DNA of 64,000 bases from Acidobacteriota bacterium (GTDB lineage Bacteria > Acidobacteriota > Terriglobia > Terriglobales > Acidobacteriaceae): contig JACPYL010000010.1 in the NCBI GenBank assembly GCA_016196065.1, forward strand, positions 992,001 to 1,056,000, in the 5' to 3' direction. Numbering within the stretch: position 1 is the first letter of the stretch; every line of letters starts with the position of its first letter. Both the position numbers and the translations under genes were made by a program. The notes under the pieces are model-generated. The model was not told the origin of the DNA, ran no database searches, and was given only the letters and a program-made list of their open reading frames with translations. This document shows, in pieces, positions 1 through 64,000 of this stretch.

Positions 1-828
1 ACCTGCGCGGTGCACAGGGAATGTCCTTCGCGAACCGCGCCGGCCTGGGTGGTGACGGACACTAATTCCGCGGAATTGATCAAACATGCATCGAATTCAT
101 TTCTGGCCATGAAGATTTCGTTCATCAACATGGTCGCGAACCTGTGCGAAGCGGTGGGCGCGGACGTCACCAAGGTCGCGCTCGGCATGGGTCTGGATGC
201 GCGCATCGGGCCTTCGTTTTTGAATCCGGGGATTGGCTTCGGAGGATTTTGTTTTCCGAAAGATGTCCAGGCTTTCGTTCGCATCGCGGAAAAAGCGGGC
301 TGCGATTTTTCTCTTTTGAAAGAAGTGGAGAAAATCAATCACGCCCGCATCGAGCATTGCGTCGCGATGTTGCGGAACGAACTGTGGGTGCTCCGCGGAC
401 GCAAGATCGCGATTTTAGGCCTGGCGTTTAAGCCGAATACCGATGACGTCCGTTTCGCTCCCGCGCTGGAACTGGCGCGCGCGCTGATTCGCGAAGGTGC
501 GGTGGTGAGTGCGTACGATCCGCAGGCGGGCGAAAAAGCGAAATCTGTGTTGCCGGAGATTCGGTACGTCGCTAATGCGTACGAGGCAGCTGAAGATGTG
601 GAGGCGATCGTCATCGCGACCGAGTGGCCGGAATTTCGCGATCTCGACTGGGCGCGGCTGCGCTCGATCGTCCAGCGTCCGCTGATTGTCGACGGGCGCA
701 ACATGTTCGATCCCGCCGCCATGACGGCTCACGGATTTCACTATCTCAGCATCGGCCGCAAGCCGGCGTTCAACGCCGGAGAAGAAGTCGCCCGGGACAA
801 GCGTGTTGACCCCGTGGTCGCGCACTAG
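1..828 (+). CDS. ugd: UDP-glucose 6-dehydrogenase, C-terminal part (5' end outside window)
   Basis: This enzyme oxidises UDP-glucose to UDP-glucuronate with NAD, supplying uronic acid for the glycan made downstream. The visible part covers the central helical and C-terminal UDP-binding domains. It contains the family signature GFGGFCFPKD, with the catalytic Cys at 250-252, and the conserved stretch TNSAELIKHASNSF. The frame stays open to base 1, so the gene is truncated by the window. The first 15 or so codons do not resemble the family, so a frameshift or an unusual linker near 1-45 is possible; the GTG at 10 is not a credible start. UDP-glucuronate fits the UDP-glucuronate decarboxylase at 23757. 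A UDP-N-acetylhexosamine dehydrogenase is less likely. Confidence 0.88.
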   Translation, partial: TCAVHRECPSRTAPAWVVTDTNSAELIKHASNSFLAMKISFINMVANLCEAVGADVTKVALGMGLDARIGPSFLNPGIGFGGFCFPKDVQAFVRIAEKAGCDFSLLKEVEKINHARIEHCVAMLRNELWVLRGRKIAILGLAFKPNTDDVRFAPALELARALIREGAVVSAYDPQAGEKAKSVLPEIRYVANAYEAAEDVEAIVIATEWPEFRDLDWARLRSIVQRPLIVDGRNMFDPAAMTAHGFHYLSIGRKPAFNAGEEVARDKRVDPVVAH

Positions 829-858
829 GCTCTGACCTACGACACGCATTGGATTCCT

Positions 859-1728
859 ATGACCCCGCGTTACGTATTGATCACGCCCGCCCGCAACGAG
901 GCCCGCTTTCTCGGACTCACAATCGAGTCGGTGGCGGCGCAGACCCTGCGTCCGCTGCGCTGGGTGATTGTCAGCGATGGATCGACCGATGGGACCGATG
1001 AGATTGTCCTCCAGGCAGCGGAACGCAATCCCTGGATTGAGTTAGTCCGCATGCCGGAACGCCAGGAGCGCAACTTTGCTGGCAAAGTCCACGCGTTTAA
1101 TGCTGGCTACGCACGGATGCAGGATCTGGAGTGGGAATTTGTTGGCAGCCTCGATGCGGATATCACTTTCGAGCCTGACTACCTGGCCTTCTTGCTCGGC
1201 AAAGCTCAAGAAGATCAGACCCTTGGTTTGGTAGGAACTCCGTTCCAAGAGACGTCTGGCGAATCCTACGACTATCGATTTGTAAATATCGAGCACGTTT
1301 CCGGTGCCTGCCAGATATTCCGGCGCGAGTGCTTCACTGCGATCGGCGGCTACATGGCAGTGAAGGGTGGATCCATCGATCACATCGCGGTTATCACCGC
1401 GCGGATGAAGGGATGGAAGACCCGGACGTTTACTGAAAAATTCTGTTTGCATCATCGCGAAATGGGCACAGCGCAGCAGGGCGTGGTGCGCTCACGTTTC
1501 CTGTACGGAGCCAAGGACTATCGAATTGGCAACCATCCGCTCTGGGAAGCGTTTCGTACGATCTACCAGATGCGCAAACGTCCATGGATTGTCGGCGGCG
1601 CCGCCTTGGGGTCAGGCTATCTCTGGGCATGGATCACCGGCATCGAAAGGCCTGTGTCGGGAGAATTGATGGAGTTCCACCGCCATGAGCAGATGCAGCG
1701 GCTGAAGAAATTCGTAAGAGTTGGATAA
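859..1728 (+). CDS. Glycosyltransferase family 2
   Basis: A GT-A fold glycosyltransferase expected to move a sugar from a nucleotide donor onto a growing lipid-linked glycan at the inner face of the membrane. The N-terminus has the GT2 pattern: a beta strand followed by PARNEA, a DGSTDGT nucleotide-binding loop near residue 40, and a DAD metal-binding motif near residue 97. Length (289 aa) is normal for a soluble GT2. The ATG at 859 follows the upstream dehydrogenase by 30 bases, consistent with one operon. Donor and acceptor cannot be told from sequence. Confidence 0.88.
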   Translation: MTPRYVLITPARNEARFLGLTIESVAAQTLRPLRWVIVSDGSTDGTDEIVLQAAERNPWIELVRMPERQERNFAGKVHAFNAGYARMQDLEWEFVGSLDADITFEPDYLAFLLGKAQEDQTLGLVGTPFQETSGESYDYRFVNIEHVSGACQIFRRECFTAIGGYMAVKGGSIDHIAVITARMKGWKTRTFTEKFCLHHREMGTAQQGVVRSRFLYGAKDYRIGNHPLWEAFRTIYQMRKRPWIVGGAALGSGYLWAWITGIERPVSGELMEFHRHEQMQRLKKFVRVG

Positions 1729-1794
1729 GACCTCGGGAACTCCCGGGCCCCATCGTCCGCCGAAATGCGTCTAATCTAATTTCGATTTGGTGCT

Positions 1795-2802
1795 ATGACT
1801 CATTTGACCCTAGTCCTAGAAAGACTGATTACTTACGTATCGACGCTCGGCGGCACCATCCTGGGGCCGGCGACTTTCCACGGGGCGGAGACTGAACTGG
1901 CTACGGACTCCTCGGACGTTCTCGGGAACAATGCCTCTCATAGTTCTGGCTTCCTGGTCCTGAACGCCGATGATTGGGGACGAGATGCTAACACCACCGA
2001 TCGCATTCTTGAATGCTTTCTGGGCGGAGTGCTTTCTTCGACCAGCGCCATGGTGTTCATGGAAGATTCGGAGCGGGCGGCTGGTTTGGCGCGCGAACGC
2101 GATCTCGAAACCGGTCTCCACGTTAACTTAACCAGCCCGTTTACGGCAGATGGGGCAAGTCCGCGCTTGCAGGAACACCTGCTAAGAGTGCAACGATACC
2201 TGAAAGGGCATCGCTTTGCGCAAGTTGTCTATCATCCGGGACTAGCGAGCTCGTTTCAGTACGTGGTGAAGTCGCAGATCGAAGAATATGAGCGGCTCTA
2301 CGGAGCAGGCCCCAAGCGTCTTGACGGACATCATCACATGCATCTTTGTGCGAATGTTTTGCTCGGACGGTTGTTGCCAGCGGGAGCCCTGGTGCGACCA
2401 AGCTTTTCGTTTTACGCGGGAGAGAAAGGCGCCGGAAATCGTGTCTACCGGGCGCTGGTCAATGGGCTGCTGGCTCGCAGGAACCGATCGGCAGATTACT
2501 TCTTTTCCTTGCCGCCGCTGGAACCGGCCGAGCGCATTCATCGCATCTTCGCACTTGCAAAGACGGCGACGGTGGAAGTGGAAACACACCCTGTTAATCC
2601 GCAAGAATACCGTTTCCTGTTGGGTGGCGGGATTCAAGAGTTCCTGAAAAATGTAAAGATCGCGCGTGGTTTTGTTGCACAAGCTGCAGTCGGAGTGGCC
2701 CGTCGCTCGAGTACGAGCGGCTTGGCATGTGTTCTCCCCTACGCGGTTGCTTTTGGAGCCGCTCTCTATGAATCCCTCGACCAATTTTCGGAGTGTCTGT
2801 AG
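1795..2802 (+). CDS. YdjC/ChbG-family carbohydrate deacetylase
   Basis: ChbG/HpnK-type enzymes remove acetyl groups from N-acetylated sugars using a metal held by Asp and His residues. The protein shows NADDWG near residue 57, GLHVNLT near residue 103, DGHHHMH near residue 176 and a C-terminal HPVNPQEYRFLL motif near residue 264, all typical of the family. About 50 residues precede the first conserved strand and do not look family-like, so a later start is possible. The last 40 residues, after the conserved domain, are also atypical. It probably edits an N-acetylhexosamine of the glycan. Confidence 0.82.
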   Translation: MTHLTLVLERLITYVSTLGGTILGPATFHGAETELATDSSDVLGNNASHSSGFLVLNADDWGRDANTTDRILECFLGGVLSSTSAMVFMEDSERAAGLARERDLETGLHVNLTSPFTADGASPRLQEHLLRVQRYLKGHRFAQVVYHPGLASSFQYVVKSQIEEYERLYGAGPKRLDGHHHMHLCANVLLGRLLPAGALVRPSFSFYAGEKGAGNRVYRALVNGLLARRNRSADYFFSLPPLEPAERIHRIFALAKTATVEVETHPVNPQEYRFLLGGGIQEFLKNVKIARGFVAQAAVGVARRSSTSGLACVLPYAVAFGAALYESLDQFSECL

Positions 2803-2806
2803 GCCC

Positions 2807-3934
2807 ATGCCTGTTTCGGTAGACGTGAATTCTCATGGATCGAGAACGCCGAACCTGAACCTCGGTCCTGGTGGCGAGCAGGAGAGCAGCCTTGCTGGCG
2901 CCGACGATCTCATTCTCATCACAGGAGCCAATGGTTTTATCGGACTCCGGTTGGTTGAGAATTTGTTGCGCCGCGGGTTTCGCAACCTGCGGTGTTTCGT
3001 GAGACGTTCCAGTCAGAGGGTTCCGCTGGAAGCTTTGGTTGCAAACAGCGCCTTTGGTTCAGCACAGCTGGAAGTTGTCACCGGCAATCTTCTCTCTCCG
3101 GAAGACTGTGTCACTGCGACGAAGGATGTAGCGGTGCTGTTTCATCTAGCGGCCGGGCGAGGCGAAAAATCTTTTCCCGACGCTTTCATGAATTCCGTGG
3201 TCACAACCAGGAATCTGCTCGAGGCTTGCCTTTTGCATAAGTCTCTGCGGCGGTTTGTGAACGTAAGTTCCTTTACCGTTTATGCCAATGGCAAGAAGTC
3301 TGGCGACGTCTTGGATGAATCCTGCCCGGTGGAAGTGCATTCCGATCTGCGTGGGGAAGCCTACTGCTTCGGCAAAGTTAAGCAAGATGAGTTGTTGCAG
3401 GAGTACGGCGAAAAGTTCGGCCTACCTTATGTGATCGTGCGGCCAGGGTATGTCTTCGGGCCGGGGAAGACGGCGATCAGCGGGCGCGTCGGAATCGATA
3501 CCTTCGGAATATTCCTTCATATGGGGGGATCGAATCCGATTCCACTGACCTACGTGGACAACTGTGCGGATGCGATCGCCCTGGCAGGACTGAAACAGGG
3601 GATTGACGGAGAGATTTTCAATGTAGTCGACGACGAACTTCCGTCCAGTCGAAAGTTTTTGCGTCAGTACAAGAAGAACGTCAAGAAATTCAAATCCGTG
3701 TATGTGCCTCATGCCGTGAGTCTTGGACTGTGCTACTTGTGGGAGAAGTATTCTTCCTGGTCGGCGGACCAGTTACCGCCGGTATTCAATCGCAAAAGGT
3801 GGCATGCAAATTGGCAGAAGACGCGGTACAGTAATTCAAAATTGAAGGCACGAACGGGGTGGGCGCCCCGAGTAACGATGGCGGAAGGTCTCGGCCGCTA
3901 CTTTGAAGGATGTCGCAGGGCCGGGCATGATTAA
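2807..3934 (+). CDS. NAD-dependent epimerase/dehydratase (extended SDR)
   Basis: A nucleotide-sugar epimerase, dehydratase or reductase of the extended short-chain dehydrogenase family. GANGFIG near residue 40 is the NAD-binding glycine motif, and YCFGK near residue 185 supplies the Tyr-Lys catalytic pair. The ATG at 2807 was chosen because it follows the upstream stop by 4 bases; an in-frame ATG at 2768 would overlap the previous gene. The end overlaps the next gene by 8 bases, so the two are translationally linked. The long C-terminal tail rich in Lys and Trp is unlike GalE. Substrate not assignable. Confidence 0.83.
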   Translation: MPVSVDVNSHGSRTPNLNLGPGGEQESSLAGADDLILITGANGFIGLRLVENLLRRGFRNLRCFVRRSSQRVPLEALVANSAFGSAQLEVVTGNLLSPEDCVTATKDVAVLFHLAAGRGEKSFPDAFMNSVVTTRNLLEACLLHKSLRRFVNVSSFTVYANGKKSGDVLDESCPVEVHSDLRGEAYCFGKVKQDELLQEYGEKFGLPYVIVRPGYVFGPGKTAISGRVGIDTFGIFLHMGGSNPIPLTYVDNCADAIALAGLKQGIDGEIFNVVDDELPSSRKFLRQYKKNVKKFKSVYVPHAVSLGLCYLWEKYSSWSADQLPPVFNRKRWHANWQKTRYSNSKLKARTGWAPRVTMAEGLGRYFEGCRRAGHD

Positions 3935-5048
3935 AGTCGCCATTGTAGGATGCGGGAAGATTGCCGACTCGCACGCTTCCCAAATCGGTCGGATCAAGGG
4001 CTGTGAAATTGTTGGAGTGTGTGACCGCGAGCCGCTCATGGCTCGCCAACTCTACGAGCGATTTCCTGTTAAGAACTATTTCAGCGATGTCAACGAACTC
4101 CTTCGCCAAGCGAAGCCGGACGTCGTTCACATCACGACTCCGCCCGCCAGCCACTCCGATATCGCGACGGCCTGTTTGAAAGCAGGCAGCCACGTCTATG
4201 TGGAAAAGCCGTTCACGATAAATGAAGAAGACGCGCGGCGCTTGATTGCGTTGGCCAATGAGCGCAACCTCAAAATTACCGCCGGGCACGATGACCAGTT
4301 CGGACATGCGACCCGCCGGATGCGCGCTCTTGTTCAGAGCGGTTATCTTGGCGACGGCCCGGTCCACATGGAGAGCTACTACTGCTACGAAATGAGTGGA
4401 GGCAGTTATGCGGAAGCGATTCTTGGCGATAAGCGCCACTGGGTTCGCCGCCTGCCCGGGCAGTTGCTGCACAATGTGATCAGTCACGGCATTGCACGTC
4501 TTGCTGAATTTCTGACCACCGAAACGCCCCAAGTGATGGCGTTCGGATTCACCAGCCCGTTTCTGCGGGCCACTGGCGAAACCGAAATCATCGACGAGTT
4601 GCGAGTCATCATCAGCGAAGAGAACCGTACTACTGCTTATTTCACGTTCTCGTCGCAGATGCGGCCTGCACTGCATCATTTGAGGATCTACGGCACGCGC
4701 AATGGTCTGATGCTGGATCACGATCAGGAGACCGTAATCAAGTTGCGTGGAGCCCGATTCAAGAGCTATACCGAAAAATTCCTGCCCCCGATGATCTTTG
4801 CTCGGCAATATATGGGCAACTTGGGTACGAACCTGCGATCGTTCCTCGGAAATGATTTCCATATGAAGTCGGGGATGAAGTATCTGATCGAATCGTTCTA
4901 TCGGTCAATCGCAGAAGGTACGCCGGTCCCCATCCCGTACCGGGAGATTATTCTGACGGCACACATCATGGATCAGATCTTCGGGCAGTTGAAGCAGCGA
5001 GCGCTGGCGCGGATGGTTTCGCCAGACCAGTTGCCGGTGAGCCGATAA
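3927..5048 (+). CDS. Gfo/Idh/MocA-family oxidoreductase
   Basis: These NAD(P)-dependent enzymes oxidise or reduce a sugar hydroxyl or keto group, often on nucleotide sugars. The N-terminal Rossmann domain begins VAIVGCGKIA, and the EKPF motif near residue 93 carries the conserved Lys. The start is the ATG at 3927 inside the end of the upstream SDR gene, directly before the Rossmann strand; an earlier in-frame start at 3903 adds only eight residues. Length (373 aa) is usual. Coupling to the SDR suggests that the two act in sequence on one sugar. Confidence 0.87.
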   Translation: MIKVAIVGCGKIADSHASQIGRIKGCEIVGVCDREPLMARQLYERFPVKNYFSDVNELLRQAKPDVVHITTPPASHSDIATACLKAGSHVYVEKPFTINEEDARRLIALANERNLKITAGHDDQFGHATRRMRALVQSGYLGDGPVHMESYYCYEMSGGSYAEAILGDKRHWVRRLPGQLLHNVISHGIARLAEFLTTETPQVMAFGFTSPFLRATGETEIIDELRVIISEENRTTAYFTFSSQMRPALHHLRIYGTRNGLMLDHDQETVIKLRGARFKSYTEKFLPPMIFARQYMGNLGTNLRSFLGNDFHMKSGMKYLIESFYRSIAEGTPVPIPYREIILTAHIMDQIFGQLKQRALARMVSPDQLPVSR

Positions 5049-5140
5049 GTCATTCGGAATGAAGTTCGCCAATGCGTGATCCCAACCGCAATCAGTTCAT
5101 TACTCTAATGTACGTCTTCTTGGAATGGGTGTGACCCGCG

Positions 5141-6040
5141 TTGCTTATAGTCGGTAGTAAAGAAATCCGGATTAAGGGACGGTTGCTGCGCGTCGCCTGC
5201 ATCGACGGCGATAAGTACAATTTTCCCGACGATCCCGAAGCGTTCATTGCCGAGTTGCGAAATTGCGGGCGGCGCATCGATATGTTCACGTTTCTGCAAA
5301 AACTGCCCGGCACCACCCCGCAGTATTCCTATCGGATGGAAATGGACAATCTCGCGGTATTGCCAATTTCGACTTTCGATTACTGGTGGAATAAACAAAT
5401 CCGTTCGTACCCGAGAAACCGCGCGCGGCAGGCGGAAAAACGCGGGGTCGTTCTACGCGAAGTTCCCTATGGCGAAGAACTCATTCAGGGAATTTGCGGC
5501 ATTTACAATGAAACGCCCGTGCGGCAGGGAAAGGCCTTTCCGTACTACGGTATGACGCCCGAACAAGCGCACGCTTATGCCGGAACGTATCTCGACCGCA
5601 GCATTTACGTGGGCGCGTTCGTCGGCGACACGATGATCGGATTCATTAAGTTGGTGGTGGATGAAAGTCACAACCAAGCATGCCTGGTGCATATCTTGTC
5701 GATGGTGCAGCACAAAGACAAAGCTCCGACGAACGCACTGATCGCGCAAGCGGTGCGATGCTGCGCTGAGCGTAAGATTCCATTTCTCGTTTACGAACAC
5801 TTCACATATGGCAATAAAGAGGGTGATAGTCTGAGCCACTTTAAGGAAGTGAACGGCTTCGCGCGCGTCGACCTGCCGCGCTACTACGTTCCGTTCACAC
5901 GACTCGGCCGCGCCGCCCTGGACTTCGGCTTTCACCGGCGGCTAGTGGACCGGCTGCCGGAAAAGTGGTTGAGTAAGCTGCGCGACTACCGTACCGCGTG
6001 GTACCACCGAAAATTCCAGTCGTCGTCGGAAGCGAGCTAG
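5141..6040 (+). CDS. GNAT/FemAB-like acyltransferase
   Basis: Likely transfers an acyl or aminoacyl group to an amino sugar or similar acceptor. The fold is inferred from a GNAT-like pattern in the second half, including YVGAFVGDTMIGFIKLVV and a run resembling FemAB and PEP-CTERM-associated acyltransferases. No ATG begins the frame, so the TTG at 5141 was used and the exact start is uncertain. It sits between the Gfo/Idh oxidoreductase and the asparagine-synthase-like gene, a position consistent with glycan tailoring. A second protein of the same broad type is at 18228. Confidence 0.62.
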   Translation: MLIVGSKEIRIKGRLLRVACIDGDKYNFPDDPEAFIAELRNCGRRIDMFTFLQKLPGTTPQYSYRMEMDNLAVLPISTFDYWWNKQIRSYPRNRARQAEKRGVVLREVPYGEELIQGICGIYNETPVRQGKAFPYYGMTPEQAHAYAGTYLDRSIYVGAFVGDTMIGFIKLVVDESHNQACLVHILSMVQHKDKAPTNALIAQAVRCCAERKIPFLVYEHFTYGNKEGDSLSHFKEVNGFARVDLPRYYVPFTRLGRAALDFGFHRRLVDRLPEKWLSKLRDYRTAWYHRKFQSSSEAS

Positions 6041-6046
6041 AACAAC

Positions 6047-7864
6047 GTGCCTGGGATTGTTGGTTTTATTACAAAAATGTCTCGGCCGGAGGCGGAGGCT
6101 CAACTACTACGAATGGTTGAGTCGATCCGTCATGAGTCTTTTTACCGGACCGGAATCTGGATTGACGAGAAACTGGGGGTCTACGTTGGATGGACCGTCA
6201 TGGAGAACTCGTTCGCAGACGGTATGCCGCTGCGCAACGAGACGGGACAAGTCTCGCTCGTATTTTCAGGCGAAGACAATCCGGATCTCGGGACCGTGGC
6301 ACAACTGCGGAGCCGAGGCCATGCATTTTCGTCCGGAGACGCGTCCTACCTGGTGCATCAGTATGAGGATGATTCGACATTCCCCAGATGTCTGAACGGA
6401 ATGTTCCATGGCTTGGTCGTGGATCAGAGGCAGGGGCAGACTGTGCTCTTCAACGATCGCTATGGAATGCACCGCCTATATTTCCATGAGGGCCGGGACG
6501 CGTTTTATTTCGCCGCGGAAGCGAAGGCTATCCTCGCAGTGTGTCCGGAATTGCGGCGCGAGGATCCGCGCGGGCTCGGAGAGTTTCTCGCCTGCGGAGC
6601 AGTGCTCGAGAACCGAACGCTTTTCGAAAAAATTTACGTTTTGCCGGCGGGTTCGGCCTGGGTATTTCGCGACCGGACGATCGAGAAAAAGGCGACGTAT
6701 TTTCAACCGAGCGAGTGGGAGCAACTGTCCGCGCTCGAACCAGAACCCTATTACCAGAAAATCCGTGCCGCGTTCTCGCAGAACCTGCCGCGCTATTTTC
6801 AGGGCCGCGAAAAAGTCGGTATTGCACTTACCGGTGGACTGGACACGCGGGCAATACTGGCCTGGTGGAAGGCAGCGCCCAATACGTTACCCTGCTACAC
6901 CTTCGTTGGTCCCTACCGCGAGTGTCAGGACGTGCGGATGGCGCGACAGGTTGCGACGGTGTGTGGGCAACAGCACCAGGTCATCCCGGTGGAGAATGAG
7001 TTTCTAAGCCGGTTTGCGCACTACGCGGAACGCAGTATCTATCTCACAGATGGCTGCGTTGACCTGACGCGTTGTCCCGACCTTTACGTCAGCGAGAGAG
7101 CAAGGCAGATTGCTCCAGTTAAAGTGGTCGGAACCTTCGGCAGTGAGATCTTGCGGCAGATGGCGATGTTCAAGCCAGTGGTGCCGGGCGAGGCCGCTTT
7201 CCGCCCGGAGATGATGGCGCACATTCGCCAGACCGGGGAAACATACAATAATCTGCGTCGCCAACATCCCCTGACCTTTGCCGTTTTCCGGCAATTTCCG
7301 TGGTACCACTTTGGAGTGTTCGCGCTAGAGCAGACGCAACTCACGGTGCGTTCGCCTTATCTGGACAATGATTTCGTCCAGGCTGTGTATCATTCGCCCA
7401 AGATCACGGCGGAAACCAGCGACGTGCGTGTGCGATTGATCGGGGATGGCAGTCCGGAACTGGCAAGGATGCGCAGCGACCGCGGCGTGGGCGGAAATTC
7501 TAATTCCCTGTCGGCCGCGGCCTTGCGCGCCTATCTGGAATTCACCTTCAAAGCCGAATATGCTTACGACTACGGCATGCCCCAGTGGGTTTCCAAGGTG
7601 GACCACGCCTTCTCGGCCTTTCGTTTAGAGAGGCTGTTTCTCGGGCGGCACAAGTTCCTTCATTTCCGGGTGTGGTATCGCGATGCGCTCGCGAAGTACG
7701 TTCAGGAAATGCTGCTCGACTCGCGCACGCTCTCCCGACCTTACATCGACCGTCGGGGCCTAGAGGCGATCGTGCAAGGTCACCTGGTCGGGGGACGAAA
7801 CTACACTACGGAAATTCACAAGCTGTTGACGGTCGAACTTTTACATCGCCTGTTTCTGGACTAG
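6047..7864 (+). CDS. Asparagine-synthase-like protein without the glutaminase cysteine
   Basis: The protein has the two-domain layout of class B asparagine synthetases: an N-terminal Ntn amidotransferase-like domain (to about residue 200) and a C-terminal ATP-pyrophosphatase domain with the modified PP-loop LTGGLDTR near residue 263. In true synthetases residue 2 is the glutaminase Cys. Here the protein begins Met-Pro-Gly-Ile-Val-Gly, so that nucleophile is missing. It may use free ammonia, another amine donor, or only adenylate a carboxylate. In a locus that makes uronic acids, amidation of a uronate is a reasonable idea but is inference. Start is the GTG at 6047, six bases after the previous stop. 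Confidence 0.82.
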   Translation: MPGIVGFITKMSRPEAEAQLLRMVESIRHESFYRTGIWIDEKLGVYVGWTVMENSFADGMPLRNETGQVSLVFSGEDNPDLGTVAQLRSRGHAFSSGDASYLVHQYEDDSTFPRCLNGMFHGLVVDQRQGQTVLFNDRYGMHRLYFHEGRDAFYFAAEAKAILAVCPELRREDPRGLGEFLACGAVLENRTLFEKIYVLPAGSAWVFRDRTIEKKATYFQPSEWEQLSALEPEPYYQKIRAAFSQNLPRYFQGREKVGIALTGGLDTRAILAWWKAAPNTLPCYTFVGPYRECQDVRMARQVATVCGQQHQVIPVENEFLSRFAHYAERSIYLTDGCVDLTRCPDLYVSERARQIAPVKVVGTFGSEILRQMAMFKPVVPGEAAFRPEMMAHIRQTGETYNNLRRQHPLTFAVFRQFPWYHFGVFALEQTQLTVRSPYLDNDFVQAVYHSPKITAETSDVRVRLIGDGSPELARMRSDRGVGGNSNSLSAAALRAYLEFTFKAEYAYDYGMPQWVSKVDHAFSAFRLERLFLGRHKFLHFRVWYRDALAKYVQEMLLDSRTLSRPYIDRRGLEAIVQGHLVGGRNYTTEIHKLLTVELLHRLFLD

Positions 7865-7910
7865 CAATGATTGAGTTGGCCCGATGGTCGATATTCGTGA
7901 GTAAGGCCCG

Positions 7911-9350
7911 ATGAGCCCGTCCCTGGCGGCGTTGGTTTTCATAGCGGGAATTGTCGGGCTTTTTGTGCTCGACCGCGACCCGAAGAGCCGGCCGTCTTCA
8001 GCGCTGTGGATTCCGGTGTTCTGGATGCTGATCAACGCGTCGCGTCCGGTGACGGTGTGGTTGCAGCGGGGGACCCCGTCAGACTCGCTAGAGTCTGCCC
8101 TCGATGGCAGCCCGCTTGACGCAGCCGCCTACGCCTTGCTCCTCTTGGCCGGAACGGCCGTGATGGTGATGCGATCGCAGAAGGCGGTGAACTTCTTGCG
8201 CGCTAATGGGCCCATGCTCGCGTTTTTCGGCTATTGCGCGATTAGCGTGCTCTGGTCGGATTATCCTCTGGTGGCTCTAAAGCGGTGGATCAAGGCCATC
8301 GGCGACGTTTTGATGGTAATGATTGTGCTCACCGATCCCGATCGCGATGTTGCGGTTAAGCGCCTGCTCGCGTGGACTGGTTTCCTGCTGGTGCCGACTT
8401 CGATTCTGTTCATCAAGTATTATCCCGATCTCGGTCGTGGATATGGGCGGTGGGACGGGAAACTCTACAATGTTGGGGTCACGACTAACAAGAATTCACT
8501 CGGTATGATGTGTCTAGTGGTCGGACTTTCCGCCCTGTGGCAGTTCCTCCTGACCCTGAAAAGCAAGAAAAGTCCGCGCCGATTGAAGAAATTGATTGCA
8601 CAAGGAATGTTAGCGGGCATGGTGATCTGGCTCCTAACGATTGCCGATTCCGCGACCTCGATCGCGTGTTTTGGTCTGGCCGGAACACTGATTGTGGCGA
8701 CCAGTTTCTCGTGGTTCGCGCGAAGGCCGAGAATGGTTCACTGCATGACTTTCTCGCTCCTCGCGATAGCTGTCTCCGCGCTGTTTTTAAATGTCGGGTC
8801 AGGTGCGTTGGAGAGCCTCGGAAGGGACTCGACGCTCACAGGACGGACCGAGATCTGGCGTCGACTGTTCGGTCTGGTCGACAATCCGTTGTTCGGGAGT
8901 GGCTTCGAAAGCTTTTGGTTGTCCGACAAGATCGACACGACATTTACATTTTTTTACCGCCTGAACGAGGCTCATAACGGCTACATTGAAGTTTTTCTGA
9001 ACGGGGGATGGGTGGGGATCACCTTACTCGCGATCCTGCTGGCAACCGGCTACAGGAATATCGCGAAGGCGTTTCGGGGGGAGAGAGACTTCGCGCGGCT
9101 ACGCATGGCGTATCTGTTGGCTGGCCTCATTTATTGCACGACCGAGGCGGGCTTCCGAATGATGAGTCCAGTTTGGATTTTGATTCTACTTTCCATCGCC
9201 AACGTGCCCGGACCGCGATCCTGCAAAGTTGCCGCTAGGACGCCCGAATCGCAGGATGCGACCGTGATCCACGAAGAGGAACGAAGTGAGGTCGAACCGG
9301 AGATTGCCCTCAGCACGTTCCGTTTTACTTCCGTAACGGGTCTGAGATAA
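7911..9350 (+). CDS. O-antigen ligase/polymerase-family membrane protein
   Basis: A polytopic inner-membrane protein with about a dozen hydrophobic segments and a larger periplasmic stretch near residues 300-370 containing GRTEIW and NEAHNGYIE. That pattern is typical of the Wzy/WaaL O-antigen ligase superfamily, which joins lipid-linked repeat units in the periplasm. Length (479 aa) is usual. With the Wzx flippase at 32468 this suggests Wzx/Wzy-type assembly. Sequence alone does not separate polymerase from ligase. Confidence 0.82.
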   Translation: MSPSLAALVFIAGIVGLFVLDRDPKSRPSSALWIPVFWMLINASRPVTVWLQRGTPSDSLESALDGSPLDAAAYALLLLAGTAVMVMRSQKAVNFLRANGPMLAFFGYCAISVLWSDYPLVALKRWIKAIGDVLMVMIVLTDPDRDVAVKRLLAWTGFLLVPTSILFIKYYPDLGRGYGRWDGKLYNVGVTTNKNSLGMMCLVVGLSALWQFLLTLKSKKSPRRLKKLIAQGMLAGMVIWLLTIADSATSIACFGLAGTLIVATSFSWFARRPRMVHCMTFSLLAIAVSALFLNVGSGALESLGRDSTLTGRTEIWRRLFGLVDNPLFGSGFESFWLSDKIDTTFTFFYRLNEAHNGYIEVFLNGGWVGITLLAILLATGYRNIAKAFRGERDFARLRMAYLLAGLIYCTTEAGFRMMSPVWILILLSIANVPGPRSCKVAARTPESQDATVIHEEERSEVEPEIALSTFRFTSVTGLR

Positions 9351-9387
9351 CCGGCGCGTTTGCGCCTAGAATGGGACCGCACTTACA

Positions 9388-10215
9388 TTGAAAAAACAAA
9401 TTCAGCAAACACTCCGACGAGTGGGACTCTATCACCGTCTACGGGCCTCCCGAATCTACGACCTCTACTGGAGTATCAGTGACGGTGCGCCACTCGAAGA
9501 CCGGCGGAAGGAAGTCAGCTTTTATCGTGAACTATTGCAGGGGTTTCGCGCGGGCGAATTGATTTTTGACGTGGGCGCGAATCAAGGGTCAAAGACGGCG
9601 ATTTTTCTGGCGCTGGGAGCGCGCGTCATAGCGGTCGAGCCGGACGCAGAGAACCAGACGATTCTGCGGGAGATGTTTCTCAAGTACCGGCTCCAAACGA
9701 AACCGGTCAAAATCGTGGGTAAAGCGCTTAGCGACCAGTGTGCGGTAGAAACTATGTGGATCGACGAGCCGGGATCGGCCAAGAACACCCTCAGCCAGAA
9801 ATGGGTCGACACGCTACGAACCGACCAGGCGCGTTTTGGGCACAATCTGCAATTCGCCGAAAAGAGGGAGATCGAAACCACGACGATGGAGCAACTGTTT
9901 GTGGAGCACGGCGTGCCTTTTTTCGTAAAGATCGACGTCGAAGGCTACGAACCGAACGTGCTGCGTGGGATGCAACGTCCGGTCCCGTATTTGTCGTTTG
10001 AAGTCAATCTACCGGAGTTTCAGGCTGAAGGAGTGCATTGCATCGAACGACTGGGGCAGATCGCCGGGCATGGAAAATTCAACTACGCAGTCGATTGCCG
10101 GCTCGGATTGGTGCTGAGCCAGTGGGTTGATCAGACTGAATTCTTGCGGATTTTTGACCGTTGCACTGAGCCGAGTATTGAGGTCTTTTGGAGCACCGTT
10201 CCCGCTGTGCCATAG
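9388..10215 (+). CDS. FkbM-family SAM-dependent methyltransferase
   Basis: Expected to methylate a hydroxyl of a sugar using S-adenosylmethionine. The SAM-binding motif is FDVGANQGSKT near residue 59, followed by an acidic strand end AVEPD and the FkbM segment FFVKIDVEGYEPNVLRGM. The frame has a TTG start at 9388 and no ATG nearby. A gap of about 180 bases follows before the next gene and holds no recognisable element. Confidence 0.87.
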   Translation: MKKQIQQTLRRVGLYHRLRASRIYDLYWSISDGAPLEDRRKEVSFYRELLQGFRAGELIFDVGANQGSKTAIFLALGARVIAVEPDAENQTILREMFLKYRLQTKPVKIVGKALSDQCAVETMWIDEPGSAKNTLSQKWVDTLRTDQARFGHNLQFAEKREIETTTMEQLFVEHGVPFFVKIDVEGYEPNVLRGMQRPVPYLSFEVNLPEFQAEGVHCIERLGQIAGHGKFNYAVDCRLGLVLSQWVDQTEFLRIFDRCTEPSIEVFWSTVPAVP

Positions 10216-10395
10216 ACGAATCTGATTTCTGTCCATTGCTTCGAACGGCCATGCCCCAATGGCCATCCCAGTTGCGAAAGCGGACGACTTGGTGGGGTGC
10301 CAGAATGCCCTTTCGTGTCTAGAGAACAGGGTTTGGCTTGCGTAGACTACAGATTGAATACACCCAGATCCCAAACCCCCGGGGGCCATAGGTAA

Positions 10396-12258
10396 ATGAG
10401 TCGCGTACGAGTATCGGTTTTCATAGCGCTACTAACTTTGTTGTCCCCTGCATCCTACGGCCAGAACTGGGCGGGCATCCTTGCCCCGACCCGTGCCATT
10501 GACTGGTCGAACGCCGGAGTTCGCGGCGGCATCCCCAACAACACCACCATCTGTACGACGCTGAACCCTGGAGCCACCGCGCCTCAAATCAACTCCGCGA
10601 TTGCAGCCTGTGGAAGCGGCAAAGTGGTGATGTTGAATGCTGGCACGTACAACCTCAGTGCTGGGATCGTCTTTAACGGAAAAAGTGGTGTGACATTGCG
10701 CGGTGCAGGGGCGGACAAGACGTTTCTAGTTTTTACCAACGATGGTGGCTGTCACGGTTATGCAGCGGCGATCTGTGTCGACAGTTCGGACACGAATTGG
10801 CCTGGTGGACCCTCGAATTCCGCCAACTGGACTGCCGGATACTCTAAAGCGACGACCACAATCACCCTAAGCAGTGTGAGCAATTTGAAAGTGGGCTCCC
10901 CGCTCATGCTCGATCAGGTTGACGACGCTTCGGACACGGGCACAAAGTTCGTTTGCCAGAACCCCTCGACAAATCCGCCCTGCTCTTTGGAAGGAAATAA
11001 CAATAATGGCGCGCGCAACAACCGAGATCAGGAGCAGATCGTTCAAGTGACGTCGATCAGCGGTAATAACGTAACGATCACGCCCGGGCTTTATGCCACA
11101 AATTGGAGTTCCGGCAAGTCTCCGGGGGCGTGGTGGGCGAACAGCCCGATATCCAGTTCCGGGGTTGAAAGCCTTTCAATTGACAACACAAACTCCAACG
11201 GGGCGCGAGGCGTTGAAATTTTTAACTGCATCGACTGTTGGGTGAGTGGGGTGCGGGGAATTCGGAGCGCCAGATCGCACGTGGAAATTATGGCGTCGGC
11301 AAGAATTACGGTTCGGGACAGCTATTTCTATTTGACGCAGAACGCAGTGAGCCAGAGCTATGGAGTTTCGCCTTACGGTTCGACCGATGTGCTGGTGGAA
11401 AACGTAATTTTTCAGTACATCGCAACTCCGTTGCAAATCAATGGCTGCACAGGTTGCGTGCTGAGCTACAACTTCGCGATCAATAACTACTACGAGGGGG
11501 CGGTTGGTTATGTGATGCCAGCTTTCATGGTGCATACCGCCGGTGACGACTTGATTCTGCTGGAAGGCAATGTGGGCTCACAGACATACGCGGACGTATT
11601 CCATGGCACGCACAATCTGATGACCTACTTCCGCAATTATTTCAGCGGAAACCAGCCGGCCTGCTACAACGGACAACAGTTCCACTTTTCCCCTTGTAAC
11701 TCCCACCAGATCCCGATCATTTTGCAGTCTTACAATCGCGGTTTTAACCTCCTTGGAAATGTCCTTGGACAGGCGGGGTTAGAGCAAAGCTATGAGAATG
11801 GAACCAAGCCTATTTATGACTTGGGTGGTGGGAATACAGAAGGCAATGTCACGGTAAACGGCGATCCGCTTGTTGTTACGACCTTGATGCGTTGGGGAAA
11901 CTACGATACCGTCACGGGCGGCGTGAGATTTTTGGGCAGTGAGGTACCGTCCGGGCTGTCTAATTACGCGAACCCAGTCCCGCCCAGTCAAACGTTGCCC
12001 GATTCGTTCTATCTCTCAGGTAAACCCGCGTGGTGGCCCGCTGGTAAAGCATGGCCTCCGATTGGGCCCGATGTTACGGGTGGAAACATTGCGGGAGTAG
12101 GCGGACATGCCTACACGATTCCGGCGCAGGACTGCTATCTGAATGTCATGGCTGGGCCAGCCGATGGAACGGGGAATGTCCTGAGTTTTAACGCTGACAC
12201 GTGCTATTCGACAACCCAGATCGATCCCCCCTCGGGACTGCAGGCAACCCCTCATTGA
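10396..12258 (+). CDS. Secreted right-handed beta-helix (pectate-lyase-like) protein
   Basis: An exported protein with a clear signal peptide (residues 1-22, ending near SYGQ) and an N-terminal pectate-lyase-superfamily start: a strand-rich segment giving a residue set like NAGTYNLSAGIVFNGKSGVTLRG. It then continues as short Asn-, Val- and Ile-rich turns typical of a parallel beta helix. Length is 620 aa. In glycan loci such proteins are often lyases, hydrolases or epimerases that trim the polymer during export. No catalytic residues could be identified with confidence. Confidence 0.75.
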   Translation: MSRVRVSVFIALLTLLSPASYGQNWAGILAPTRAIDWSNAGVRGGIPNNTTICTTLNPGATAPQINSAIAACGSGKVVMLNAGTYNLSAGIVFNGKSGVTLRGAGADKTFLVFTNDGGCHGYAAAICVDSSDTNWPGGPSNSANWTAGYSKATTTITLSSVSNLKVGSPLMLDQVDDASDTGTKFVCQNPSTNPPCSLEGNNNNGARNNRDQEQIVQVTSISGNNVTITPGLYATNWSSGKSPGAWWANSPISSSGVESLSIDNTNSNGARGVEIFNCIDCWVSGVRGIRSARSHVEIMASARITVRDSYFYLTQNAVSQSYGVSPYGSTDVLVENVIFQYIATPLQINGCTGCVLSYNFAINNYYEGAVGYVMPAFMVHTAGDDLILLEGNVGSQTYADVFHGTHNLMTYFRNYFSGNQPACYNGQQFHFSPCNSHQIPIILQSYNRGFNLLGNVLGQAGLEQSYENGTKPIYDLGGGNTEGNVTVNGDPLVVTTLMRWGNYDTVTGGVRFLGSEVPSGLSNYANPVPPSQTLPDSFYLSGKPAWWPAGKAWPPIGPDVTGGNIAGVGGHAYTIPAQDCYLNVMAGPADGTGNVLSFNADTCYSTTQIDPPSGLQATPH

Positions 12259-12377
12259 TGGCAACGCGCAGCACACTGAAGATCTGATTTTCCGTTTTTG
12301 GTGGAAGAATACCGGCACGCACGCCTGGTGCAGCCTCTCGCGCAGGAAGATTTCTCCGCAATGTTTTTACTCCGGTC

Positions 12378-13631
12378 ATGGTACGCACTTCTCAATCTGT
12401 GATGGATTCCTCGAACGCCGAGACTGAGGTTTTGGTCACCAGGCAGTCCGCGAAGATTCGTGTGGCGCTGCTGACGGGCGGATTCGACCGTCCATATGCG
12501 TTCGGCTTGTCCATGGCGCTGGCGGCCCAGGGAGTGTCGGTGGATGTGATCGGCGGCGCGGAAGTGGATTCCCCCGAAATGCATAGCACGAGCGGCGTCC
12601 AGTTTCTCGATGCCTATGGCGATCCGAGAAAACCTGCGGGACTGTTTGGCCGATTGGCCCGAGTGCTGGGCTCGTACCTGCGGATTGTACGTTATGCCGT
12701 CAGCACACGGGCGAAGATCCTGCACCTGCTGTGGAATAACAAGTTTCCGTTTTTCGACCGCACCCTGCTGATGCTGTTTTACACATTGCTGGGTAAGAAA
12801 ATCGTGTTCACGGCGCACAACGTCAATGCCGGCAAACGCGATGGCAACGATTCCTGGCATAACCAACTGGGGTTGAGAACGCAATACCGGTTATGTGACC
12901 ACATTTTTGTACATACCGATAAAATGAAAGCCGAGTTGCTGGAGGAATACGGGGTTGCAACCGACGCGATTTCAGTGATTCCGTTTGGCATTAACAACTC
13001 GGTCCCTGACACTTCGCTCACATCCGCGGAGGCGAAACGCAAGCTGGGCCTCGCGAAGGACGAGCGGATAATTTTGTTCTACGGCGCAATCCGACCTTAT
13101 AAGGGACTAGAACATTTGGTGGCCGCGTTTCAGCGGATCGCACCAGCGGATCATCGGCTCAGGCTGATCGTCGCCGGGGAAATGAAAAAAGGTTCGGAGC
13201 AATACTGGCTCGATATCCGCCGCACGATCGAAAACGATCCCGCGCGGGAGCAGGTCATTCAGAAAATCGAGTTTGTCCCGGACGAGGAAACCGAACTCTA
13301 CTTCAAAGCTGCCGATGTCACCGTGCTGCCCTATACGGAAGTATTTCAGAGCGGCGTGCTGTTCCTGGCATATAGCTTTGGATTGCCGGTGATCGCCTCC
13401 GACGTGGGATCGTTTCGCGACGATATTCTTCCGGGCAAGACCGGGTTCCTGTCTCAGTCGTGTGGGGCGGCCGACCTCGGACAGGCGCTGGAAACGTATT
13501 TCTCAAGCGACCTTTACCGGGACCTCGACCGGCGGCGCCAGGAAATCCGGGACTTCGCCAATGCGCGCAACTCCTGGAGTGTCGTCGGGGGAAAGACGCG
13601 CGCCCTCTACGAAGTCTTGTTACAGCAATAG
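12378..13631 (+). CDS. Glycosyltransferase family 4
   Basis: A GT-B glycosyltransferase with a variable N-terminal acceptor domain and a C-terminal nucleotide-sugar domain. The C-terminal half contains LFYGAIRPYKGLEHLV, then FVPDEETELYFKAADVTVLPYTEVFQSGVLFLAYSFG in outline, which is the GT4 E-x7-E region, although the first acidic residue is in an unusual SGV context. Length is 417 aa. The start at 12378 leaves about 25 residues before the first strand, so a slightly later start is possible. Confidence 0.86.
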   Translation: MVRTSQSVMDSSNAETEVLVTRQSAKIRVALLTGGFDRPYAFGLSMALAAQGVSVDVIGGAEVDSPEMHSTSGVQFLDAYGDPRKPAGLFGRLARVLGSYLRIVRYAVSTRAKILHLLWNNKFPFFDRTLLMLFYTLLGKKIVFTAHNVNAGKRDGNDSWHNQLGLRTQYRLCDHIFVHTDKMKAELLEEYGVATDAISVIPFGINNSVPDTSLTSAEAKRKLGLAKDERIILFYGAIRPYKGLEHLVAAFQRIAPADHRLRLIVAGEMKKGSEQYWLDIRRTIENDPAREQVIQKIEFVPDEETELYFKAADVTVLPYTEVFQSGVLFLAYSFGLPVIASDVGSFRDDILPGKTGFLSQSCGAADLGQALETYFSSDLYRDLDRRRQEIRDFANARNSWSVVGGKTRALYEVLLQQ

Positions 13632-13648
13632 GCACTCTGCCCAATTCA

Positions 13649-14866
13649 ATGGAAACCATCATGGCACTCGCAGAACTGCAAACGCCGGCGCCCGCGAAAT
13701 ATGCGGATGCCAAAGCTCGGATTTTCGAATCGATCTGCCGCCTGTCCGACTGGCTGGAACGGAACGATTACCGGGGGTACGACACCTTCGACGGGTTGAA
13801 CGCGCGCTACGTGCGTCCTTTGGCGTTTAACAATAAATTTCTCAACACGGTGCTGCAGCAAGGCGTGCGCCGGTTTCCACTCAACCTTCGCCCGCTCCTC
13901 GGCGTGCGCAAGGACTACTCGACCAAAGGCATGGGATTTCTGGCGCGCGGTTTTATGAGAATGCACACCGCAACCGGGAATAAGGCGTGGGCGGACAAAG
14001 CCGAGTATTGCTTGCAGTGGCTGATCGAGCACCAGACTCCTGGCCTGAGTGGCGCATGCTGGGGTAATCACTTCGATTATCAGTCGCGCAGTTTCTATCT
14101 GCCGCGGAATGTGCCGACCGTGGTGTGGACTTCGCTGATCGGCCACGCCTTCCTCGAGGGCTATGATCATTTCAAGAACGATCGCTACCTTGCGATTGCA
14201 GTCAGCGCCTGTGAACACATCATGAAAGATCTGGATAAGCTTCCTGACGGCGAGGGAGCGTGCATCAGTTACATTCCGGGCGGTAAGAGCTGGGTGCACA
14301 ATGCGAACACCTTGGGCGGAAGCCTGCTTGCCCGGACCTTTTCGCATACCGGCCGGGAGGACTACCGCGAGCAGGCGCGGAAGGCGCTCCAGTACACGGC
14401 GCAGTATCAGCGCGCCGATGCCTCCTGGTGGTATGGAGAAAAAGACAACCTGCACTGGGTGGACAACTTTCACACCGCCTACGTACTCGACTGTTTCAAG
14501 TTTTACCGCGAAGGTTCCGGGGATCACCGCTTCGACGGAAACATGTCGAGCGGTTACGAATACTGGAAAAAGATCTTCTTTCTCGAGGAGGGAACCCCCC
14601 GCTACTACGATCACAAGATTCTGCCGATTGATATTCAGTGCAGCTCCCAGGCCATCGACACGCTTGTGTTTTTCAACGATCTGGATCCCGGCAATCTGGC
14701 GCTCGCCGTGAAGGTCGCGCACTGGACCATCGAAAATATGCAGGACCGCTCCGGATATTTTTACTATCGCCGTTATTCTCCCTGGCTGGTCAACAAGACA
14801 CCCACGCTGCATTGGGGACAGGCGACCATGATGTGCGCGCTCGCCGGGCTCTACCGGTTGCTGTAA
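13649..14866 (+). CDS. Alpha/alpha-toroid (six-hairpin glycosidase-like) protein
   Basis: The 405-residue protein has repeated helical hairpins with aromatic and acidic residues (for example WLIEHQTPGLSGACWG, WWYGEKDNLHWVDNFHT and HWGQATMMCALAGLYRLL), the pattern of an alpha/alpha barrel as in six-hairpin glycosidases and sugar epimerases. It lacks a signal peptide, so it probably acts in the cytoplasm on a precursor. The ATG at 13649 was chosen because it follows the upstream stop; an ATG four codons later is equally possible. It lies between two GT4 genes. Similar proteins carry misleading names in public annotation, and no activity can be assigned. Confidence 0.72.
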   Translation: METIMALAELQTPAPAKYADAKARIFESICRLSDWLERNDYRGYDTFDGLNARYVRPLAFNNKFLNTVLQQGVRRFPLNLRPLLGVRKDYSTKGMGFLARGFMRMHTATGNKAWADKAEYCLQWLIEHQTPGLSGACWGNHFDYQSRSFYLPRNVPTVVWTSLIGHAFLEGYDHFKNDRYLAIAVSACEHIMKDLDKLPDGEGACISYIPGGKSWVHNANTLGGSLLARTFSHTGREDYREQARKALQYTAQYQRADASWWYGEKDNLHWVDNFHTAYVLDCFKFYREGSGDHRFDGNMSSGYEYWKKIFFLEEGTPRYYDHKILPIDIQCSSQAIDTLVFFNDLDPGNLALAVKVAHWTIENMQDRSGYFYYRRYSPWLVNKTPTLHWGQATMMCALAGLYRLL

Positions 14867-14879
14867 CGATCGTCATCTC

Positions 14880-16067
14880 ATGGCTAAAAAAAAAGTTCTG
14901 ATTATCGTCGAGAACCTTCCGGTCCCGTTTGACAGCCGGGTGTGGAAGGAAGCGTGTTCGCTGCGCCAGTCTGGATACGAGGTCACGGTATTGTGCCCTA
15001 AAGGCAAGGGGTACAGTCGCGGCTATGAATTGCTAGCCGGCATTCATATTTACCGCCATCCGATCCCGCACGAGGGCAACACGCCGCCCGGATATTTGTG
15101 GGAGTACGGCAGCGCGCTGCTGTGGGAGTTTCTCTACACCGGGTGGATTTTTCTACGGCGGGGATTTCACGTAATCCAGGGCTGCAATCCTCCCGACAAC
15201 ATTTTTATGGTTGCCCTCCCCTTCAAATTGTTTGGCGTGAAGTACATCTTCGACCATCACGATGCGAACCCCGAACTCTACCTTTCGAAGTATGAAAAAG
15301 AGAATGCGCTCTACCGGGCGCAGGTCTGGCTGGAGAAGATGACGTTCCGTTTTACCGACGTCGCCATGTCGACCAACGAGAGCTACAAGGAATTGGCGGT
15401 CAGTCGGGGAGGCCTGGCGCGCGAAGATGTGTTCGTGGTGCGCAATGGTCCGGACTTGGAAACATTTAAACCAGTTGCACCCAAGCCGGAACTGAAATAC
15501 GGCAAGCAATATCTGGTTGGTTACGTTGGGACCATGAGCGTTCAGGAGGGACTCGATTTGCTCCTGGATGTGGCGCAATACATGAAGCAGAAGGGCCGCC
15601 GTGACGTCCATTTCACCTGTGTCGGCGGAGGGCCTGGGCTAGCCGGCCTGCGCCAGATGGTGAAAGACAAGAATCTCGAAGACACCGTCAACTTCACCGG
15701 GCGGATTCCGGACTCGCAGTTGCTCGACATTCTTTCTACGGCCGACGTCTGTGTGAATCCTGACAAGCCCTGCGACATGAACAACATCTCCACCATGATC
15801 AAGGTCATGGAATACATGGCGCTCTCAAAGCCGATTGTGCAGTTTGATTTGAAAGAGGGACGGTTCAGCGCGGGGCAAGCTTCGCTTTACGCCGACAATA
15901 AGAACCAGGTGCCGGATTTCGCGGAGAAAATCTTGTGGTTGCTAGCAAATCCGGAGGAAAGAAGGATAATGGGCAAATTCGGACACGAGCGGGTCAGGAC
16001 GCAATTGGCCTGGGAATATTCCGTCGGAAACCTCCTGGCGGCCTACGAGCGGGTGTTCAACAAATGA
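14880..16067 (+). CDS. Glycosyltransferase family 4
   Basis: A GT-B enzyme of 395 aa. The N-terminal half starts with LIIVENLPVPFDSRVWKEA, characteristic of GT4 enzymes in exopolysaccharide clusters. The C-terminal half has a nucleotide-binding region with VGYVGTMSVQEGLDLLLDV and MNNISTMIKVMEYMALSKPIV, where the conserved acidic position is Glu in the KVMEYMA context. It overlaps the following GT2 gene by an ATGA junction. Donor unknown. Confidence 0.87.
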   Translation: MAKKKVLIIVENLPVPFDSRVWKEACSLRQSGYEVTVLCPKGKGYSRGYELLAGIHIYRHPIPHEGNTPPGYLWEYGSALLWEFLYTGWIFLRRGFHVIQGCNPPDNIFMVALPFKLFGVKYIFDHHDANPELYLSKYEKENALYRAQVWLEKMTFRFTDVAMSTNESYKELAVSRGGLAREDVFVVRNGPDLETFKPVAPKPELKYGKQYLVGYVGTMSVQEGLDLLLDVAQYMKQKGRRDVHFTCVGGGPGLAGLRQMVKDKNLEDTVNFTGRIPDSQLLDILSTADVCVNPDKPCDMNNISTMIKVMEYMALSKPIVQFDLKEGRFSAGQASLYADNKNQVPDFAEKILWLLANPEERRIMGKFGHERVRTQLAWEYSVGNLLAAYERVFNK

Positions 16068-17113
16068 GCGAAATGAACTCAGCAGGCAAACCCCTGGTGT
16101 CGATCCTCATTCCAGCGTTCAACGCGGGGGAGTGGATTGCCGACACATTGCGATCCGCCATCGATCAGACCTGGGAGAACAAGGAGATCATCGTCGTTGA
16201 CGACGGGTCGACCGACAATACGTTGGAGATTGCGCGCCAGTTCGAATCGGAAGGAGTGCGCGTCCACACGCAGACGAACCGCGGAGCGGCGGCCACTCGC
16301 AATCAGGCATTCGCGTTGTGCAATGGTGAATACATTCAGTGGCTCGATGCGGATGATCTCCTGTCGGCGGATAAAATCGGCAGGCAAGTGGAAGTGCTGC
16401 GGTCGCTATCGAGCCGGCGAACGCTGGCTTCTTCGGCCTGGGGCCAGTTCCTGTACCGCCCGCAGCGCACCGAGTTCCGGTCCACCGCTCTGTGGTGCGA
16501 TTTGCCGCCCGCTGAGTGGCTGGTACGGAAGATGGCGCAGAACCTTCACATGCAGACTGGGACCTGGCTGGTAAGCCGGGAACTGACCGAGGCGGCGGGT
16601 CCGTGGAATACACAATTGCTGGGCGACGACGACGGGGAATATTTCTGCCGCGTGCTGCTGGCCAGCGACGGCGTGCGTTTTGTGCCGGAAGCGAGAGTAT
16701 ATTACCGGGCATCGGGAACCTCGAGTCTCAGCTACATCGGGCGGTCGCAGCGGAAGATGGAAGCACAGTGGAAGTCGATGCAGATGCATGTGCAGTATCT
16801 GCGATCGCTCGAAGACAGTGAGCGGACACGCGCGGCATGTGTGCAGTACCTGCAGAACTGGCTGATTTTTTTCTATCCCGAGCGGCTCGATCTGGTGCAG
16901 CAGGCGCAGGAATTGGCGGCCGTATTGGGTGGGGCTCTGCATACGCCGCAGCTCTCCTGGAAATACTCGTGGATGGAACGATTGTTTGGCTGGCACTTTG
17001 CCAAGCGGGCACAGCAAATCCTGCCTTCCACACGGTGGTCTGTGCAGCGGTTTGTGGACAAGCAACTAGCCTCGCTGGACTCCGGGAAGAAGCGGTCGTC
17101 TGGTATCGCGTAG
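16064..17113 (+). CDS. Glycosyltransferase family 2
   Basis: A GT-A glycosyltransferase of 349 aa with the N-terminal signature VSILIPAFNAGEWIADTL, DDGSTDNT near residue 47 and a WLDADD metal motif near residue 95. The start is the ATG at 16064, which overlaps the upstream stop (ATGA) and lies right before the conserved strand. Its C-terminal 100 residues are helical and basic, perhaps for membrane association. Confidence 0.88.
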   Translation: MSEMNSAGKPLVSILIPAFNAGEWIADTLRSAIDQTWENKEIIVVDDGSTDNTLEIARQFESEGVRVHTQTNRGAAATRNQAFALCNGEYIQWLDADDLLSADKIGRQVEVLRSLSSRRTLASSAWGQFLYRPQRTEFRSTALWCDLPPAEWLVRKMAQNLHMQTGTWLVSRELTEAAGPWNTQLLGDDDGEYFCRVLLASDGVRFVPEARVYYRASGTSSLSYIGRSQRKMEAQWKSMQMHVQYLRSLEDSERTRAACVQYLQNWLIFFYPERLDLVQQAQELAAVLGGALHTPQLSWKYSWMERLFGWHFAKRAQQILPSTRWSVQRFVDKQLASLDSGKKRSSGIA

Positions 17114-17184
17114 TGCCCGTGGTAGAGGGGCGGCCGCGCGGTTGGATTCGAAAATCAAGAAGTCGATCGGCGAAAGGTTAACTC

Positions 17185-18231
17185 ATGGTTATCACTAGCA
17201 CTCCATTGCGGATTTCATTTTTCGGTGGAGGCACAGATTATCCTGTGTGGTATCGCGAACACGGTGGGGCGGTGCTCGCGACTACCATCAACAAGTGCTG
17301 CTACATCACGGTTCGCCGACTCCCGCCATTCTTTGAGTTCCATAGCCGCGTGTCGTACTCCCGTGTGGAGAATGTTACAAAGAACAACGAGATTCAGCAC
17401 CCGTCCGTCCGCGCCTGCCTGGAGTTCATGAAAATGGAAGAAGGCGTCGAGATTCATCACGTCGCCGATCTTCCCGCGCGCACCGGACTCGGCACCAGTT
17501 CCGCTTTTACCGTCGGATTGCTGCTAGGACTGTATGCGCTGAAGAATCAGATGCGCGACAAACATTCGCTCAATGCGGATGCGATCCATGTCGAACAGGA
17601 AATTGTGCAGGAGGCGGTGGGCTCGCAGGACCAGACCAGCGCCGCGTACGGCGGTTTCAACCGCATCAATTTCAATCCCGATGGAAGCATCGAAGTCAAT
17701 CGGATTCTGGCCGCCCCCAGCCGCATGGCAGAGCTTGAAAATCATCTTGCGCTATTTTTTACGGGCTTTTCCCGGACCGCGTCCGAGATCGCGACCGAAC
17801 AGGTGAGGATCACTCCGCATAAGAAGAAAGAGCTGGAAACCATGTATCAACTGGTCGGAGAGGCGGAATCGATTGTCTCGAGCCCCGGCCGCTCGCTCGA
17901 TGAATTCGGCAAGCTGATGCACGAGAGCTGGCAGATCAAGCGCTCGCTGACTCAGAAGATATCCAACGCCAACATTGACGAAATTTACAATGCCGGAATC
18001 AGTGCTGGCGCTCTCGGCGGCAAATTGCTCGGAGCGGGCGGTGGCGGCTTCATGCTGTTTTACGTCACTCCCGAGAAGCGTCAGGCATTGCGGCAGCGCC
18101 TGAAGAAGCTGTTGTGCGTTCCGGTTGGGTTTTCTAGCAAAGGCAGTCACGTTGTGGTGTACGAACCGGAAGAGCAGTATGACCAATCCACGATCGAGGA
18201 ACGCTCGCTGGTATATGCACAACGCAGTTGA
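17185..18231 (+). CDS. hddA: D-glycero-D-manno-heptose 7-phosphate kinase (GHMP family)
   Basis: Phosphorylates D-glycero-D-manno-heptose 7-phosphate at C1, a step in GDP-heptose synthesis. The protein begins with TPLRISFFGGGTDYP, typical of HddA-type GHMP kinases. The ATP-binding motif PARTGLGTSSAF lies near residue 95 and the C-terminal motif KLLGAGGGGF near residue 280. Length (348 aa) matches the family. Genes for the remaining steps (hddC 20343, gmhA 21126, gmhB 21731) follow, which supports heptose rather than fucose or galactose as substrate. Confidence 0.88.
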   Translation: MVITSTPLRISFFGGGTDYPVWYREHGGAVLATTINKCCYITVRRLPPFFEFHSRVSYSRVENVTKNNEIQHPSVRACLEFMKMEEGVEIHHVADLPARTGLGTSSAFTVGLLLGLYALKNQMRDKHSLNADAIHVEQEIVQEAVGSQDQTSAAYGGFNRINFNPDGSIEVNRILAAPSRMAELENHLALFFTGFSRTASEIATEQVRITPHKKKELETMYQLVGEAESIVSSPGRSLDEFGKLMHESWQIKRSLTQKISNANIDEIYNAGISAGALGGKLLGAGGGGFMLFYVTPEKRQALRQRLKKLLCVPVGFSSKGSHVVVYEPEEQYDQSTIEERSLVYAQRS

Positions 18232-19277
18232 CTGGAGTGCCGCGAGTGGAAGTGCACGTCATCAATCCGCTATTGGATGACCGGTGGAATGATCTGGTAA
18301 GCCATCACAGCCGGGCTTCGGCTTTTCATCAGCGAGGCTGGATCGACGCGCTCGCCCGCACTTACGGTTTTGAGCCACTCGTTCTCACCAGCGCACCGGA
18401 CGGACAGAGTCTGCGAAACGGTGTGGTGTTGTGCCGGGTCAAGAGCTGGATCACAGGAAATCGTCTGGTTTCGCTGCCCTTTTCCGATCACTGCGATCCG
18501 CTTGTGGATGGGCAGGACGAATGGACAATATTCGAAGATTGGCTGCAGACGGAGTGTGGCCGCACTCGTGGCTACGCGGAACTGCGTCCGAGAATGGACG
18601 ATACCCGTTACGCGGTTCGCCCGTCGCAGTCGTATTGGCTGCACGAACTCGATCTGGGACCAGAGTTGAGCCGGTTATTTGATAACTTGCACAAGGATTC
18701 CATTCAGCGCAAGATTCGCCGCGCAGAAAGAGAGAGGCTGCAATGCGATACCGGGCGGTCGGCGAGGCATTTGGATGAGTTCTACCGTTTGATGCTCAAG
18801 ACCCGGCGGCGCCATCAGTTGTTGCCGCCTCCCCCAAGCTGGATAAGGGCTTTGTCTGAGTGTCTGGGAGACAAGCTCGAGATCCGGCTGGCAATGAAAG
18901 ACAATCGCGCGGTCGCTGCCTTATTAACCCTCCGCCACCGGAATACTGTCACGTACAAGTATGGGTGCTCCGACAGTAAGCATCATCAACTGGGTGGGAT
19001 GCCCTTCTTGTTCTGGCGGCTGATTGAGGAGAGCAAGGCGGCGGGAGCGGAAAAAATTGATTTCGGACGTTCCGAGCCGAATCAGCATGGGCTGGTCGCG
19101 TTCAAAGAAAAGTTTGGTATGGCTGGGAGACGGCTGCACTACTATTGTTACGGTCGTGTCAGCGGCGAAGCCTGGTGGAACCCGCTGAATATGACCCTCA
19201 TGCGGCGCATCCTACCGGCACTGCCCGACGCACTCCTGAGCACGAGTGGAGGCTGGCTTTACCGGCACGTGGGGTAG
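18228..19277 (+). CDS. FemAB-like GNAT acyltransferase
   Basis: A 349-residue protein of the FemAB/GNAT type used in peptidoglycan bridging and in exopolysaccharide modification. It has the segment RKIRRAERE, followed by a GNAT domain with AVAALLTLRHRNTVTYKYG and a final block IDFGRSEPNQHGLVAFKEKFG that is typical of this group. The TTG at 18228 overlaps the hddA stop by four bases. Its placement inside the heptose genes suggests that it acylates a sugar of the same repeat unit; that is inference. Confidence 0.78.
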   Translation: MTGVPRVEVHVINPLLDDRWNDLVSHHSRASAFHQRGWIDALARTYGFEPLVLTSAPDGQSLRNGVVLCRVKSWITGNRLVSLPFSDHCDPLVDGQDEWTIFEDWLQTECGRTRGYAELRPRMDDTRYAVRPSQSYWLHELDLGPELSRLFDNLHKDSIQRKIRRAERERLQCDTGRSARHLDEFYRLMLKTRRRHQLLPPPPSWIRALSECLGDKLEIRLAMKDNRAVAALLTLRHRNTVTYKYGCSDSKHHQLGGMPFLFWRLIEESKAAGAEKIDFGRSEPNQHGLVAFKEKFGMAGRRLHYYCYGRVSGEAWWNPLNMTLMRRILPALPDALLSTSGGWLYRHVG

Positions 19278-19398
19278 GCCACCTGCCAAAATGGCGATGG
19301 CAAGATTTGGGACGCCCCATACAGGTTTCCCTTCCTGAAGAATCGTTCGTTTCGATTTGCCATAGGGTTGAATATTCAATCAAGTGTTGAGGAGCAGA

Positions 19399-20346
19399 AT
19401 GACTAAGACCGCACTGGTCACGGGAGCCGAAGGATTCATCGGCTCCAATATGGTGAAGTTTCTTCAGGCCAAAGGATGGAACGTGGTGGGGACGTACCGT
19501 CCACACGAGTCCACCTCCTTCCCGAAGTTGCCGAATTTGAAGTTCGTGCAGTGTGATCTGCGCAATGGTCAGCGCGTGGAACAGGCGATTCATCAGTGCC
19601 AGCCTACCCACATTTTCCATCTGGGAGCGCAAAGCTTGCCGACGGTTTCCTGGGCTGACCCGGTGTTCACCTTCGAATCCAACATCATGGGCTCTCTCCA
19701 CTTGTTCGAAGCGGTACGCTATATGAAGAAGAGGCCGGTGGTAGTTTCGGCCTGCTCGAGCGCGGAGTACGGGAACGTCCCCCAGAAAGCGATTCCAGTA
19801 ACCGAAGAGTATCCTCCGGTGCCGTTGCATCCGTATGGCATCAGCAAATTGTGCCTCGACCTGATGGCGCGCGAGTACCATGCGGACTACGGGGTTCCGA
19901 CGGTCAACATTCGCCTTTTCAATACCACGGGTCCGGGAAAGATGAACGATGCGCCGTCGGATTTCGTGCGCCGTATCATTCGCATCAAGAAGGGTCTACA
20001 GCCCCCGGTACTGGAAGTGGGAAATCTGAAACCTCGGCGGGCATTTCTCGACGTCCACGATACGGTGCGCGGCTTTTACGCGGCAGCCATGAAAGGCAAG
20101 CGCGGCCAAGCCTACAATCTGTGCGCGCCCGAGACTTATGAAATTGGCGAACTGTTGCGGATGGCCATTCGACTGTCGGGAGTGAAGGCAGAAGTGCGGG
20201 CAGCGCAAAGTCTGATGCGGCCGTCGGACGAAAAAATTATTTTCGGCAGCACCGACAAGATCCGCAAGCACACCGGCTGGAAGCCAACGCGGAAGATTGA
20301 GCAGACGCTCGGCGCCATGCTGGAATATTGGGATCGAGTTCTGTGA
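19399..20346 (+). CDS. GDP-sugar 4,6-dehydratase/reductase-like SDR
   Basis: An extended SDR of 315 aa with the NAD(P) motif GAEGFIGSN near residue 10, HLGAQS near residue 75 and catalytic YGISK near residue 150. Segments such as LPTVSWADPVFTFESNIMGS and VNIRLFNTTGPG resemble GDP-mannose 4,6-dehydratases and GDP-4-keto-6-deoxymannose reductases. The ATG at 19399 has a Shine-Dalgarno sequence (GAGGAG at 19388-19393). Being surrounded by GDP-heptose genes, it may act on GDP-heptose to make a 6-deoxyheptose, as in the DmhA/WcbK systems. That substrate is inferred. Confidence 0.8.
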   Translation: MTKTALVTGAEGFIGSNMVKFLQAKGWNVVGTYRPHESTSFPKLPNLKFVQCDLRNGQRVEQAIHQCQPTHIFHLGAQSLPTVSWADPVFTFESNIMGSLHLFEAVRYMKKRPVVVSACSSAEYGNVPQKAIPVTEEYPPVPLHPYGISKLCLDLMAREYHADYGVPTVNIRLFNTTGPGKMNDAPSDFVRRIIRIKKGLQPPVLEVGNLKPRRAFLDVHDTVRGFYAAAMKGKRGQAYNLCAPETYEIGELLRMAIRLSGVKAEVRAAQSLMRPSDEKIIFGSTDKIRKHTGWKPTRKIEQTLGAMLEYWDRVL

Positions 20347-21095
20347 CGACCGGCTTGCAGGTGGACGCGACTCTCGATCTACCCGCGGTTCTGTTGGTCG
20401 GCGGGAAGGGTACGCGTTTGCGCTCCGTCGTCTCCTCCGCTCCGAAACCGATGGCAGCGGTGGGGCAACAGTCGTTTCTCGAGTTGCTCGTGCGGCAGTT
20501 GCGCAGGCAGGGAATCCGCCGTCTGGTGATGTGCTCGGGGTATCTGGCGGAACAGATCGAAGAAAAGTTCGGAGACGGCAGCCAATGGGATGTGGCTATT
20601 TCGTATTCGCGCGAGCAGCAGCCGATGGGCACCGCGGGTGCCGTGATGCTCGCGAAAGAATCGCTGGCCGGAGCCGGAGATTTTCTCGTACTGAATGGCG
20701 ATTCCTTTCTGGAGGTCGACTTCCCGCGGCTTTTTGAATTTCATCGCGCGAAAAATGCTATTGTCAGCATGGCGATTGCGCCGGTCGAGAATGCAGGCCG
20801 GTATGGGACCGTGCAAATTGCAACGGATGGCCGGGTCACCGGATTCGTCGAAAAGACGGGCGCCAGTGGGCCGGGCCTGATCAATGCCGGCGTCTACATT
20901 TTCAGCGCAAGGGTTTTCGAGCATATTCCGCAGGGTCCGTCGAGTTTGGAAAAAGACATATTTCCGTTCGTCCTCGACCGCGGCGTGTACGGTCTTGAGC
21001 AAGCAGGACTGTTTATCGATATTGGGACGCCAGAAGACTACGCGCGAGCCCAGGCGCTGTGCGATCAGCTTTGCAACGCCGCCCTACGAAAATAG
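20343..21095 (+). CDS. hddC: Heptose-1-phosphate guanylyltransferase-like nucleotidyltransferase
   Basis: Transfers a nucleotide onto heptose 1-phosphate to form GDP-heptose. The N-terminus has the nucleotidyltransferase loop LLVGGKGTRLRS near residue 16, the KPMAAVG motif, and VLNGDSF with the metal-binding Asp. Length is 250 aa. The GTG at 20343 overlaps the upstream stop (GTGA). By sequence alone it could be any sugar-phosphate nucleotidyltransferase; the heptose neighbours give the assignment. Confidence 0.8.
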   Translation: MTTGLQVDATLDLPAVLLVGGKGTRLRSVVSSAPKPMAAVGQQSFLELLVRQLRRQGIRRLVMCSGYLAEQIEEKFGDGSQWDVAISYSREQQPMGTAGAVMLAKESLAGAGDFLVLNGDSFLEVDFPRLFEFHRAKNAIVSMAIAPVENAGRYGTVQIATDGRVTGFVEKTGASGPGLINAGVYIFSARVFEHIPQGPSSLEKDIFPFVLDRGVYGLEQAGLFIDIGTPEDYARAQALCDQLCNAALRK

Positions 21096-21125
21096 CGCGG
21101 AGTGATAGATGTTTTGGGAGATGGC

Positions 21126-21734
21126 ATGACCGACAACAAGAATTTCGAACAGCGCGTGCGACGGTCGATCGAGGCCTCGATCGACGTCAAGAAGCTGCTG
21201 CTCGACGATGCGGAAATCGTGTCTGGTCTGGCCAAGGTCAGCCAAATTCTGGTGGAGGCGTTTCAGAAGGGAAACAAGCCCCTGCTCTTTGGCAACGGAG
21301 GCAGTGCGGCGGACGCCCAGCACATCGCGGCCGAATTTGTCGGACGGTTTGCATTCGACCGGCCTCCCCTGCCGGCCTTGGCGCTGTCTGTCAATACGTC
21401 GGCCGTCACTGCAATTGGAAATGACTACGGATTTGATCTCCTGTTTGCCCGTCAGATCGAAGCTCTGGGGCGGCCGGGAGATGTCGCCATCGGTATCTCA
21501 ACGAGCGGCAATTCGCCAAACGTTGTGCAAGGCATTGCAGCGGCAAGAAAGCTTGGAATGCATACCGTGGCGCTGGCCGGCGCATCCGGAGGGAAGCTCA
21601 AGGCCACGGCGGACTACTGTCTCTGCGCTCCGTCGAGCGACACACCGCGGGTTCAGGAATGCCACATTCTGATGGGGCACATTATTTCCGAACTGGTGGA
21701 AGAAGCAATTTTTCGTGGACCGAGCATTTCATGA
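21126..21734 (+). CDS. gmhA: Sedoheptulose 7-phosphate isomerase
   Basis: Converts sedoheptulose 7-phosphate to D-glycero-D-manno-heptose 7-phosphate, the entry step of heptose synthesis. The SIS-domain protein contains GNGGSAADAQHIAAEFVGRF near residue 50, AIGNDYGFD, and the phosphosugar-binding loop ISTSGNSPN near residue 120. Length (202 aa) is normal. The ATG at 21126 was chosen because GGGAG (21116-21120) lies six bases upstream; a GTG at 21102 would add eight residues. The stop overlaps the start of gmhB. Confidence 0.93.
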   Translation: MTDNKNFEQRVRRSIEASIDVKKLLLDDAEIVSGLAKVSQILVEAFQKGNKPLLFGNGGSAADAQHIAAEFVGRFAFDRPPLPALALSVNTSAVTAIGNDYGFDLLFARQIEALGRPGDVAIGISTSGNSPNVVQGIAAARKLGMHTVALAGASGGKLKATADYCLCAPSSDTPRVQECHILMGHIISELVEEAIFRGPSIS

Positions 21735-22321
21735 AGCGAGCCATATTTCTCGATCGTGACGGCGTGATCAACCGAAAAGCCCGCGAGGGCGATTACGTGA
21801 CCCGTTGGGAGGACATGCACATTCTTCCAGGGGTGGTGGCGGCAATCGCCCAACTCAATCGTTTGGATTTCCCAGTCATCGTTGTCAGCAATCAGCGCTG
21901 CGTGGCAAAGGGTCTGATTACAATCACGGAACTCGAAAGACTGCACGAACGGCTGCGCGAACACTTGCTGGAACGAGGCGCGCGACTCGATGCGATTTAT
22001 TATTGTCCTCATGAAGCCGAGCCGGCCTGTGGTTGCCGCAAGCCGCAGCCGGGCATGTTGCTCCGGGCTGCGCGCGAGCATGGCATCGATCTAGCGGCGT
22101 CCTGGATGATCGGCGATTCCCGACCTGACGTCGATGCCGGCAAAAGGGCAGGATGCAGAACGGCGCTGATCACCCCCGGTCTCGAAGACGGTAGTATTCG
22201 TCCCGACCTGACCGAGACCTCATTGCTCGAGATCGTTCAGAAAATCTGTAAGCCGCGCCAGGCTCCTCTCGACACGGACCAATCGCTGAATCTGACGCAC
22301 GAAATCCAGCGGCAACCATGA
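21731..22321 (+). CDS. gmhB: D-glycero-D-manno-heptose 1,7-bisphosphate 7-phosphatase
   Basis: Removes the 7-phosphate from heptose 1,7-bisphosphate. The HAD-family nucleophile motif FLDRDGVIN is at the N-terminus. A zinc-binding Cys/His cluster (CPH followed by CGCRKPQPGM) and a late GDSRPDVDAG motif are as in GmhB. Length is 196 aa. ATGA overlap with gmhA. The last 25 residues are unlike the family and may be an extension. Confidence 0.92.
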   Translation: MKRAIFLDRDGVINRKAREGDYVTRWEDMHILPGVVAAIAQLNRLDFPVIVVSNQRCVAKGLITITELERLHERLREHLLERGARLDAIYYCPHEAEPACGCRKPQPGMLLRAAREHGIDLAASWMIGDSRPDVDAGKRAGCRTALITPGLEDGSIRPDLTETSLLEIVQKICKPRQAPLDTDQSLNLTHEIQRQP

Positions 22322-23418
22322 AAAGTCTGCAAGTGTTACGAATGGGCAACAAGAATAATCCACAGAAAATGAAAACTAAATCAAAGTTAAGCGTCGGCGA
22401 CTGGGTGGAAGTGCGCAGCAAGGAAGAAATTCTGAGCACTCTGGACCATCGTGGCTGCCTCGATGGGACGCCCTTCATGCCGGAGATGTTTCAGTTCTGC
22501 GGCCAGAGATTCCAGGTGTACAAACGGGCGCACAAAACCTGCGACTATTCGACGCCGTATCCTTTCCACACCCGGCGGCTTGAAGAGACCGTCCATTTGG
22601 AAACCCGCTGCGACGGGAGCGGACACGGAGGCTGCCAAGCAGGATGCCTGCTGTTCTGGAAACACGCTTGGTTGAAACCGGTTGACGGCCAGCGAAGCGC
22701 GTCGACGGCTTTCCTGAAAGCATCGATCTTGCAGGACTCTTTGCCGGAAAACGCTCGTGTCGGTTGTACCGAATCGCGGTTATTGGCGAATACGGTTGTG
22801 CCCGGGTCTGAAGCGAGTGGCCTCACCTATGTTTGCCAGGCGACACAAGTTCCCCAGGCAACCAAACCCCTCAGTTGGTGGGACGTACGGCAGTATCTCG
22901 AGGACTATTGGTCCGGCAACGTAAGCGTGAGACGACTGGTTAGCGCGTTGATCTATTCTTCTTACTTCCATCTTAGTCAAGCCGGAATCGGTTTGGGACC
23001 TCCGATGCGCTGGTTCTATGACAAGGTGAACCCGCTATGGGGTGGATCGTTGTTCCCCAGGAAGCCGGGGCTCATTCCGGAAGGCAACGCCACGCCCACT
23101 ATCAAGCTGGATCTGCAACCGGGGGAGTTGGTGCGGGTGAAGTCCCACGAGGAGATTCTGAAAACTGTGGACAGCGGGAACCGGAATCGCGGAATGTTTT
23201 GGGATGCCGAACTGGTTCCTTATTGCGGCAAGACCTTCCGTGTGCTGAAGCGGGTCACCAAACTTATCGACGAACGAAACGGAAAGATGATGGAAATGAA
23301 AAACCCGTGCATCATTCTCGATTCCGTTATCTGTCAGGCGCGATACAGTTCCTGCCGGATGCTTTGTCCGAAAGGCATGTACCCGTATTGGAGAGAGATT
23401 TGGCTGGAGCGAGTGTAG
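22318..23418 (+). CDS. Unknown tandem-repeat, three-cysteine protein
   Basis: Not a family I can name. The 366-residue protein consists of two copies of a domain of roughly 95 residues (about 24-120 and 265-366) joined by a spacer containing a helical segment. Each copy starts with a G-x-V-x-V-x-S-x-EEIL block, continues with a FCG/YCG-x-x-F-x-V-x-KR block, and ends in a Cys-x6/7-Cys-x3-Cys cluster followed by an aromatic-Trp stretch. The cysteines could bind a metal or an iron-sulfur centre. The gene overlaps gmhB by four bases, so it belongs to the glycan operon. A decayed copy of its 3' end lies at 24724, again just before an rfbC, which suggests a functional link to that epimerase. Confidence 0.75.
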   Translation: MKSLQVLRMGNKNNPQKMKTKSKLSVGDWVEVRSKEEILSTLDHRGCLDGTPFMPEMFQFCGQRFQVYKRAHKTCDYSTPYPFHTRRLEETVHLETRCDGSGHGGCQAGCLLFWKHAWLKPVDGQRSASTAFLKASILQDSLPENARVGCTESRLLANTVVPGSEASGLTYVCQATQVPQATKPLSWWDVRQYLEDYWSGNVSVRRLVSALIYSSYFHLSQAGIGLGPPMRWFYDKVNPLWGGSLFPRKPGLIPEGNATPTIKLDLQPGELVRVKSHEEILKTVDSGNRNRGMFWDAELVPYCGKTFRVLKRVTKLIDERNGKMMEMKNPCIILDSVICQARYSSCRMLCPKGMYPYWREIWLERV

Positions 23419-23453
23419 GCAGGTGCGCGGTCGCGCCAGAGAAAGCGAACGGA

Positions 23454-23642
23454 ATGCATTTTCTAGACACCGACATTGCCGGGGTGAAGGTGATGGACCC
23501 CAGTCCGCATCAGGACGCCTGCGACCGCTTTTTCCGCGCCTGGTGTCAACGCGAATTCTCGGAGCGCGGCATTCACTTCGTACACATCCAGGCGAACATG
23601 GGTCGGAGCGCAAGTAAGAGAGATCCCGCAGCTTTGCTTTAG
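23454..23642 (+). pseudogene. Truncated rfbC-like epimerase (N-terminal fragment)
   Basis: The first 50 codons translate to a sequence matching the start of the intact 3,5-epimerase at 24985 (33 of 50 residues identical by hand), with the shared blocks DIAGVKV, DPSPHQD and QANMG. After QANMG the match stops and the frame ends within 14 codons, so the whole cupin core is missing. The conserved Arg of the RGRF segment has also changed. It follows the unknown gene by 35 bases, the same order as the decayed pair at 24724-25515. No function is expected. Confidence 0.82.
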
Positions 23643-23686
23643 ACTGAATTGCCGCGTCATGTGGCGCCGCTGTCCCGGCAGTTATC

Positions 23687-23707
23687 GTGGCGGCATTCCG
23701 CCGCCAC
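23687..23707. repeat. Inverted repeat hairpin upstream of the decarboxylase gene
   Basis: GTGGCGGC (23687-23694) and GCCGCCAC (23700-23707) form a perfect 8-bp stem around a 5-base loop. There is no T-tract after it, so it is not a typical intrinsic terminator. It may affect mRNA stability, or mark the junction between the truncated rfbC and the next gene. Confidence 0.6.
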
Positions 23708-23756
23708 ATGCGCAGGCAAGTAACGGAGCAATCGAAATCAAGGAGAAGCGATATCC

Positions 23757-24707
23757 ATGACATCGAAGCGAGCGCTCGTAACCGGTGGGGCGGGGTTTCT
23801 CGGATCTCACCTCTGCGATGCCCTGCTTGCCGAAGGCTATGCCGTCATCGCTGCCGACAACCTCCTAACCGGGCGCCTAACTAACATCGCTCATCTGCGC
23901 AACGAATCGCGCTTCGAATTCCTGCAGCAAGATGTCTGCGAACCCATTCGATGCGGAGCCGTGAACTATGTTTTTCACTTCGCCAGCCCCGCCAGCCCAG
24001 TGGACTACGCCGCGCACGGCATCGCTACTTTGAAGGTTGGATCCTATGGAACGTTTGAGGCGCTCGAGATCGCGCGCCAGTACGGCGCGAGTTTCATGAT
24101 GGCGTCCACCTCCGAGTGCTATGGCGATCCGATGGTTCACCCGCAGGCGGAAACATACTGGGGCAACGTGAATCCGATCGGCCCGCGTTCCGTCTACGAC
24201 GAAGCCAAGCGCTTCTCGGAAGCCGCGACCATGGCCTATCACCGTTATCACAAGGTCGACACACGCATTCTACGCATCTTCAATACCTATGGGACGCGCA
24301 TGCAGATCCGCGATGGACGCGTCATCCCGAACTTCATGAGCCAGGCGCTGCGCGGTGAAGATCTAACCGTTTATGGCGAAGGCCGCCAAACGCGCAGCTT
24401 CTGCTACGTTAGCGACGAAGTTGAGGGAATCATTCGCCTCTCGCGCTGTTCGGAACACGAACCGGTCAACATCGGCAACCCGACCGAGTTCACGATCCTG
24501 GAATGTGCGCAGCACGTAATCGCGGTCACAGGCTCTTCCAGCAAGATCAAACATGAACCGCTTCCGCAGGACGATCCCAAGCAGCGTCGCCCCGACATTT
24601 CCAAGGCGCGACGGCTGTTTCAATGGGAGCCGACGGTCGCGTTGGAAGCGGGGCTGAAACTCTCGCTCGAATATTTCCGCAGCGCAGTGGTGCCGTCACA
24701 AACTTAG
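23757..24707 (+). CDS. UDP-glucuronate decarboxylase (UDP-xylose synthase) type SDR
   Basis: Converts UDP-glucuronate to UDP-xylose (or the 4-keto pentose) with bound NAD. The protein has [10 protein letters not shown] near residue 10, [31 protein letters not shown] and the very characteristic [19 protein letters not shown] block with its Tyr-Lys pair near residue 145. Length is 316 aa. An AGGAG (23741-23745) lies about 11 bases before the ATG. The gene is flanked by two broken gene fragments, so it seems to have been inserted into an older gene order. Confidence 0.87.
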
Positions 24708-24723
24708 CCTGAACTGACCCGCA

Positions 24724-24841
24724 ATGAAGAACCCGTGCCTAATACTGGAGGGCTTCGTCTGCCAGGCGCGATATAGCTCGTGTCGCATGCTCTGCCCCAA
24801 GGGCATGTATCCTTCATGAGGGAAATCTGGCTGGAGAGAGT
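24724..24841 (+). pseudogene. Decayed 3' fragment of the three-cysteine repeat gene
   Basis: Starting 16 bases after the decarboxylase stop, an in-frame ATG reads 30 codons that match the C-terminal end of the unknown protein at 22318 (25 of 30 identical, including all three cysteines). A stop (TGA) then appears in place of the expected aromatic-Trp segment. Reading one frame over restores MREIWLERV, so a single-base deletion caused the stop. The rest of the gene is absent. The DNA has drifted at many third positions relative to the intact copy, so this is not a recent duplicate. Confidence 0.82.
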
Positions 24842-24984
24842 GGAGCCCATTCGAGGTCATCAACAATGAGAGAGAATGGTCCCACAAATGCGTGCCAGCG
24901 AATTCCAACGAATTACCCGTCGATGTAAGTCGCCCAGGCCGCACGGACCAATTCTGAATTAGAGCGCGAGGAGGGCAACACTTA

Positions 24985-25515
24985 GTGCGTTTTCTGAACA
25001 TCGACATCGCTGGGGTCAAGGTTATCGATCCGAGTCCACATCAAGACTCTCGTGGGCGGTTTCTTCGAGCATGGTGCTTAAAGGAATTTTCGGACAACGG
25101 TGTCGCCTTCACGCCGGTTCAGGCCAACATGGGATTCAGTATCTTCAAAGGTACGACTCGCGGCATGCACTACCAGAAAGCGCCGGCGCTCGAAGCGAAG
25201 CTTGTTCGATGCACGAGGGGATCGATTTTTGACGTGGTGCTCGATCTTCGTCCGGATTCGGCCTCGTACCGTCAATGGTACGGCGTGGAATTGAGCGCGG
25301 AAAATGGCCGCATGCTCTTGGTACCGGAAGGCTGCGCGCACGGCTATCAGACGCTGGAAGACGACACGGAAATGCACTACATGGCGTCCGAGTATTACAC
25401 GCCCAGCGCGGCAACGGGAGTGCGGTTCGACGATCCAGCGTTCGCAATTCGATGGCCCCTGACGGCAGCCACAATGTCGGAACAGGACCGCAACTGGCCA
25501 CTGGTAGTGGCCTAG
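24985..25515 (+). CDS. rfbC: dTDP-4-dehydrorhamnose 3,5-epimerase-like cupin protein
   Basis: A cupin epimerase that inverts C3 and/or C5 of a 4-keto-6-deoxy nucleotide sugar. It contains DSRGRFLRAW, GTTRGMHYQ with the substrate-binding Arg and catalytic His, a conserved GSIFDVVLDLR and VPEGCAHGYQTLED. Length (176 aa) fits. The start is the GTG at 24985 with GAGG about 12 bases upstream. No other rhamnose genes (rfbA, rfbB, rfbD) are in the window. The nearby rfbF and rfbG suggest that the real substrate may be a CDP-4-keto sugar. Confidence 0.87.
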   Translation: MRFLNIDIAGVKVIDPSPHQDSRGRFLRAWCLKEFSDNGVAFTPVQANMGFSIFKGTTRGMHYQKAPALEAKLVRCTRGSIFDVVLDLRPDSASYRQWYGVELSAENGRMLLVPEGCAHGYQTLEDDTEMHYMASEYYTPSAATGVRFDDPAFAIRWPLTAATMSEQDRNWPLVVA

Positions 25516-25560
25516 GTAATCGCTTTTTCCTCCGCTATTCCACGTTGTGAGGCAACATCA

Positions 25561-26628
25561 ATGACCACAAACACGCAGCCTTTCGTCAGCATCCTTACGC
25601 CCGTGTATAACGGCGCATCCTACCTCGCAGAGTGTATCGAGAGTGTGCTGAAGCAGACCTATGCAAACTACGAGTACGTCATCGTTAACAATTGCAGCAC
25701 CGACGGTACTCTGGAAATTGCGAAAAAATATGCCGCATTGGACAGTCGAATCCGGGTTCACGACAACAAAGAATTCGTTGCGGTGATTGCGAATCACAAT
25801 ATTGCCTTTAACCTGATGTCGCCCGACGCAAAATACTGCAAGGTCGTGTCCGGCGACGATTATATTTTTCCAGCCTGCGTAGCTCGCATGGTCGAACTCG
25901 GCGAGTCGAACCCGAACGCGGGAATCATTGGCTGTTACCAGCTCAGTGGCGACGTCGTGAAATGGCAGGGGTACCGATATCCGAGTGCAGTAATCTCAGG
26001 GCGCGAAGTTTGCCGCCGCAATCTCTTAGGGCAGCAGGTTTTTATTGACGACCAACCCTTGCTTGGCTTCGGCGCTCCCACCTCTCTCATGTATCGTGCT
26101 GATCTGGTGCGAAGTTCAGCCGAGTTTTATCCAAATCCCTCCCCACATTCCGACACGAGCGCATGCCTCAAATGGCTCAAAAATTCCGACTTCGGATTCG
26201 TTTACGAAATCTTGTGCTACGAACGTACACATGCAGAGACGCAAACCTCCGAGTCGCTGCAGATCAATCGTTATCTATCGGTTACTCTTGACGATCTTCT
26301 GAACTACGGATCTTGGTATCTGGAAAAAGACGAACTTGAAGTCCAGATTGCGATCGCACTCAAAAGCTATCACCGCTTTCTGGCGGTCAATTACTTTACG
26401 GCGAGGCGCGACAAGAAGTTTTGGGACTATCACAAGGGCAGGCTGGCGGAGTTGGGCTATCCCTTAACTTGGTTGGATTTATGCAGAGTGGGAGCCGCCA
26501 CCGTGATCGAAGAGGCGGTGAATCCAGGGCTGGCGTTCGGGAAACTCAGGAAGCGACTATTCCCAACACGGGCCAAAACCGCGCCGATGCAGCCCGATGG
26601 GTCGTCGAAGAAGATGGCAAGTTGCTGA
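25561..26628 (+). CDS. Glycosyltransferase family 2
   Basis: A 355-residue GT-A enzyme with VSILTPVYNGASYLAECIESVL at the N-terminus, NNCSTDGT near residue 47 and GDDY near residue 100 in place of the usual DxD. The C-terminal part has a conserved block with RTHAETQTSE, common in exopolysaccharide GT2 enzymes. Independent of its neighbours by 45 bases upstream. Donor possibly one of the CDP-sugars made by the next genes. Confidence 0.87.
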   Translation: MTTNTQPFVSILTPVYNGASYLAECIESVLKQTYANYEYVIVNNCSTDGTLEIAKKYAALDSRIRVHDNKEFVAVIANHNIAFNLMSPDAKYCKVVSGDDYIFPACVARMVELGESNPNAGIIGCYQLSGDVVKWQGYRYPSAVISGREVCRRNLLGQQVFIDDQPLLGFGAPTSLMYRADLVRSSAEFYPNPSPHSDTSACLKWLKNSDFGFVYEILCYERTHAETQTSESLQINRYLSVTLDDLLNYGSWYLEKDELEVQIAIALKSYHRFLAVNYFTARRDKKFWDYHKGRLAELGYPLTWLDLCRVGAATVIEEAVNPGLAFGKLRKRLFPTRAKTAPMQPDGSSKKMASC

Positions 26629-26667
26629 TCGGCGAACAGGACATGAGAATCTGGGGAGGGTGAAATC

Positions 26668-27489
26668 ATGAAAGTGGTTCTTTTCTGCGGTGGCTTGGGA
26701 TTGCGAATTCGCGATGCGGAGGACATTCCTAAGCCTATGGTACAAATCGGTTATCGCCCCATCCTATGGCATGTGATGAAGTATTACGCTCACTTCGGGC
26801 ACAAGGACTTCATCCTCTGTCTAGGGTACCGAGCCGATGTGGTGAAGAACTATTTTATCAACTACAACGAGTGCGTTTCGAACGATTTCGTCTTGTCGGC
26901 GGGTGGCAAGAATCTGCGGCTTTTCAACAGCGACATCGATGACTGGAAGATCACGTTTGCCGACACTGGGATCAACTCCAACATCGGACAGCGACTCAAA
27001 GCTGTCGAGCGCTATCTCGAGGGAGAGGATATTTTTCTCGCCAACTATAGCGACGGGCTTAGCGATCTGCCACTCCCCAAGCAGATCGAGCACTTCCATA
27101 GGGAAGACAAGGTTGCCAGTTTTCTGTGCGTCCGCCCAAGCCTCAGCTATCACATGGTTTCGATGGAACAGGGTGAGAGCGGACTGGTCTCGGGGATTCA
27201 CGCCATCAATAACGGGTCGATACTGATCAACGGTGGTTTTTTTGTGTTCAAAAAGAAGATATTTGAGTACATGCGCGACAAAGAGGAACTGGTAGGAGAA
27301 CCATTTCAGAGACTGGTCGAGCAAAAGCAGTTGATCGGCTACCGTTATGATGGCTTCTGGGAAAGTATGGACACGTTCAAGGACCGCCAGCACCTAGAGA
27401 GCTTATACTCAGGCGGCGAAGCTCCCTGGGAAGTGTGGAAGAGGAATGGAACCGGCCTGCACAACGCGATGGCCGGAATCAGTAGATGA
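26668..27489 (+). CDS. rfbF: Glucose-1-phosphate cytidylyltransferase-like
   Basis: Makes CDP-glucose from CTP and glucose 1-phosphate, the first step to CDP-3,6-dideoxyhexoses and related sugars. The start is VVLFCGGLGLRIRD, with KPMVQIGYRPILWHVMKYYAHFGHKDFILCLGY in outline, ANYSDGLSDLP with the metal-binding Asp, and WESMDTFKDRQHLE at the end, all typical of RfbF. Length is 273 aa. A GGGAGGG lies eight bases before the ATG. Confidence 0.9.
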   Translation: MKVVLFCGGLGLRIRDAEDIPKPMVQIGYRPILWHVMKYYAHFGHKDFILCLGYRADVVKNYFINYNECVSNDFVLSAGGKNLRLFNSDIDDWKITFADTGINSNIGQRLKAVERYLEGEDIFLANYSDGLSDLPLPKQIEHFHREDKVASFLCVRPSLSYHMVSMEQGESGLVSGIHAINNGSILINGGFFVFKKKIFEYMRDKEELVGEPFQRLVEQKQLIGYRYDGFWESMDTFKDRQHLESLYSGGEAPWEVWKRNGTGLHNAMAGISR

Positions 27490-27504
27490 CATCAGGAGCG
27501 TCTT

Positions 27505-28836
27505 ATGAGTGTTGATTTGGTTCTACGCGAGCGCGAAGCCAAGGGGCGCGCGATCCGGGTGGGAATGGTCGGGGCGGGCGCCACGGGACGTGCCATCGCT
27601 TTGCAATTGGGAACGCCGGCTGCGGGGATTCGCCTAGTGGCAATTGCCAATCGCACGCCGGAAAACGGCGAGCGCGCATTCCGCGAGGCAGGGTTCTCAC
27701 AATGGATTCGGGCGAAGTCTGCGCACGAAGCGGAATCGGCCATTAGCCGCGGATTGCCGGTGCTGACGGATGATCCTTCGGTTCTCACCCAGTGTGGCGC
27801 AATCGATATTCTGGTCGAAGCAACCGGCACGGTAGCTGCCGGAGCGCGGGTTGTACTGGACGCGTTTGATCATGGCAAGAACGTTGTACTCGTAAACGCA
27901 GAACTGGATTCGTTGCTTGGTCCAATCCTGAAGGCGAAAGCCGACAAGGCCGGAGTTCTAATCACCCATACGGACGGAGACGAACCCGGCGTGGCCATGA
28001 CCCTTTTGCGATATCTGCGGACAACCGGGCTGCGTCCGGTTGCGGCGGGAAACATCAAAGGGATGGTCGACTATTACCGTACTCCAGCAACGCAGAAAGG
28101 GTTTGCGGAAAAGAACGATCAGGATGCGCGCAAGGTAACTTCATTCGCCGACGCAACCAAGTTGTCCATGGAAGCGACCGTGCTCGCGAACGCGACCGGA
28201 TTCAAAGTAGGCCGTCGCGGAATGTACGGTCCCGCTTGCGGATACGTCCGGGACATTGGAAGTCTTCTCCCTGCCCAGCAGATGCTCGACACAGGGCTGG
28301 TGGACTACGCTCTCGGCGCAGCTCCGCATACTGGCGCATTTGTGATCGTGCACGAAGATTCCCCTCTTAAGAAAGTGCAGCTTTCCTACTATAAACTAGG
28401 TGATGGTCCGTTCTACGTTTTCTACACACCCTTTCATTTGCCGCATATTCAGCTGCTTTCGACGATTGGCCGCCTGGGTATTCATTCCGATCCAACCGTG
28501 ACTCCTCTGGGAGGTCCGGTCTGCGAAGTCGTGACGGTCGCCAAGCGCGACCTGAAAGCGGGCGAGCGGCTGGACGGCATCGGTGGATTCTGCAGCTATG
28601 GACTGGTGGACAACGCAAGTGCGGCGCGGGCCGTCGCGGCGTTGCCGATTGGCCTTTCGGAAGACTGCGTGATGACGCGCGACGTTCCTAAAGATGCGGT
28701 CGTCTCCTTCGCCGATGTGAGTACGCCTCCGTCCGGGCTGGTGGAGTCACTCTGGCGCGAACAGAATGACAAATGGCCACTGCCGACGCGCGAGCGGAAC
28801 GAAAGCTCGCAGCCAGCGCCCGCCGGAAAGCTCTAG
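27505..28836 (+). CDS. NAD(P)-binding oxidoreductase with SAF domain
   Basis: The N-terminal Rossmann domain (GMVGAGATGRAIALQL near residue 20) resembles homoserine-dehydrogenase-like proteins. The C-terminal 100 residues resemble a SAF domain (AKRDLKAGERLDGIGGF and LPIGLSEDCVMTRDVPKDAVV). Length is 443 aa. It lies between rfbF and rfbG with 15- and 9-base gaps, so it is probably part of the CDP-sugar route, but I do not know its reaction. The SAF part may bind a sugar acid or a related substrate. Confidence 0.75.
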   Translation: MSVDLVLREREAKGRAIRVGMVGAGATGRAIALQLGTPAAGIRLVAIANRTPENGERAFREAGFSQWIRAKSAHEAESAISRGLPVLTDDPSVLTQCGAIDILVEATGTVAAGARVVLDAFDHGKNVVLVNAELDSLLGPILKAKADKAGVLITHTDGDEPGVAMTLLRYLRTTGLRPVAAGNIKGMVDYYRTPATQKGFAEKNDQDARKVTSFADATKLSMEATVLANATGFKVGRRGMYGPACGYVRDIGSLLPAQQMLDTGLVDYALGAAPHTGAFVIVHEDSPLKKVQLSYYKLGDGPFYVFYTPFHLPHIQLLSTIGRLGIHSDPTVTPLGGPVCEVVTVAKRDLKAGERLDGIGGFCSYGLVDNASAARAVAALPIGLSEDCVMTRDVPKDAVVSFADVSTPPSGLVESLWREQNDKWPLPTRERNESSQPAPAGKL

Positions 28837-28845
28837 ACGCCGATC

Positions 28846-29934
28846 ATGTTGAATCGCACATTCTGGAAGGGCCGACGCGTGTTCCTCACCGGACACACTG
28901 GCTTCAAAGGCAGTTGGTTGTCGCTCTGGCTTAACGCTTTGGGCGCCGACGTCACGGGTTTTGCGCTCGACCCGCCCACACATCCAAATTTGTACGAGCA
29001 GGCGAGTGTGGCGAACGATATTGAAACGATTTGTGGGGACATTCGTGACTACGACAAATTAAAGGGTGCGCTCGCCGAATGCAAACCGAACGTCATTATT
29101 CATATGGCGGCGCAGTCTGTAGTGAAGCGCGGCTACGAAGATCCCATCGATACTTACTCATCCAACGTCATGGGGACGGTGAATCTCTTCGAGGCGATCC
29201 GACAACTGGGGCGCCCGTGTGCGGTGGTCAATGTCACCAGCGACAAGTCGTATGAGAATCGTGAGTGGGTGTGGGGATATCGCGAGAATGAGCCGATGGG
29301 CGGACGGGATCCGTACTCCAACTCGAAAGGATGTGCGGAACTGGTTACGAGTTCCTTTCGCGAATCGTTCTTTCCTCCGGCTTTGATCGATCGTCATGGG
29401 GTTGCGCTCGGAAGCGCTCGCGCCGGCAATGCAATCGGCGGCGGCGACTGGACCAGCGATCAATTGATCCCCGATTTAATGCGTGGTTTCTTGGCAGGGC
29501 AGCCGTGCCTGATTCGGAATCCTGCGGCCTACCGGCCCTGGCAGTTTGTGCTCGAACCACTACGCGGGTATCTCATGCTCGCAGAACATCTCAATCAGGA
29601 TGCCGCACGTTTTGCGTCCGGATGGAACTTTGGTCCTGCCGATGACGACGCCAAGTCTGTGGAATGGATTGCGAAAGAACTGGTGCAGGGCTGGGGTGGT
29701 ACCGCAGCATGGAAGCAGGACACGGCGAGTCATCCCCGCGAAGCGCACGCTCTCAAACTGGACGCTTCGAAAGCGAAGACCTGTTTGGGATGGCGTCCAG
29801 TGCTACCACTCAAGCCAGCGTTGGAGTGGATTGTGGAGTGGTACAAGGCGTTCCAGTCGGGTAGCGATTTGCGACGCCTGACTCTTGATCAAATCGAGCG
29901 TTACGACACGCTTTCTTCGATTGAACCGAAATGA
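28846..29934 (+). CDS. rfbG: CDP-glucose 4,6-dehydratase
   Basis: Converts CDP-glucose to CDP-4-keto-6-deoxyglucose. The N-terminus has FLTGHTGFKGSWLSLWL, the characteristic RfbG form of the SDR glycine motif. HMAAQSVVKRGYEDPIDTYSSNVMGT is shared in outline, and DPYSNSKG has the Tyr-Lys pair near residue 160. Length is 362 aa. The stop overlaps a 19-codon ORF (29931-29990). The next usual enzyme, the E1-type dehydrase RfbH, is not present in the window. Confidence 0.92.
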   Translation: MLNRTFWKGRRVFLTGHTGFKGSWLSLWLNALGADVTGFALDPPTHPNLYEQASVANDIETICGDIRDYDKLKGALAECKPNVIIHMAAQSVVKRGYEDPIDTYSSNVMGTVNLFEAIRQLGRPCAVVNVTSDKSYENREWVWGYRENEPMGGRDPYSNSKGCAELVTSSFRESFFPPALIDRHGVALGSARAGNAIGGGDWTSDQLIPDLMRGFLAGQPCLIRNPAAYRPWQFVLEPLRGYLMLAEHLNQDAARFASGWNFGPADDDAKSVEWIAKELVQGWGGTAAWKQDTASHPREAHALKLDASKAKTCLGWRPVLPLKPALEWIVEWYKAFQSGSDLRRLTLDQIERYDTLSSIEPK

Positions 29935-29990
29935 CTATCGCCGAGAGAATTCGAGTCCCAGAAGAGCTTCATGAAACAGGAGAATGTTGA
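29931..29990 (+). CDS. 19-codon bridging micro-ORF
   Basis: Begins with an ATG that overlaps the rfbG stop (ATGA) and ends with a TGA that overlaps the next gene's ATG (TGATG). It encodes MTIAERIRVPEELHETGEC. The AGGAG needed for the next gene (29978-29982) lies inside it. It could couple translation of rfbG to the FAD protein, be the remains of a deleted gene, or be chance. No family is recognised. Confidence 0.35.
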   Translation: MTIAERIRVPEELHETGEC

Positions 29991-31312
29991 TGTCAAAACC
30001 AAAGGTTGTAGTCCTCGGATCGGGGATGGCCGGATACGGTGCTGCCTACCGGTTACACTCCGCGGGCATTGCCCCGGTGATGTATGACAAGAACTCGTAT
30101 TATGGCGGGCACACCGCTTCGTTCCGATATGACACGGGATTTCTTTTCGACGTTGGGCCGCACATTTCTTTTACCAAAGACACTCGCATTCAGGAGATTT
30201 TTGCTGAGAGTGTCGGTGGTCGTTTTGAGACTATCCAGATCAATCTGAACAACTACTGGCGCGGACACTGGCCTCTCCATCCGGTTCAGCTGCATCTGCA
30301 CGGAATGCCGGAAGATGTGATCGTGAAGGTGATTACTGATTTCGTACAAGCCCGGCAACTTCCCGAGGAGTCGCCCAAGAATTACGCGGATTGGCTGCTT
30401 GCGAGTCTAGGTAAGACCTTTGCTGAATTATTTCCAATGCAGTACACCCGTAAATACCACACCACCACTGCCGAGAACATGAGCACCGACTGGCTTGGGC
30501 CAAGAATCTATCGTCCTAGTCTAGAAGAAGTCATACGAGGGGCAATTTCCGCATCCGCGCCGCATGTCCACTACATCACGCATTTCCGGTATCCGAGCGA
30601 TGGCGGGTTCATGCTGTATCTCAACAAGTTCCTGCCAATGGGGAATCTGAAGCTGAACCACGAGGTCGTCTCCATAGACCCTCGCGAGCGACAAGTTAAG
30701 TTCGCGAACGGCGCCGTCACGGAATATGACGCTCTTATTTCGTCGGTTGCACTACCTGACATGATTCGCATGATCCAAGGAGCGCCGGCGGATGTCGTCG
30801 CGGCCTCTAAACTACTGGCATGCTCGACCTGTGTTCTGGTGAACGTGGGCGTCAATCGCGCAGATCTGTCAAAGGCGCACATGACCTACTTCTACGACGA
30901 AGATATTTGTTTTACGCGCCTTGGATTCCCGCACATGCTTTCCGCTAAGAACGCGCCTCCCGGATGCGGAAGCATTCAAGCCGAAGTGTACTTTTCGGAC
31001 AAATACAAACCGTTTAGCGGATCGCCGGAAGACTGGATCGAGCCGGTAATTCGCGACCTGCGGCGCTGCGGATTGCTGCGCGAGGAGGACAAGGTTCTTT
31101 CCCGCAAAGCGATGTTCTTACGCTATGCCAACATCATTTTCGATCTCGATCGAGCGGCTGCTCTCAAGACAGTTCACGGCTATCTCGACGAAATCGGCAT
31201 CGCCTACTGTGGCCGATACGGCGACTGGGGCTATATGTGGACTGATGAGAGCTTCATAAGCGGAGAAAATGCCGCAGAAAAAGCCCTCGGTTACGCTACA
31301 GCGACTGTGTGA
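29990..31312 (+). CDS. FAD-dependent amine-oxidase/UDP-galactopyranose-mutase-like protein
   Basis: A flavoprotein of 440 aa with the dinucleotide motif VVLGSGMAGYGAAYRL at the N-terminus, followed by YYGGHTASF and GFLFDVGPHISF, as in protoporphyrinogen-oxidase and UDP-galactopyranose-mutase-like enzymes found in glycan loci. The start at 29990 was chosen because AGGAG lies seven bases upstream; the ATG at 29984 is too close to it. Role on a nucleotide sugar or lipid carrier is inferred from context. True Glf enzymes have other active-site residues that I could not confirm here. Confidence 0.78.
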   Translation: MSKPKVVVLGSGMAGYGAAYRLHSAGIAPVMYDKNSYYGGHTASFRYDTGFLFDVGPHISFTKDTRIQEIFAESVGGRFETIQINLNNYWRGHWPLHPVQLHLHGMPEDVIVKVITDFVQARQLPEESPKNYADWLLASLGKTFAELFPMQYTRKYHTTTAENMSTDWLGPRIYRPSLEEVIRGAISASAPHVHYITHFRYPSDGGFMLYLNKFLPMGNLKLNHEVVSIDPRERQVKFANGAVTEYDALISSVALPDMIRMIQGAPADVVAASKLLACSTCVLVNVGVNRADLSKAHMTYFYDEDICFTRLGFPHMLSAKNAPPGCGSIQAEVYFSDKYKPFSGSPEDWIEPVIRDLRRCGLLREEDKVLSRKAMFLRYANIIFDLDRAAALKTVHGYLDEIGIAYCGRYGDWGYMWTDESFISGENAAEKALGYATATV

Positions 31313-31319
31313 TCAACCT

Positions 31320-31973
31320 ATGATGCGTCTTAAGTTATCCGGGGGAACCGACGGGCCCCTCAATATTCTGTGTCTCGGATGCCATTCCGATGATATCGAA
31401 ATCGGTTGTGGTGGCACCATCTTGAGGCTTGCAGAGGAGAACCCAGGTTGCGTTTTTCACTGGGTTGTGTTTAGTGCACCTGGAGTCCGTGAATCGGAGG
31501 CGCGGTGCGCAGCTGAGTTGTTTACGACCCATGCCCGGCTGGAGAGTCCCCACTTGAAAGCGTTTCCCGATGGTTTTTTGCCCTACATCGGCGCGGAAGT
31601 GAAGATGTTCTTTGAGGAATTGAAACAAAAAATCTCTCCTGATCTGATTTTTACTCACAATGGCAGGGACGCACATCAGGACCACCGGCTCATTTCAGAA
31701 CTAACGTGGAATACATTTAGGAACCACATGATTCTTGAATATGAAATCCCGAAGTACGATGGAGATATGGGGCAACCGACTTTCTTCATCCCGCTTTCGG
31801 CTGAGGTTGCACAAAGGAAAGTTGGGTACATCATAAAAACTTTCCGATCTCAGGCCAGCAAGGCATGGTTCGAGGAGCGTACATTCTTGTCGATCATGCG
31901 GATAAGAGGCATGGAATGCAATGCTCCCAGCGGTTATTCCGAGGCATTCTTCTGTCGCAAGATCATTCTGTGA
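31320..31973 (+). CDS. PIG-L family deacetylase
   Basis: A zinc-dependent de-N-acetylase (LmbE/PIG-L fold). The metal site motif is CHSDDIEIGCGGTI near residue 22 (H-x-D-D) and the second half is HNGRDAHQDHRLISE near residue 115. Length (217 aa) is usual. The double ATG at 31320 follows the previous stop by seven bases. Likely removes an acetyl group from an amino sugar precursor, alongside the YdjC- and NodB-type enzymes in this locus. Confidence 0.87.
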   Translation: MMRLKLSGGTDGPLNILCLGCHSDDIEIGCGGTILRLAEENPGCVFHWVVFSAPGVRESEARCAAELFTTHARLESPHLKAFPDGFLPYIGAEVKMFFEELKQKISPDLIFTHNGRDAHQDHRLISELTWNTFRNHMILEYEIPKYDGDMGQPTFFIPLSAEVAQRKVGYIIKTFRSQASKAWFEERTFLSIMRIRGMECNAPSGYSEAFFCRKIIL

Positions 31974-31983
31974 GGATTCAATA

Positions 31984-32410
31984 GTGGCGCTCATTTCCCG
32001 CTGACATTTCGGTCTACCCTCTTTGTGGAACTCGGGGTGACCATTCTGTCTTTTGCGATTGGTCTGACGTGGGAGCCGGAGGGGATTGCGGTTGCATGGA
32101 CTGCTTCCTATGCGGTGTTAGCGATCCCAGCGTCCTGGCACGCGGGCAAACCGGTACAATTGGCGATGGTTCGGTAATTGCCGTGGTTTGGAAATACATT
32201 TTTGCCCCGCTGATATCGGCATTAGGTTGCCCAGCTATTCTCCGCCAAATCCCTCGATGAACGGGATCGAGGAGCCGAGATTCGGCTGATATTAACGTCG
32301 CTAATAGTCCGATTGATCTACGTGATCACTGTATTTGCGAGTTGCAGCCGTGAACCATTTCTTCAGATCGCGAAATTAGTCGCCCACTTTGGTTCGAACA
32401 AGAATATGCC
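31984..32410 (+). pseudogene. Remnant of a Wzx-type flippase (C-terminal part)
   Basis: Three frames read in sequence give pieces of a flippase C-terminus. The first is FRSTLFVELGVTILSFAIGL with an EGIAVAWTASYAV segment (about 32007-32165). The second is GDGSVIAVVWKYIFAPLISA (about 32163-32222) in a shifted frame. The third is a tail with LIYVITVF and EPFLQIAKLVAHF (about 32310-32394). At least two frameshifts separate them. An intact flippase gene starts at 32468. The piece represents a last third of a homologue, not of the intact gene itself. Confidence 0.68.
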
Positions 32411-32467
32411 TAGTTTCTCCGCTGTTGCGCTGTAGTGCGTTGTCGCTCATTCGCTTACAGTTCGCAA

Positions 32468-33982
32468 ATGGAAAGCCCCGTCGAAGAAAGCCATCAAGAG
32501 CACATGCGCGACCTTAAACAGAAAACAATTCGTGGTGGGATCGCGAAAGCTCTCTCACAAGCCGCGAATTTCAGCCTGCGTTTGGGGTCGCTGATGATTC
32601 TGGCTCGCCTTCTGGCCCCGAAAGACTTCGGGCTGGTTGGGATGGTGACCGCAGTAATTGGCGTGTTCAATGTGTTCAGGGATTTTGGTCTGTCCGCAGC
32701 ATCCGTGCAGCGCAGCTCTGTAACAGAAGAACAGACGTCGACGCTTTTCTGGATAAACCTGCTCGTCGGAAGCATTCTGGGAGCGGGTGCATTGGCGTTG
32801 GCGCCATTAGTGGTTAGGTTCTATCACGAACCTCGACTATTGGGCATCACAGCGATGCTGTCGGCGGGCTTCCTCTTTAACTCGGCTGGTGTGCAGCACT
32901 CGGCTTTTCTCGAGCGCCAAATGCGTTTTACGACTTTGTCAGTAATCGATCTTGTCTCGCTGTCTGTGAGTACAGTTGTTGGAATTGTGATGGCATTGCA
33001 TGGGTTTGGATATTGGTCTTTGGTCGTTTCCACCCTGGTTTCGCCGCTCATTTATACCGTAGGCGTTTGGATTGCTTCCGGATGGATTCCAGGGTGGCCC
33101 CGCACTCGCGTCGGAATACTCTCGATGCTGCGTTTTGGCGGGACCGTCACGATGAACGGGCTTGTGATGTATCTCGCAAGTAATCTGGATAAGGTTCTGC
33201 TTGGGCGGTTCTTGGGAGTCGACGCAGTGGGGATCTATGGAAGAGCATATCAACTCGTCAACATACCGACGGATAACCTGAACTCTTCTGCCGGAGGCGT
33301 TGCGTTTGCCGCTTTGTCTCGCCTGCAAGACGAGCCTGCTCGTCTCAAGCGATATTTCCTAAAGGGCTATTCCTTGGTGTTGTCTTTAACAATCCCCATC
33401 ACCTGTGCGTGCGCGCTGTTTGCAGGTGACTTGATCGGCGTCCTATTGGGGCCAAAGTGGAAGGATGCGGTGGTGGTGTTTCGCCTGCTCGCGCCGGTGA
33501 CCCTAGTCTTTGCGATGCTCAACCCGCTGGGGTGGTTTCTTTCAGCGCTGGGGCTCGTTAGCCGGTCTTTGAAGATTGCATTAGCACTCGCCCCGGCCAT
33601 GATCGTGGGTTACGCTCTCGGGTTGCACTATGGACTGACCGGCGTGGCGGTGGCGTACTCGATTGTGATGTGCTTGTGTGTGGTGCCAGTAATGGCCTGG
33701 GTCGTTAAGGGGACAGCTATTTCCCTCGGTGACATTCTCTCTGCTGCAAGCAAACCTTTACTGTCAGGAGGGGCAGCGGCCGCAATCGTGTTCGTACTTC
33801 AGTTGGCCTATGGTCCTTGGATGAGCCAGAGACCACGCCTTCTGACCGGCGTGACTATTCTCGTTGTAACCTACGCTGGCATCCTTCTATATGTCATGAA
33901 ACAGAAAGCGTTCTATATCGAGATATTTCGCATGCTCTTGAATCGCACGGCAAACAGTGAGCGTGTCGCAGCATCGGTTTAG
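32468..33982 (+). CDS. wzx: Wzx-type oligosaccharide flippase (MOP superfamily)
   Basis: Moves lipid-linked repeat units across the inner membrane for periplasmic polymerisation. The 504-residue protein has about 12-14 hydrophobic segments and typical motifs RLGSLMILARLLAPKDFG, FGLSAASVQ and GRAYQLVNIPTDNL. The ATG at 32468 was chosen over an upstream in-frame GTG (32435) because the family starts soon after it. Together with the Wzy-like protein at 7911 it indicates a Wzx/Wzy pathway. Confidence 0.9.
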   Translation: MESPVEESHQEHMRDLKQKTIRGGIAKALSQAANFSLRLGSLMILARLLAPKDFGLVGMVTAVIGVFNVFRDFGLSAASVQRSSVTEEQTSTLFWINLLVGSILGAGALALAPLVVRFYHEPRLLGITAMLSAGFLFNSAGVQHSAFLERQMRFTTLSVIDLVSLSVSTVVGIVMALHGFGYWSLVVSTLVSPLIYTVGVWIASGWIPGWPRTRVGILSMLRFGGTVTMNGLVMYLASNLDKVLLGRFLGVDAVGIYGRAYQLVNIPTDNLNSSAGGVAFAALSRLQDEPARLKRYFLKGYSLVLSLTIPITCACALFAGDLIGVLLGPKWKDAVVVFRLLAPVTLVFAMLNPLGWFLSALGLVSRSLKIALALAPAMIVGYALGLHYGLTGVAVAYSIVMCLCVVPVMAWVVKGTAISLGDILSAASKPLLSGGAAAAIVFVLQLAYGPWMSQRPRLLTGVTILVVTYAGILLYVMKQKAFYIEIFRMLLNRTANSERVAASV

Positions 33983-34022
33983 GTTGAGGTGGATGTGAAA
34001 ACAACGCAAGGGGGACGGGGTA

Positions 34023-34877
34023 ATGTTCGGCAAGCTAGACGAAGATAGTGGAAAGCGAGGTTTTGCGCCAGTCGTCAAGTGGTCGGCACGAAGTTGTTTG
34101 TTAACTACACTGACGATCTGCATGTGCGCATGCTTTGGGAATTCAAGTGGAGATCGGCTCACCGACGCCGGTTCTATCGGGAAGGAGACGAGCGTCAGAA
34201 CATACACAACAACGTTTCCTAAAGTGGAGAACCCAATTTCGGAGAAGGGGAATTGGACTAACGGCAAACAGGTGGGGGTGGACTGGTCTGACGTCGCGAC
34301 GATATCAGGGCTGGCCTATGGGACGGAAACTGGCGATGGTGGGTACGACGACTCCACTGCATTATTGACGGGCACGTGGGGACCGAATCAAATAGCGGAG
34401 GCGAAGGTCCACATTACGAATCCAAATGACAATGCTTACGAAGAAGTGGAGCTGCGACTGCGCAGCGTGATCACAGCACACCGGAACACGGGTTACGAGA
34501 TCAACTTCCGATGCTCGAAAAAAAACGATGCATACACCCAAATCGTGCGCTGGAATGGCCCGTTGGGTGACTTCACGTACCTGAGTAACCAGGGTGGCGC
34601 GCAATACGGGGTTGCAGACGGCGATGTTGTCAAGGCAACAATGATTGGCAATGTTATCACTGTGTACATTAATGGCAACCAGGTAAATCAGGCGTCCGAT
34701 ACCAGATACAAGAACGGTAACCCGGGGCTGGGTTTCTTCCTTCAGGGAGCCAAGGGCGTAAATCAGAATTACGGATTTAGTAGCTTTAAGGCCTCCGATC
34801 AGCCTTTGGGTCGCAGTATTCCGAGTTCACCGCAGCCCCCGCAGCCGTCCGGGAACGGTTCGGTCTCGAACGAATAG
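34023..34877 (+). CDS. Secreted jelly-roll-like domain protein
   Basis: Exported protein of 284 aa. A hydrophobic segment (about residues 24-38) ends in Cys-rich MCAC, so it may be a lipoprotein; the lipobox is weak. After it comes a domain of about 195 residues beginning YTTTFPKVENPISEKGNW and ending FGFSSFKASD, shared with 43017-43784 and with residues 541-740 of the large protein at 44598. Its fold is probably a concanavalin-like sandwich, by inference. A Pro/Ser tail follows. It lies within the glycan operon, between wzx and a deacetylase. Confidence 0.72.
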   Translation: MFGKLDEDSGKRGFAPVVKWSARSCLLTTLTICMCACFGNSSGDRLTDAGSIGKETSVRTYTTTFPKVENPISEKGNWTNGKQVGVDWSDVATISGLAYGTETGDGGYDDSTALLTGTWGPNQIAEAKVHITNPNDNAYEEVELRLRSVITAHRNTGYEINFRCSKKNDAYTQIVRWNGPLGDFTYLSNQGGAQYGVADGDVVKATMIGNVITVYINGNQVNQASDTRYKNGNPGLGFFLQGAKGVNQNYGFSSFKASDQPLGRSIPSSPQPPQPSGNGSVSNE

Positions 34878-34901
34878 TCTTTCGCTGGGAAATTCTAACT
34901 G

Positions 34902-36254
34902 ATGAATCCCCTCACGCAGTATTACCGTTGTCCTGAACGCTTCTCGAGGATAATTGCGCACCATGACCCGTCGGACACCATAAAAGGTTACTTCCGCTTC
35001 GGCGAGGAAATCTGTTTCGGCAAGTGCAGGGGAGGGTATCCGTCTCGCAGCTCAAGCGCTGTTTTGCATGATGCGCTGGCGCAGGTCAAGGTGGATAGGG
35101 GCGTCCTGGACTTGCCGTTCGACTTGACGGAAGTGATAGACGGCCTCCGGCAGGAAAGATACATGGGTCTGGCAGGAAGTAACGGGTCCGACCTCGCGTC
35201 TCCGGTCAATCGGCTGTATTACCTGCTGCGTCCTTTCCTGCCCGTGGCGGTACGAAAGCATCTCCAAAGAATGCGGCTAAGCGACTGGAAAAAGCTGGCA
35301 TTCCCGACGTGGCCGGTCGACAGGACTGTGGACGCAATCTTGGAGAAACTACTCCTATTAAGCTTGCGGGCGGAGGCATTAGACAGAATTCCCTTCATCT
35401 GGTTCTGGCCAGAAGGAGCGCCGAGTTGCGCCATCATAACCCATGATGTCGAGACGACGATTGGAAGGGATTTCTGCGAAACCTTGATGGATATCGACGA
35501 TACATACGGTGTCAAGGCCGCCTTTCAGATAGTCCCCGAACAGCGCTACGAGGTTACATCCTCGTATTTGGAATCGATCACGAGACGCGATTTCGAGGTC
35601 GGAGTCCAGGATCTGAATCATGACGGACGGTTGTACATGAATAAAGAGCAGTTCCGAACTCGGGCTGCCATGATCAACGAGTACGGCCGACGTTGGGGAG
35701 CGCGGGGATTTCGCGCTGCAATTTTGTATCGGAGGCAGGAGTGGTTTGATGCCCTCGATTTCGACTATGAGATGTCAGTCCCGAACGTCGCCCACCTCGA
35801 TCCTCAAAGGGGCGGTTGCTGCACGGTGATGCCATATTTCGTGGGTAAGATACTCGAAATTCCCGTGACAGCTACGCAAGACTATTCTCTATTCCACATT
35901 TTGAAGCAGCATTCAATTCAGCTGTGGGAACAGCAGATCGAACTGATTATGAAGAAGAACGGTCTGATCAGTTTTATCATTCATCCGGATTACATCATCT
36001 CAAGACCAGAGCAAGAAACATATGAAGCGTTGCTAAGTCACCTAAGTTACTTACGACAGGAAAAAGGCCTATGGATTACCACGCCGCGAGAAGTAAATCG
36101 CTGGTGGCGGCAGCGGGCTCAAATGAGTCTCGTCGAGACCGGGAATGGCTGGCGTATTGAAGGCGCCGGCAACGAGCGCGCGTTGATCGCGTATGCGAGT
36201 GAGCAGGATGGACACCTAAAGTTCACTCTTGAGGCGGGTAGGGAGGTTCGATGA
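34902..36254 (+). CDS. NodB-type polysaccharide deacetylase family protein
   Basis: A 450-residue protein whose centre has the NodB pattern: AIITHDVET near residue 178 (a D/H metal site), a FQIVPE segment, and DLNHDGRLY near residue 238, with IIHPDYI near residue 365. It lacks a signal peptide. The first 170 residues are not NodB-like and may be a regulatory or binding domain. It directly precedes the FAD oxidoreductase/ATP-grasp pair with a 31-base gap. Probably removes an acetyl group from a glycan precursor. Confidence 0.8.
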   Translation: MNPLTQYYRCPERFSRIIAHHDPSDTIKGYFRFGEEICFGKCRGGYPSRSSSAVLHDALAQVKVDRGVLDLPFDLTEVIDGLRQERYMGLAGSNGSDLASPVNRLYYLLRPFLPVAVRKHLQRMRLSDWKKLAFPTWPVDRTVDAILEKLLLLSLRAEALDRIPFIWFWPEGAPSCAIITHDVETTIGRDFCETLMDIDDTYGVKAAFQIVPEQRYEVTSSYLESITRRDFEVGVQDLNHDGRLYMNKEQFRTRAAMINEYGRRWGARGFRAAILYRRQEWFDALDFDYEMSVPNVAHLDPQRGGCCTVMPYFVGKILEIPVTATQDYSLFHILKQHSIQLWEQQIELIMKKNGLISFIIHPDYIISRPEQETYEALLSHLSYLRQEKGLWITTPREVNRWWRQRAQMSLVETGNGWRIEGAGNERALIAYASEQDGHLKFTLEAGREVR

Positions 36255-36285
36255 TGTGGCTCTGGAAAGCTCTGCGGAGGGTGTC

Positions 36286-37530
36286 ATGAGTTCGGAAATA
36301 GAAATCAGCGGTCGAATGGCCCAGCCAGTGTATCAAAAGGAGCCGACCAGGGCCGCGTGTGACGTGGCAGTCATCGGCGCCGGCCCGTACGGACTTTCAG
36401 CCGGTGCTCACTTGAAGGCTAAAGGCATCAATGTTCGCGTGTTCGGCGACCCTATGGAATTTTGGGCCAAGAAAATGCCCGAAGGCATGCTGCTGCGATC
36501 CCCCCGCATAGCGTCGACGATCTCCGACTCGCACGGCGCCTATACGCTCGAAGCTTATGAGGCTGCGGCCAAGATTGGACCGTCCGCACCTCTCCCTCTA
36601 GATACGTTTGTCGCTTACGGAAAGTGGTTTCACCACCAGTTAGGATCGAACCTAGAGTCGCGAACGGTGACGCGCGTCGACCGTGAGCAGCAAGGATTTC
36701 GTTTGACGATGGAAGACGGAGACGTCGTTCGCTGTGGTCGCGTCGTTGTTGCTGCTGGAATCGGACCTTTTAGGAGAAAACCGGCGGTTTTTCGTGGGTT
36801 GCCCGAGGACCGTGTATCCCATTGTTACGAAGGACGGGACATCTGCAAGTACGCGGGCAAGAGGGTTGCCGTAATTGGTGCCGGGCAGAGCGCGCTGGAA
36901 TCAGCGGCTCTTCTGCATGAAGCAGGCGCGAAAGTGGAAGTCATTGTGCGGAACCCTTCTTTACGATGGATTGGCATGCACAAGTGGCTGCACAGACTGG
37001 GACCGATCTCCGCTTTGCTCTATTCCAAGCACGATGTCGGTCCACTTGGCGTGAGCCGCCTTGTTGCCTACCCCAAACTCGTGTCGGTCGTTCCTCTGAA
37101 GGTTCGCGACAAGATTCGAACCCGCGCAGTGCGGCCAGCTGGATCACCTTGGCTCATTGATCGCCTATCGACTGTAAAGATTACTACTGGGCGAGTCGTC
37201 TGGCAGGCGGCTACCGAGGGGAACGAAGTTGCCCTGTCGCTCGACGATGGGAGCGAACGACGTGTAGACCATGTTTTATTGGGAACAGGGTATGAAGTTG
37301 ATATTTCTCGCTATGAATTTCTGCCTCCCGAACTCGTCAAAGAAGTACAACTGTTTGGCGGATATCCCAAGCTCCGTAGCGGGTTCCGTAGTTCCGTACC
37401 GGGTTTGCACTTTATCGGAGCTACGGCAGCGAGGAGTTTTGGCCCGCTGCTCTATTTCGTCGCGGGTACCGAATTTGCATCGCGGGAGCTCTCGTCGCAC
37501 ATCTCTCGTAGTGCAGGGGAAACCAATTGA
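36286..37530 (+). CDS. FAD-dependent oxidoreductase (FMO/N-hydroxylase-like), copy 1
   Basis: A two-dinucleotide-domain flavoprotein with GAGPYGLSAGAHL near residue 30 for FAD and GAGQSALESAALL near residue 207 for NAD(P), plus a late GATAARSFGPLLYFVAGT segment. This is the arrangement of flavin monooxygenases and ornithine N-hydroxylases. The ATG at 36286 has GGAGG (36276-36280) five bases upstream. A homologue of similar length is at 49583, and both are tied to an ATP-grasp gene (TGATG here). The substrate is unknown. Hydroxylation or oxidation of an amino group on a glycan substituent is a reasonable guess. Confidence 0.8.
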   Translation: MSSEIEISGRMAQPVYQKEPTRAACDVAVIGAGPYGLSAGAHLKAKGINVRVFGDPMEFWAKKMPEGMLLRSPRIASTISDSHGAYTLEAYEAAAKIGPSAPLPLDTFVAYGKWFHHQLGSNLESRTVTRVDREQQGFRLTMEDGDVVRCGRVVVAAGIGPFRRKPAVFRGLPEDRVSHCYEGRDICKYAGKRVAVIGAGQSALESAALLHEAGAKVEVIVRNPSLRWIGMHKWLHRLGPISALLYSKHDVGPLGVSRLVAYPKLVSVVPLKVRDKIRTRAVRPAGSPWLIDRLSTVKITTGRVVWQAATEGNEVALSLDDGSERRVDHVLLGTGYEVDISRYEFLPPELVKEVQLFGGYPKLRSGFRSSVPGLHFIGATAARSFGPLLYFVAGTEFASRELSSHISRSAGETN

Positions 37531-38750
37531 TGGCCACCACAGCGGTCGAAAATAGAGCGACGAAATCGATGGTGTCCTGCGCACCGCCCGTGGGGGCGGT
37601 AATCGTGGGTGGCGAGCATCCTGGTTTGGGAATTGTTCGCAGTCTCGGCCGCAAGGGGATTCCGGTTTGCATCGTGGATGACCAGCAATCGGTGTCACAA
37701 TTCTCCCGATACGCGGGCCGAACAGTCCGCGTAAGAGACCTGCGGGATGAACAGAAGACCGTAGACAGCATCCTCGAAGTTGGTGAGCGTTTCGGACTCA
37801 GGGGCTGGGTTCTCTTTCCCACTCGCGACGAAACGGTGGCTGCATTCGCGCGCCATAGAGAGCGTCTGGCCCAATTTTTCCGCGTTACGACGCCAAACTG
37901 GGAAAGCGTCAAATGGGCTTGGGATAAGAAAAACACCTATGAGCTCGCGGAACAGCTGGGAATCCCAGTGCCAGGGACGTGGAATCCGAGGAGTAAGGAG
38001 GACCTTGCTCAGCTCTACGGCCGTCTGCCGCTGGCCATCAAGCCGGCCATTAAAGAAAATTTTTTTTACGCCACACACTCGAAGGCCTGGCGGGCCGATA
38101 CTCCCGCCGAACTCGACACTCTGTTCGTCCGTGCCACGCGTCAAATCAGACCGGAAGAAGTACTGATCCAGGAGATCATTCCCGGAGATGGTACTCGGCA
38201 GTACTCATATTGCGCATTCTTTCGCGACGGTAAAGCTCATAGCAGTCTCACCGCGATGCGTATGCGACAGCATCCCCGCGAATTTGGACGCGCTGCTACC
38301 TATGTCGAGAGTGTAGATTTGCCGGAGATCGAGGAGCTCTCGGAGCGTTTTCTTAAGGCGATTGACTACTACGGCCTGGTCGAAGTCGAGTTCAAACAGG
38401 ATCCTCGCGACGGAAAGTTTAAACTGTTGGATGTAAATGCTCGCACTTGGGGATTTCATAGTATCGGCGCTCCAGCGGGAATCGATTTCCCGTATCTGCT
38501 GTTTGCGGATCAGTTGGGAGAAGTCGTTCCACCATCCCGTGGGCGGGCTGGAGTCGGCTGGCTGCGGCTGATAACGGACATGCCAACTGCGGCATCTGAC
38601 CTGTGGCACGGCCACATGGATTTGGGTTCTTACGTCGAGTCCCTGAAGCGCACTCGCGTGGAGTCAGTATTTTCTGTGGACGACCCGATTCCCGCAATCG
38701 CTGAATTGTGCATGCTACCGTACCTAGTTGCCAAGAAGTACATCCTCTAG
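37530..38750 (+). CDS. ATP-grasp ligase-like protein, copy 1
   Basis: A 406-residue ATP-grasp enzyme of the carboxylate-amine ligase type. The N-terminal pre-ATP-grasp domain has GAVIVGGEHPGLGIVRSLG. The ATP site includes LAIKPAIKENFF and a conserved Asp-x-Asn in KLLDVNARTWGFH near residue 305. Start ATG at 37530 shares its first base with the FAD gene stop. ATP-grasp enzymes activate a carboxylate as acyl-phosphate and join it to an amine. In this locus it might attach an amino acid to a uronate, or form a peptide-like decoration. That is inference. A partner copy is at 48351. Confidence 0.8.
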   Translation: MATTAVENRATKSMVSCAPPVGAVIVGGEHPGLGIVRSLGRKGIPVCIVDDQQSVSQFSRYAGRTVRVRDLRDEQKTVDSILEVGERFGLRGWVLFPTRDETVAAFARHRERLAQFFRVTTPNWESVKWAWDKKNTYELAEQLGIPVPGTWNPRSKEDLAQLYGRLPLAIKPAIKENFFYATHSKAWRADTPAELDTLFVRATRQIRPEEVLIQEIIPGDGTRQYSYCAFFRDGKAHSSLTAMRMRQHPREFGRAATYVESVDLPEIEELSERFLKAIDYYGLVEVEFKQDPRDGKFKLLDVNARTWGFHSIGAPAGIDFPYLLFADQLGEVVPPSRGRAGVGWLRLITDMPTAASDLWHGHMDLGSYVESLKRTRVESVFSVDDPIPAIAELCMLPYLVAKKYIL

Positions 38751-38988
38751 TGCCCATTTAGCTTGCTCATAATGTTTCTTGCGTTCTTGTGACGACAAAC
38801 CTCCAGCATGCCGAGTTGTATAACCCATCCCACGCATGGGTTGTGCCGCGAAATCACCATACCTCTTATCTTGGAGGGCAAGTGTTTGCAGTTCACTTAA
38901 CCGATATCCCAGCTTTATGGACGACTGTTTTAGTCGCTTTGAGCATTCGCACGGATGCGGGAGCCGCTTAAATAGGATTACGAAGTGG

Positions 38989-39025
38989 GCCGGACTTGGA
39001 TTTCAGGTCCGGCTTATTTTTTTTC
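38989..39025 (+). terminator. Intrinsic terminator at the end of the glycan operon
   Basis: GCCGGAC (38989-38995) pairs with GTCCGGC (39007-39013) around an 11-base loop, followed by a T-rich run to 39025. It is about 240 bases downstream of the ATP-grasp stop and probably ends the long plus-strand transcript. Confidence 0.85.
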
Positions 39026-39106
39026 ATAACCCTAATATCGGATTTCAAAGAGAATTTTCCTCACTTACCGATTGTCCATTTTATGACGCACTACCCGGAG
39101 GCACCA

Positions 39107-39135
39107 TTGACGTATGCACCAATGTGATCTAGTCT
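39107..39135 (+). promoter_or_regulatory. Weak sigma70-like promoter candidate for HAF-repeat gene
   Basis: TTGACG (39107-39112) and TAGTCT (39130-39135) are spaced 17 bases apart, about 55 bases before the ATG at 39189. The -35 is good and the -10 is poor. No other signal supports it. Confidence 0.3.
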
Positions 39136-39188
39136 GTTTTCGTTCTTCTTCGTAATCATTACCTTCCCCAGCAAGCAGTGTGACCCTA

Positions 39189-40187
39189 ATGACCCTCCGT
39201 CGTTTGTTGTCCGTTGTATTCGCTGGTGTGGTTTCGTGCACCGTGCCGGAACTCCACGCGCAGACCATCGCAACTTTTGATGTCCCGGGCGCTGAGGGTA
39301 CATTTCCGCAAGCGATCAATCGAGATGGTCAGGTCGCGGGATACTACCGGGACAATGTGTTTCAAAATCATGGTTTCGTTCGTGATGCGAGCGGCATCCT
39401 AGTGACATTTGATGTTCCGGGTTCGATCAACACCACGCCAGTAGCGATCGATCAGGACGGTCATATCACAGGCTCCTATGGGGATTCGGTTGCTGACCAT
39501 GGTTTCTTGCGCCAGCCGGATGGCAACATTCTCTTGTTCGATGCTCCCGGTTCGAGCGGGACCTATCCTCGCGGCATCAGTCCCGGAGGTTTGATCACCG
39601 GCTACTATTACGACGACTTCGGCATTCATGGATTTCTTAGGGCTAAGAACGGAAACGTGATTCCCTTCGATGCTCCTGGAACTTTCCCAATTACATTTCC
39701 GCAGGCGATTAACCGAAAAGGGCAGATCGCGGGGTGGAATATCGATCAGCCGGGAGCCAGTGGCCGAGGCTTCGTGCGCGAAGTTGATGGGACCTTCACG
39801 AGATCGTTCGATTCCGAGACCTACGCGGTCGCGATCAATGCGGAAGGCGAAGTCAGCGGTTACACGGGCAATAACGCGATTCGGGGGTTCCTGTCCGAGC
39901 CCGATGGCAACGAAGTCATTTTCGATGTCGTGAATTCCACGATTTCCGCAACTCCAGTGGCGATCGATCACTCTGGACGCGTAGCGGGCTGGTATTACGA
40001 CGACCAGACAGGAGCCGTGAACGGCTTCATACGAAAGCGCGATGGCACATTCGTCAAATTTTCTGTGTCGCCCTCGGCGGAAACTTTTCCCACTGCCATG
40101 TTCGGGAGCCGGATCACCGGCGATTACGACGATGAAAATGGCACACACGGTTTCGTTCGTGACAGTCAGAATACGGATGTGCACTGA
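39189..40187 (+). CDS. Secreted HAF-repeat protein
   Basis: An exported protein of 332 aa with a signal peptide (about residues 1-25, ending HAQ). It is built almost wholly from repeats of 40-45 residues of the form FDVPGS-x-T-PxAI-x-x-x-G-x-I-x-GxYxD-x-x-x-HGFLR-x-x-DG, counted as about seven. These HAF-type repeats are common in secreted proteins of acidobacteria and relatives and probably fold as a beta-propeller. No enzymatic motif is seen. The ATG at 39189 was chosen over a GTG three codons upstream. It stands alone with its own weak promoter. Confidence 0.8.
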   Translation: MTLRRLLSVVFAGVVSCTVPELHAQTIATFDVPGAEGTFPQAINRDGQVAGYYRDNVFQNHGFVRDASGILVTFDVPGSINTTPVAIDQDGHITGSYGDSVADHGFLRQPDGNILLFDAPGSSGTYPRGISPGGLITGYYYDDFGIHGFLRAKNGNVIPFDAPGTFPITFPQAINRKGQIAGWNIDQPGASGRGFVREVDGTFTRSFDSETYAVAINAEGEVSGYTGNNAIRGFLSEPDGNEVIFDVVNSTISATPVAIDHSGRVAGWYYDDQTGAVNGFIRKRDGTFVKFSVSPSAETFPTAMFGSRITGDYDDENGTHGFVRDSQNTDVH

Positions 40188-40360
40188 TTCTGTACGACCT
40201 GAAGTCTGCAATACTTGTCCATGAGCGACCGCGGTCTCGTGACGTGCTTTAGTTATTTTCTGGCTATCCCACTGGTGAAATCGCGACAATCCATTCTGCT
40301 TCGCCGGCAACCAAACTGAAAGTCACTTTACAAACCGCTTTCCTGGTATTTGTTTCCGGG

Positions 40361-41158
40361 GTGCTGTGGTGGCGTCCTCTGCTCCGCACCTTCAGCCTTG
40401 CGCTCCACGACGAAGCGTACACGCACATTCTGCTGATTGTTCCTCTGAGCTTCGCTCTCCTCTACCTGGAACGAAACCTTCTATGGCCAGCGCTCCAGTC
40501 CGGGACAGGTTTTGGAGTCGCGTGGCTGGCGGCTGCTCTGCTGCTTGCAGGCTTCGAGCGATGGGGTGCAGCCAGCATGTCCGAAGACATTCATCTTTCG
40601 TTGAGCATGCTGGCCCTCGTTCTCTGGTGGCTCGGCAGTTTTATTGTTGGTTTCGGAACACGAACCTTTCAGTCGCTCCTATTCCCACTTTTGTTCTTAT
40701 TGTGGATCGTCCCTCTTCCGGGTCTTCTGGTGGACGAGATCATCAGTTCTCTCCAATATGAATCCGCTTTCGCGGCGCGGATCATGTTCAGGCTGGCGGG
40801 TGTTCCCGTCACGCAAGACGGCGTAATACTGTCAATTCCGAGCCTGGATATTGAGGTCGCGCGCGAGTGCAGCAGCATTCGATCCAGCATGTTGCTGGTG
40901 ATCATTACGATGGTCCTCGCACATCTCTTTTTGCGTTCCGGATGGAGAAAGGTCTTCTTCATCGTCGCGGCAATTCCCATGGCAGCCATCAAGAATGGAT
41001 TCCGCATTTTTACGATCACGGAGTTGGGCACCAAAGTCGACCCAGGGTACTTCGACGGCAACCTGCATCACCGAGGTGGAATTCTCTTTCTGGGAGTGGC
41101 GCTCGTCGTGGCGGGTTTACTGTTGTGGCTTCTGCGCCGGACTGAAACCATCAACTAG
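40361..41158 (+). CDS. Exosortase (archaeosortase/exosortase family)
   Basis: An integral membrane cysteine protease/transpeptidase that cleaves proteins with a C-terminal PEP-CTERM-type signal. The 265-residue protein has about eight hydrophobic segments and the three invariant residues in order: Cys in VARECSSIRSS near residue 171, Arg in IKNGFRIFTI near residue 217, and His in GNLHHRGG near residue 234. The GTG at 40361 cuts into what looks like the first membrane segment. A CTG at 40316 in the same open frame would include it, so the true start may be non-standard. The only candidate substrate in the window is the protein at 42071-42289. Confidence 0.9.
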   Translation: MLWWRPLLRTFSLALHDEAYTHILLIVPLSFALLYLERNLLWPALQSGTGFGVAWLAAALLLAGFERWGAASMSEDIHLSLSMLALVLWWLGSFIVGFGTRTFQSLLFPLLFLLWIVPLPGLLVDEIISSLQYESAFAARIMFRLAGVPVTQDGVILSIPSLDIEVARECSSIRSSMLLVIITMVLAHLFLRSGWRKVFFIVAAIPMAAIKNGFRIFTITELGTKVDPGYFDGNLHHRGGILFLGVALVVAGLLLWLLRRTETIN

Positions 41159-41193
41159 CCTCTTTCACTCCGCCTCTTCGTTTGAAGCCAAGA

Positions 41194-41792
41194 GTCCTCA
41201 CAACACGACGGCGAAAGCATACACGGTGAATATCACCGTACAGCCGACCAACGGACCGATGAGTATTCTCTATGCGTGACCCACAGGTCAGAGTCAGCCC
41301 GGTTCCTCCACCCTGAACGCTCCAACTGGCACGACGGTTTCGATCACCGCGATCTTGGGCGCTGGAGCAAATGGTCAGATCAACCTTCTCCCCACGAACA
41401 ATACGAACGTGGTGATCGACATCACGGGATACTATGCGGCGCCGGGTTCGGGTAGGCTGTCGTTGCACCCAGTTGCGGGTTGCCGCGCGGTGAGCGCGTT
41501 AGCTTTCAGCCAAACGACAACGCTGAACATCGCGGGTTCATCATGCAAGCTTCCACCAGCCGCGAAGGACTATGTTCTGAATGGGACCATTGTCCCTTGG
41601 TTCGGATACCTTGGGAACCTGGTGTTCTGGGCAAATGGAACATCCCAACCCGGCATGACTTCTCTGGCGGGTACCGATGGTTCTGTTGTTTCCAACGGAG
41701 CGGTGGTTTCCACTACGAACGGGTACATCAACGTTAACTGCCAGAACATGACGTCGTTGTATGTGGATATCAACGCATACTTCGCACCATAA
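41194..41792 (+). pseudogene. Surface protein C-terminal fragment with in-frame stop
   Basis: One frame gives AYTVNITVQPTNGPMSILYA, then a TGA at 41277-41279, then PTGQSQPGSSTLNAPTGT and onward through NNTNVVIDITGYYAAPG to VDINAYFAP. Homologues in acidobacterial secreted proteins have Trp where the stop is (Ala-Trp-Pro-Thr-Gly-Gln), so a single TGG-to-TGA change probably interrupted the gene. The 5' part of the expected larger protein is missing, with no start or signal peptide. A good terminator follows (41824-41857), suggesting that the gene was once transcribed. Confidence 0.72.
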
Positions 41793-41823
41793 AACAGCGA
41801 TAGGACAATCAGAGTTAGAGAGA

Positions 41824-41857
41824 GGCTGCGCCCGTACGAAACGGGCGCGGCCTTTTT
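41824..41857 (+). terminator. Strong intrinsic terminator
   Basis: A 12-bp stem with one G-U pair (GGCTGCGCCCGT at 41824-41835 with ACGGGCGCGGCC at 41841-41852), a 5-base loop and a T5 run. Follows the surface-protein pseudogene by about 30 bases. Confidence 0.92.
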
Positions 41858-42020
41858 GCTGTACAGGCGGATTCGGATCGATTGTTGAGCAGTTTGGAGT
41901 GGAGTGCGAATTCCGAGGACATTATCGGAAAAGGACAGTCAAGGATAGTGAACGGATGCGAACGCAGAGACCTAGACCGGCGCTCAAGGAGAGAGATTGC
42001 TTGGAAGGCGCAAAATAGAA

Positions 42021-42049
42021 CGAGGCTCATCCCCTGAGGGTGAGCCTCG
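42021..42049 (-). terminator. Intrinsic terminator for the PEP-CTERM gene
   Basis: CGAGGCTCA (42021-42029) and TGAGCCTCG (42041-42049) form a perfect 9-bp stem. Read on the minus strand it is followed by TTCTATTTT. It lies 21 bases past the stop of the minus-strand gene at 42071. It could also act weakly on the plus strand. Confidence 0.8.
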
Positions 42050-42070
42050 TCAATTTATAGGACCTAAAAA

Positions 42071-42289
42071 CTATGATTGAGTAACAGCCTTAGAACGTGA
42101 GCGAATCACCATCGCCCCCAGACACGTGATCCCAGCGCCGAGCAAGTAAACTAGCGCAGAGCCACCTTCCGGGACCTGCTGGCAACGCCGATCGCGTCTC
42201 GGATCGCATCGGTCTCTGGGGCCTGCAAAAGACGCGGGCGCCAGCAACATCAAAAACAAAGCAGCCAGTACAAACTTTCGATTGATCAT
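42071..42289 (-). CDS. Small PEP-CTERM-like (VPEGGS) exosortase substrate
   Basis: A 72-residue exported protein: signal peptide (about residues 1-22, ending ASFAG), a very short charged middle rich in Arg and Asp with two Cys, then a C-terminal sorting signal with VPEGGS, a hydrophobic helix (ALVYLLGAGITCLGAMVI) and a basic tail (RSRSK). That tripartite tail is what exosortases recognise. The start ATG (42289) has AGGGAG eight bases upstream; a longer frame to 42418 is not needed. The mature part would be only about 20 residues. A good promoter candidate lies at 42390-42418. It is the probable substrate of the exosortase 0.9 kb away. Confidence 0.8.
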   Translation of the reverse strand: MINRKFVLAALFLMLLAPASFAGPRDRCDPRRDRRCQQVPEGGSALVYLLGAGITCLGAMVIRSRSKAVTQS

Positions 42290-42389
42290 CAGCAAAACTC
42301 CCTTTAAACGGACTATATTTTGACCTCTTGCAGGGGAGTGTCTACACAAGGGCCGCTTTGTTAGCAAAACCGCCCATAGCACTACTAAC

Positions 42390-42418
42390 ATTAGGCCCTG
42401 CCCGTAAGTCGCTGTCAA
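42390..42418 (-). promoter_or_regulatory. Sigma70-like promoter for the small PEP-CTERM gene
   Basis: On the minus strand TTGACA (42418-42413) and CCTAAT (42395-42390) are separated by 17 bases. The predicted transcript has a 5' leader of about 90-100 bases before the ATG at 42289. Confidence 0.5.
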
Positions 42419-42608
42419 GATGATACTTTTTGCAACAGTTGCACGGGAATGCGACCCCTTTCCACTCCACTGTTCGTCAACAAGCCCAAAATTCGAACCG
42501 AAAGTGGGGGGTGGTATCCCCTAAATACTTGACTGTCTTGCCCCAAGCAACCCGGTTTCCCCTTATCCTAGGTAGTCACGCCGTTTTGGGGGCGAGGCAT
42601 CCTCAACC

Positions 42609-42944
42609 ATGAAGATGAGCTGGCGGTACGTGCTCTTGGGTGTCTTGGCGCTAATCTCGACTGCCGTAGTTCTATTGCGCGATTCCTCCGACCGGCATCA
42701 CACCGTGACTCTCACTTGGAACGCTGCAGCGCCCCCTAGAGGGGGCAGTTTGGCAGGATACAACGTCTACCGGCGTATTGCGGAGGGAGGCCCTTTTGTC
42801 AAGATTGCCGGGAAGGTACCGGGTTCGCCCTATGACGACCGTTTCGTGACCAGCGGTCGAAAATATGTGTATGTCGTGACGTCGGTAGACCAAACCGGAC
42901 GGGAAAGCAGATATTCAACTCCGGTCGAAGTACAAATTCCATGA
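42609..42944 (+). CDS. Small exported fibronectin type III domain protein
   Basis: A 111-residue protein with an N-terminal membrane anchor or signal (about residues 7-23) and a single FnIII domain: TVTLTWNAAAPPRGGSLAGYNVYRR in outline, then DRFVTSGRKYVYVVTSVDQTGRESRYS near the end. It may be a surface adhesion or spacer module. The leader contains an inverted repeat (CCCCAA near 42540 with TTGGGG near 42585) of unknown meaning. No partner is obvious. Confidence 0.78.
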   Translation: MKMSWRYVLLGVLALISTAVVLLRDSSDRHHTVTLTWNAAAPPRGGSLAGYNVYRRIAEGGPFVKIAGKVPGSPYDDRFVTSGRKYVYVVTSVDQTGRESRYSTPVEVQIP

Positions 42945-43016
42945 CACGGCGAACGCCAGATTCGGCAAGTCGTAGGGTTGGGGCACACAGCGGTTTGCTC
43001 GATACGAAGAAGAGAA

Positions 43017-43784
43017 TTACTTGGTAACAGCTTTGAGCCCGCTGGGAGGCGAGGGTCCTCCATCAGTAGCACTGAAATCGGAAAAACCAAAAAAACTCCA
43101 ATTAAAATCTGGATTGTCGTAGAACCCTATGCCTGGGCTTCCAGAATTGTAGACTGCGTGACCCTTCTGGCAATCAGGGCCTTCGTTTCCCTCGTTTCCT
43201 GTGTCGGTAACCTGCATGATTTGCGAACCATTCCGATACGCCGTAAGAACTGGCGGATTGCCTGCGACCGTCGCTCTAAGAACGTCTCCATCGATGAGAT
43301 TGATAGAAGGCACGGACGGCTCGATGTTGCACCAGAGCCCATTTTTTCCGCCCCAGCGTGCGATGTGACAATAGCGGTTATTTGGCATCACGCTGCAGTA
43401 AACTTCATAGCCGGTGATGGTATGGGCGGATGCGTCAATGGTCGTCCTTAAACGCAGTTCTATTTCGTGACAACAACTCCCGGAGGGAGTCGTGTTGATT
43501 TTGACCGTGCCCTGTACTGTCTGGTCGGGGCCCCATGTTCCCGTCAGTATGGCAGTCGGATCGCCAAATTGGGTAGGTTCGCTAACTCCGAACGCATAAC
43601 CTGCCGTTTGTACGTCGCCCCAAAGATCTTTGCCCGCGGTGCTTCCGCCCGTCCAGTTGCAGGGACTACCCTCGCAGATAGGATTCTCAGTGGCAGGGAA
43701 CTTCGTGCTATAGGTACGGGCAGCGAGCGGAAGAGTTAACATCAAGAGAGCCGTCGCGAGGCCATTTTTGTTTATGATCCGCAT
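43017..43784 (-). CDS. Secreted jelly-roll-like domain protein (minus strand)
   Basis: Exported protein of 255 aa with a signal peptide (about residues 1-22). The rest is one copy of the domain found at 34023 and inside the 44598 protein, starting TYSTKFPATENPICEGSPC and ending FFGFSDFSATDGG. Compared with the other copies it has extra cysteines (for example CEGSPC, SCCHEIELRLR, YCSV), likely disulfides. It ends with PSPPSGLKAVTK, the start of an FnIII-like linker, so it may be a truncated version of a longer protein. Confidence 0.75.
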   Translation of the reverse strand: MRIINKNGLATALLMLTLPLAARTYSTKFPATENPICEGSPCNWTGGSTAGKDLWGDVQTAGYAFGVSEPTQFGDPTAILTGTWGPDQTVQGTVKINTTPSGSCCHEIELRLRTTIDASAHTITGYEVYCSVMPNNRYCHIARWGGKNGLWCNIEPSVPSINLIDGDVLRATVAGNPPVLTAYRNGSQIMQVTDTGNEGNEGPDCQKGHAVYNSGSPGIGFYDNPDFNWSFFGFSDFSATDGGPSPPSGLKAVTK

Positions 43785-44597
43785 AAAACTTCTGGAATTT
43801 AAACTAAACTAGCGACATGACGGCCACCAGACACGGAAGTGCATTCCTGGCCAAGGAAACGTCCGATCCCGCGGTTGTTCTTGTGTCAACTAGACCGGTG
43901 GTCGCCGGGCGACTGGCCGCCGAACACGTCACAGTCTAATGACCTTTCGATTGTGGTGACTAAGGGTCAATCTATGTCGAAGGGCCACGGAAGTTCCACC
44001 GATTCTCGTCTGACAATCTAACGCGCGAAGTTGGAAGTCGTGGGGACAGTCCGCAGTATCGCCTGGAGCAGTGTCGACGGCCTTTCCGCAATGGACGGCT
44101 ACGCGCAAGGACTACTCAGTGCTTTTCCCTTAACGAGCGAGAGGCTATATAGCCCGCGTTGAAGGCAGCGCCGCACCCGTGGGACCGGGAAACGGTTGGG
44201 ATGCGATCATTCGCCGCGTAGTGCCGCAAGCGCATCATCTTTGTTCCTTCCCGCCTCGCTGAGTCCACTCACATCGCCTCTGCGCCTTGTACTCAATTTG
44301 TGCTGACTCGTTATCCGCGAAGTGCATCGAGTACTCTCGGCCTGTCGAATTTCGATCCCGCTTCCGACGGGTTCTTAATGATTCCGGGATTCCAAAATGG
44401 GATTAAGGGAGCCTCGGTATGTACTAACGATTTGGACCAAAGCCAAAGTGAGCAGTAAAGATCAGGCAACATGGGACGTAGAATAGTCAAATTACAAACA
44501 TCGCCCTGGGGGGCAACGTTTCACCACCCAGAGAATCCTACGTTGGGCTCCTGACGCAACCGCCGGAGTTCCTGAGGCGGGTCGCGTAAAGGTCAAA
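43785..44597 (+). other. Intergenic stretch upstream of the 1131-residue protein
   Basis: About 810 bases with no supported gene. A start-less open frame of about 79 codons ends at 44459, and a hairpin-capable leader (GACGCAACCGCC with GGCGGGTCGCGT, about 44552-44587) lies just before the ATG at 44598. I recognise no riboswitch class with confidence. Confidence 0.6.
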
Positions 44598-47500
44598 ATG
44601 AAAAGTGTGTTTGATGCGAGAAACCAATCCACCGAGAAATGCGTCCCGAAGCAGAGTGCTCGTCGTGCTACAACTGTTCTCGGAAATAGACTGCGCTGCC
44701 TCCTGCCGATAGCCATGTTTTTTTGCGCTGCCGCAACTGTGCTGGCTGCCGCGCCCGGGTTCAAGCAGGAAAAGGATAATCAAGCGAACTCCGGGAACAC
44801 GAGCAGGGTGACGTTTTCCGCGCCCATCTCGTCTGGAAATCTTATTGCGGTCTATCTCATTTGGGACAATACGGGAAGCGCTTCGGTTTCTGATTCTTTG
44901 GGGAACAGTTACACCAGTGCCGTCGTGCCGACTCGATGGTCCAATAGCAGGTACAGCACCCAGATTTTCTATACGATCAGCGCGAGCAGTGGTATCGATT
45001 CGGTAACGGCCACATTTGCGACGAGACTCAGTCAGTTCGGCATTATCTACGCGCACGAATACACCGGGATCCGCGCAACCGCACCAATCGATGTGACTGC
45101 CGCTGCAGTCGGAACGTCCGGCTCTCTTTCCAGCGGGTCGGCCACTACCCTAAACGACAACGATCTGCTTTTTGCGGGAGGAGTATCGGCAAATCGTGTG
45201 ACGGGCGCAGGCGCCGGCTATACCGCGCGCTCGAACGCGCAAGCCAACATCACCGAGGACAGAGTGGTTTCTGTCAAAGGTTCCTACAGCGCGACGGCAA
45301 GCAACAGTGGTGGCGCGTGGGCGATGCAGTTGGTCGCCTTTAAGGGCCTGGCGGCAGGGGACACCACACCTCCTACGGTGCCGACCGGCCTTAACACGAC
45401 CGTCCTGTCCCCGACGCAAATCAACTTGTCGTGGAATGCTTCCAGCGACCCTGACAATCCCTCGAGTCAGTTGAGCTACAGCATCTATCGGAACGGCACT
45501 CGCGTTTCTACCACGGCAGCGGGTGTGATCTCGTGGACAGATTCCGGTCTCTCTCCCTCCACCACATACACATATACGGTTTCTGCCGCCGATCCAGCTG
45601 GCAACGTTTCGGCGCAATCCGCCCCCGTGCAGGCGACAACACCGCCTGCATCGGACACGACCCCACCGACGGTTCCGGCCAATCTTGCGTTGACAGGTAC
45701 AACGGCATCGACGGTTTCCCTGGCGTGGAACGCCAGTACCGACAATGTTGGCGTGGCCGGATACAAGATTTTTCGCAGTGGAACGCAAGTGGGCTCGACG
45801 GGAGCGGTTTCCTATACCGATACCGGCCTTGCGGCCTCAACGACCTATTCTTATACCGTGTCCGCCTTTGACGCGACTGGGAACAATTCAGCGCAGAGTG
45901 CTCCGGTAAGCGCCACCACAGCGACGCCGGATACCCAAGCCCCAACCGTTTCCATCACGTCTCCTGCCAATAATCAGACCGTTTCCGGTGCTTTTACAAT
46001 CACCGCGAATGCAGCGGATAATGTGGGAGTTGTCGGAGTCCAGTTTCAGCTTGACGGGAACAGTCTGGGCGCCGAAAACCCCTCACCGCCGTATTCCATC
46101 ACGTGGGACACCACACAGACTGCAAATGGTTCCCATGTCTTGACCGCCGTGGCGCGAGATGCGGCAGGCAATAAGACCAGTTCGTCGCCGGTAACCGTTA
46201 CGATCAACAACAACTTCCCTAGACCCTACAGCACTACGTTCCCGCTCACGGAGAGTCCCATATCCGAGGGCGGCAACTGGATGAGCGCGATGGCCGGAAC
46301 TCGTGGAAATCTTTGGAGCGACGTGTATACCTCCAGCCATTTCGCCTATGGTCCAGCACTGCCAACGCAGTTCGGTGATCCTACGGCTATGCTCGCTGGA
46401 AGCTGGACTCCAGATCAGAGTGCGCAGGCGACGGTCCGTGTAGTCACCCCACACAGTGACTGCTGCCATGAAGTCGAAATACGTCTACGTACGGCAATGG
46501 GACCCAACTCGATCACGGGATACGAAATCAATTGCAGCGTTGCGACGGCGAACCCCTACGTCCAGGCAGTACGGTGGAACGGACCCAACGGCGACTTCAC
46601 CTATATTGGGTCCGCAAATACGAACTGCGTGGACGGGGATGTACTCAATGCAAGCATAATAGGAAGCACAATTTCCGTTTACAAGAACGGGATTTTGCTT
46701 TTCATCGCCAACGATTCCACATTTACGAGTGGAGCGCCCGGCATTGGCTTCTACCAGGCGGGCAGCGGCAACTTCAATGATTTTGGTTTTTCCAGCTTCA
46801 CAGCCTCGGACGGGTCCACGAACGATACATCGCCTCCATCGGTTCCCGCCAACCTCGCTGCAAGTCCTTTTTCTCCCTCCGAGATTGATCTGGCCTGGAC
46901 TGCTTCAACGGACAACGTCGGAGTGGCGGGTTATCAGGTGTTCCGCGATAACGTTCCAAGAGGGACCAGTACGACTGCCAGTTTTTCTGACAAGACCGTG
47001 TTTCCCAATATTCAATACACGTACGCTGTGTCCGCCTTCGATGCGGCCGGAAATGTATCAGATCAATCCTCGCCAGTGGTCGCACAGACGTCGTTCGGGT
47101 CCGACACAACACCTCCCTCTGTTCCGGCCAACCTGCAGACGTCGAAAGTGACGTCGACCACTTTGACCCTTACCTGGTCCGCGTCGACTGACAATGTTGC
47201 GGTTGCGGGCTATTGGATATTCCGGAACGGTGCTCAGGTAGGCACCATAACCACGGCCACGAGTTTCGTCGATACGGGCCTAACCCCGTCGACGACCTAT
47301 TCTTACACGATCGCTGCATATGACACTTCCAACAATGTCTCCGCCCAATCCCAGTCGATAACCGTGACCACTGCACCTCTGGCGATGACTCCCCCATCCA
47401 TCGTTCAAGTGAATCAAAATCAAATCGCCAGTGGATCGAGCACCTCGGTCACGTTCAACACTCCGACGGTTGCGGGGAATACGATTGTGGTCTATGTGAT

Positions 47501-47993
47501 CTGGAACAACGCGGGCAACGTTACTGTGACGGATTCTCGCGGTAATACTTTTGTCAGCGTCAGCGCACCAGTGATCTGGAGCAGCGGAAACAGCGCGCAG
47601 ATTTTCTATGCTTCAGGTATTGCCGGGGGGGCGGACACAGTGACTGCTGCGTTTCGTACTCCTGTAACCAATTTTGGTGTTGTATACGTACACGAATACG
47701 CCGGAATCAGCGTAAGCAGTCCGGTCGATCTCACGGCCTCCGCGACAGGGTCTTCGGGCTCATTGAACAGCGGGGCCATCACTACCACTGGTGCGAATGA
47801 ATTGATCTTTGGTGCTGGCGTCTCAGATAACTCGGTAACTGCTGTCGGGTCGGGTTTCAGCTCGCGAGATCTGGCATACGGCAACGTTACGGAAGATCAG
47901 GTTGCAGCTTCAATTGGCTCCTATGCCGCCACCGCCACGCACAATGGCAGGATATGGGGCATACAGGTAGTGGCGTTCCGCCCCGCTCAGTGA
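44598..47993 (+). CDS. Large secreted multidomain protein with duplicated terminal domains
   Basis: An exported protein of 1131 aa with a long N-terminus and a signal segment (about residues 32-51). Domains in order: a beta-rich domain of about 200 residues (53-252), two FnIII domains (about 254-350 and 352-440, each starting DTTPPTVP), an Ig-like domain (about 442-538), one jelly-roll-like domain (541-740) shared with two other proteins here, two more FnIII domains (about 742-833 and 835-928), and a second copy of the first domain (930-1131). The terminal copies share W(D/N)N-x-G, HEY(A/T)GI, TED and W-(A/G)-(M/I)-Q features. Possibly an adhesin or a glycan-binding scaffold. There is no PEP-CTERM tail or other anchor. 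Confidence 0.82.
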   Translation: MKSVFDARNQSTEKCVPKQSARRATTVLGNRLRCLLPIAMFFCAAATVLAAAPGFKQEKDNQANSGNTSRVTFSAPISSGNLIAVYLIWDNTGSASVSDSLGNSYTSAVVPTRWSNSRYSTQIFYTISASSGIDSVTATFATRLSQFGIIYAHEYTGIRATAPIDVTAAAVGTSGSLSSGSATTLNDNDLLFAGGVSANRVTGAGAGYTARSNAQANITEDRVVSVKGSYSATASNSGGAWAMQLVAFKGLAAGDTTPPTVPTGLNTTVLSPTQINLSWNASSDPDNPSSQLSYSIYRNGTRVSTTAAGVISWTDSGLSPSTTYTYTVSAADPAGNVSAQSAPVQATTPPASDTTPPTVPANLALTGTTASTVSLAWNASTDNVGVAGYKIFRSGTQVGSTGAVSYTDTGLAASTTYSYTVSAFDATGNNSAQSAPVSATTATPDTQAPTVSITSPANNQTVSGAFTITANAADNVGVVGVQFQLDGNSLGAENPSPPYSITWDTTQTANGSHVLTAVARDAAGNKTSSSPVTVTINNNFPRPYSTTFPLTESPISEGGNWMSAMAGTRGNLWSDVYTSSHFAYGPALPTQFGDPTAMLAGSWTPDQSAQATVRVVTPHSDCCHEVEIRLRTAMGPNSITGYEINCSVATANPYVQAVRWNGPNGDFTYIGSANTNCVDGDVLNASIIGSTISVYKNGILLFIANDSTFTSGAPGIGFYQAGSGNFNDFGFSSFTASDGSTNDTSPPSVPANLAASPFSPSEIDLAWTASTDNVGVAGYQVFRDNVPRGTSTTASFSDKTVFPNIQYTYAVSAFDAAGNVSDQSSPVVAQTSFGSDTTPPSVPANLQTSKVTSTTLTLTWSASTDNVAVAGYWIFRNGAQVGTITTATSFVDTGLTPSTTYSYTIAAYDTSNNVSAQSQSITVTTAPLAMTPPSIVQVNQNQIASGSSTSVTFNTPTVAGNTIVVYVIWNNAGNVTVTDSRGNTFVSVSAPVIWSSGNSAQIFYASGIAGGADTVTAAFRTPVTNFGVVYVHEYAGISVSSPVDLTASATGSSGSLNSGAITTTGANELIFGAGVSDNSVTAVGSGFSSRDLAYGNVTEDQVAASIGSYAATATHNGRIWGIQVVAFRPAQ

Positions 47994-48350
47994 CTATCTA
48001 TGTAGCCTGCCATCTATTGAAGGACCGACAACGGGGAAGACTCGCCCACAACCAGATTCGGGTCCTGAGCACAAGAGGCAAAAAATACTGCCGAACGTGC
48101 TATCAAGGGTCCCGATGTGCAATCGGACTCTCTCTCGACCGTATCGGCTAACTTTTGGTTTCGAAACCTCTGCGGGACGCAGGCATTCTTTAGGACCAGT
48201 GCTGGCCAAAGCATGCTAGCCTTCTTGAGGAGCCGGGTGGTTTCGGCCAGCGGCAGACGATCCGACCATATGAAGAGCTATCGCGAAGACTGCTCCAGGA
48301 CGTCGATGCCCCTAGCTGTTTAGGCGTGACATCAAGAAGTTCAAATACTT
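47994..48350 (+). other. Intergenic stretch, nothing recognised
   Basis: About 357 bases between the large secreted protein and the ATP-grasp gene. No promoter, terminator hairpin or coding potential could be supported. Short open frames look random. Confidence 0.6.
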
Positions 48351-49583
48351 GTGTCTAGTTCACAACCAACGGTATTGCTGGTCGCAACAACCCGCTGGTT
48401 TCCGGCGGCTCGGCTTGCAATGGCGCTTGCGGACGCCGGTTTTCGAGTGGAAGCTTTTTGTCCAGCGGGCCATCCTGTCACTAAAACGAGCGCAGTACGC
48501 GCGACCATCCGATATCGCCCGCTGTTACCGCTTAAGTCACTCCAACATGCGATCGAAGCAACCCACCCTCACTTAGTGATTCCCGCTGACGACTTGGCGG
48601 TCCGTCATCTCCACGCCCTTCATCAACGAGACCTACAACGCGGTGCAAGTGAGGCTCGTTCCGCGCTCCTGATAGAACGTTCAATTGGTTCGCCGGAGAG
48701 CTTTCCCATCTTGTCGGACAGGGCTGCTTCCATGCGAGTGGCCGAGGAGGAGGGTGTCAGAGTTCCTGAGACCCACGCTCTTCACTCTGTGGACGATCTC
48801 AAGAAGTGGGTTGAACGTATGGGCCTTCCCACGGTCCTCAAGGCAAATGGAACCTCCGGGGGTGATGGAGTGCGGGTTGTTCGAACGATGAAAGAAGCCG
48901 AACTGGCTTTCCAGGCTTTGCAAGCGCCTCCGCTCATTGCCCGGGCTTTGAAACGGGCAGTTATCGATCACAATTGGTCCTTGGTACAGCCATCGCTGCT
49001 CCGACGCCGATCGGTTGTTAATGCGCAGAAATTTGTGGACGGATGTGAAGGGACTAGCGTAGTCGTCTGCTGGGAGGGAGCAGTGCTGGCTTCGCTCCAC
49101 TTTGAGGTCATTCAGAAGCGAGACGCGGCGGGCCATGCTACGGTCGTGCGTTTCATGGAGAATGAAGAAATGTCTGATGCAGCGAGCCGAATCGCCCGAC
49201 GCTTGCGGCTCTCCGGAATACACGGGCTTGACTTCATGTTGGAAGCTGACACGCGGAAGCCATACATGATTGAAATCAATCCGCGTGTCACGCAACTCTG
49301 CCACCTCACGCTTGGGCTGGGACACGATGTTCCGGCAGCCTTGTTGGAGGCGCTGTCCGGGAAGACCGTGGCGCCTTCTCCAAAGCTGACCGACCATGAC
49401 ACCATCGCACTATTCCCGCAGGAGTGGATCCGCGATCCGCAGAGTTCGTTTCTGCGTTCCGCGTATCAAGATGTTCCGTGGCAAGAGCCCGGGCTGATGG
49501 AAGCCTGTGTCCGCAGCAGCAGAAAACAGCGAGGTTGGCATCGCCCAGGGAAATCGATGGATGCTAAACAGAGGAGTTCGTAA
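48351..49583 (+). CDS. ATP-grasp ligase-like protein, copy 2
   Basis: A 410-residue ATP-grasp enzyme. The pre-ATP-grasp part begins TVLLVATTRWFPAARLAMAL. The ATP site includes TVLKANGTSGGDGVRVV near residue 165 and the metal/ATP block LDFMLEADTRKPYMIEINPR near residue 305, with Glu and Asn in the expected places. It is of the same general type as the protein at 37530 but clearly divergent. The GTG start at 48351 is the first in frame. Its stop overlaps the following FAD gene (TAATG). Joining an amino acid or acyl group to an amine is likely; substrate unknown. Confidence 0.8.
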   Translation: MSSSQPTVLLVATTRWFPAARLAMALADAGFRVEAFCPAGHPVTKTSAVRATIRYRPLLPLKSLQHAIEATHPHLVIPADDLAVRHLHALHQRDLQRGASEARSALLIERSIGSPESFPILSDRAASMRVAEEEGVRVPETHALHSVDDLKKWVERMGLPTVLKANGTSGGDGVRVVRTMKEAELAFQALQAPPLIARALKRAVIDHNWSLVQPSLLRRRSVVNAQKFVDGCEGTSVVVCWEGAVLASLHFEVIQKRDAAGHATVVRFMENEEMSDAASRIARRLRLSGIHGLDFMLEADTRKPYMIEINPRVTQLCHLTLGLGHDVPAALLEALSGKTVAPSPKLTDHDTIALFPQEWIRDPQSSFLRSAYQDVPWQEPGLMEACVRSSRKQRGWHRPGKSMDAKQRSS

Positions 49584-50773
49584 TGCAGGAAATTGCGATC
49601 ATTGGCGCAGGTCCGTACGGACTCTCGATAGCGGCTCACTTGCGGCAACGTGGCATGCCGTTTCGTATCTTTGGCCCGCCGATGGATACGTGGCTGTCGC
49701 ACATGCCCAGGGGAATGTTCCTTAAGTCGGATGGTTTCGCTTCCAATCTTTCAGATCCGGACGGCGCCTACACCCTGAAGAAATTTTGTGAAGAGAAAGG
49801 AATCGCCTACGCAGATATGGGGCTCCCGGTGCGTCTCGAAACCTTTTGCGCCTACGGACTCGCCTTTCAGAATCGAATGGTACCCAACCTGGAAAACAGG
49901 CTGGTCGTCGGACTGGATCGCACTCAAGGTGGATTTTCAATCCAGCTCGAAAATGGGGAAACGTGCGTTGCAAAGCGCGTCGTACTCGCGGTGGGAATTA
50001 CTCACTTCGAAAATCTGCCGTCGAACCTGGCGCAACTGCCGGCCCAATTTCTATCCCACAGCGCCCGGCACATCGAAGTTGAACCATTTAGAGGACGGAA
50101 TATCGTCGTGATGGGCGGCGGCGCATCGGCGTTGGACATAGCCGGACTGCTCTATGAAGCGGGCGCGAAAGTCCAACTCATTGCCCGCAAACAAGCTCTG
50201 AACTTTCATAGCAAGCCCGGTCCGACGCCGCGATCAAGGTGGCGGAAGCTCCGGCATCCCGACTCCGGAATCGGCCCTGGCATGCGGTTGCGGTTCTTCG
50301 CGAATGCTCCGTGGGCCTTTCAATATCTTCCTCAGTCACTACGCCTGAAAGCGGTGCAGAGGGTGCTCGGTCCTTCGGGCGGATATTTCACTCGCGATAT
50401 GGTCCTTGGGAAAGTGCCCCTGCTGCTTGGCTACACAGTGGAGCGGGCTGAAGTTCAGGGGGACGGTGTTCACCTTCACCTGCGGTCGCTCGACGGATCA
50501 GTGAAGGAAGTCCTGACCGAGCATGTCATCGCCGCGACCGGATATCGGGTTGACCTCGAAAAGCTAAATTTCGTGGCCAAGGAACTTCGCTCGCAAATTC
50601 GCGCCGTAAACGGCGCACCCGTTCTGCGGTCGAATTTTGAATCGTCAGTGCCAGGGTTGTATTTCGCTGGAATCGCCGCCGCAAACACCTTTGGACCGGT
50701 GATGCGGTTCGCGTTTGGCGCGGGGTTTGCCGCCCGGCGGATATCGCAGTCTCTCGAGAAGGCTGTCACGTAA
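49583..50773 (+). CDS. FAD-dependent oxidoreductase (FMO/N-hydroxylase-like), copy 2
   Basis: A flavoprotein of 396 aa, homologous to the one at 36286. FAD motif IAIIGAGPYGLSIAAHL is at the N-terminus, the second nucleotide motif is VVMGGGASALDIAGLL near residue 175, and a late GIAAANTFGPVMRFAFG matches GATAARSFGPLLYFVAG of copy 1. The ATG overlaps the ATP-grasp stop. The gene order is reversed relative to copy 1 (ATP-grasp first). It converges with the glycosyltransferase gene on the other strand, 33 bases away. Confidence 0.8.
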   Translation: MQEIAIIGAGPYGLSIAAHLRQRGMPFRIFGPPMDTWLSHMPRGMFLKSDGFASNLSDPDGAYTLKKFCEEKGIAYADMGLPVRLETFCAYGLAFQNRMVPNLENRLVVGLDRTQGGFSIQLENGETCVAKRVVLAVGITHFENLPSNLAQLPAQFLSHSARHIEVEPFRGRNIVVMGGGASALDIAGLLYEAGAKVQLIARKQALNFHSKPGPTPRSRWRKLRHPDSGIGPGMRLRFFANAPWAFQYLPQSLRLKAVQRVLGPSGGYFTRDMVLGKVPLLLGYTVERAEVQGDGVHLHLRSLDGSVKEVLTEHVIAATGYRVDLEKLNFVAKELRSQIRAVNGAPVLRSNFESSVPGLYFAGIAAANTFGPVMRFAFGAGFAARRISQSLEKAVT

Positions 50774-50806
50774 AATCTCCGCGACGCTTCCGAACGGTGA
50801 CGACGG

Positions 50807-51754
50807 TCATACTTGCCCAAGATTGCCTACGACGTTCTCTTCGCGTTTACGCCTTGGCAAGATTCTGCACGCGGTAAGAGTCAATAACCGCAAAGTCTGC
50901 CTTGCAACCAGGAGAACGAATGCTGCTCGTCCAATGGACTTAGTTTTGGAAATCCTCCAGATGGAGCGCAGCATCCCGAATCTCTCGCGATGGTTCATGA
51001 GAACCTTTATGCCCAAAGTTGAAATAATGGCGTGCGTCGGAGCCTCCAGCAGGGCAGAGCGAACCGTCCTGCGCAGAACTCCCAGAACCGACAGATTGAT
51101 CGGATGACGGACGGCGGCAGCCCGGACAAAAAAAGGCAATTGATTCCGTCGCATCAAGTTGGCCAACAGAAGCGAATCCTCGGCGCGCAGCGCGCGCTCA
51201 TCAAATAGACCTGTCTCTACATCGACACAGGAACGCCGAACAGCGAACCCGGCAGTGTTCATGTATCGAATGCAGCCATCCGGTTGGAGAAGAAAGCTCT
51301 GCGTGGCGATCAGACGCAAGTCCTCAGCCTTTCCGGGCAGGTTGGATCGCACTCCCGCCAAACAAAGCTGAAAGTAGCCGCACGAGGGGGACGCCGCGAT
51401 GCATGCGCCCAATGCGGCGAAGCAATGATCTTCGAGGATGCAATCGGCGTCAGTGAAGACCAGAATCTCGCCGACCGATTGTCGAATCCCATGATTTCTG
51501 GCTGCCGCCGGTCCAAGATGCGGCTGCCGTAGGATTTTCCAACGATACTTCTGCATCCACTCGAGGATGGATGCAGGCGCATTGTGTGTACTGCCGTCAT
51601 CGACAACAATGACTTCAAAACTGAATGCCTTGGTCTGTGCAGCCAGTGATTGCAGGCAGTTCGCCAGCGGCGCCCAATCGTTGTAAACCGCGATGATGAC
51701 GCTCGCGAATAGCCGGTTCGCCTGTTGGACATCCGGGTCGGCTGCGGATGGCAT
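50807..51754 (-). CDS. Glycosyltransferase family 2 (minus strand)
   Basis: A GT-A enzyme of 315 aa with ASVIIAVYNDWAPLANCLQSL at the N-terminus, DDGSTHN near residue 52, and FTDADC near residue 98 as the metal motif. It has a basic C-terminal region. It follows the carrier-thioesterase gene in the same direction by 27 bases, so the two probably form a small operon. Could act on a lipid or peptide-linked product rather than the main glycan. Confidence 0.86.
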   Translation of the reverse strand: MPSAADPDVQQANRLFASVIIAVYNDWAPLANCLQSLAAQTKAFSFEVIVVDDGSTHNAPASILEWMQKYRWKILRQPHLGPAAARNHGIRQSVGEILVFTDADCILEDHCFAALGACIAASPSCGYFQLCLAGVRSNLPGKAEDLRLIATQSFLLQPDGCIRYMNTAGFAVRRSCVDVETGLFDERALRAEDSLLLANLMRRNQLPFFVRAAAVRHPINLSVLGVLRRTVRSALLEAPTHAIISTLGIKVLMNHRERFGMLRSIWRISKTKSIGRAAFVLLVARQTLRLLTLTACRILPRRKREENVVGNLGQV

Positions 51755-51781
51755 AAAGAGGTTGATCCTCGGTGCGCTGGG

Positions 51782-52897
51782 TTACCGTTTCAGATTTCCT
51801 GATCCCTGCTGTGCCTTTGTGGTTTCATTGTCCTCTATCGTCCCGCCGGAAAGCTTTGGAAAATTCTCGTCGTCATATTCGCTGAGGTAGCGGGTGAGCA
51901 CAGAGGCAAGGCCTTCAAATTCGGTGGTAGCGATGTCGAGATGATCCCCGGGGATGACATCGACTACAAGTTCAGAAATGAGCTTGCTCCAGACCGCCGC
52001 CGGGTCTCCAGGGAAGAAAGACTTGATCTCTGTGGTGACGAACTTTACTTTGCTCGGGTAAAAGCGAGGCTGATACCTCTCATAGGCCGCATACGCTTTT
52101 TGCTTGACCCACGGAACCGTCTGAGCGAACGTCACCCGGGAATTGTCGCCGGGATCGCCGACTTCATGCTTCGGCCCGCCCATGTGCAATATCCCCTTGA
52201 TACGGCTCGTGAAATAGGAGGGAACGCTGGGGAGGGGCAACTCCCGCATGACATTGACATGGCCCTTGACTCGTTGGACAAACAGGCGTCGGCGAAGGTC
52301 ACGCGAGAGATATCGCGGGTGAGGATAGGCATCCAACAAAACCAGCAGACCAACCGCCTCCTTCTTTTCTAAGAGTATCTGCGCCATTTCGAGCGCCACC
52401 ATACCACCAAACGAGTAACCGATCAGGATGTAGGGACCGTTTTGCCAACGCTCGCGAAGAGAGTCGACATAGAACCGGGCCATGTCTTCGACGCGCTCCA
52501 AGGGTTGCTCCTGTCCGTCGATCCCCGGAGCCTGCATTCCGTAAATGGCATGTCTGGTGCAAATATGCTTGGCAAGTTTGAAGAACTGGACGTTGCCGCT
52601 GAGGCCAGGCGCAATGAACACCGGAGCCTCCTCGTCGCCGTTCTTGATCTGGACAGCGCTGTTGAAGAGGGGAGGGCTGGGCTGCTCCAAAACGGCAGCG
52701 AGAGCGGTGATGGTGGGGGCGTGGCCGATCGTGGCACTGGGGATCAGACGGCCGTAGGTTTGAGCGATCTCGGAAAAGAGTTGGTCGGCCAACGGGTCGG
52801 TACCGCCGAGTTCGAAAAAGTTCTCGTCAGGGCCTATGGGCGACCGCTGCAGCACACGCTGCCAAATCGAGGTAAGGTTTTCGATTGTAGTGAGCAT
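51782..52897 (-). CDS. Carrier-protein/thioesterase fusion with a non-canonical carrier site
   Basis: The protein of about 371 aa joins an acyl/peptidyl-carrier-like domain (about residues 1-75) to a type I thioesterase domain. The thioesterase has GYSFGG with the catalytic Ser and a late GDHLDI with the His. In carriers the phosphopantetheine Ser sits in LGGHSLLA or LGGDSLLA. Here the same place reads LGGTDPLAD, with Asp instead of Ser, so prosthetic-group loading should be impossible. The start at 52897 was preferred to a GTG at 53011 because the extra 38 residues overlap the remnant at 52985-53153. The thioesterase may release or transfer an acyl group. Confidence 0.8.
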   Translation of the reverse strand: MLTTIENLTSIWQRVLQRSPIGPDENFFELGGTDPLADQLFSEIAQTYGRLIPSATIGHAPTITALAAVLEQPSPPLFNSAVQIKNGDEEAPVFIAPGLSGNVQFFKLAKHICTRHAIYGMQAPGIDGQEQPLERVEDMARFYVDSLRERWQNGPYILIGYSFGGMVALEMAQILLEKKEAVGLLVLLDAYPHPRYLSRDLRRRLFVQRVKGHVNVMRELPLPSVPSYFTSRIKGILHMGGPKHEVGDPGDNSRVTFAQTVPWVKQKAYAAYERYQPRFYPSKVKFVTTEIKSFFPGDPAAVWSKLISELVVDVIPGDHLDIATTEFEGLASVLTRYLSEYDDENFPKLSGGTIEDNETTKAQQGSGNLKR

Positions 52898-52984
52898 GGT
52901 CGATCTGAGTGCGAGTGGCCCCGTGTCGTCAATCATTCGCACCGCACGCTTGAAGAAGATGTTAGCCGAATTCGACCCATAAGA

Positions 52985-53153
52985 GAAAGGTATGGCAGTT
53001 ACTGCCGTCACTATTGGATCGGGGTGAGCACATGACGGGACGGCAATCTGCCTATCTTATTGAGGACTTGCGGGCCGGCAACCAGGGCTCCTAGCTGCTA
53101 AGTGCCCTGCGACCAATGGCTGGGCGATGCAGATGGTGGCGCTCAAACTGTGA
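52985..53153 (+). pseudogene. Remnant of the terminal domain of the 44598 protein
   Basis: On the plus strand, fragments of the C-terminal end of the duplicated domain can be read: VTIGSG, then after a stop SAYLIEDLRAGNQGS, then with a one-base gap AAKCPATNGWAMQMVALKL and a TGA at 53151. These correspond to VTAVGSG, NITEDRVVSVKGSY and SNSGGAWAMQLVAFKGL of the intact copies. The WAMQMVALK match is strong. No complete gene exists here. The remnant overlaps the upstream side of the carrier-thioesterase gene. Confidence 0.68.
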
Positions 53154-53225
53154 CCAACTGGCACAATGCGATCACCGTGCCAAACGACCACGTCTTGTGC
53201 AGCGTCAGGCATCCACTCACGAACA

Positions 53226-53456
53226 CTAGTATGTTGAGTGTTGCCTGCTGTGGCAGGTAGCGCAGAGTGTGATGAGATTGGGCTCTACGTCACCTCCTGA
53301 ATGGCTTCGATACGTGAGGTGATGTACATGAAGGCTCTGCATGCTCCCGCAGGATTGGCATCGCCAATTGTCTCGCTCGAGGATCTGTCGATGCAGAGCG
53401 AGGTAACTCTTATCGTCAAGCTTAGACCGCGGGTCTTTGGGTGGGATTTTCTTCAT
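53226..53456 (-). CDS. Small HNH endonuclease-like protein
   Basis: A 76-residue protein that is almost only an HNH fold: RQILERDNWRCQSCG with the first Cys pair, then LHVHHLTYRSHSGGDVEPNLITLCATCH with the HH, N and second Cys pair. Free-standing HNH proteins of this size nick or cut DNA, but many are uncharacterised. The ATG at 53456 was chosen because the frame further upstream is not HNH-like. It overlaps the small gene at 53422 in the same direction. Confidence 0.75.
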   Translation of the reverse strand: MKKIPPKDPRSKLDDKSYLALHRQILERDNWRCQSCGSMQSLHVHHLTYRSHSGGDVEPNLITLCATCHSRQHSTY

Positions 53457-53706
53457 GAGCCTGCTGCACAATCTCGTACAAGAATTGTTGTTTTTCGGGG
53501 CTGGGAAGGAACCGGTAGTAGCGCGAGATGGAGTCCAGCAATATGTCCGGATCCCCATTATCCAAGTGCGCCCCCGCTAAGAAGTCGGCGCAGCTCATCT
53601 CCAGACAGTACCCTCGGGCTCGGGACTTGCCTGATCCGAGCAGCAGCGCGCGGTTTCGATCGCCTGTTCGATTACCGGGATCTGGCTTTTTGTAGACGTT
53701 TCGCAC
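53422..53706 (-). CDS. Small protein of unknown function preceding the HNH gene
   Basis: A frame of 94 residues whose second half, FLAGAHLDNGDPDILLDSIS and then RYYRFLPSPEKQQFLYEIV, reads as an amphipathic helical protein. The first 35 residues are basic and less convincing, and an internal ATG at 53598 is an alternative start. It overlaps the HNH start by 35 bases in the same direction, suggesting co-translation. No family is recognised. A toxin-antitoxin or phage-type pair is possible but unsupported. Confidence 0.5.
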   Translation of the reverse strand: MRNVYKKPDPGNRTGDRNRALLLGSGKSRARGYCLEMSCADFLAGAHLDNGDPDILLDSISRYYRFLPSPEKQQFLYEIVQQAHEENPTQRPAV

Positions 53707-53784
53707 GGGAATGTCGTGAGATTAGGGTGGGGGCTAAGGGAATTTTCTAACCGCAGTCGGTATGACTTCCGACACCAGAGCAAG

Positions 53785-53827
53785 ACAAAATAGCGCCCGG
53801 ACCTGATTATTCTCAGCCCCGGGCGCT
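53785..53827 (-). terminator. Intrinsic terminator of the isocitrate lyase gene
   Basis: AGCGCCCGG (53792-53800) pairs with CCGGGCGCT (53819-53827) in a 9-bp stem with an 18-base loop. On the minus strand it is followed by ATTTTG. It lies about 30 bases past the stop at 53857. Confidence 0.75.
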
Positions 53828-53856
53828 TGGTGAGAGAAATTTGTAGTGCTCGGTAC

Positions 53857-55254
53857 TTAATCCCCCGATGGCAGAAGCGCTTCCTCGGTCGGCATGATTT
53901 CCGACACCAGTGACGGGCAATCGCCCAGAATCGGCTGGCATCCCGCATCCGGACCATGGAGCGGGCGCATTTGAAGTTTCACCTCCGAGAACTGTTCCTG
54001 CTCAGTGGAACCCTCCAGCGCTGTGGTTGAGGACGCGCCTTGCGCAATCACCTGCGTGAGGGCATCGAAGTATCCTGTGCCAACGAAGCGCTGATGCTTC
54101 ACGGCCTGGTACCCGTATTGCGCTTCGCGCGCAAACTCTTTTTCCTGCAAACGCGAATATGCCGTCATGCCCGTATCTTTGTAGCCTCGTGCCAACTCAA
54201 ACATGCTCAAGTTGAGGGCGTGGAATCCAGCCAGCGTGACAAACTGGAACTTGTATCCCATCTTGGCGAGTTCCTTCTGAAAGCTGGCAATGGTACGGTC
54301 ATCGAGTTTCTTCTTCCAGTTGAATGACGGCGAACAGTTGTAGGCCAGGAGTTTGCCGGGGAACTGGGCATGGATCGCATCGGCAAAGTGGCGCGCCTGT
54401 TCGAGGTTCGGTTCCGAGGTTTCGCACCAGATCACGTCCGCATAGGGTGCGTAGGCAAGCCCGCGAGCAATCGCGGAATCGAGACCTCCCCGTATATGGA
54501 AGAAGCCTTCGGGAGTGCGTTCTCCGGTGACGAACTCGCGATCGCGCGGATCAATGTCGCTGGTCAGAAGATGAGCGCTGTCGGCGTCGGTACGCGCCAT
54601 GATCAGTGTCGGCACGCCGAGCACGTCGGCCGCAAGACGGGCCGCGACGAGCTTCTGAATCGCTTCCGAGGTTGGAACGAGGACTTTGCCCCCAAGGTGT
54701 CCACACTTCTTCGCCGAGGAAAGCTGGTCTTCGAAGTGCACGCAGGCTGCTCCCGCTTCGATCATGGCTTTCATCAATTCGTAGGCGTTCAAGCTTCCGC
54801 CGAATCCGGCTTCTGCGTCGGCCACAATCGGCGCCATCCAGTAGATCCCGTTCTTACCATCCAGGTGATGGATCTGATCGGCGCGCATCAAGCAATTGTT
54901 GATACGACGAACGACATTGGGGACACTGTCCGCCGGATACAGGCTCTGATCGGGATACATCTGGCCCGCATTGTTGGCATCGGCAGCAACCTGCCAACCG
55001 CTGAGGTAGATGGCGTTGAGCCCAGCCTGCACCTGCTGTACGGCCTGGTTGCCGGTAAGGGCTCCGAGAGCGGCGACATAGGACTCGTTGTGCAACAGCC
55101 ACCAGAGGCGCTCGGCGCCGAGACGTGCCAAGGTGTGCTCGACCTGGATCGATCCACGCAATTTGGCGACGTCCTGTGCGCCGTACGGGCGGGTAACGCC
55201 CTTCCAGCGAGGGTCGGTGTTCCATTGCTGCTCTGGTGTGTTTTCGCTACGCAT
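53857..55254 (-). CDS. aceA: Isocitrate lyase
   Basis: Cleaves isocitrate to succinate and glyoxylate, the first step of the glyoxylate shunt for growth on acetate and fatty acids. The protein (465 aa) contains the active-site motif [17 protein letters not shown] near residue 190, [17 protein letters not shown], and [18 protein letters not shown]. The ATG at 55254 has AGGAG nine bases upstream; a GTG at 55293 is less likely. It faces the malate synthase gene across 182 bases, so the two may share control. The tail of about 60 residues is variable in the family. Confidence 0.95.
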
Positions 55255-55360
55255 ATCTGAAATCTCCTTCGAGGACTCCACAGCTTCATTCACGGTTCGT
55301 CGCGCGGAGTATTCCGCTCAAGCCGAGTAGAACTCAGCGGATCGAAGACGACAAACCGGC

Positions 55361-55386
55361 TCGTCCGTAATGACCAGGTCGTCCGT
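55361..55386. repeat. Direct repeat in the aceA-aceB intergenic region
   Basis: TCGTCCGT occurs at 55361-55368 and 55379-55386, with starts 18 bases apart, between the two divergent glyoxylate-shunt genes. It could be a paired operator half-site for a regulator of both genes. Only two copies are seen, so chance is not excluded. Confidence 0.3.
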
Positions 55387-55436
55387 TTCGGACTAGTGAG
55401 CCTGCATCCTTCTCTAGACAGCGGTACGCTCGGATC

Positions 55437-56981
55437 ATGGCAACGATGGCAAGCACCCACAGTGAACTCGAGACACACATCCTCAGCCCGGAAGCGAGCC
55501 GCTTTCTCAACCGTCTAGCACGAGAGTTCGAACCGCGGCGCCGCGACCTTCTGGCGCGCCGGCAAGTTCGCCAAAAAGAGATTGACGGCGGTGCGTTACC
55601 CGGCTTTCTGCCGGAGACGGCACGCGTTCGAGACACGGAATGGACGGTTGCACCGATTCCGCAAGATCTCCTCGACCGGCGCGTCGAGATCACAGGCCCC
55701 GTCGACCGCAAAATGATCATCAATGCCTTGAACTCGGGCGCGAATGTCTTTATGGCGGATTTTGAGGATTCGAATTCGCCAACATGGAGCAACAATCTCG
55801 AAGGACAGGCCAACCTTCGCGATGCCGTCGAAGGCACGATCAGCTATGTGAGTCCTGAGGGAAAGCGCTACGAACTGAAGTCCACGGTGGCGACTCTCAT
55901 GGTTCGACCACGAGGTTGGCACTTGATCGAAAGACACTTCCTCGTCGACGGCGAGCCGATCTCGGCATCGTTATTCGATTTCGGGCTCTACTTCTTTCAC
56001 AACGCCAAGCAGCTTGTCCAGAAGGGAACTGGACCCTATTTCTATTTGCCCAAACTGGAAAGCCACTTGGAGGCGCGCTTGTGGAACGACGTATTTTGCT
56101 TTTCCCAGAACGCACTCCACATCCCACGAGGCACAATCCGCGCAACTGTGCTGATTGAAACAATTCTGGCAGCCTTCGAGATGGACGAGATCCTCTATGA
56201 GTTGCGCGAACATTCCGCCGGATTGAACTGCGGACGCTGGGACTACATCTTCAGCTTCATCAAGAAATTTCGAAACCGCCCGGACTTCGTTCTACCCGAT
56301 CGTTCGATTGTGACCATGGACAAACACTTTCTTAAGTCCTACGTGGAACTGCTGATTAAAACCTGTCACCGCCGCGGCATTCACGCGATGGGAGGAATGG
56401 CGGCGCAGATTCCGATCAAGAACGATCCCGTCGCCAATGAGAAAGCCCTCGACAAGGTGCGCCAGGATAAGCTTCGCGAGGTCAAGGCCGGGCACGACGG
56501 CACATGGGTGGCGCACCCTGGCCTGGTGCCGATCGCAAAAGAGATTTTCGACACACACATGAAAGGACCGAACCAGATCGGCCATCGCCGTGACGATGTT
56601 CACGTCGCCTCAAAGGATTTGCTTGCCCTCACCGGGGGGGCAATCACCGAGCAGGGCTTGCGGTGGAACATCGATGTCGGGCTGCAGTATCTGGAGTCGT
56701 GGCTGCGCGGCTCGGGATGTGTTCCCATCTACAACCTGATGGAAGATGCGGCAACGGCCGAAATCTGCCGGTCCCAGGTTTGGCAATGGGTAAGACACGG
56801 CGCCAAACTCAGCGACGGACGGTGCGTGACGCAGACTATGGTCCGCGAAATTATCGCGGAGGAGAAGCGTGATCTCACGGGCACACGCATGGCAGATGCC
56901 GCAGCAATTTATGAAAAGATGATGACCAGCCCGGATTTCGCGGAATTCCTGACCCTGGTGGCATATGATTACGTCGACTAG
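55437..56981 (+). CDS. aceB: Malate synthase A
   Basis: Condenses glyoxylate with acetyl-CoA to malate, completing the glyoxylate shunt. The protein of 514 aa contains [43 protein letters not shown] and [12 protein letters not shown] (with conserved Asp/Glu for Mg), plus [13 protein letters not shown] near residue 315. This is the AceB (isoform A) pattern. Divergent from aceA. Start ATG at 55437. Confidence 0.95.
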
Positions 56982-57007
56982 GAACAGGCAATCTGCCTGT
57001 GTGCACG

Positions 57008-58651
57008 ATGAGCCCCAACTCCAGCGGGATCTCGGATGAATTTCTCGCGCAACTGAAAGAAGACCTGGTGTGCCGGCGAGTAGCACGCGGGATGGCGCGT
57101 CTCGAAGACCATCGCCAGTTGCTCACCTCATTCGATCCCGAACAGAAGAACGCCGCACTTTTCGCGGGCTATCTCGCCCAGTGGGTGGACGTTGGGTTTC
57201 AGCGGCCGTCACTCGTCAAGGACATCGTCGCGCGCTTTCCGCGGGCGGAGCGTGCGCATCTCCCGCTCCACCACTACCTCTATCTGCGCATGGCGGAGGG
57301 GATGGTAGCGATGTCAGAGGAATCGAAAGAAGAGGCACTTCGGCACTTTGATCTTGTTCTCAGCCTGGAACAGGAGACGGAAGATAGCGAACTGTTGTCG
57401 ATCGCGAATTTCTGGAAAGGCCGCTGCCTGCGCATGAAGGGCGAGTACGACCAGGCGCTCGAATTTGCGGTCAAGGGCAGACAGCTTGCGCTGGGACTTG
57501 GCCATCAACCCATGGCCGCGGTCATGCGAGTACTCGAAAGCTGGCTCTTTTTTCAAAAGGGAGACATCAAGCAGGCGGTCGAAATTCTGCAGGCTGCCGA
57601 GGCTGTCCTGAGCAAGACCGACGACTACCTCACTCTTGGCAACATCCATTCCGCTTACGGGCGGATTGCGCGGCGTCAAGGACGGTATGAGCACGCCATC
57701 GAGAGCTTTACCGCCGCCATCGCTCGCTACCGCAAGCGTGATCCGCAACATCGTAACGTCGCGCGATCGCTGAATAACATGGCTTATGTAAAGCGGCTGA
57801 TCGCGCTGCAACTGCGCCGCAAGATCGATGCAGACGCAGCACGCCGAAGAAAGGCGGCCTCACGGGGTCGTGCGGGAAATGACCGCGGCAAGCTTTCTTA
57901 TCGCAGTCGCTTTGCGGAACTTCGCGAGCAGGCACTGGCGGAACTTGGAGAAGCAGCCTCCATCTATGAGCAATACGGGAATCACCATGGATTGGGCAGC
58001 GTGCACTTGAACTATGGATATCTGCATTTGGACAACGGTGACCTGGACCGCGCTGAGGTCGAAACGAAAATCGCTTTCCGCCTTGGCGAAGAGAGACTTG
58101 ACCACATCCTCATGGCGCGCGCACGCCTGCTGCAGTGCATGATCGAGAACGCTCGCGTCGAAGAAGGAATCGGGGAGAACACGGAACCGGGAAGTCACGC
58201 CCGCCTCGCGCAGGACTGCGCTCAGGAAGCAATCGAACTTGCTCGTCAAACCGAGAACCGCCGTCTGCTCGCGCACGCCTGCATCTGGCAAGGCCTGACC
58301 CACTGCAATCGCTTCTTCGATGATTCCGAATCGGCCCGCCGTTGCTACGATCAGGCCCTGACGCTCTCGAAAGGCGTCCATGTCGAAACTGCCTGGGACG
58401 ACTTACAGACGCTGAAAGCCCGCGTACTGCGCGGCGGCAGCGTGAATCCGACGCTGCGCGCCTGGTCGCAGGGATCAGTAGGAGATAAGACGTTCCAGCA
58501 GATCACAGAAGAGTTCGCCGAGTTGATCATTCCCAAGGTCTGGGAGCGGGAGGGCCGCAAGGTGTCGCGCGTGGCGGCACGCCTCTCTGTCTCACCCAAG
58601 AAGGTTCGCCGCATTCTCAACCGCGTGAGCAGGAGCAAGCCCGCTAAGTAG
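57008..58651 (+). CDS. TPR-repeat protein with C-terminal helix-turn-helix
   Basis: A 547-residue cytoplasmic protein. Residues of roughly 80-480 are TPR-like helical repeats (for example SIANFWKGRCLRMKGEYDQALEFA, ARSLNNMAYVKRL and GSVHLNYGYLHLDNGDLDRAE). The last 40 residues contain RKVSRVAARLSVSPKKVRRIL, a Fis- or NtrC-type DNA-binding helix-turn-helix. This suggests a regulator that senses protein partners through the TPRs. It follows aceB by 26 bases and may control the glyoxylate-shunt genes, although that is inference. Start at 57008; a GTG three codons earlier is possible. Confidence 0.78.
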   Translation: MSPNSSGISDEFLAQLKEDLVCRRVARGMARLEDHRQLLTSFDPEQKNAALFAGYLAQWVDVGFQRPSLVKDIVARFPRAERAHLPLHHYLYLRMAEGMVAMSEESKEEALRHFDLVLSLEQETEDSELLSIANFWKGRCLRMKGEYDQALEFAVKGRQLALGLGHQPMAAVMRVLESWLFFQKGDIKQAVEILQAAEAVLSKTDDYLTLGNIHSAYGRIARRQGRYEHAIESFTAAIARYRKRDPQHRNVARSLNNMAYVKRLIALQLRRKIDADAARRRKAASRGRAGNDRGKLSYRSRFAELREQALAELGEAASIYEQYGNHHGLGSVHLNYGYLHLDNGDLDRAEVETKIAFRLGEERLDHILMARARLLQCMIENARVEEGIGENTEPGSHARLAQDCAQEAIELARQTENRRLLAHACIWQGLTHCNRFFDDSESARRCYDQALTLSKGVHVETAWDDLQTLKARVLRGGSVNPTLRAWSQGSVGDKTFQQITEEFAELIIPKVWEREGRKVSRVAARLSVSPKKVRRILNRVSRSKPAK

Positions 58652-58662
58652 GCTATGAGATC

Positions 58663-59613
58663 GTGAAGACACTCAACGAAGTCTATTCCTCCCTCTCGAC
58701 TCGCCGCCGATACGAAGTCTGGTTTCTGCGGATGGGCCTGGCGGACGGCAGCGGGGCGTGGTGGTTTCGCTATCTCTTGATGAATCCCGGGCGCTCGGGC
58801 TGCGCCGGAAATGCGAGCGGTCAGCCTGTACAGGTGTGGGCAACCTGGTTTCCACGCGATGGAAAACCGCAGAGCTTCATTCAAGGGTTTCCGCTGTCGT
58901 CGCTTGGCCTGAGCGCGCCGGGCAAAAATCCATTCCACTTCGAGATTGGGAAGAATGCCATCGGCGAAAATTCCTGCCGCGGAGCGCTGCAAGTGGAAGG
59001 GCACGAGATCTCGTGGGACCTCAGCTATCGCTCGTCGTTTCGTGTCACATTGAGCAGCAAGGGTTGGATTGGCTTCTCACGAACGCCGCACTCCGACGGA
59101 GTGTTCTCCGGGCAGGTCACGCTGGATGGCCGACGTTTCGAAGGGGACCCGCTCGCGTTCGGCGTTCAAGGACACAATTGCGGATTTCGCCATCGAAACT
59201 TCTGGACCTGGACGCATTCCTATTGTCCGCTGGCCGGTGGACCGCCGAGCACATTCGAAGCCCTGGTATATGAAATGCCGCTGGGATTGGTCTTTCGCAA
59301 GGCAGTGCTGTGGCATCAGGGGAAGCAGCACGAGTTCGGGAACCTGCAGGAAATCAAACGGGATCCAGGCGAACTTCGGTGGGAATTTCACTGCAAATCA
59401 AACAATGGATTAAGACTGGAAGTAATGATCGATGGGTCCGGCGCGGGCATCCATCGACTCCCTTATCTGAAGACCGACTGTAAGGGCAGCTTTGAAGTCG
59501 CGAACAACAGCATCGTGCGCATGAAACTCCGACTGGAATATCCGGGCAAGCCAATCGAAACACTAGAGACAGATATCGGAGCTGTATTAGAAATGGTCGG
59601 ACTGGGAGCTTGA
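58663..59613 (+). CDS. Lipocalin-like (AttH/CrtC-type) protein, tentative
   Basis: A 316-residue protein without a signal peptide. It is beta-rich with many Trp and Gly turns (SGAWWFRYLLMNPG, GHEISWDLSYRSSF, HNCGFRHRNFWTWTHS), which resembles the AttH/hydroxyneurosporene-synthase or tocopherol-cyclase type fold. The resemblance is by pattern only. The start is a GTG at 58663, 11 bases after the TPR gene, implying co-transcription. It may bind a lipid or isoprenoid. No active site is visible. Confidence 0.55.
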   Translation: MKTLNEVYSSLSTRRRYEVWFLRMGLADGSGAWWFRYLLMNPGRSGCAGNASGQPVQVWATWFPRDGKPQSFIQGFPLSSLGLSAPGKNPFHFEIGKNAIGENSCRGALQVEGHEISWDLSYRSSFRVTLSSKGWIGFSRTPHSDGVFSGQVTLDGRRFEGDPLAFGVQGHNCGFRHRNFWTWTHSYCPLAGGPPSTFEALVYEMPLGLVFRKAVLWHQGKQHEFGNLQEIKRDPGELRWEFHCKSNNGLRLEVMIDGSGAGIHRLPYLKTDCKGSFEVANNSIVRMKLRLEYPGKPIETLETDIGAVLEMVGLGA

Positions 59614-59617
59614 GGGA

Positions 59618-60445
59618 TCACTCGGCTGATTGCGCCATCGCGAGGCGCTGCGCGACGATGCTGTAGGCCGAAGGATTAAATGCCATTCCAATGTGAGTGC
59701 CGGGCACTTCAAAATCAACTTCCGGATTTCTGGTCATGCAATAGCGCCAATCCACGATTCCATCGTTGCGGGTGTAGATGGCGGTCTCCATCATTGTGCC
59801 CGGGATATCACGCTTGAGTGAGTCGACAAAATTGCAGGTACAGCGACCGGTGTAGCAGTGCGGCAGAACGCTCGTACCGTGCTCTCGCAAGATTCTCTGG
59901 CGAACGGCTTCGCTGGCGTGCAAAACACTTCGACTGGTCACGGTACCGCGAAACGGAGAGGCTAGCGTAATCACGGAAGCGACATCGTCCGGCCTCTGAC
60001 CAGCCACCGAACGTGCGATCACGCCCCCGAGGCTGTGTCCGATCAGGTGAATCCTGCGTTCCGTCTCGGTCAGGGCTCTCGCGATGGTGTCATTCAGATG
60101 GCGCTCGATCAGCAGGTTGGGGCATTCGGCGTTAATGCCAATGCCGGAAAAATAAGGCCGGTATCCGATGCGGCCCAGCCAGGCGTGGAGCTCCATCAGA
60201 TAAAGATCAGTGCCGAGAAATCCTGGAATGATAACGACGCCGGAACCGTCGCCCCGAGGTACGCCGAAACCGTAGTAGACAGGGGTTGCGTGCAACAGCA
60301 GGACCTCGGCCGCGAACAGCGCCTCTGTCCACGGCGAGATGTCGGCTTCCAAGTGGTGTTTATTGTGTTTCGTGCGCGCCGCCTTCGGCAAGGCTGTGGC
60401 GTTCTTCTGTTTGCGCGGCGATCTCGTCTTAGGCCGGTCCGACAT
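59618..60445 (-). CDS. Alpha/beta hydrolase (lipase-like)
   Basis: A serine hydrolase of about 275 aa: oxyanion region VVIIPGFLGTD, nucleophile elbow GHSLGG near residue 136, and a late THIGM segment with the probable catalytic His. The N-terminus is basic (RSPRKQKNATALPKAARTK) with no signal peptide. The ATG at 60445 was chosen over one at 60487. It lies next to phaR and the phasin gene, so it may act on PHA granules or lipids. It lacks a PHA-depolymerase-specific lipase box that I would trust. Confidence 0.75.
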   Translation of the reverse strand: MSDRPKTRSPRKQKNATALPKAARTKHNKHHLEADISPWTEALFAAEVLLLHATPVYYGFGVPRGDGSGVVIIPGFLGTDLYLMELHAWLGRIGYRPYFSGIGINAECPNLLIERHLNDTIARALTETERRIHLIGHSLGGVIARSVAGQRPDDVASVITLASPFRGTVTSRSVLHASEAVRQRILREHGTSVLPHCYTGRCTCNFVDSLKRDIPGTMMETAIYTRNDGIVDWRYCMTRNPEVDFEVPGTHIGMAFNPSAYSIVAQRLAMAQSAE

Positions 60446-60499
60446 TTGCGCACGTTCCACTGACCGCGCGACGCGGGCAAACTGCATGCCCGCAGCGCA

Positions 60500-61072
60500 T
60501 TATACCTTTGCCTTGCGCTTCCGGCGCGGGACAGTTTTTCTTCCAGATGTTTCCAGCCGCTTCTCCAATTCCGCTACACGCCTGCGTAGAGTATCCAGTT
60601 CGGGTTCGGGCTCAGCCTCGGCCCGTGCCTCGGGAGGCCCCGGTGCGCCCAGGAACCGCTTCATCATATCCACCGGCGACAGAATGGCGGATTGGACCTC
60701 GCCGAGCCGGCTCTGCACCGTGTCCTGCACTTTCTGATACGTATCAAACGCGGATTTCAAATACCACATGACGAATTCCTGCCGCACTTCATCGGACGCA
60801 ACGATGAGTTGACGCAGCAATTCGAGCGGCAAGCCTGTCGGCTTATCTTTCGCATCCTCGGTGATGATCTGGGTCAAGGTGACGCGAGTCAGGTCCTTGC
60901 CCGTCTTGGCGTCGACGACCTGAACGTTCTGGCCGGCCCGAACGAGTTCCGCGATGTCTTCGAGATTCACGTAGCGGCTCCCGGCGGAATCGTACAAGCG
61001 GCGGTTGCCGTACTTCTTGATGACGACCGGGGCTGGACGGATTGGATCGTGCCTTTGCTGCTGTGCACACAT
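60500..61072 (-). CDS. phaR: Polyhydroxyalkanoate synthesis repressor PhaR
   Basis: A DNA-binding repressor that also senses PHA granules and controls phasin genes. The N-terminal domain IKKYGNRRLYDSAGSRYVNLEDIAELVRAGQ is the PhaR signature, followed by the regulator domain (LEAELLRQLI-like region near residue 85). The C-terminus has a coiled coil (TLRRRVAELEKRLE) and a basic tail. Length 190 aa. The ATG at 61072 is used; a TTG at 61093 is in frame. It is divergent from the phasin-like gene with a PhaR-type operator between them. Confidence 0.9.
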   Translation of the reverse strand: MCAQQQRHDPIRPAPVVIKKYGNRRLYDSAGSRYVNLEDIAELVRAGQNVQVVDAKTGKDLTRVTLTQIITEDAKDKPTGLPLELLRQLIVASDEVRQEFVMWYLKSAFDTYQKVQDTVQSRLGEVQSAILSPVDMMKRFLGAPGPPEARAEAEPEPELDTLRRRVAELEKRLETSGRKTVPRRKRKAKV

Positions 61073-61084
61073 GCAAAATACATA

Positions 61085-61113
61085 TTGACACAAATTCCCA
61101 GCAATCGTATAGT
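61085..61113 (+). promoter_or_regulatory. Sigma70 promoter of the phasin-like gene
   Basis: TTGACA (61085-61090) and TATAGT (61108-61113) are separated by exactly 17 bases: a perfect -35 and a 5-of-6 -10. The predicted transcription start is near 61120, about 30 bases before the ATG at 61151. The operator at 61123-61137 would lie just after the start. Confidence 0.85.
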
Positions 61114-61122
61114 CTTAATTGA

Positions 61123-61137
61123 TGCTGCAGTGCAGCA
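61123..61137. promoter_or_regulatory. Probable PhaR operator
   Basis: TGCTGCAGTGCAGCA is a perfect 7-bp inverted repeat around one base, and contains CTGC-AGT-GCAG. That fits the CTGC-N3-GCAG element recalled for PhaR of Paracoccus. It sits between the predicted start of transcription and the Shine-Dalgarno (GGAGG at 61140-61144) of the phasin-like gene, opposite phaR, so PhaR bound here would block it. Identification of the binding protein is inference. Confidence 0.75.
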
Positions 61138-61150
61138 ATGGAGGTAGTCG

Positions 61151-62062
61151 ATGCCAACAACCGTAAAGTCCGAAGCTTCCCGCACTCATCCCAGGGAGTC
61201 GTCGTTTGTATCGCTTCTGTCGGGTTGGGCGCAGCAGGGAGTCCAAAGCTTCTTTGCCACGCAAAGAATTCTTCTGGATCTCGCCATGCGGCAGAATGCC
61301 AGCGTGATGCATTCTGTGCGGCAACAATTATCCGATCCGCATTTCTCTCCGACGGCGATCGCGAGTGAAGTGACTGCCGAGAGTATGACGAACTTCATCG
61401 AGGCCCAAACGATCCTGCTCGATTTGGGCAAGCAGCAGAACGAAATCCTCATGACCGGCGTTCGAGAGCATGTAGGCGATTTGCCGGCAGCGCAGGCGAT
61501 AACCGACTTGTTAGGCCGCAGCGTGGAGACATTCATCCATATGCAGCAGGAATTCCTGAAAATCGTCGGCAAGCAAACCCATCAGTGGGTAGCGGCGGCT
61601 CAAGCTGGGAAACCGTTCCAGAGCGAGCATCTCGTGCAACTGGCGCAGGAAGCGATGGAGCAGTTTGTAAAGACCCAGAAGCATTTCATGGACGTGATTG
61701 CCGAGGAAACCGCGAAAGCCACAGGCGCAAAACACAGCAATGGCGCAAAGAAGATGAAGAAGTCCGAACTGGCACAACTGGCGCGGCAGGCGACCGAATC
61801 GCTCATGGATGCGCAGAAAAAACTGGTTGATGTGGCCGGCCGGCAAATGAATTCCGGCGTGAAGATTGCCGGGAACACGCTCGAACTCCTGCGTCCATTT
61901 CCATTCCTTCCACTTGCGGAATTGACACGAGAGGGAGTGAAGAGCTACGTCGATGCCCAAAAAGCAGTGATGGATGCGGTGGTTAAACCGGTTGTACAGA
62001 AGAGCACGCACAAGACTGAACATCATGCGAAGAAGGCGCACCGGAAAGCTGCTGCTGCCTGA
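61151..62062 (+). CDS. Phasin-like repeat protein
   Basis: A 303-residue protein made of six repeats with starts near residues 31, 78, 124, 168, 215 and 262, giving a period of about 46 residues. Each repeat has the core F/Y-I/V/M-x-x-Q-x-x-(L/F)-(L/M)-D/K, as in phasins (for example NFIEAQTILLDL, EQFVKTQKHFMDV). Phasins coat PHA granules. The C-terminus is Lys/His/Ala-rich, which may bind DNA or be flexible. ATG at 61151 with GGAGG (61140-61144). PhaR regulation is suggested by the operator upstream. It is longer than usual phasins (about 110-190 aa). Confidence 0.83.
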   Translation: MPTTVKSEASRTHPRESSFVSLLSGWAQQGVQSFFATQRILLDLAMRQNASVMHSVRQQLSDPHFSPTAIASEVTAESMTNFIEAQTILLDLGKQQNEILMTGVREHVGDLPAAQAITDLLGRSVETFIHMQQEFLKIVGKQTHQWVAAAQAGKPFQSEHLVQLAQEAMEQFVKTQKHFMDVIAEETAKATGAKHSNGAKKMKKSELAQLARQATESLMDAQKKLVDVAGRQMNSGVKIAGNTLELLRPFPFLPLAELTREGVKSYVDAQKAVMDAVVKPVVQKSTHKTEHHAKKAHRKAAAA

Positions 62063-62378
62063 TATCGGCAGTGGCCGCATGAAGGAGTCATTCTGAGCGG
62101 GGTATGGGCCGCTTCGAACACCGGCCCTGCGAAGTGAAGGACCTGCGGCAATCGAGTTTCCAGCGCTCTGGAAACCGTCTGCTTTCGCCGCGTGTGAACC
62201 AGCACGATGCCGGCGTCGCGTACTCGCCGACAGGTTCCTTAGCCTTCGCAACTGCTACGTCTCGCGTAGCGGTTGCTCCGCTCAGGATGCAGGTTACGAT
62301 TCGATTGTCCCTGCCAGCCTGAGCATCGCACTGGCGGGCTGCCGGCGGGATACTTGCCATCCCGATTGCGAGGCGCTC
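62063..62378 (+). other. Intergenic stretch with two hairpins
   Basis: 316 bases without a supported gene. Two inverted repeats are present. TTTCCAG/CTGGAAA lies at 62157-62174 with a 4-base loop. A longer one at 62248-62276 consists of GCAAC-T-GCTACG, a 5-base loop, then CGTAGC-G-GTTGC. Neither has a T-tract, so these are not intrinsic terminators. They may be a REP-like repeat. Confidence 0.6.
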
Positions 62379-64000
62379 ATGAAGATCCCACTTACTCCCA
62401 TTCGTTTCCTGCACTATGCGTGCGACCAGTTTCCCGACAAGGTCGGAGTAGTGTGCGGCGACCAACGCTTCACTTATGCGGAATTTGCGGACCGCGCCAT
62501 GCGTCTGGCGGGAGTGCTCGTCGGCGCGGGCGTTCGGCCCGGCGATCGCATCGCTTTCCTCAGCACAAATTGTCACCGGTTGCTGGAGGCTTACTACGGA
62601 GTGCTGGAGGCGGGCTGTATTTTGCTGCCCTTGAACATGCGCCTGAGCCCGCAAGAACTGGCTTTCGTTTTGAATGATGCGCAGGCCAGGTTTCTGTTCG
62701 TCGAATCGGCGTTCGTCCCGCTCGTGGAATCGTTTCGCGCTACGGTTCCGTCCATCGAAGCTTCGTTCCTTTTGGACGGTTACCGCGAGGAGACGTGGCT
62801 TTCGCCGCGGAACTATGACGAAATGTTGTCGGCTTCTTCTCCCTATGCTTGTGACTTCATGCAGGTGGATGAGGATTCCGTGGCCGAGCTGTTCTATACC
62901 AGCGGCAGCAGCGACCGTCCGAAAGGAGTGATGCTCACTCATCGCAACGTATATCTGCACGCATTGTCTGTGATGGCCGCGGGCCAGACTTCTCCGGCGA
63001 CGTTGGGAGATATGTCGTGCCAATCCGTGCTGCTGCACACCATTCCTTTGTTTCACGCGAACGGGTGGGGGACGGCTCATACCATCACGGTTGCGGGAGG
63101 CACGCACGTCATGATTCACCAATTCAATCCAACGGAAGTGTTCCGCCTGATCGAGCGGGAGCACGTGACCACTTGTGCAATGGTTCCCACGATGGCCAAT
63201 GTGCTGGTGCATTCTCCGGAGCGGTCGAAGTACAACCTGAGCAGTTTGAACATGGTCATCATCGGCGGAGCGGCTTCGTCCCCGACGCTGGTGAAAGAGG
63301 TTGAAGAGAAGGTCGGCTGCACATGCATCTCTGGATATGGGTTGACGGAAACTTGTCCCACGCTGGCAAAATCGCCGCTGAAGTCGGCGATTCCGACAGC
63401 CGGGGAGGAGCGCTACGTTCGTCAGTCCATGACGGGGTTTGCGATTCCGGGGGCTGAGCTGCGCGTCGTCGGCCAGAACGGGAAAGACGTTCCGCACGAT
63501 GGTACGGTGATGGGCGAGATCGTGGCCCGGAGCGACGGCGTCATGGAAGGTTACTGGCGTCAGCCCGAAGCTACTGCCGCCGCGCTGAAAGACGGTTGGT
63601 TCCACACCGGCGACATGGCCACCGTTGACGCTCACAATTACATTCAGATTGTTGACCGCAAGAAAGAAATCATTGTGAGCGGCGGGGAAAATATTTCTTC
63701 CCTGGAAGTGGAGAAAGTACTGCTGGCGCACGCGAGCGTTTACGAAGCTGCCGTGATTCCAATTCCTGATGACAAATGGGGAGAGGTCCCGATGGGAGTG
63801 GTCGTGCTGAAGCCGGGCGCTCAAGCCACAGCAGCCGATCTTCTGGAATTCTGTCGCGCGCGGTTGTCGCACTACAAGTGTCCGCGATCGATCGAATTCG
63901 TCGCGAGCATGCCCAAGACTGGCAGTGGGAAACTCCTGAAACGCGAACTCCAAAGCGCTGTCCTGCATGACGGCCGGTTCGCCCTTCGGCGTGATCAGCC
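62379..64000 (+). CDS. Acyl-CoA/fatty-acid ligase, AMP-binding family (3' end outside window)
   Basis: Activates a carboxylic acid as acyl-AMP and transfers it to CoA. The frame is open from the ATG at 62379 to the end of the window (540 codons). Motifs in order: the P-loop-like YTSGSSDRPKGVMLTHRN near residue 170, GYGLTETCP near residue 325, GWFHTGD near residue 410, DRKKEIIVSGGENI near residue 425, and the catalytic-Lys block SGKLLKRELQ near the end. It is of the medium/long-chain acyl-CoA synthetase type. Neighbouring PHA and glyoxylate genes fit fatty-acid use. The 3' end is missing, but the Lys block shows that nearly all of it is here. Confidence 0.9.
   Translation, partial: MKIPLTPIRFLHYACDQFPDKVGVVCGDQRFTYAEFADRAMRLAGVLVGAGVRPGDRIAFLSTNCHRLLEAYYGVLEAGCILLPLNMRLSPQELAFVLNDAQARFLFVESAFVPLVESFRATVPSIEASFLLDGYREETWLSPRNYDEMLSASSPYACDFMQVDEDSVAELFYTSGSSDRPKGVMLTHRNVYLHALSVMAAGQTSPATLGDMSCQSVLLHTIPLFHANGWGTAHTITVAGGTHVMIHQFNPTEVFRLIEREHVTTCAMVPTMANVLVHSPERSKYNLSSLNMVIIGGAASSPTLVKEVEEKVGCTCISGYGLTETCPTLAKSPLKSAIPTAGEERYVRQSMTGFAIPGAELRVVGQNGKDVPHDGTVMGEIVARSDGVMEGYWRQPEATAAALKDGWFHTGDMATVDAHNYIQIVDRKKEIIVSGGENISSLEVEKVLLAHASVYEAAVIPIPDDKWGEVPMGVVVLKPGAQATAADLLEFCRARLSHYKCPRSIEFVASMPKTGSGKLLKRELQSAVLHDGRFALRRDQ

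Follow-up and report, generated by a model that had tools for sequence, protein, structure and literature searches.

A flavoprotein with a predicted N-hydroxylase-like fold and an ATP-grasp protein form a conserved gene pair, found twice in a sugar-coat cluster of an Acidobacteriota bacterium

The analyzed stretch of 64,000 nucleotides (the window) from an Acidobacteriota genome contains two pairs of genes, each composed of a gene for an FAD protein and a gene for an ATP-grasp protein (Table 1). Both pairs sit in a sugar-coat cluster of this soil bacterium. FAD1 begins with the ATG at 36286 and ends with the TGA at 37528-37530, which overlaps the start codon of ATP-grasp1 (ATG at 37530) in the sequence TGATG. 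Similarly, the stop codon of ATP-grasp2 overlaps the start codon of FAD2 (ATG at 49583) in the sequence TAATG, and a GAGGAG stretch lies immediately upstream of the FAD2 start. Thus, the overlaps of stop and start codons that the initial annotation had reported for both pairs are present. The mirrored gene order, also reported there, holds within the window but is not a rule, because pairs of both types vary in order elsewhere. For ATP-grasp1, the list of open reading frames additionally contains an alternative start (TTG at 37527).

Table 1. Genes of the two pairs and of their surroundings in the window
Gene	Coordinates	Strand	Properties
Amidotransferase, asparagine-synthase-like, same cluster	6047..7864	+	PF13537, PF00733
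Acyltransferase, FemAB/GNAT-like, same sugar-coat cluster	18228..19277	+	41% identical homolog in stretch L003
Neighbor read as polysaccharide deacetylase	34902..36254	+	Conserved; no Pfam or NCBIfam match
FAD1	36286..37530	+	Two-dinucleotide-binding flavoprotein, T1-partnered clade; Pfam Pyr_redox_2/3
ATP-grasp1	37530..38750	+	Subfamily T1, carbamoyl-phosphate-synthase-like/carboxylate-amine ligase type
ATP-grasp2	48351..49583	+	Subfamily T2; GTG start, TAA at 49581-49583
FAD2	49583..50773	+	Flavoprotein of predicted N-hydroxylating-monooxygenase fold
GT2 glycosyltransferase adjoining FAD2	50807..51754	-	PF00535, E 1.5e-25
Carrier (PP-binding) and thioesterase protein	51782..53011	-	PF00550, PF00975

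FAD1 and FAD2 are homologous along their entire length (38% identity over 398 columns, E 7e-82) and were the only two matches in the genome at E 1e-3. The late motif they had been noted to have in common does exist; since the homology extends over the whole length, it is merely one of many shared stretches. At least 83 of the 84 family members retain its two Gly and its Pro (residues 363, 371 and 372 in FAD2). ATP-grasp1 and ATP-grasp2 share 22% identity over 87 aa (E 3e-4) and belong to separate subfamilies, T1 and T2. In the FAD tree, FAD1 resides inside a supported set of eight rows, all of them T1-paired, its nearest relative being L083_56 with 72% identity, while FAD2 falls in a different clade. 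Duplication and inversion of a single module was therefore ruled out, because the ATP-grasp proteins represent distinct subfamilies and the FAD proteins different clades.

The survey of FAD homologs comprised 89 genes, 84 core members and five more distant homologs (196-228 bits), none of which has a partner. A T1 or T2 gene was found within 3 kb of 57 of the 89 genes in three arrangements, one of these pairs (L130) consisting of the FAD gene and a T1 fragment 2.4 kb away. Among the 33 T1 pairs, the FAD gene preceded the ATP-grasp gene in 28 and followed it in five, while T2 pairs were divergent (16), FAD-first (6) or ATP-grasp-first (2). Neither a T1 nor a T2 gene lay within 3 kb of 27 of the 84 core FAD genes. 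The adjacency also exists in Alphaproteobacteria. Rare adjacency, named beforehand as the case that would contradict a functional pair, was thus not what the survey returned. The partner type follows the FAD tree, as the context labels need 13 changes compared to 48.7 after shuffling. In 200 genomes of Terriglobales, T1 or T2 was present in 47 of 48 FAD-positive but in only 3 of 152 FAD-negative genomes (Fisher p 6e-41, uncorrected for kinship), using a T1 limit of 370 bits that was chosen after the scores had been seen and counting as T1-positive one genome (G1308) whose T1 is split into two contig-end fragments. With a stricter T1 set (12 genes of at least 500 bits), 43 of the 48 FAD-positive genomes carried T1 or T2.

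In principle, adjacency and co-occurrence might be a chance effect of shared island transfer or kinship, as the distribution is patchy, plasmid locations occur (Granulicella tundricola, for instance, has two pairs on plasmids) and the counts contain no correction for relatedness. We regard this explanation as very improbable, because order and strand vary while the partners remain together, 12 of 41 T2 genes in the Terriglobales survey lie far from the FAD gene of the same genome, and of eight tabulated T1-like genes with 333-365 bits six belong to FAD-negative genomes and none adjoins an FAD gene. The three arrangements, the tree and the near-perfect co-occurrence even of separated partners strongly support the earlier proposal that the FAD and the ATP-grasp protein act as one unit. 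Existing annotations of both genes are generic ('NAD(P)/FAD-dependent oxidoreductase' and 'ATP-grasp domain-containing protein' or 'carboxylate--amine ligase'), and in Terriglobales the two constitute an almost inseparable pair. Because of this pairing, an otherwise hopeless question of function becomes testable, by a joint assay and by comparing pair-positive with pair-negative relatives. In the sole FAD-positive genome counted as an exception (G1239), the FAD match lies at the edge of a contig (44-673) and covers 211 of 394 positions.

To the FAD2 protein an AlphaFold2 model was assigned (pLDDT 80, pTM 0.80), which matched N-hydroxylating flavin monooxygenases over the full length. The best match was SsDesB (365 residues, Z 32.4, rmsd 3.2, 16% identity), and the three-domain group-B flavoprotein fold is present in the model. 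SsDesB, PvdA, putrescine N-hydroxylase, DfoA and KtzI were aligned with 363-368 of the 396 residues, including the middle substrate region, at Z values of 31-32, although the identity to enzymes of this group, to which SidA also belongs, is only 14-18%. The profile of the 84 FAD members matched a frame on Sinorhizobium pSymA that was interpreted as the N-hydroxylase RhbE, both globally (probability 98.8, E 7e-16) and locally (98.0, E 2e-13); the family shares with it both dinucleotide motifs and a D-x3-A-A-T-G-Y-like stretch. Gly8, Gly10, Gly178 and Gly180 of the FAD/NADPH motifs occur in all 84 members. In the stretch D-x3-[LF]-ATGY, a motif of N-hydroxylating flavin monooxygenases, 72 of the 84 members carry the Asp; Leu or Phe is found in 29 and Ala in 43, and FAD2 itself possesses Glu and Ala at these positions.

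The place of SidA Lys107 is occupied by Ser (71), Thr (11) or Ala (2) in the 84 members and that of the flavin-contacting Gln by Lys or Arg in 83, both places being approximate and presumed from a profile alignment and known motif positions. In SidA, an ornithine N-hydroxylase, Lys107 binds the carboxylate of the substrate (PMC10696468), and SsDesB likewise has no such Lys (PMC8009421). These replacements set the family apart from ornithine N-hydroxylases and make ornithine an improbable substrate; they leave some doubt even about N-hydroxylation as such. The FAD protein may instead be another two-dinucleotide flavoprotein, an FMO/Baeyer-Villiger type S- or C-oxygenase or an NADPH-dependent reductase, whose substrate would be the amide formed by the ATP-grasp protein. 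The missing Lys speaks for this reading, as do the best PDB matches by sequence alone, which are ferredoxin/thioredoxin reductase types (FNR/TrxR/Bdr), and the structure list, in which short FMOs and YpdA (Z 28-29) outscore SidA (27.9). We hold this to be possible but on the doubtful side, since YpdA and the short FMOs cover only 306-334 of the 396 residues compared to 363-368 for the best N-hydroxylases, and since the family has no universal Cys for disulfide chemistry (best column 54/84, at residue 69). For the latter reason, a YpdA-like disulfide reductase of the thioredoxin or bacillithiol type was rejected. The initial suggestion that the FAD protein oxidizes an amine or hydroxyl could thus be sharpened, as the modeled fold is closest to that of amine N-hydroxylases and points to oxygenation of an amine nitrogen.

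For the ATP-grasp proteins, the suggested activation of a carboxylate agrees with the catalytic residues, though these do not disclose the substrate. In T2, Lys164, Gly171, Gly173, Asp294 and Glu308-x-Asn310-x-Arg312, and with them the ATP-binding Lys, the Gly-rich loop and the Asp/Glu/Asn metal ligands, are present in 22 of 22 members each. In T1 (n = 28), the residues Lys134, Glu288, Asp302, Asn304 and Arg306 of ATP-grasp1 are mostly kept (Lys134 and Arg306 28/28; Glu288 E26/D2; Asp302 D21/E7; Asn304 N23/T5), and the consensus contains no classic Gly-rich loop. ATP-grasp1 matched PF15632 barely above the cut-off (30.1 versus 29.1 bits), was PRK12767-like below the cut-off, and its profile matched CPSase and 2pn1. 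ATP-grasp2 exceeded the cut-offs of PF02655, PF02786, PF14397 and PF15632; its structure model is poor (pLDDT 56) and matched generic ATP-grasp entries (carboxylases, Ddl, RimK, amino-acid ligases). Among the matches listed, neither protein reached a curated NCBIfam cut-off. T1 and T2 resemble the carboxylate-amine ligases of PRK12767, PF15632 and PF14397 in domains and, T1 less completely than T2, in catalytic residues, but differ from them as two subfamilies tied to an FAD gene.

The pairing indicates an uncharacterised two-step chemistry, whose product is most likely an unusual amino-acid-type group. In more specific terms, which we would give about an even chance, a conserved two-enzyme unit, present twice in the window with two ATP-grasp subfamilies, would comprise an NADPH- and O2-dependent group-B flavin monooxygenase of N-hydroxylase fold and an acyl-phosphate-forming ATP-grasp enzyme. 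The former would most likely act on an amino acid or an amino-sugar-like compound and hydroxylate an amine nitrogen in it, the latter most likely turn a carboxylate into an acyl phosphate and join it to an amine, so that the product would be an N-oxygenated amide or hydroxamate-like group. N-hydroxylating flavin monooxygenases typically partner with an N-acyltransferase or a siderophore synthetase, whereas here the partner is an ATP-grasp protein. Among the texts listed by searches of open-licence PMC articles, none described the FAD/ATP-grasp pair, an absence that weighs little because only such texts were covered. If the N-hydroxylase reading is true, N-O chemistry would reach beyond siderophores into the metabolism of the cell surface or of amino acids in common soil bacteria.

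An N-hydroxylase fold beside a likely amide-forming enzyme would also suit a siderophore-like hydroxamate pathway. We think this improbable, as the neighbors that could be named are sugar-coat genes and no Lys/Orn oxygenase (PF13434) was matched in the genome at E 1e-30, for which reason a classical siderophore N-hydroxylase was rejected.

The glycan-decorating module that the initial annotation had suggested as an inference finds only partial support: genes of exopolysaccharide (EPS) type accompany 27 of 37 pairs in Acidobacteriota at a distance of up to 8 kb, but only 6 of 20 in other taxa. Overall, at least one such gene was detected near 33 of 57 pairs and none near 24, and thus the pair is not accompanied by EPS genes wherever it occurs; the ten profiles employed do not catch every such gene, and some stretches stop at contig ends. 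The sole comparison group, FAD genes without nearby partner, gave 9 of 21 in Acidobacteriota and 4 of 11 elsewhere. Many pairs outside Acidobacteriota stand alone, 14 of 20 having no EPS-type gene within 8 kb.

Alternatively, the pair may yield a free small molecule, e.g., an N-oxygenated dipeptide or amino-acid amide unrelated to glycans, the EPS neighbors reflecting a habit of islands in Acidobacteriota. This would explain why 11 of 16 T1 pairs outside Acidobacteriota have no EPS-type genes within 8 kb and why those examined adjoin unrelated genes. NRPS-type modules, which adjoin T2 in L167 and FAD in L093 and are separated from T2 by a few genes in L166 and L170, point in the same direction, as does a halogenase located no more than three genes from FAD in L154-L156. 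The halogenase belongs to the HalD family (named on L155) and is BesD-like, though below the BesD model cut-off. On the other hand, at least one EPS-type gene was found within 8 kb in 18 of 19 stretches with T2 genes distant from or without FAD (no genome-wide background being available for this count), and the pair of Bradyrhizobium barranii resides inside a sugar-transferase/glycosyltransferase cluster. We consider the free product a serious but minority possibility.

In Acidobacteriota, the two genes are often embedded in exopolysaccharide clusters, some of which add aspartate-kinase, MetA, MetY, AMP-ligase, carrier and thioesterase genes. These settings suggest that an unusual amino acid might be made and then handed to a carrier or glycan. 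That the pair puts N-hydroxylated, hydroxamate-like and metal-binding amino-acid amides on the exopolysaccharide, the precursor in some genomes being an unusual amino acid derived from aspartate or homoserine, is a long shot; if true, the sugar coat of these bacteria would incorporate a siderophore-like chemistry.

MetY, MetA, AMP-ligase, aspartate kinase, NRPS modules, P450 and the HalD-family halogenase were all encountered in the surroundings, and this amino-acid chemistry speaks for the two-enzyme unit proposed above. Fusaric acid is made by an amino-acid branch cluster with aspartate kinase, homoserine acyltransferase and a MetY-like enzyme; parts of this gene set reappear in stretches that contain FAD and T1 or T2, by analogy only and, unlike the fusaric acid cluster, in a bacterial EPS setting. 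Only 8 of 86 loci have MetY no more than three genes from FAD, and it may simply make methionine, because six of these genomes contain no other close copy (E 1e-80). The D-cycloserine pathway combines an N-hydroxylated precursor, an O-acyl amino acid, a PLP enzyme and the ATP-grasp protein DcsG, a list that the context of the pair may resemble when compared by enzyme class alone.

Of the flanks described initially, the GT2 and the carrier-thioesterase protein were confirmed by Pfam, but the deacetylase label was not and is a by-eye reading, because neither Pfam nor NCBIfam gave a match. The family of this latter neighbor is present at 13 of the 86 loci and, at 12 of these, no more than three genes from FAD. 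A homolog of the GT2 adjoins a T1/FAD pair in L083, and the carrier-thioesterase family is also present in L084, L085, L087, L095 and L128. The L003 acyltransferase family, whose representative matches PF13480/PF02388, lies within three genes of FAD in seven loci. AsnB-type genes were present in 10 of the 86 stretches, four of which have them within this distance.

Stop and start codons located in the window confirmed the positions of the four frames placed by the initial annotation (see table), which form two pairs, FAD1 with ATP-grasp1 and ATP-grasp2 with FAD2. Two-dinucleotide flavoproteins and ATP-grasp domains were assigned to their products by Pfam. FAD1 and FAD2 are homologous end to end (38% identity) and were the only two matches in the 5.5-Mb genome at E 1e-3; ATP-grasp1 and ATP-grasp2 are scarcely alike in sequence. 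We conclude that the FAD and ATP-grasp proteins make up a real, uncharacterised two-enzyme unit. On the best reading, the FAD protein would carry out an N-oxygenation and the ATP-grasp protein an ATP-driven amide formation.

Genomes were searched with a profile of the FAD family (A1; limit 1e-50 for the phylum and 1e-60 for all other searches). The family was present in 7 of 297 genomes of the phylum, in 48 of 200 of the window's own order, in 6/385 and 19/198 genomes of the class and family, respectively, of a Bradyrhizobium, and in 2/349 of the order of Methylovorus. The locus set comprised 89 FAD genes on 86 stretches, i.e., 80 places with up to 20 kb of surrounding DNA each, two further loci, three plasmid loci and the window. 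Iterated profiles divided the ATP-grasp genes of these stretches into two groups, T1 (ATP-grasp1-like) and T2 (ATP-grasp2-like). That the two genes also adjoin in other genomes, as expected if they work as one unit, was borne out: 57 of the 89 FAD genes had T1 or T2 within 3 kb, while 32 had neither. Pairs with T1 were FAD-first in 28 cases and ATP-grasp-first in five; those with T2 were divergent (16), FAD-first (six) or, uncommonly, ATP-grasp-first (two, the window and locus L133).

T1 and T2 were also searched each on its own in the 200 genomes of the order. A partner (T2, or T1 with at least 370 bits) occurred in 47 of 48 genomes with, versus 3 of 152 without, a FAD gene, counts that ignore kinship. 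All 12 genomes with T1 of at least 500 bits possessed the FAD gene, every time within 130 bases. Eight weaker T1-like genes (333-365 bits, tabulated down to 333 bits), six of them in genomes without FAD, never adjoined one. T2 was found in 37 genomes, 34 of which contained FAD; the remaining three belong to one genus. Among 41 T2 genes, 20 lay less than 1 kb and six 1-50 kb from FAD, 12 elsewhere in the genome and three in genomes without FAD. Since some T2 genes are far from FAD in genomes possessing both, the tie goes beyond operon structure.

When context labels were mapped on a maximum-likelihood tree built from all 89 FAD proteins, they required 13 changes, compared to a mean of 48.7 for shuffled labels. 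FAD1 grouped with T1-paired genes (closest L083_56, 72% identity), and FAD2 joined (100/99) eight genes adjoining a MetY gene. Two FAD genes together with T1 and T2 exist in the window's genome and in two others (G1348, G1269).

The AlphaFold2 model of FAD2 (pLDDT 80, pTM 0.80) aligned over nearly its full chain with N-hydroxylating monooxygenases: SsDesB (Z 32.4, 365 residues, rmsd 3.2, 16% identity), PvdA (Z 31.9), putrescine N-hydroxylase (31.2), DfoA (31.1), KtzI (31.0) and SidA (27.9). Short FMOs and YpdA scored higher than SidA (Z 28-29 over 306-334 residues). Foldseek ranked SsDesB and putrescine N-hydroxylase as the top two and ferredoxin-NADP reductase third. A profile of 84 core members matched a Sinorhizobium N-hydroxylase frame with probability 98.8, E 7e-16 (global) and 98.0, E 2e-13 (local). 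Sequence comparison alone places reductases closest among PDB entries, which counts against the N-hydroxylase reading. The FAD protein resembles an N-hydroxylase by its modelled fold, which falls short of proving membership in that class. A universal Cys was not found across the family alignment. At the positions approximately aligned with the Lys that binds ornithine and the Gln that contacts the flavin, the family has Ser, Thr or Ala and Lys or Arg, respectively. Both residues of the known enzymes thus appear to be replaced, and to judge from this alignment the family would not be of the ornithine subtype. Reference residues were those of SidA and SsDesB, as given in PMC10696468 and PMC8009421.

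The ATP-grasp profiles matched carbamoyl-phosphate synthase and related enzymes; among the matches listed, no NCBIfam model exceeded its own cut-off. All 22 of 22 T2 proteins retain Lys, two Gly of the loop, Asp and Glu-x-Asn-x-Arg. In T1, Lys and Arg are kept in 28/28, the acidic and Asn places are altered in some rows, and the classic Gly-rich loop is absent from the consensus. The ATP-grasp2 structure model was of poor quality.

The initial annotation had envisaged a glycan-decorating module within exopolysaccharide (EPS) loci. Using ten EPS-type profiles, we counted pairs with at least one EPS gene within 8 kb; the values are lower bounds, because the profiles do not catch every gene and a number of stretches are short. 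This setting was found in Acidobacteriota (T1, 12/17; T2, 15/20) but not generally elsewhere (5/16 and 1/4). FAD genes lacking a partner within 3 kb, the sole comparison group in place of a genome-wide background, gave 9/21 in Acidobacteriota and 4/11 elsewhere. T2 genes distant from FAD (16) or in genomes without it (three) had an EPS gene in 18/19 stretches. In Alphaproteobacteria, several T1 pairs stand as bare units of just the two genes, with unrelated genes alongside. These units and the EPS counts suggest that the pair is self-sufficient and that sugar-coat clusters are its frequent, not constant, setting.

Neighbour families were counted over the 86 stretches and named by Pfam on one representative each, the deacetylase-like family by eye. 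Given as loci and, of these, loci within three genes of FAD, they were GT4 (23, 18), deacetylase-like (13, 12), MetY (12, 8), AMP-ligase (11, 4), MetA (10, 9), AsnB (10, 4), FemAB-like (7, 7) and carrier-thioesterase (6, 1). An aspartate kinase family (named on L174) adjoins T2 in L083, L084 and L174-L176 and shares a stretch with FAD and T1 in L123 and L128. An NRPS-type gene adjoins T2 in L167 and FAD in L093, and lies a few genes off T2 in L166 and L170. As neighbours such as these and the halogenase described below are amino-acid enzymes, we infer a substrate of amino-acid type. In six genomes, the MetY adjoining FAD is the sole close MetY (E 1e-80), and its role may therefore lie in methionine synthesis.

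Stretches with FAD, T1 or T2 repeatedly contain differing combinations of genes for aspartate kinase, MetA, MetY, AMP-ligase, carrier, carrier-thioesterase and P450 (L083, L084, L122, L123, L128, L174-L176), possibly a dedicated homoserine-derived amino-acid branch. In two Acidobacteriota genomes, a stand-alone thioesterase directly follows T1 and then FAD, in that order (L126:8506-9345, PF00975 matched; L129), recalling the carrier-thioesterase near FAD2. A HalD-family halogenase (scanned on L155) lies within three genes of FAD in L154-L156 (Filomicrobium, Methylovorus and a relative), with GNAT and an unknown 400-aa protein also around; neither T1 nor T2 was found in these 20 kb. In L137-L140, FAD belongs to a conserved cluster that also encodes a GINT1_N glycosyltransferase, GT4 and an unknown protein of 660-700 aa, T1 and T2 being absent within the stretch.

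Further features of the window are included in the table. The genes at its first entry look like a CDP-sugar branch whose middle enzyme is unexpected.

Positions of the paired genes and further features in the window
Feature	Position	Strand	Remarks
Nucleotidyltransferase, DRL_cat oxidoreductase, dehydratase-like gene	26668-29934	+	PF21135 (middle); outer two named by eye
Predicted protein	34023-34877	+	Domain TFP..E.PI.E..NW ... G.W.P.Q, by eye
FAD1	36286-37530		Stop TGA 37528-37530
ATP-grasp1	37530-38750		ATG 37530
Exosortase	40361-41158	+	PF09721, E 4.7e-42; above cut-offs of general models TIGR02602 and TIGR04178, below XrtC and XrtA
Short protein near exosortase	42071-42418	-	PEP-CTERM-like VPEGGSAL tail, by eye
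Predicted protein	43017-43784	-	Domain similar to 34023-34877, by eye; no Pfam match
Predicted protein	44598-47993	+	Domain similar to 34023-34877, by eye
ATP-grasp2	48351-49583		Stop TAA 49581-49583
FAD2	49583-50773		ATG 49583, GAGGAG stretch ahead
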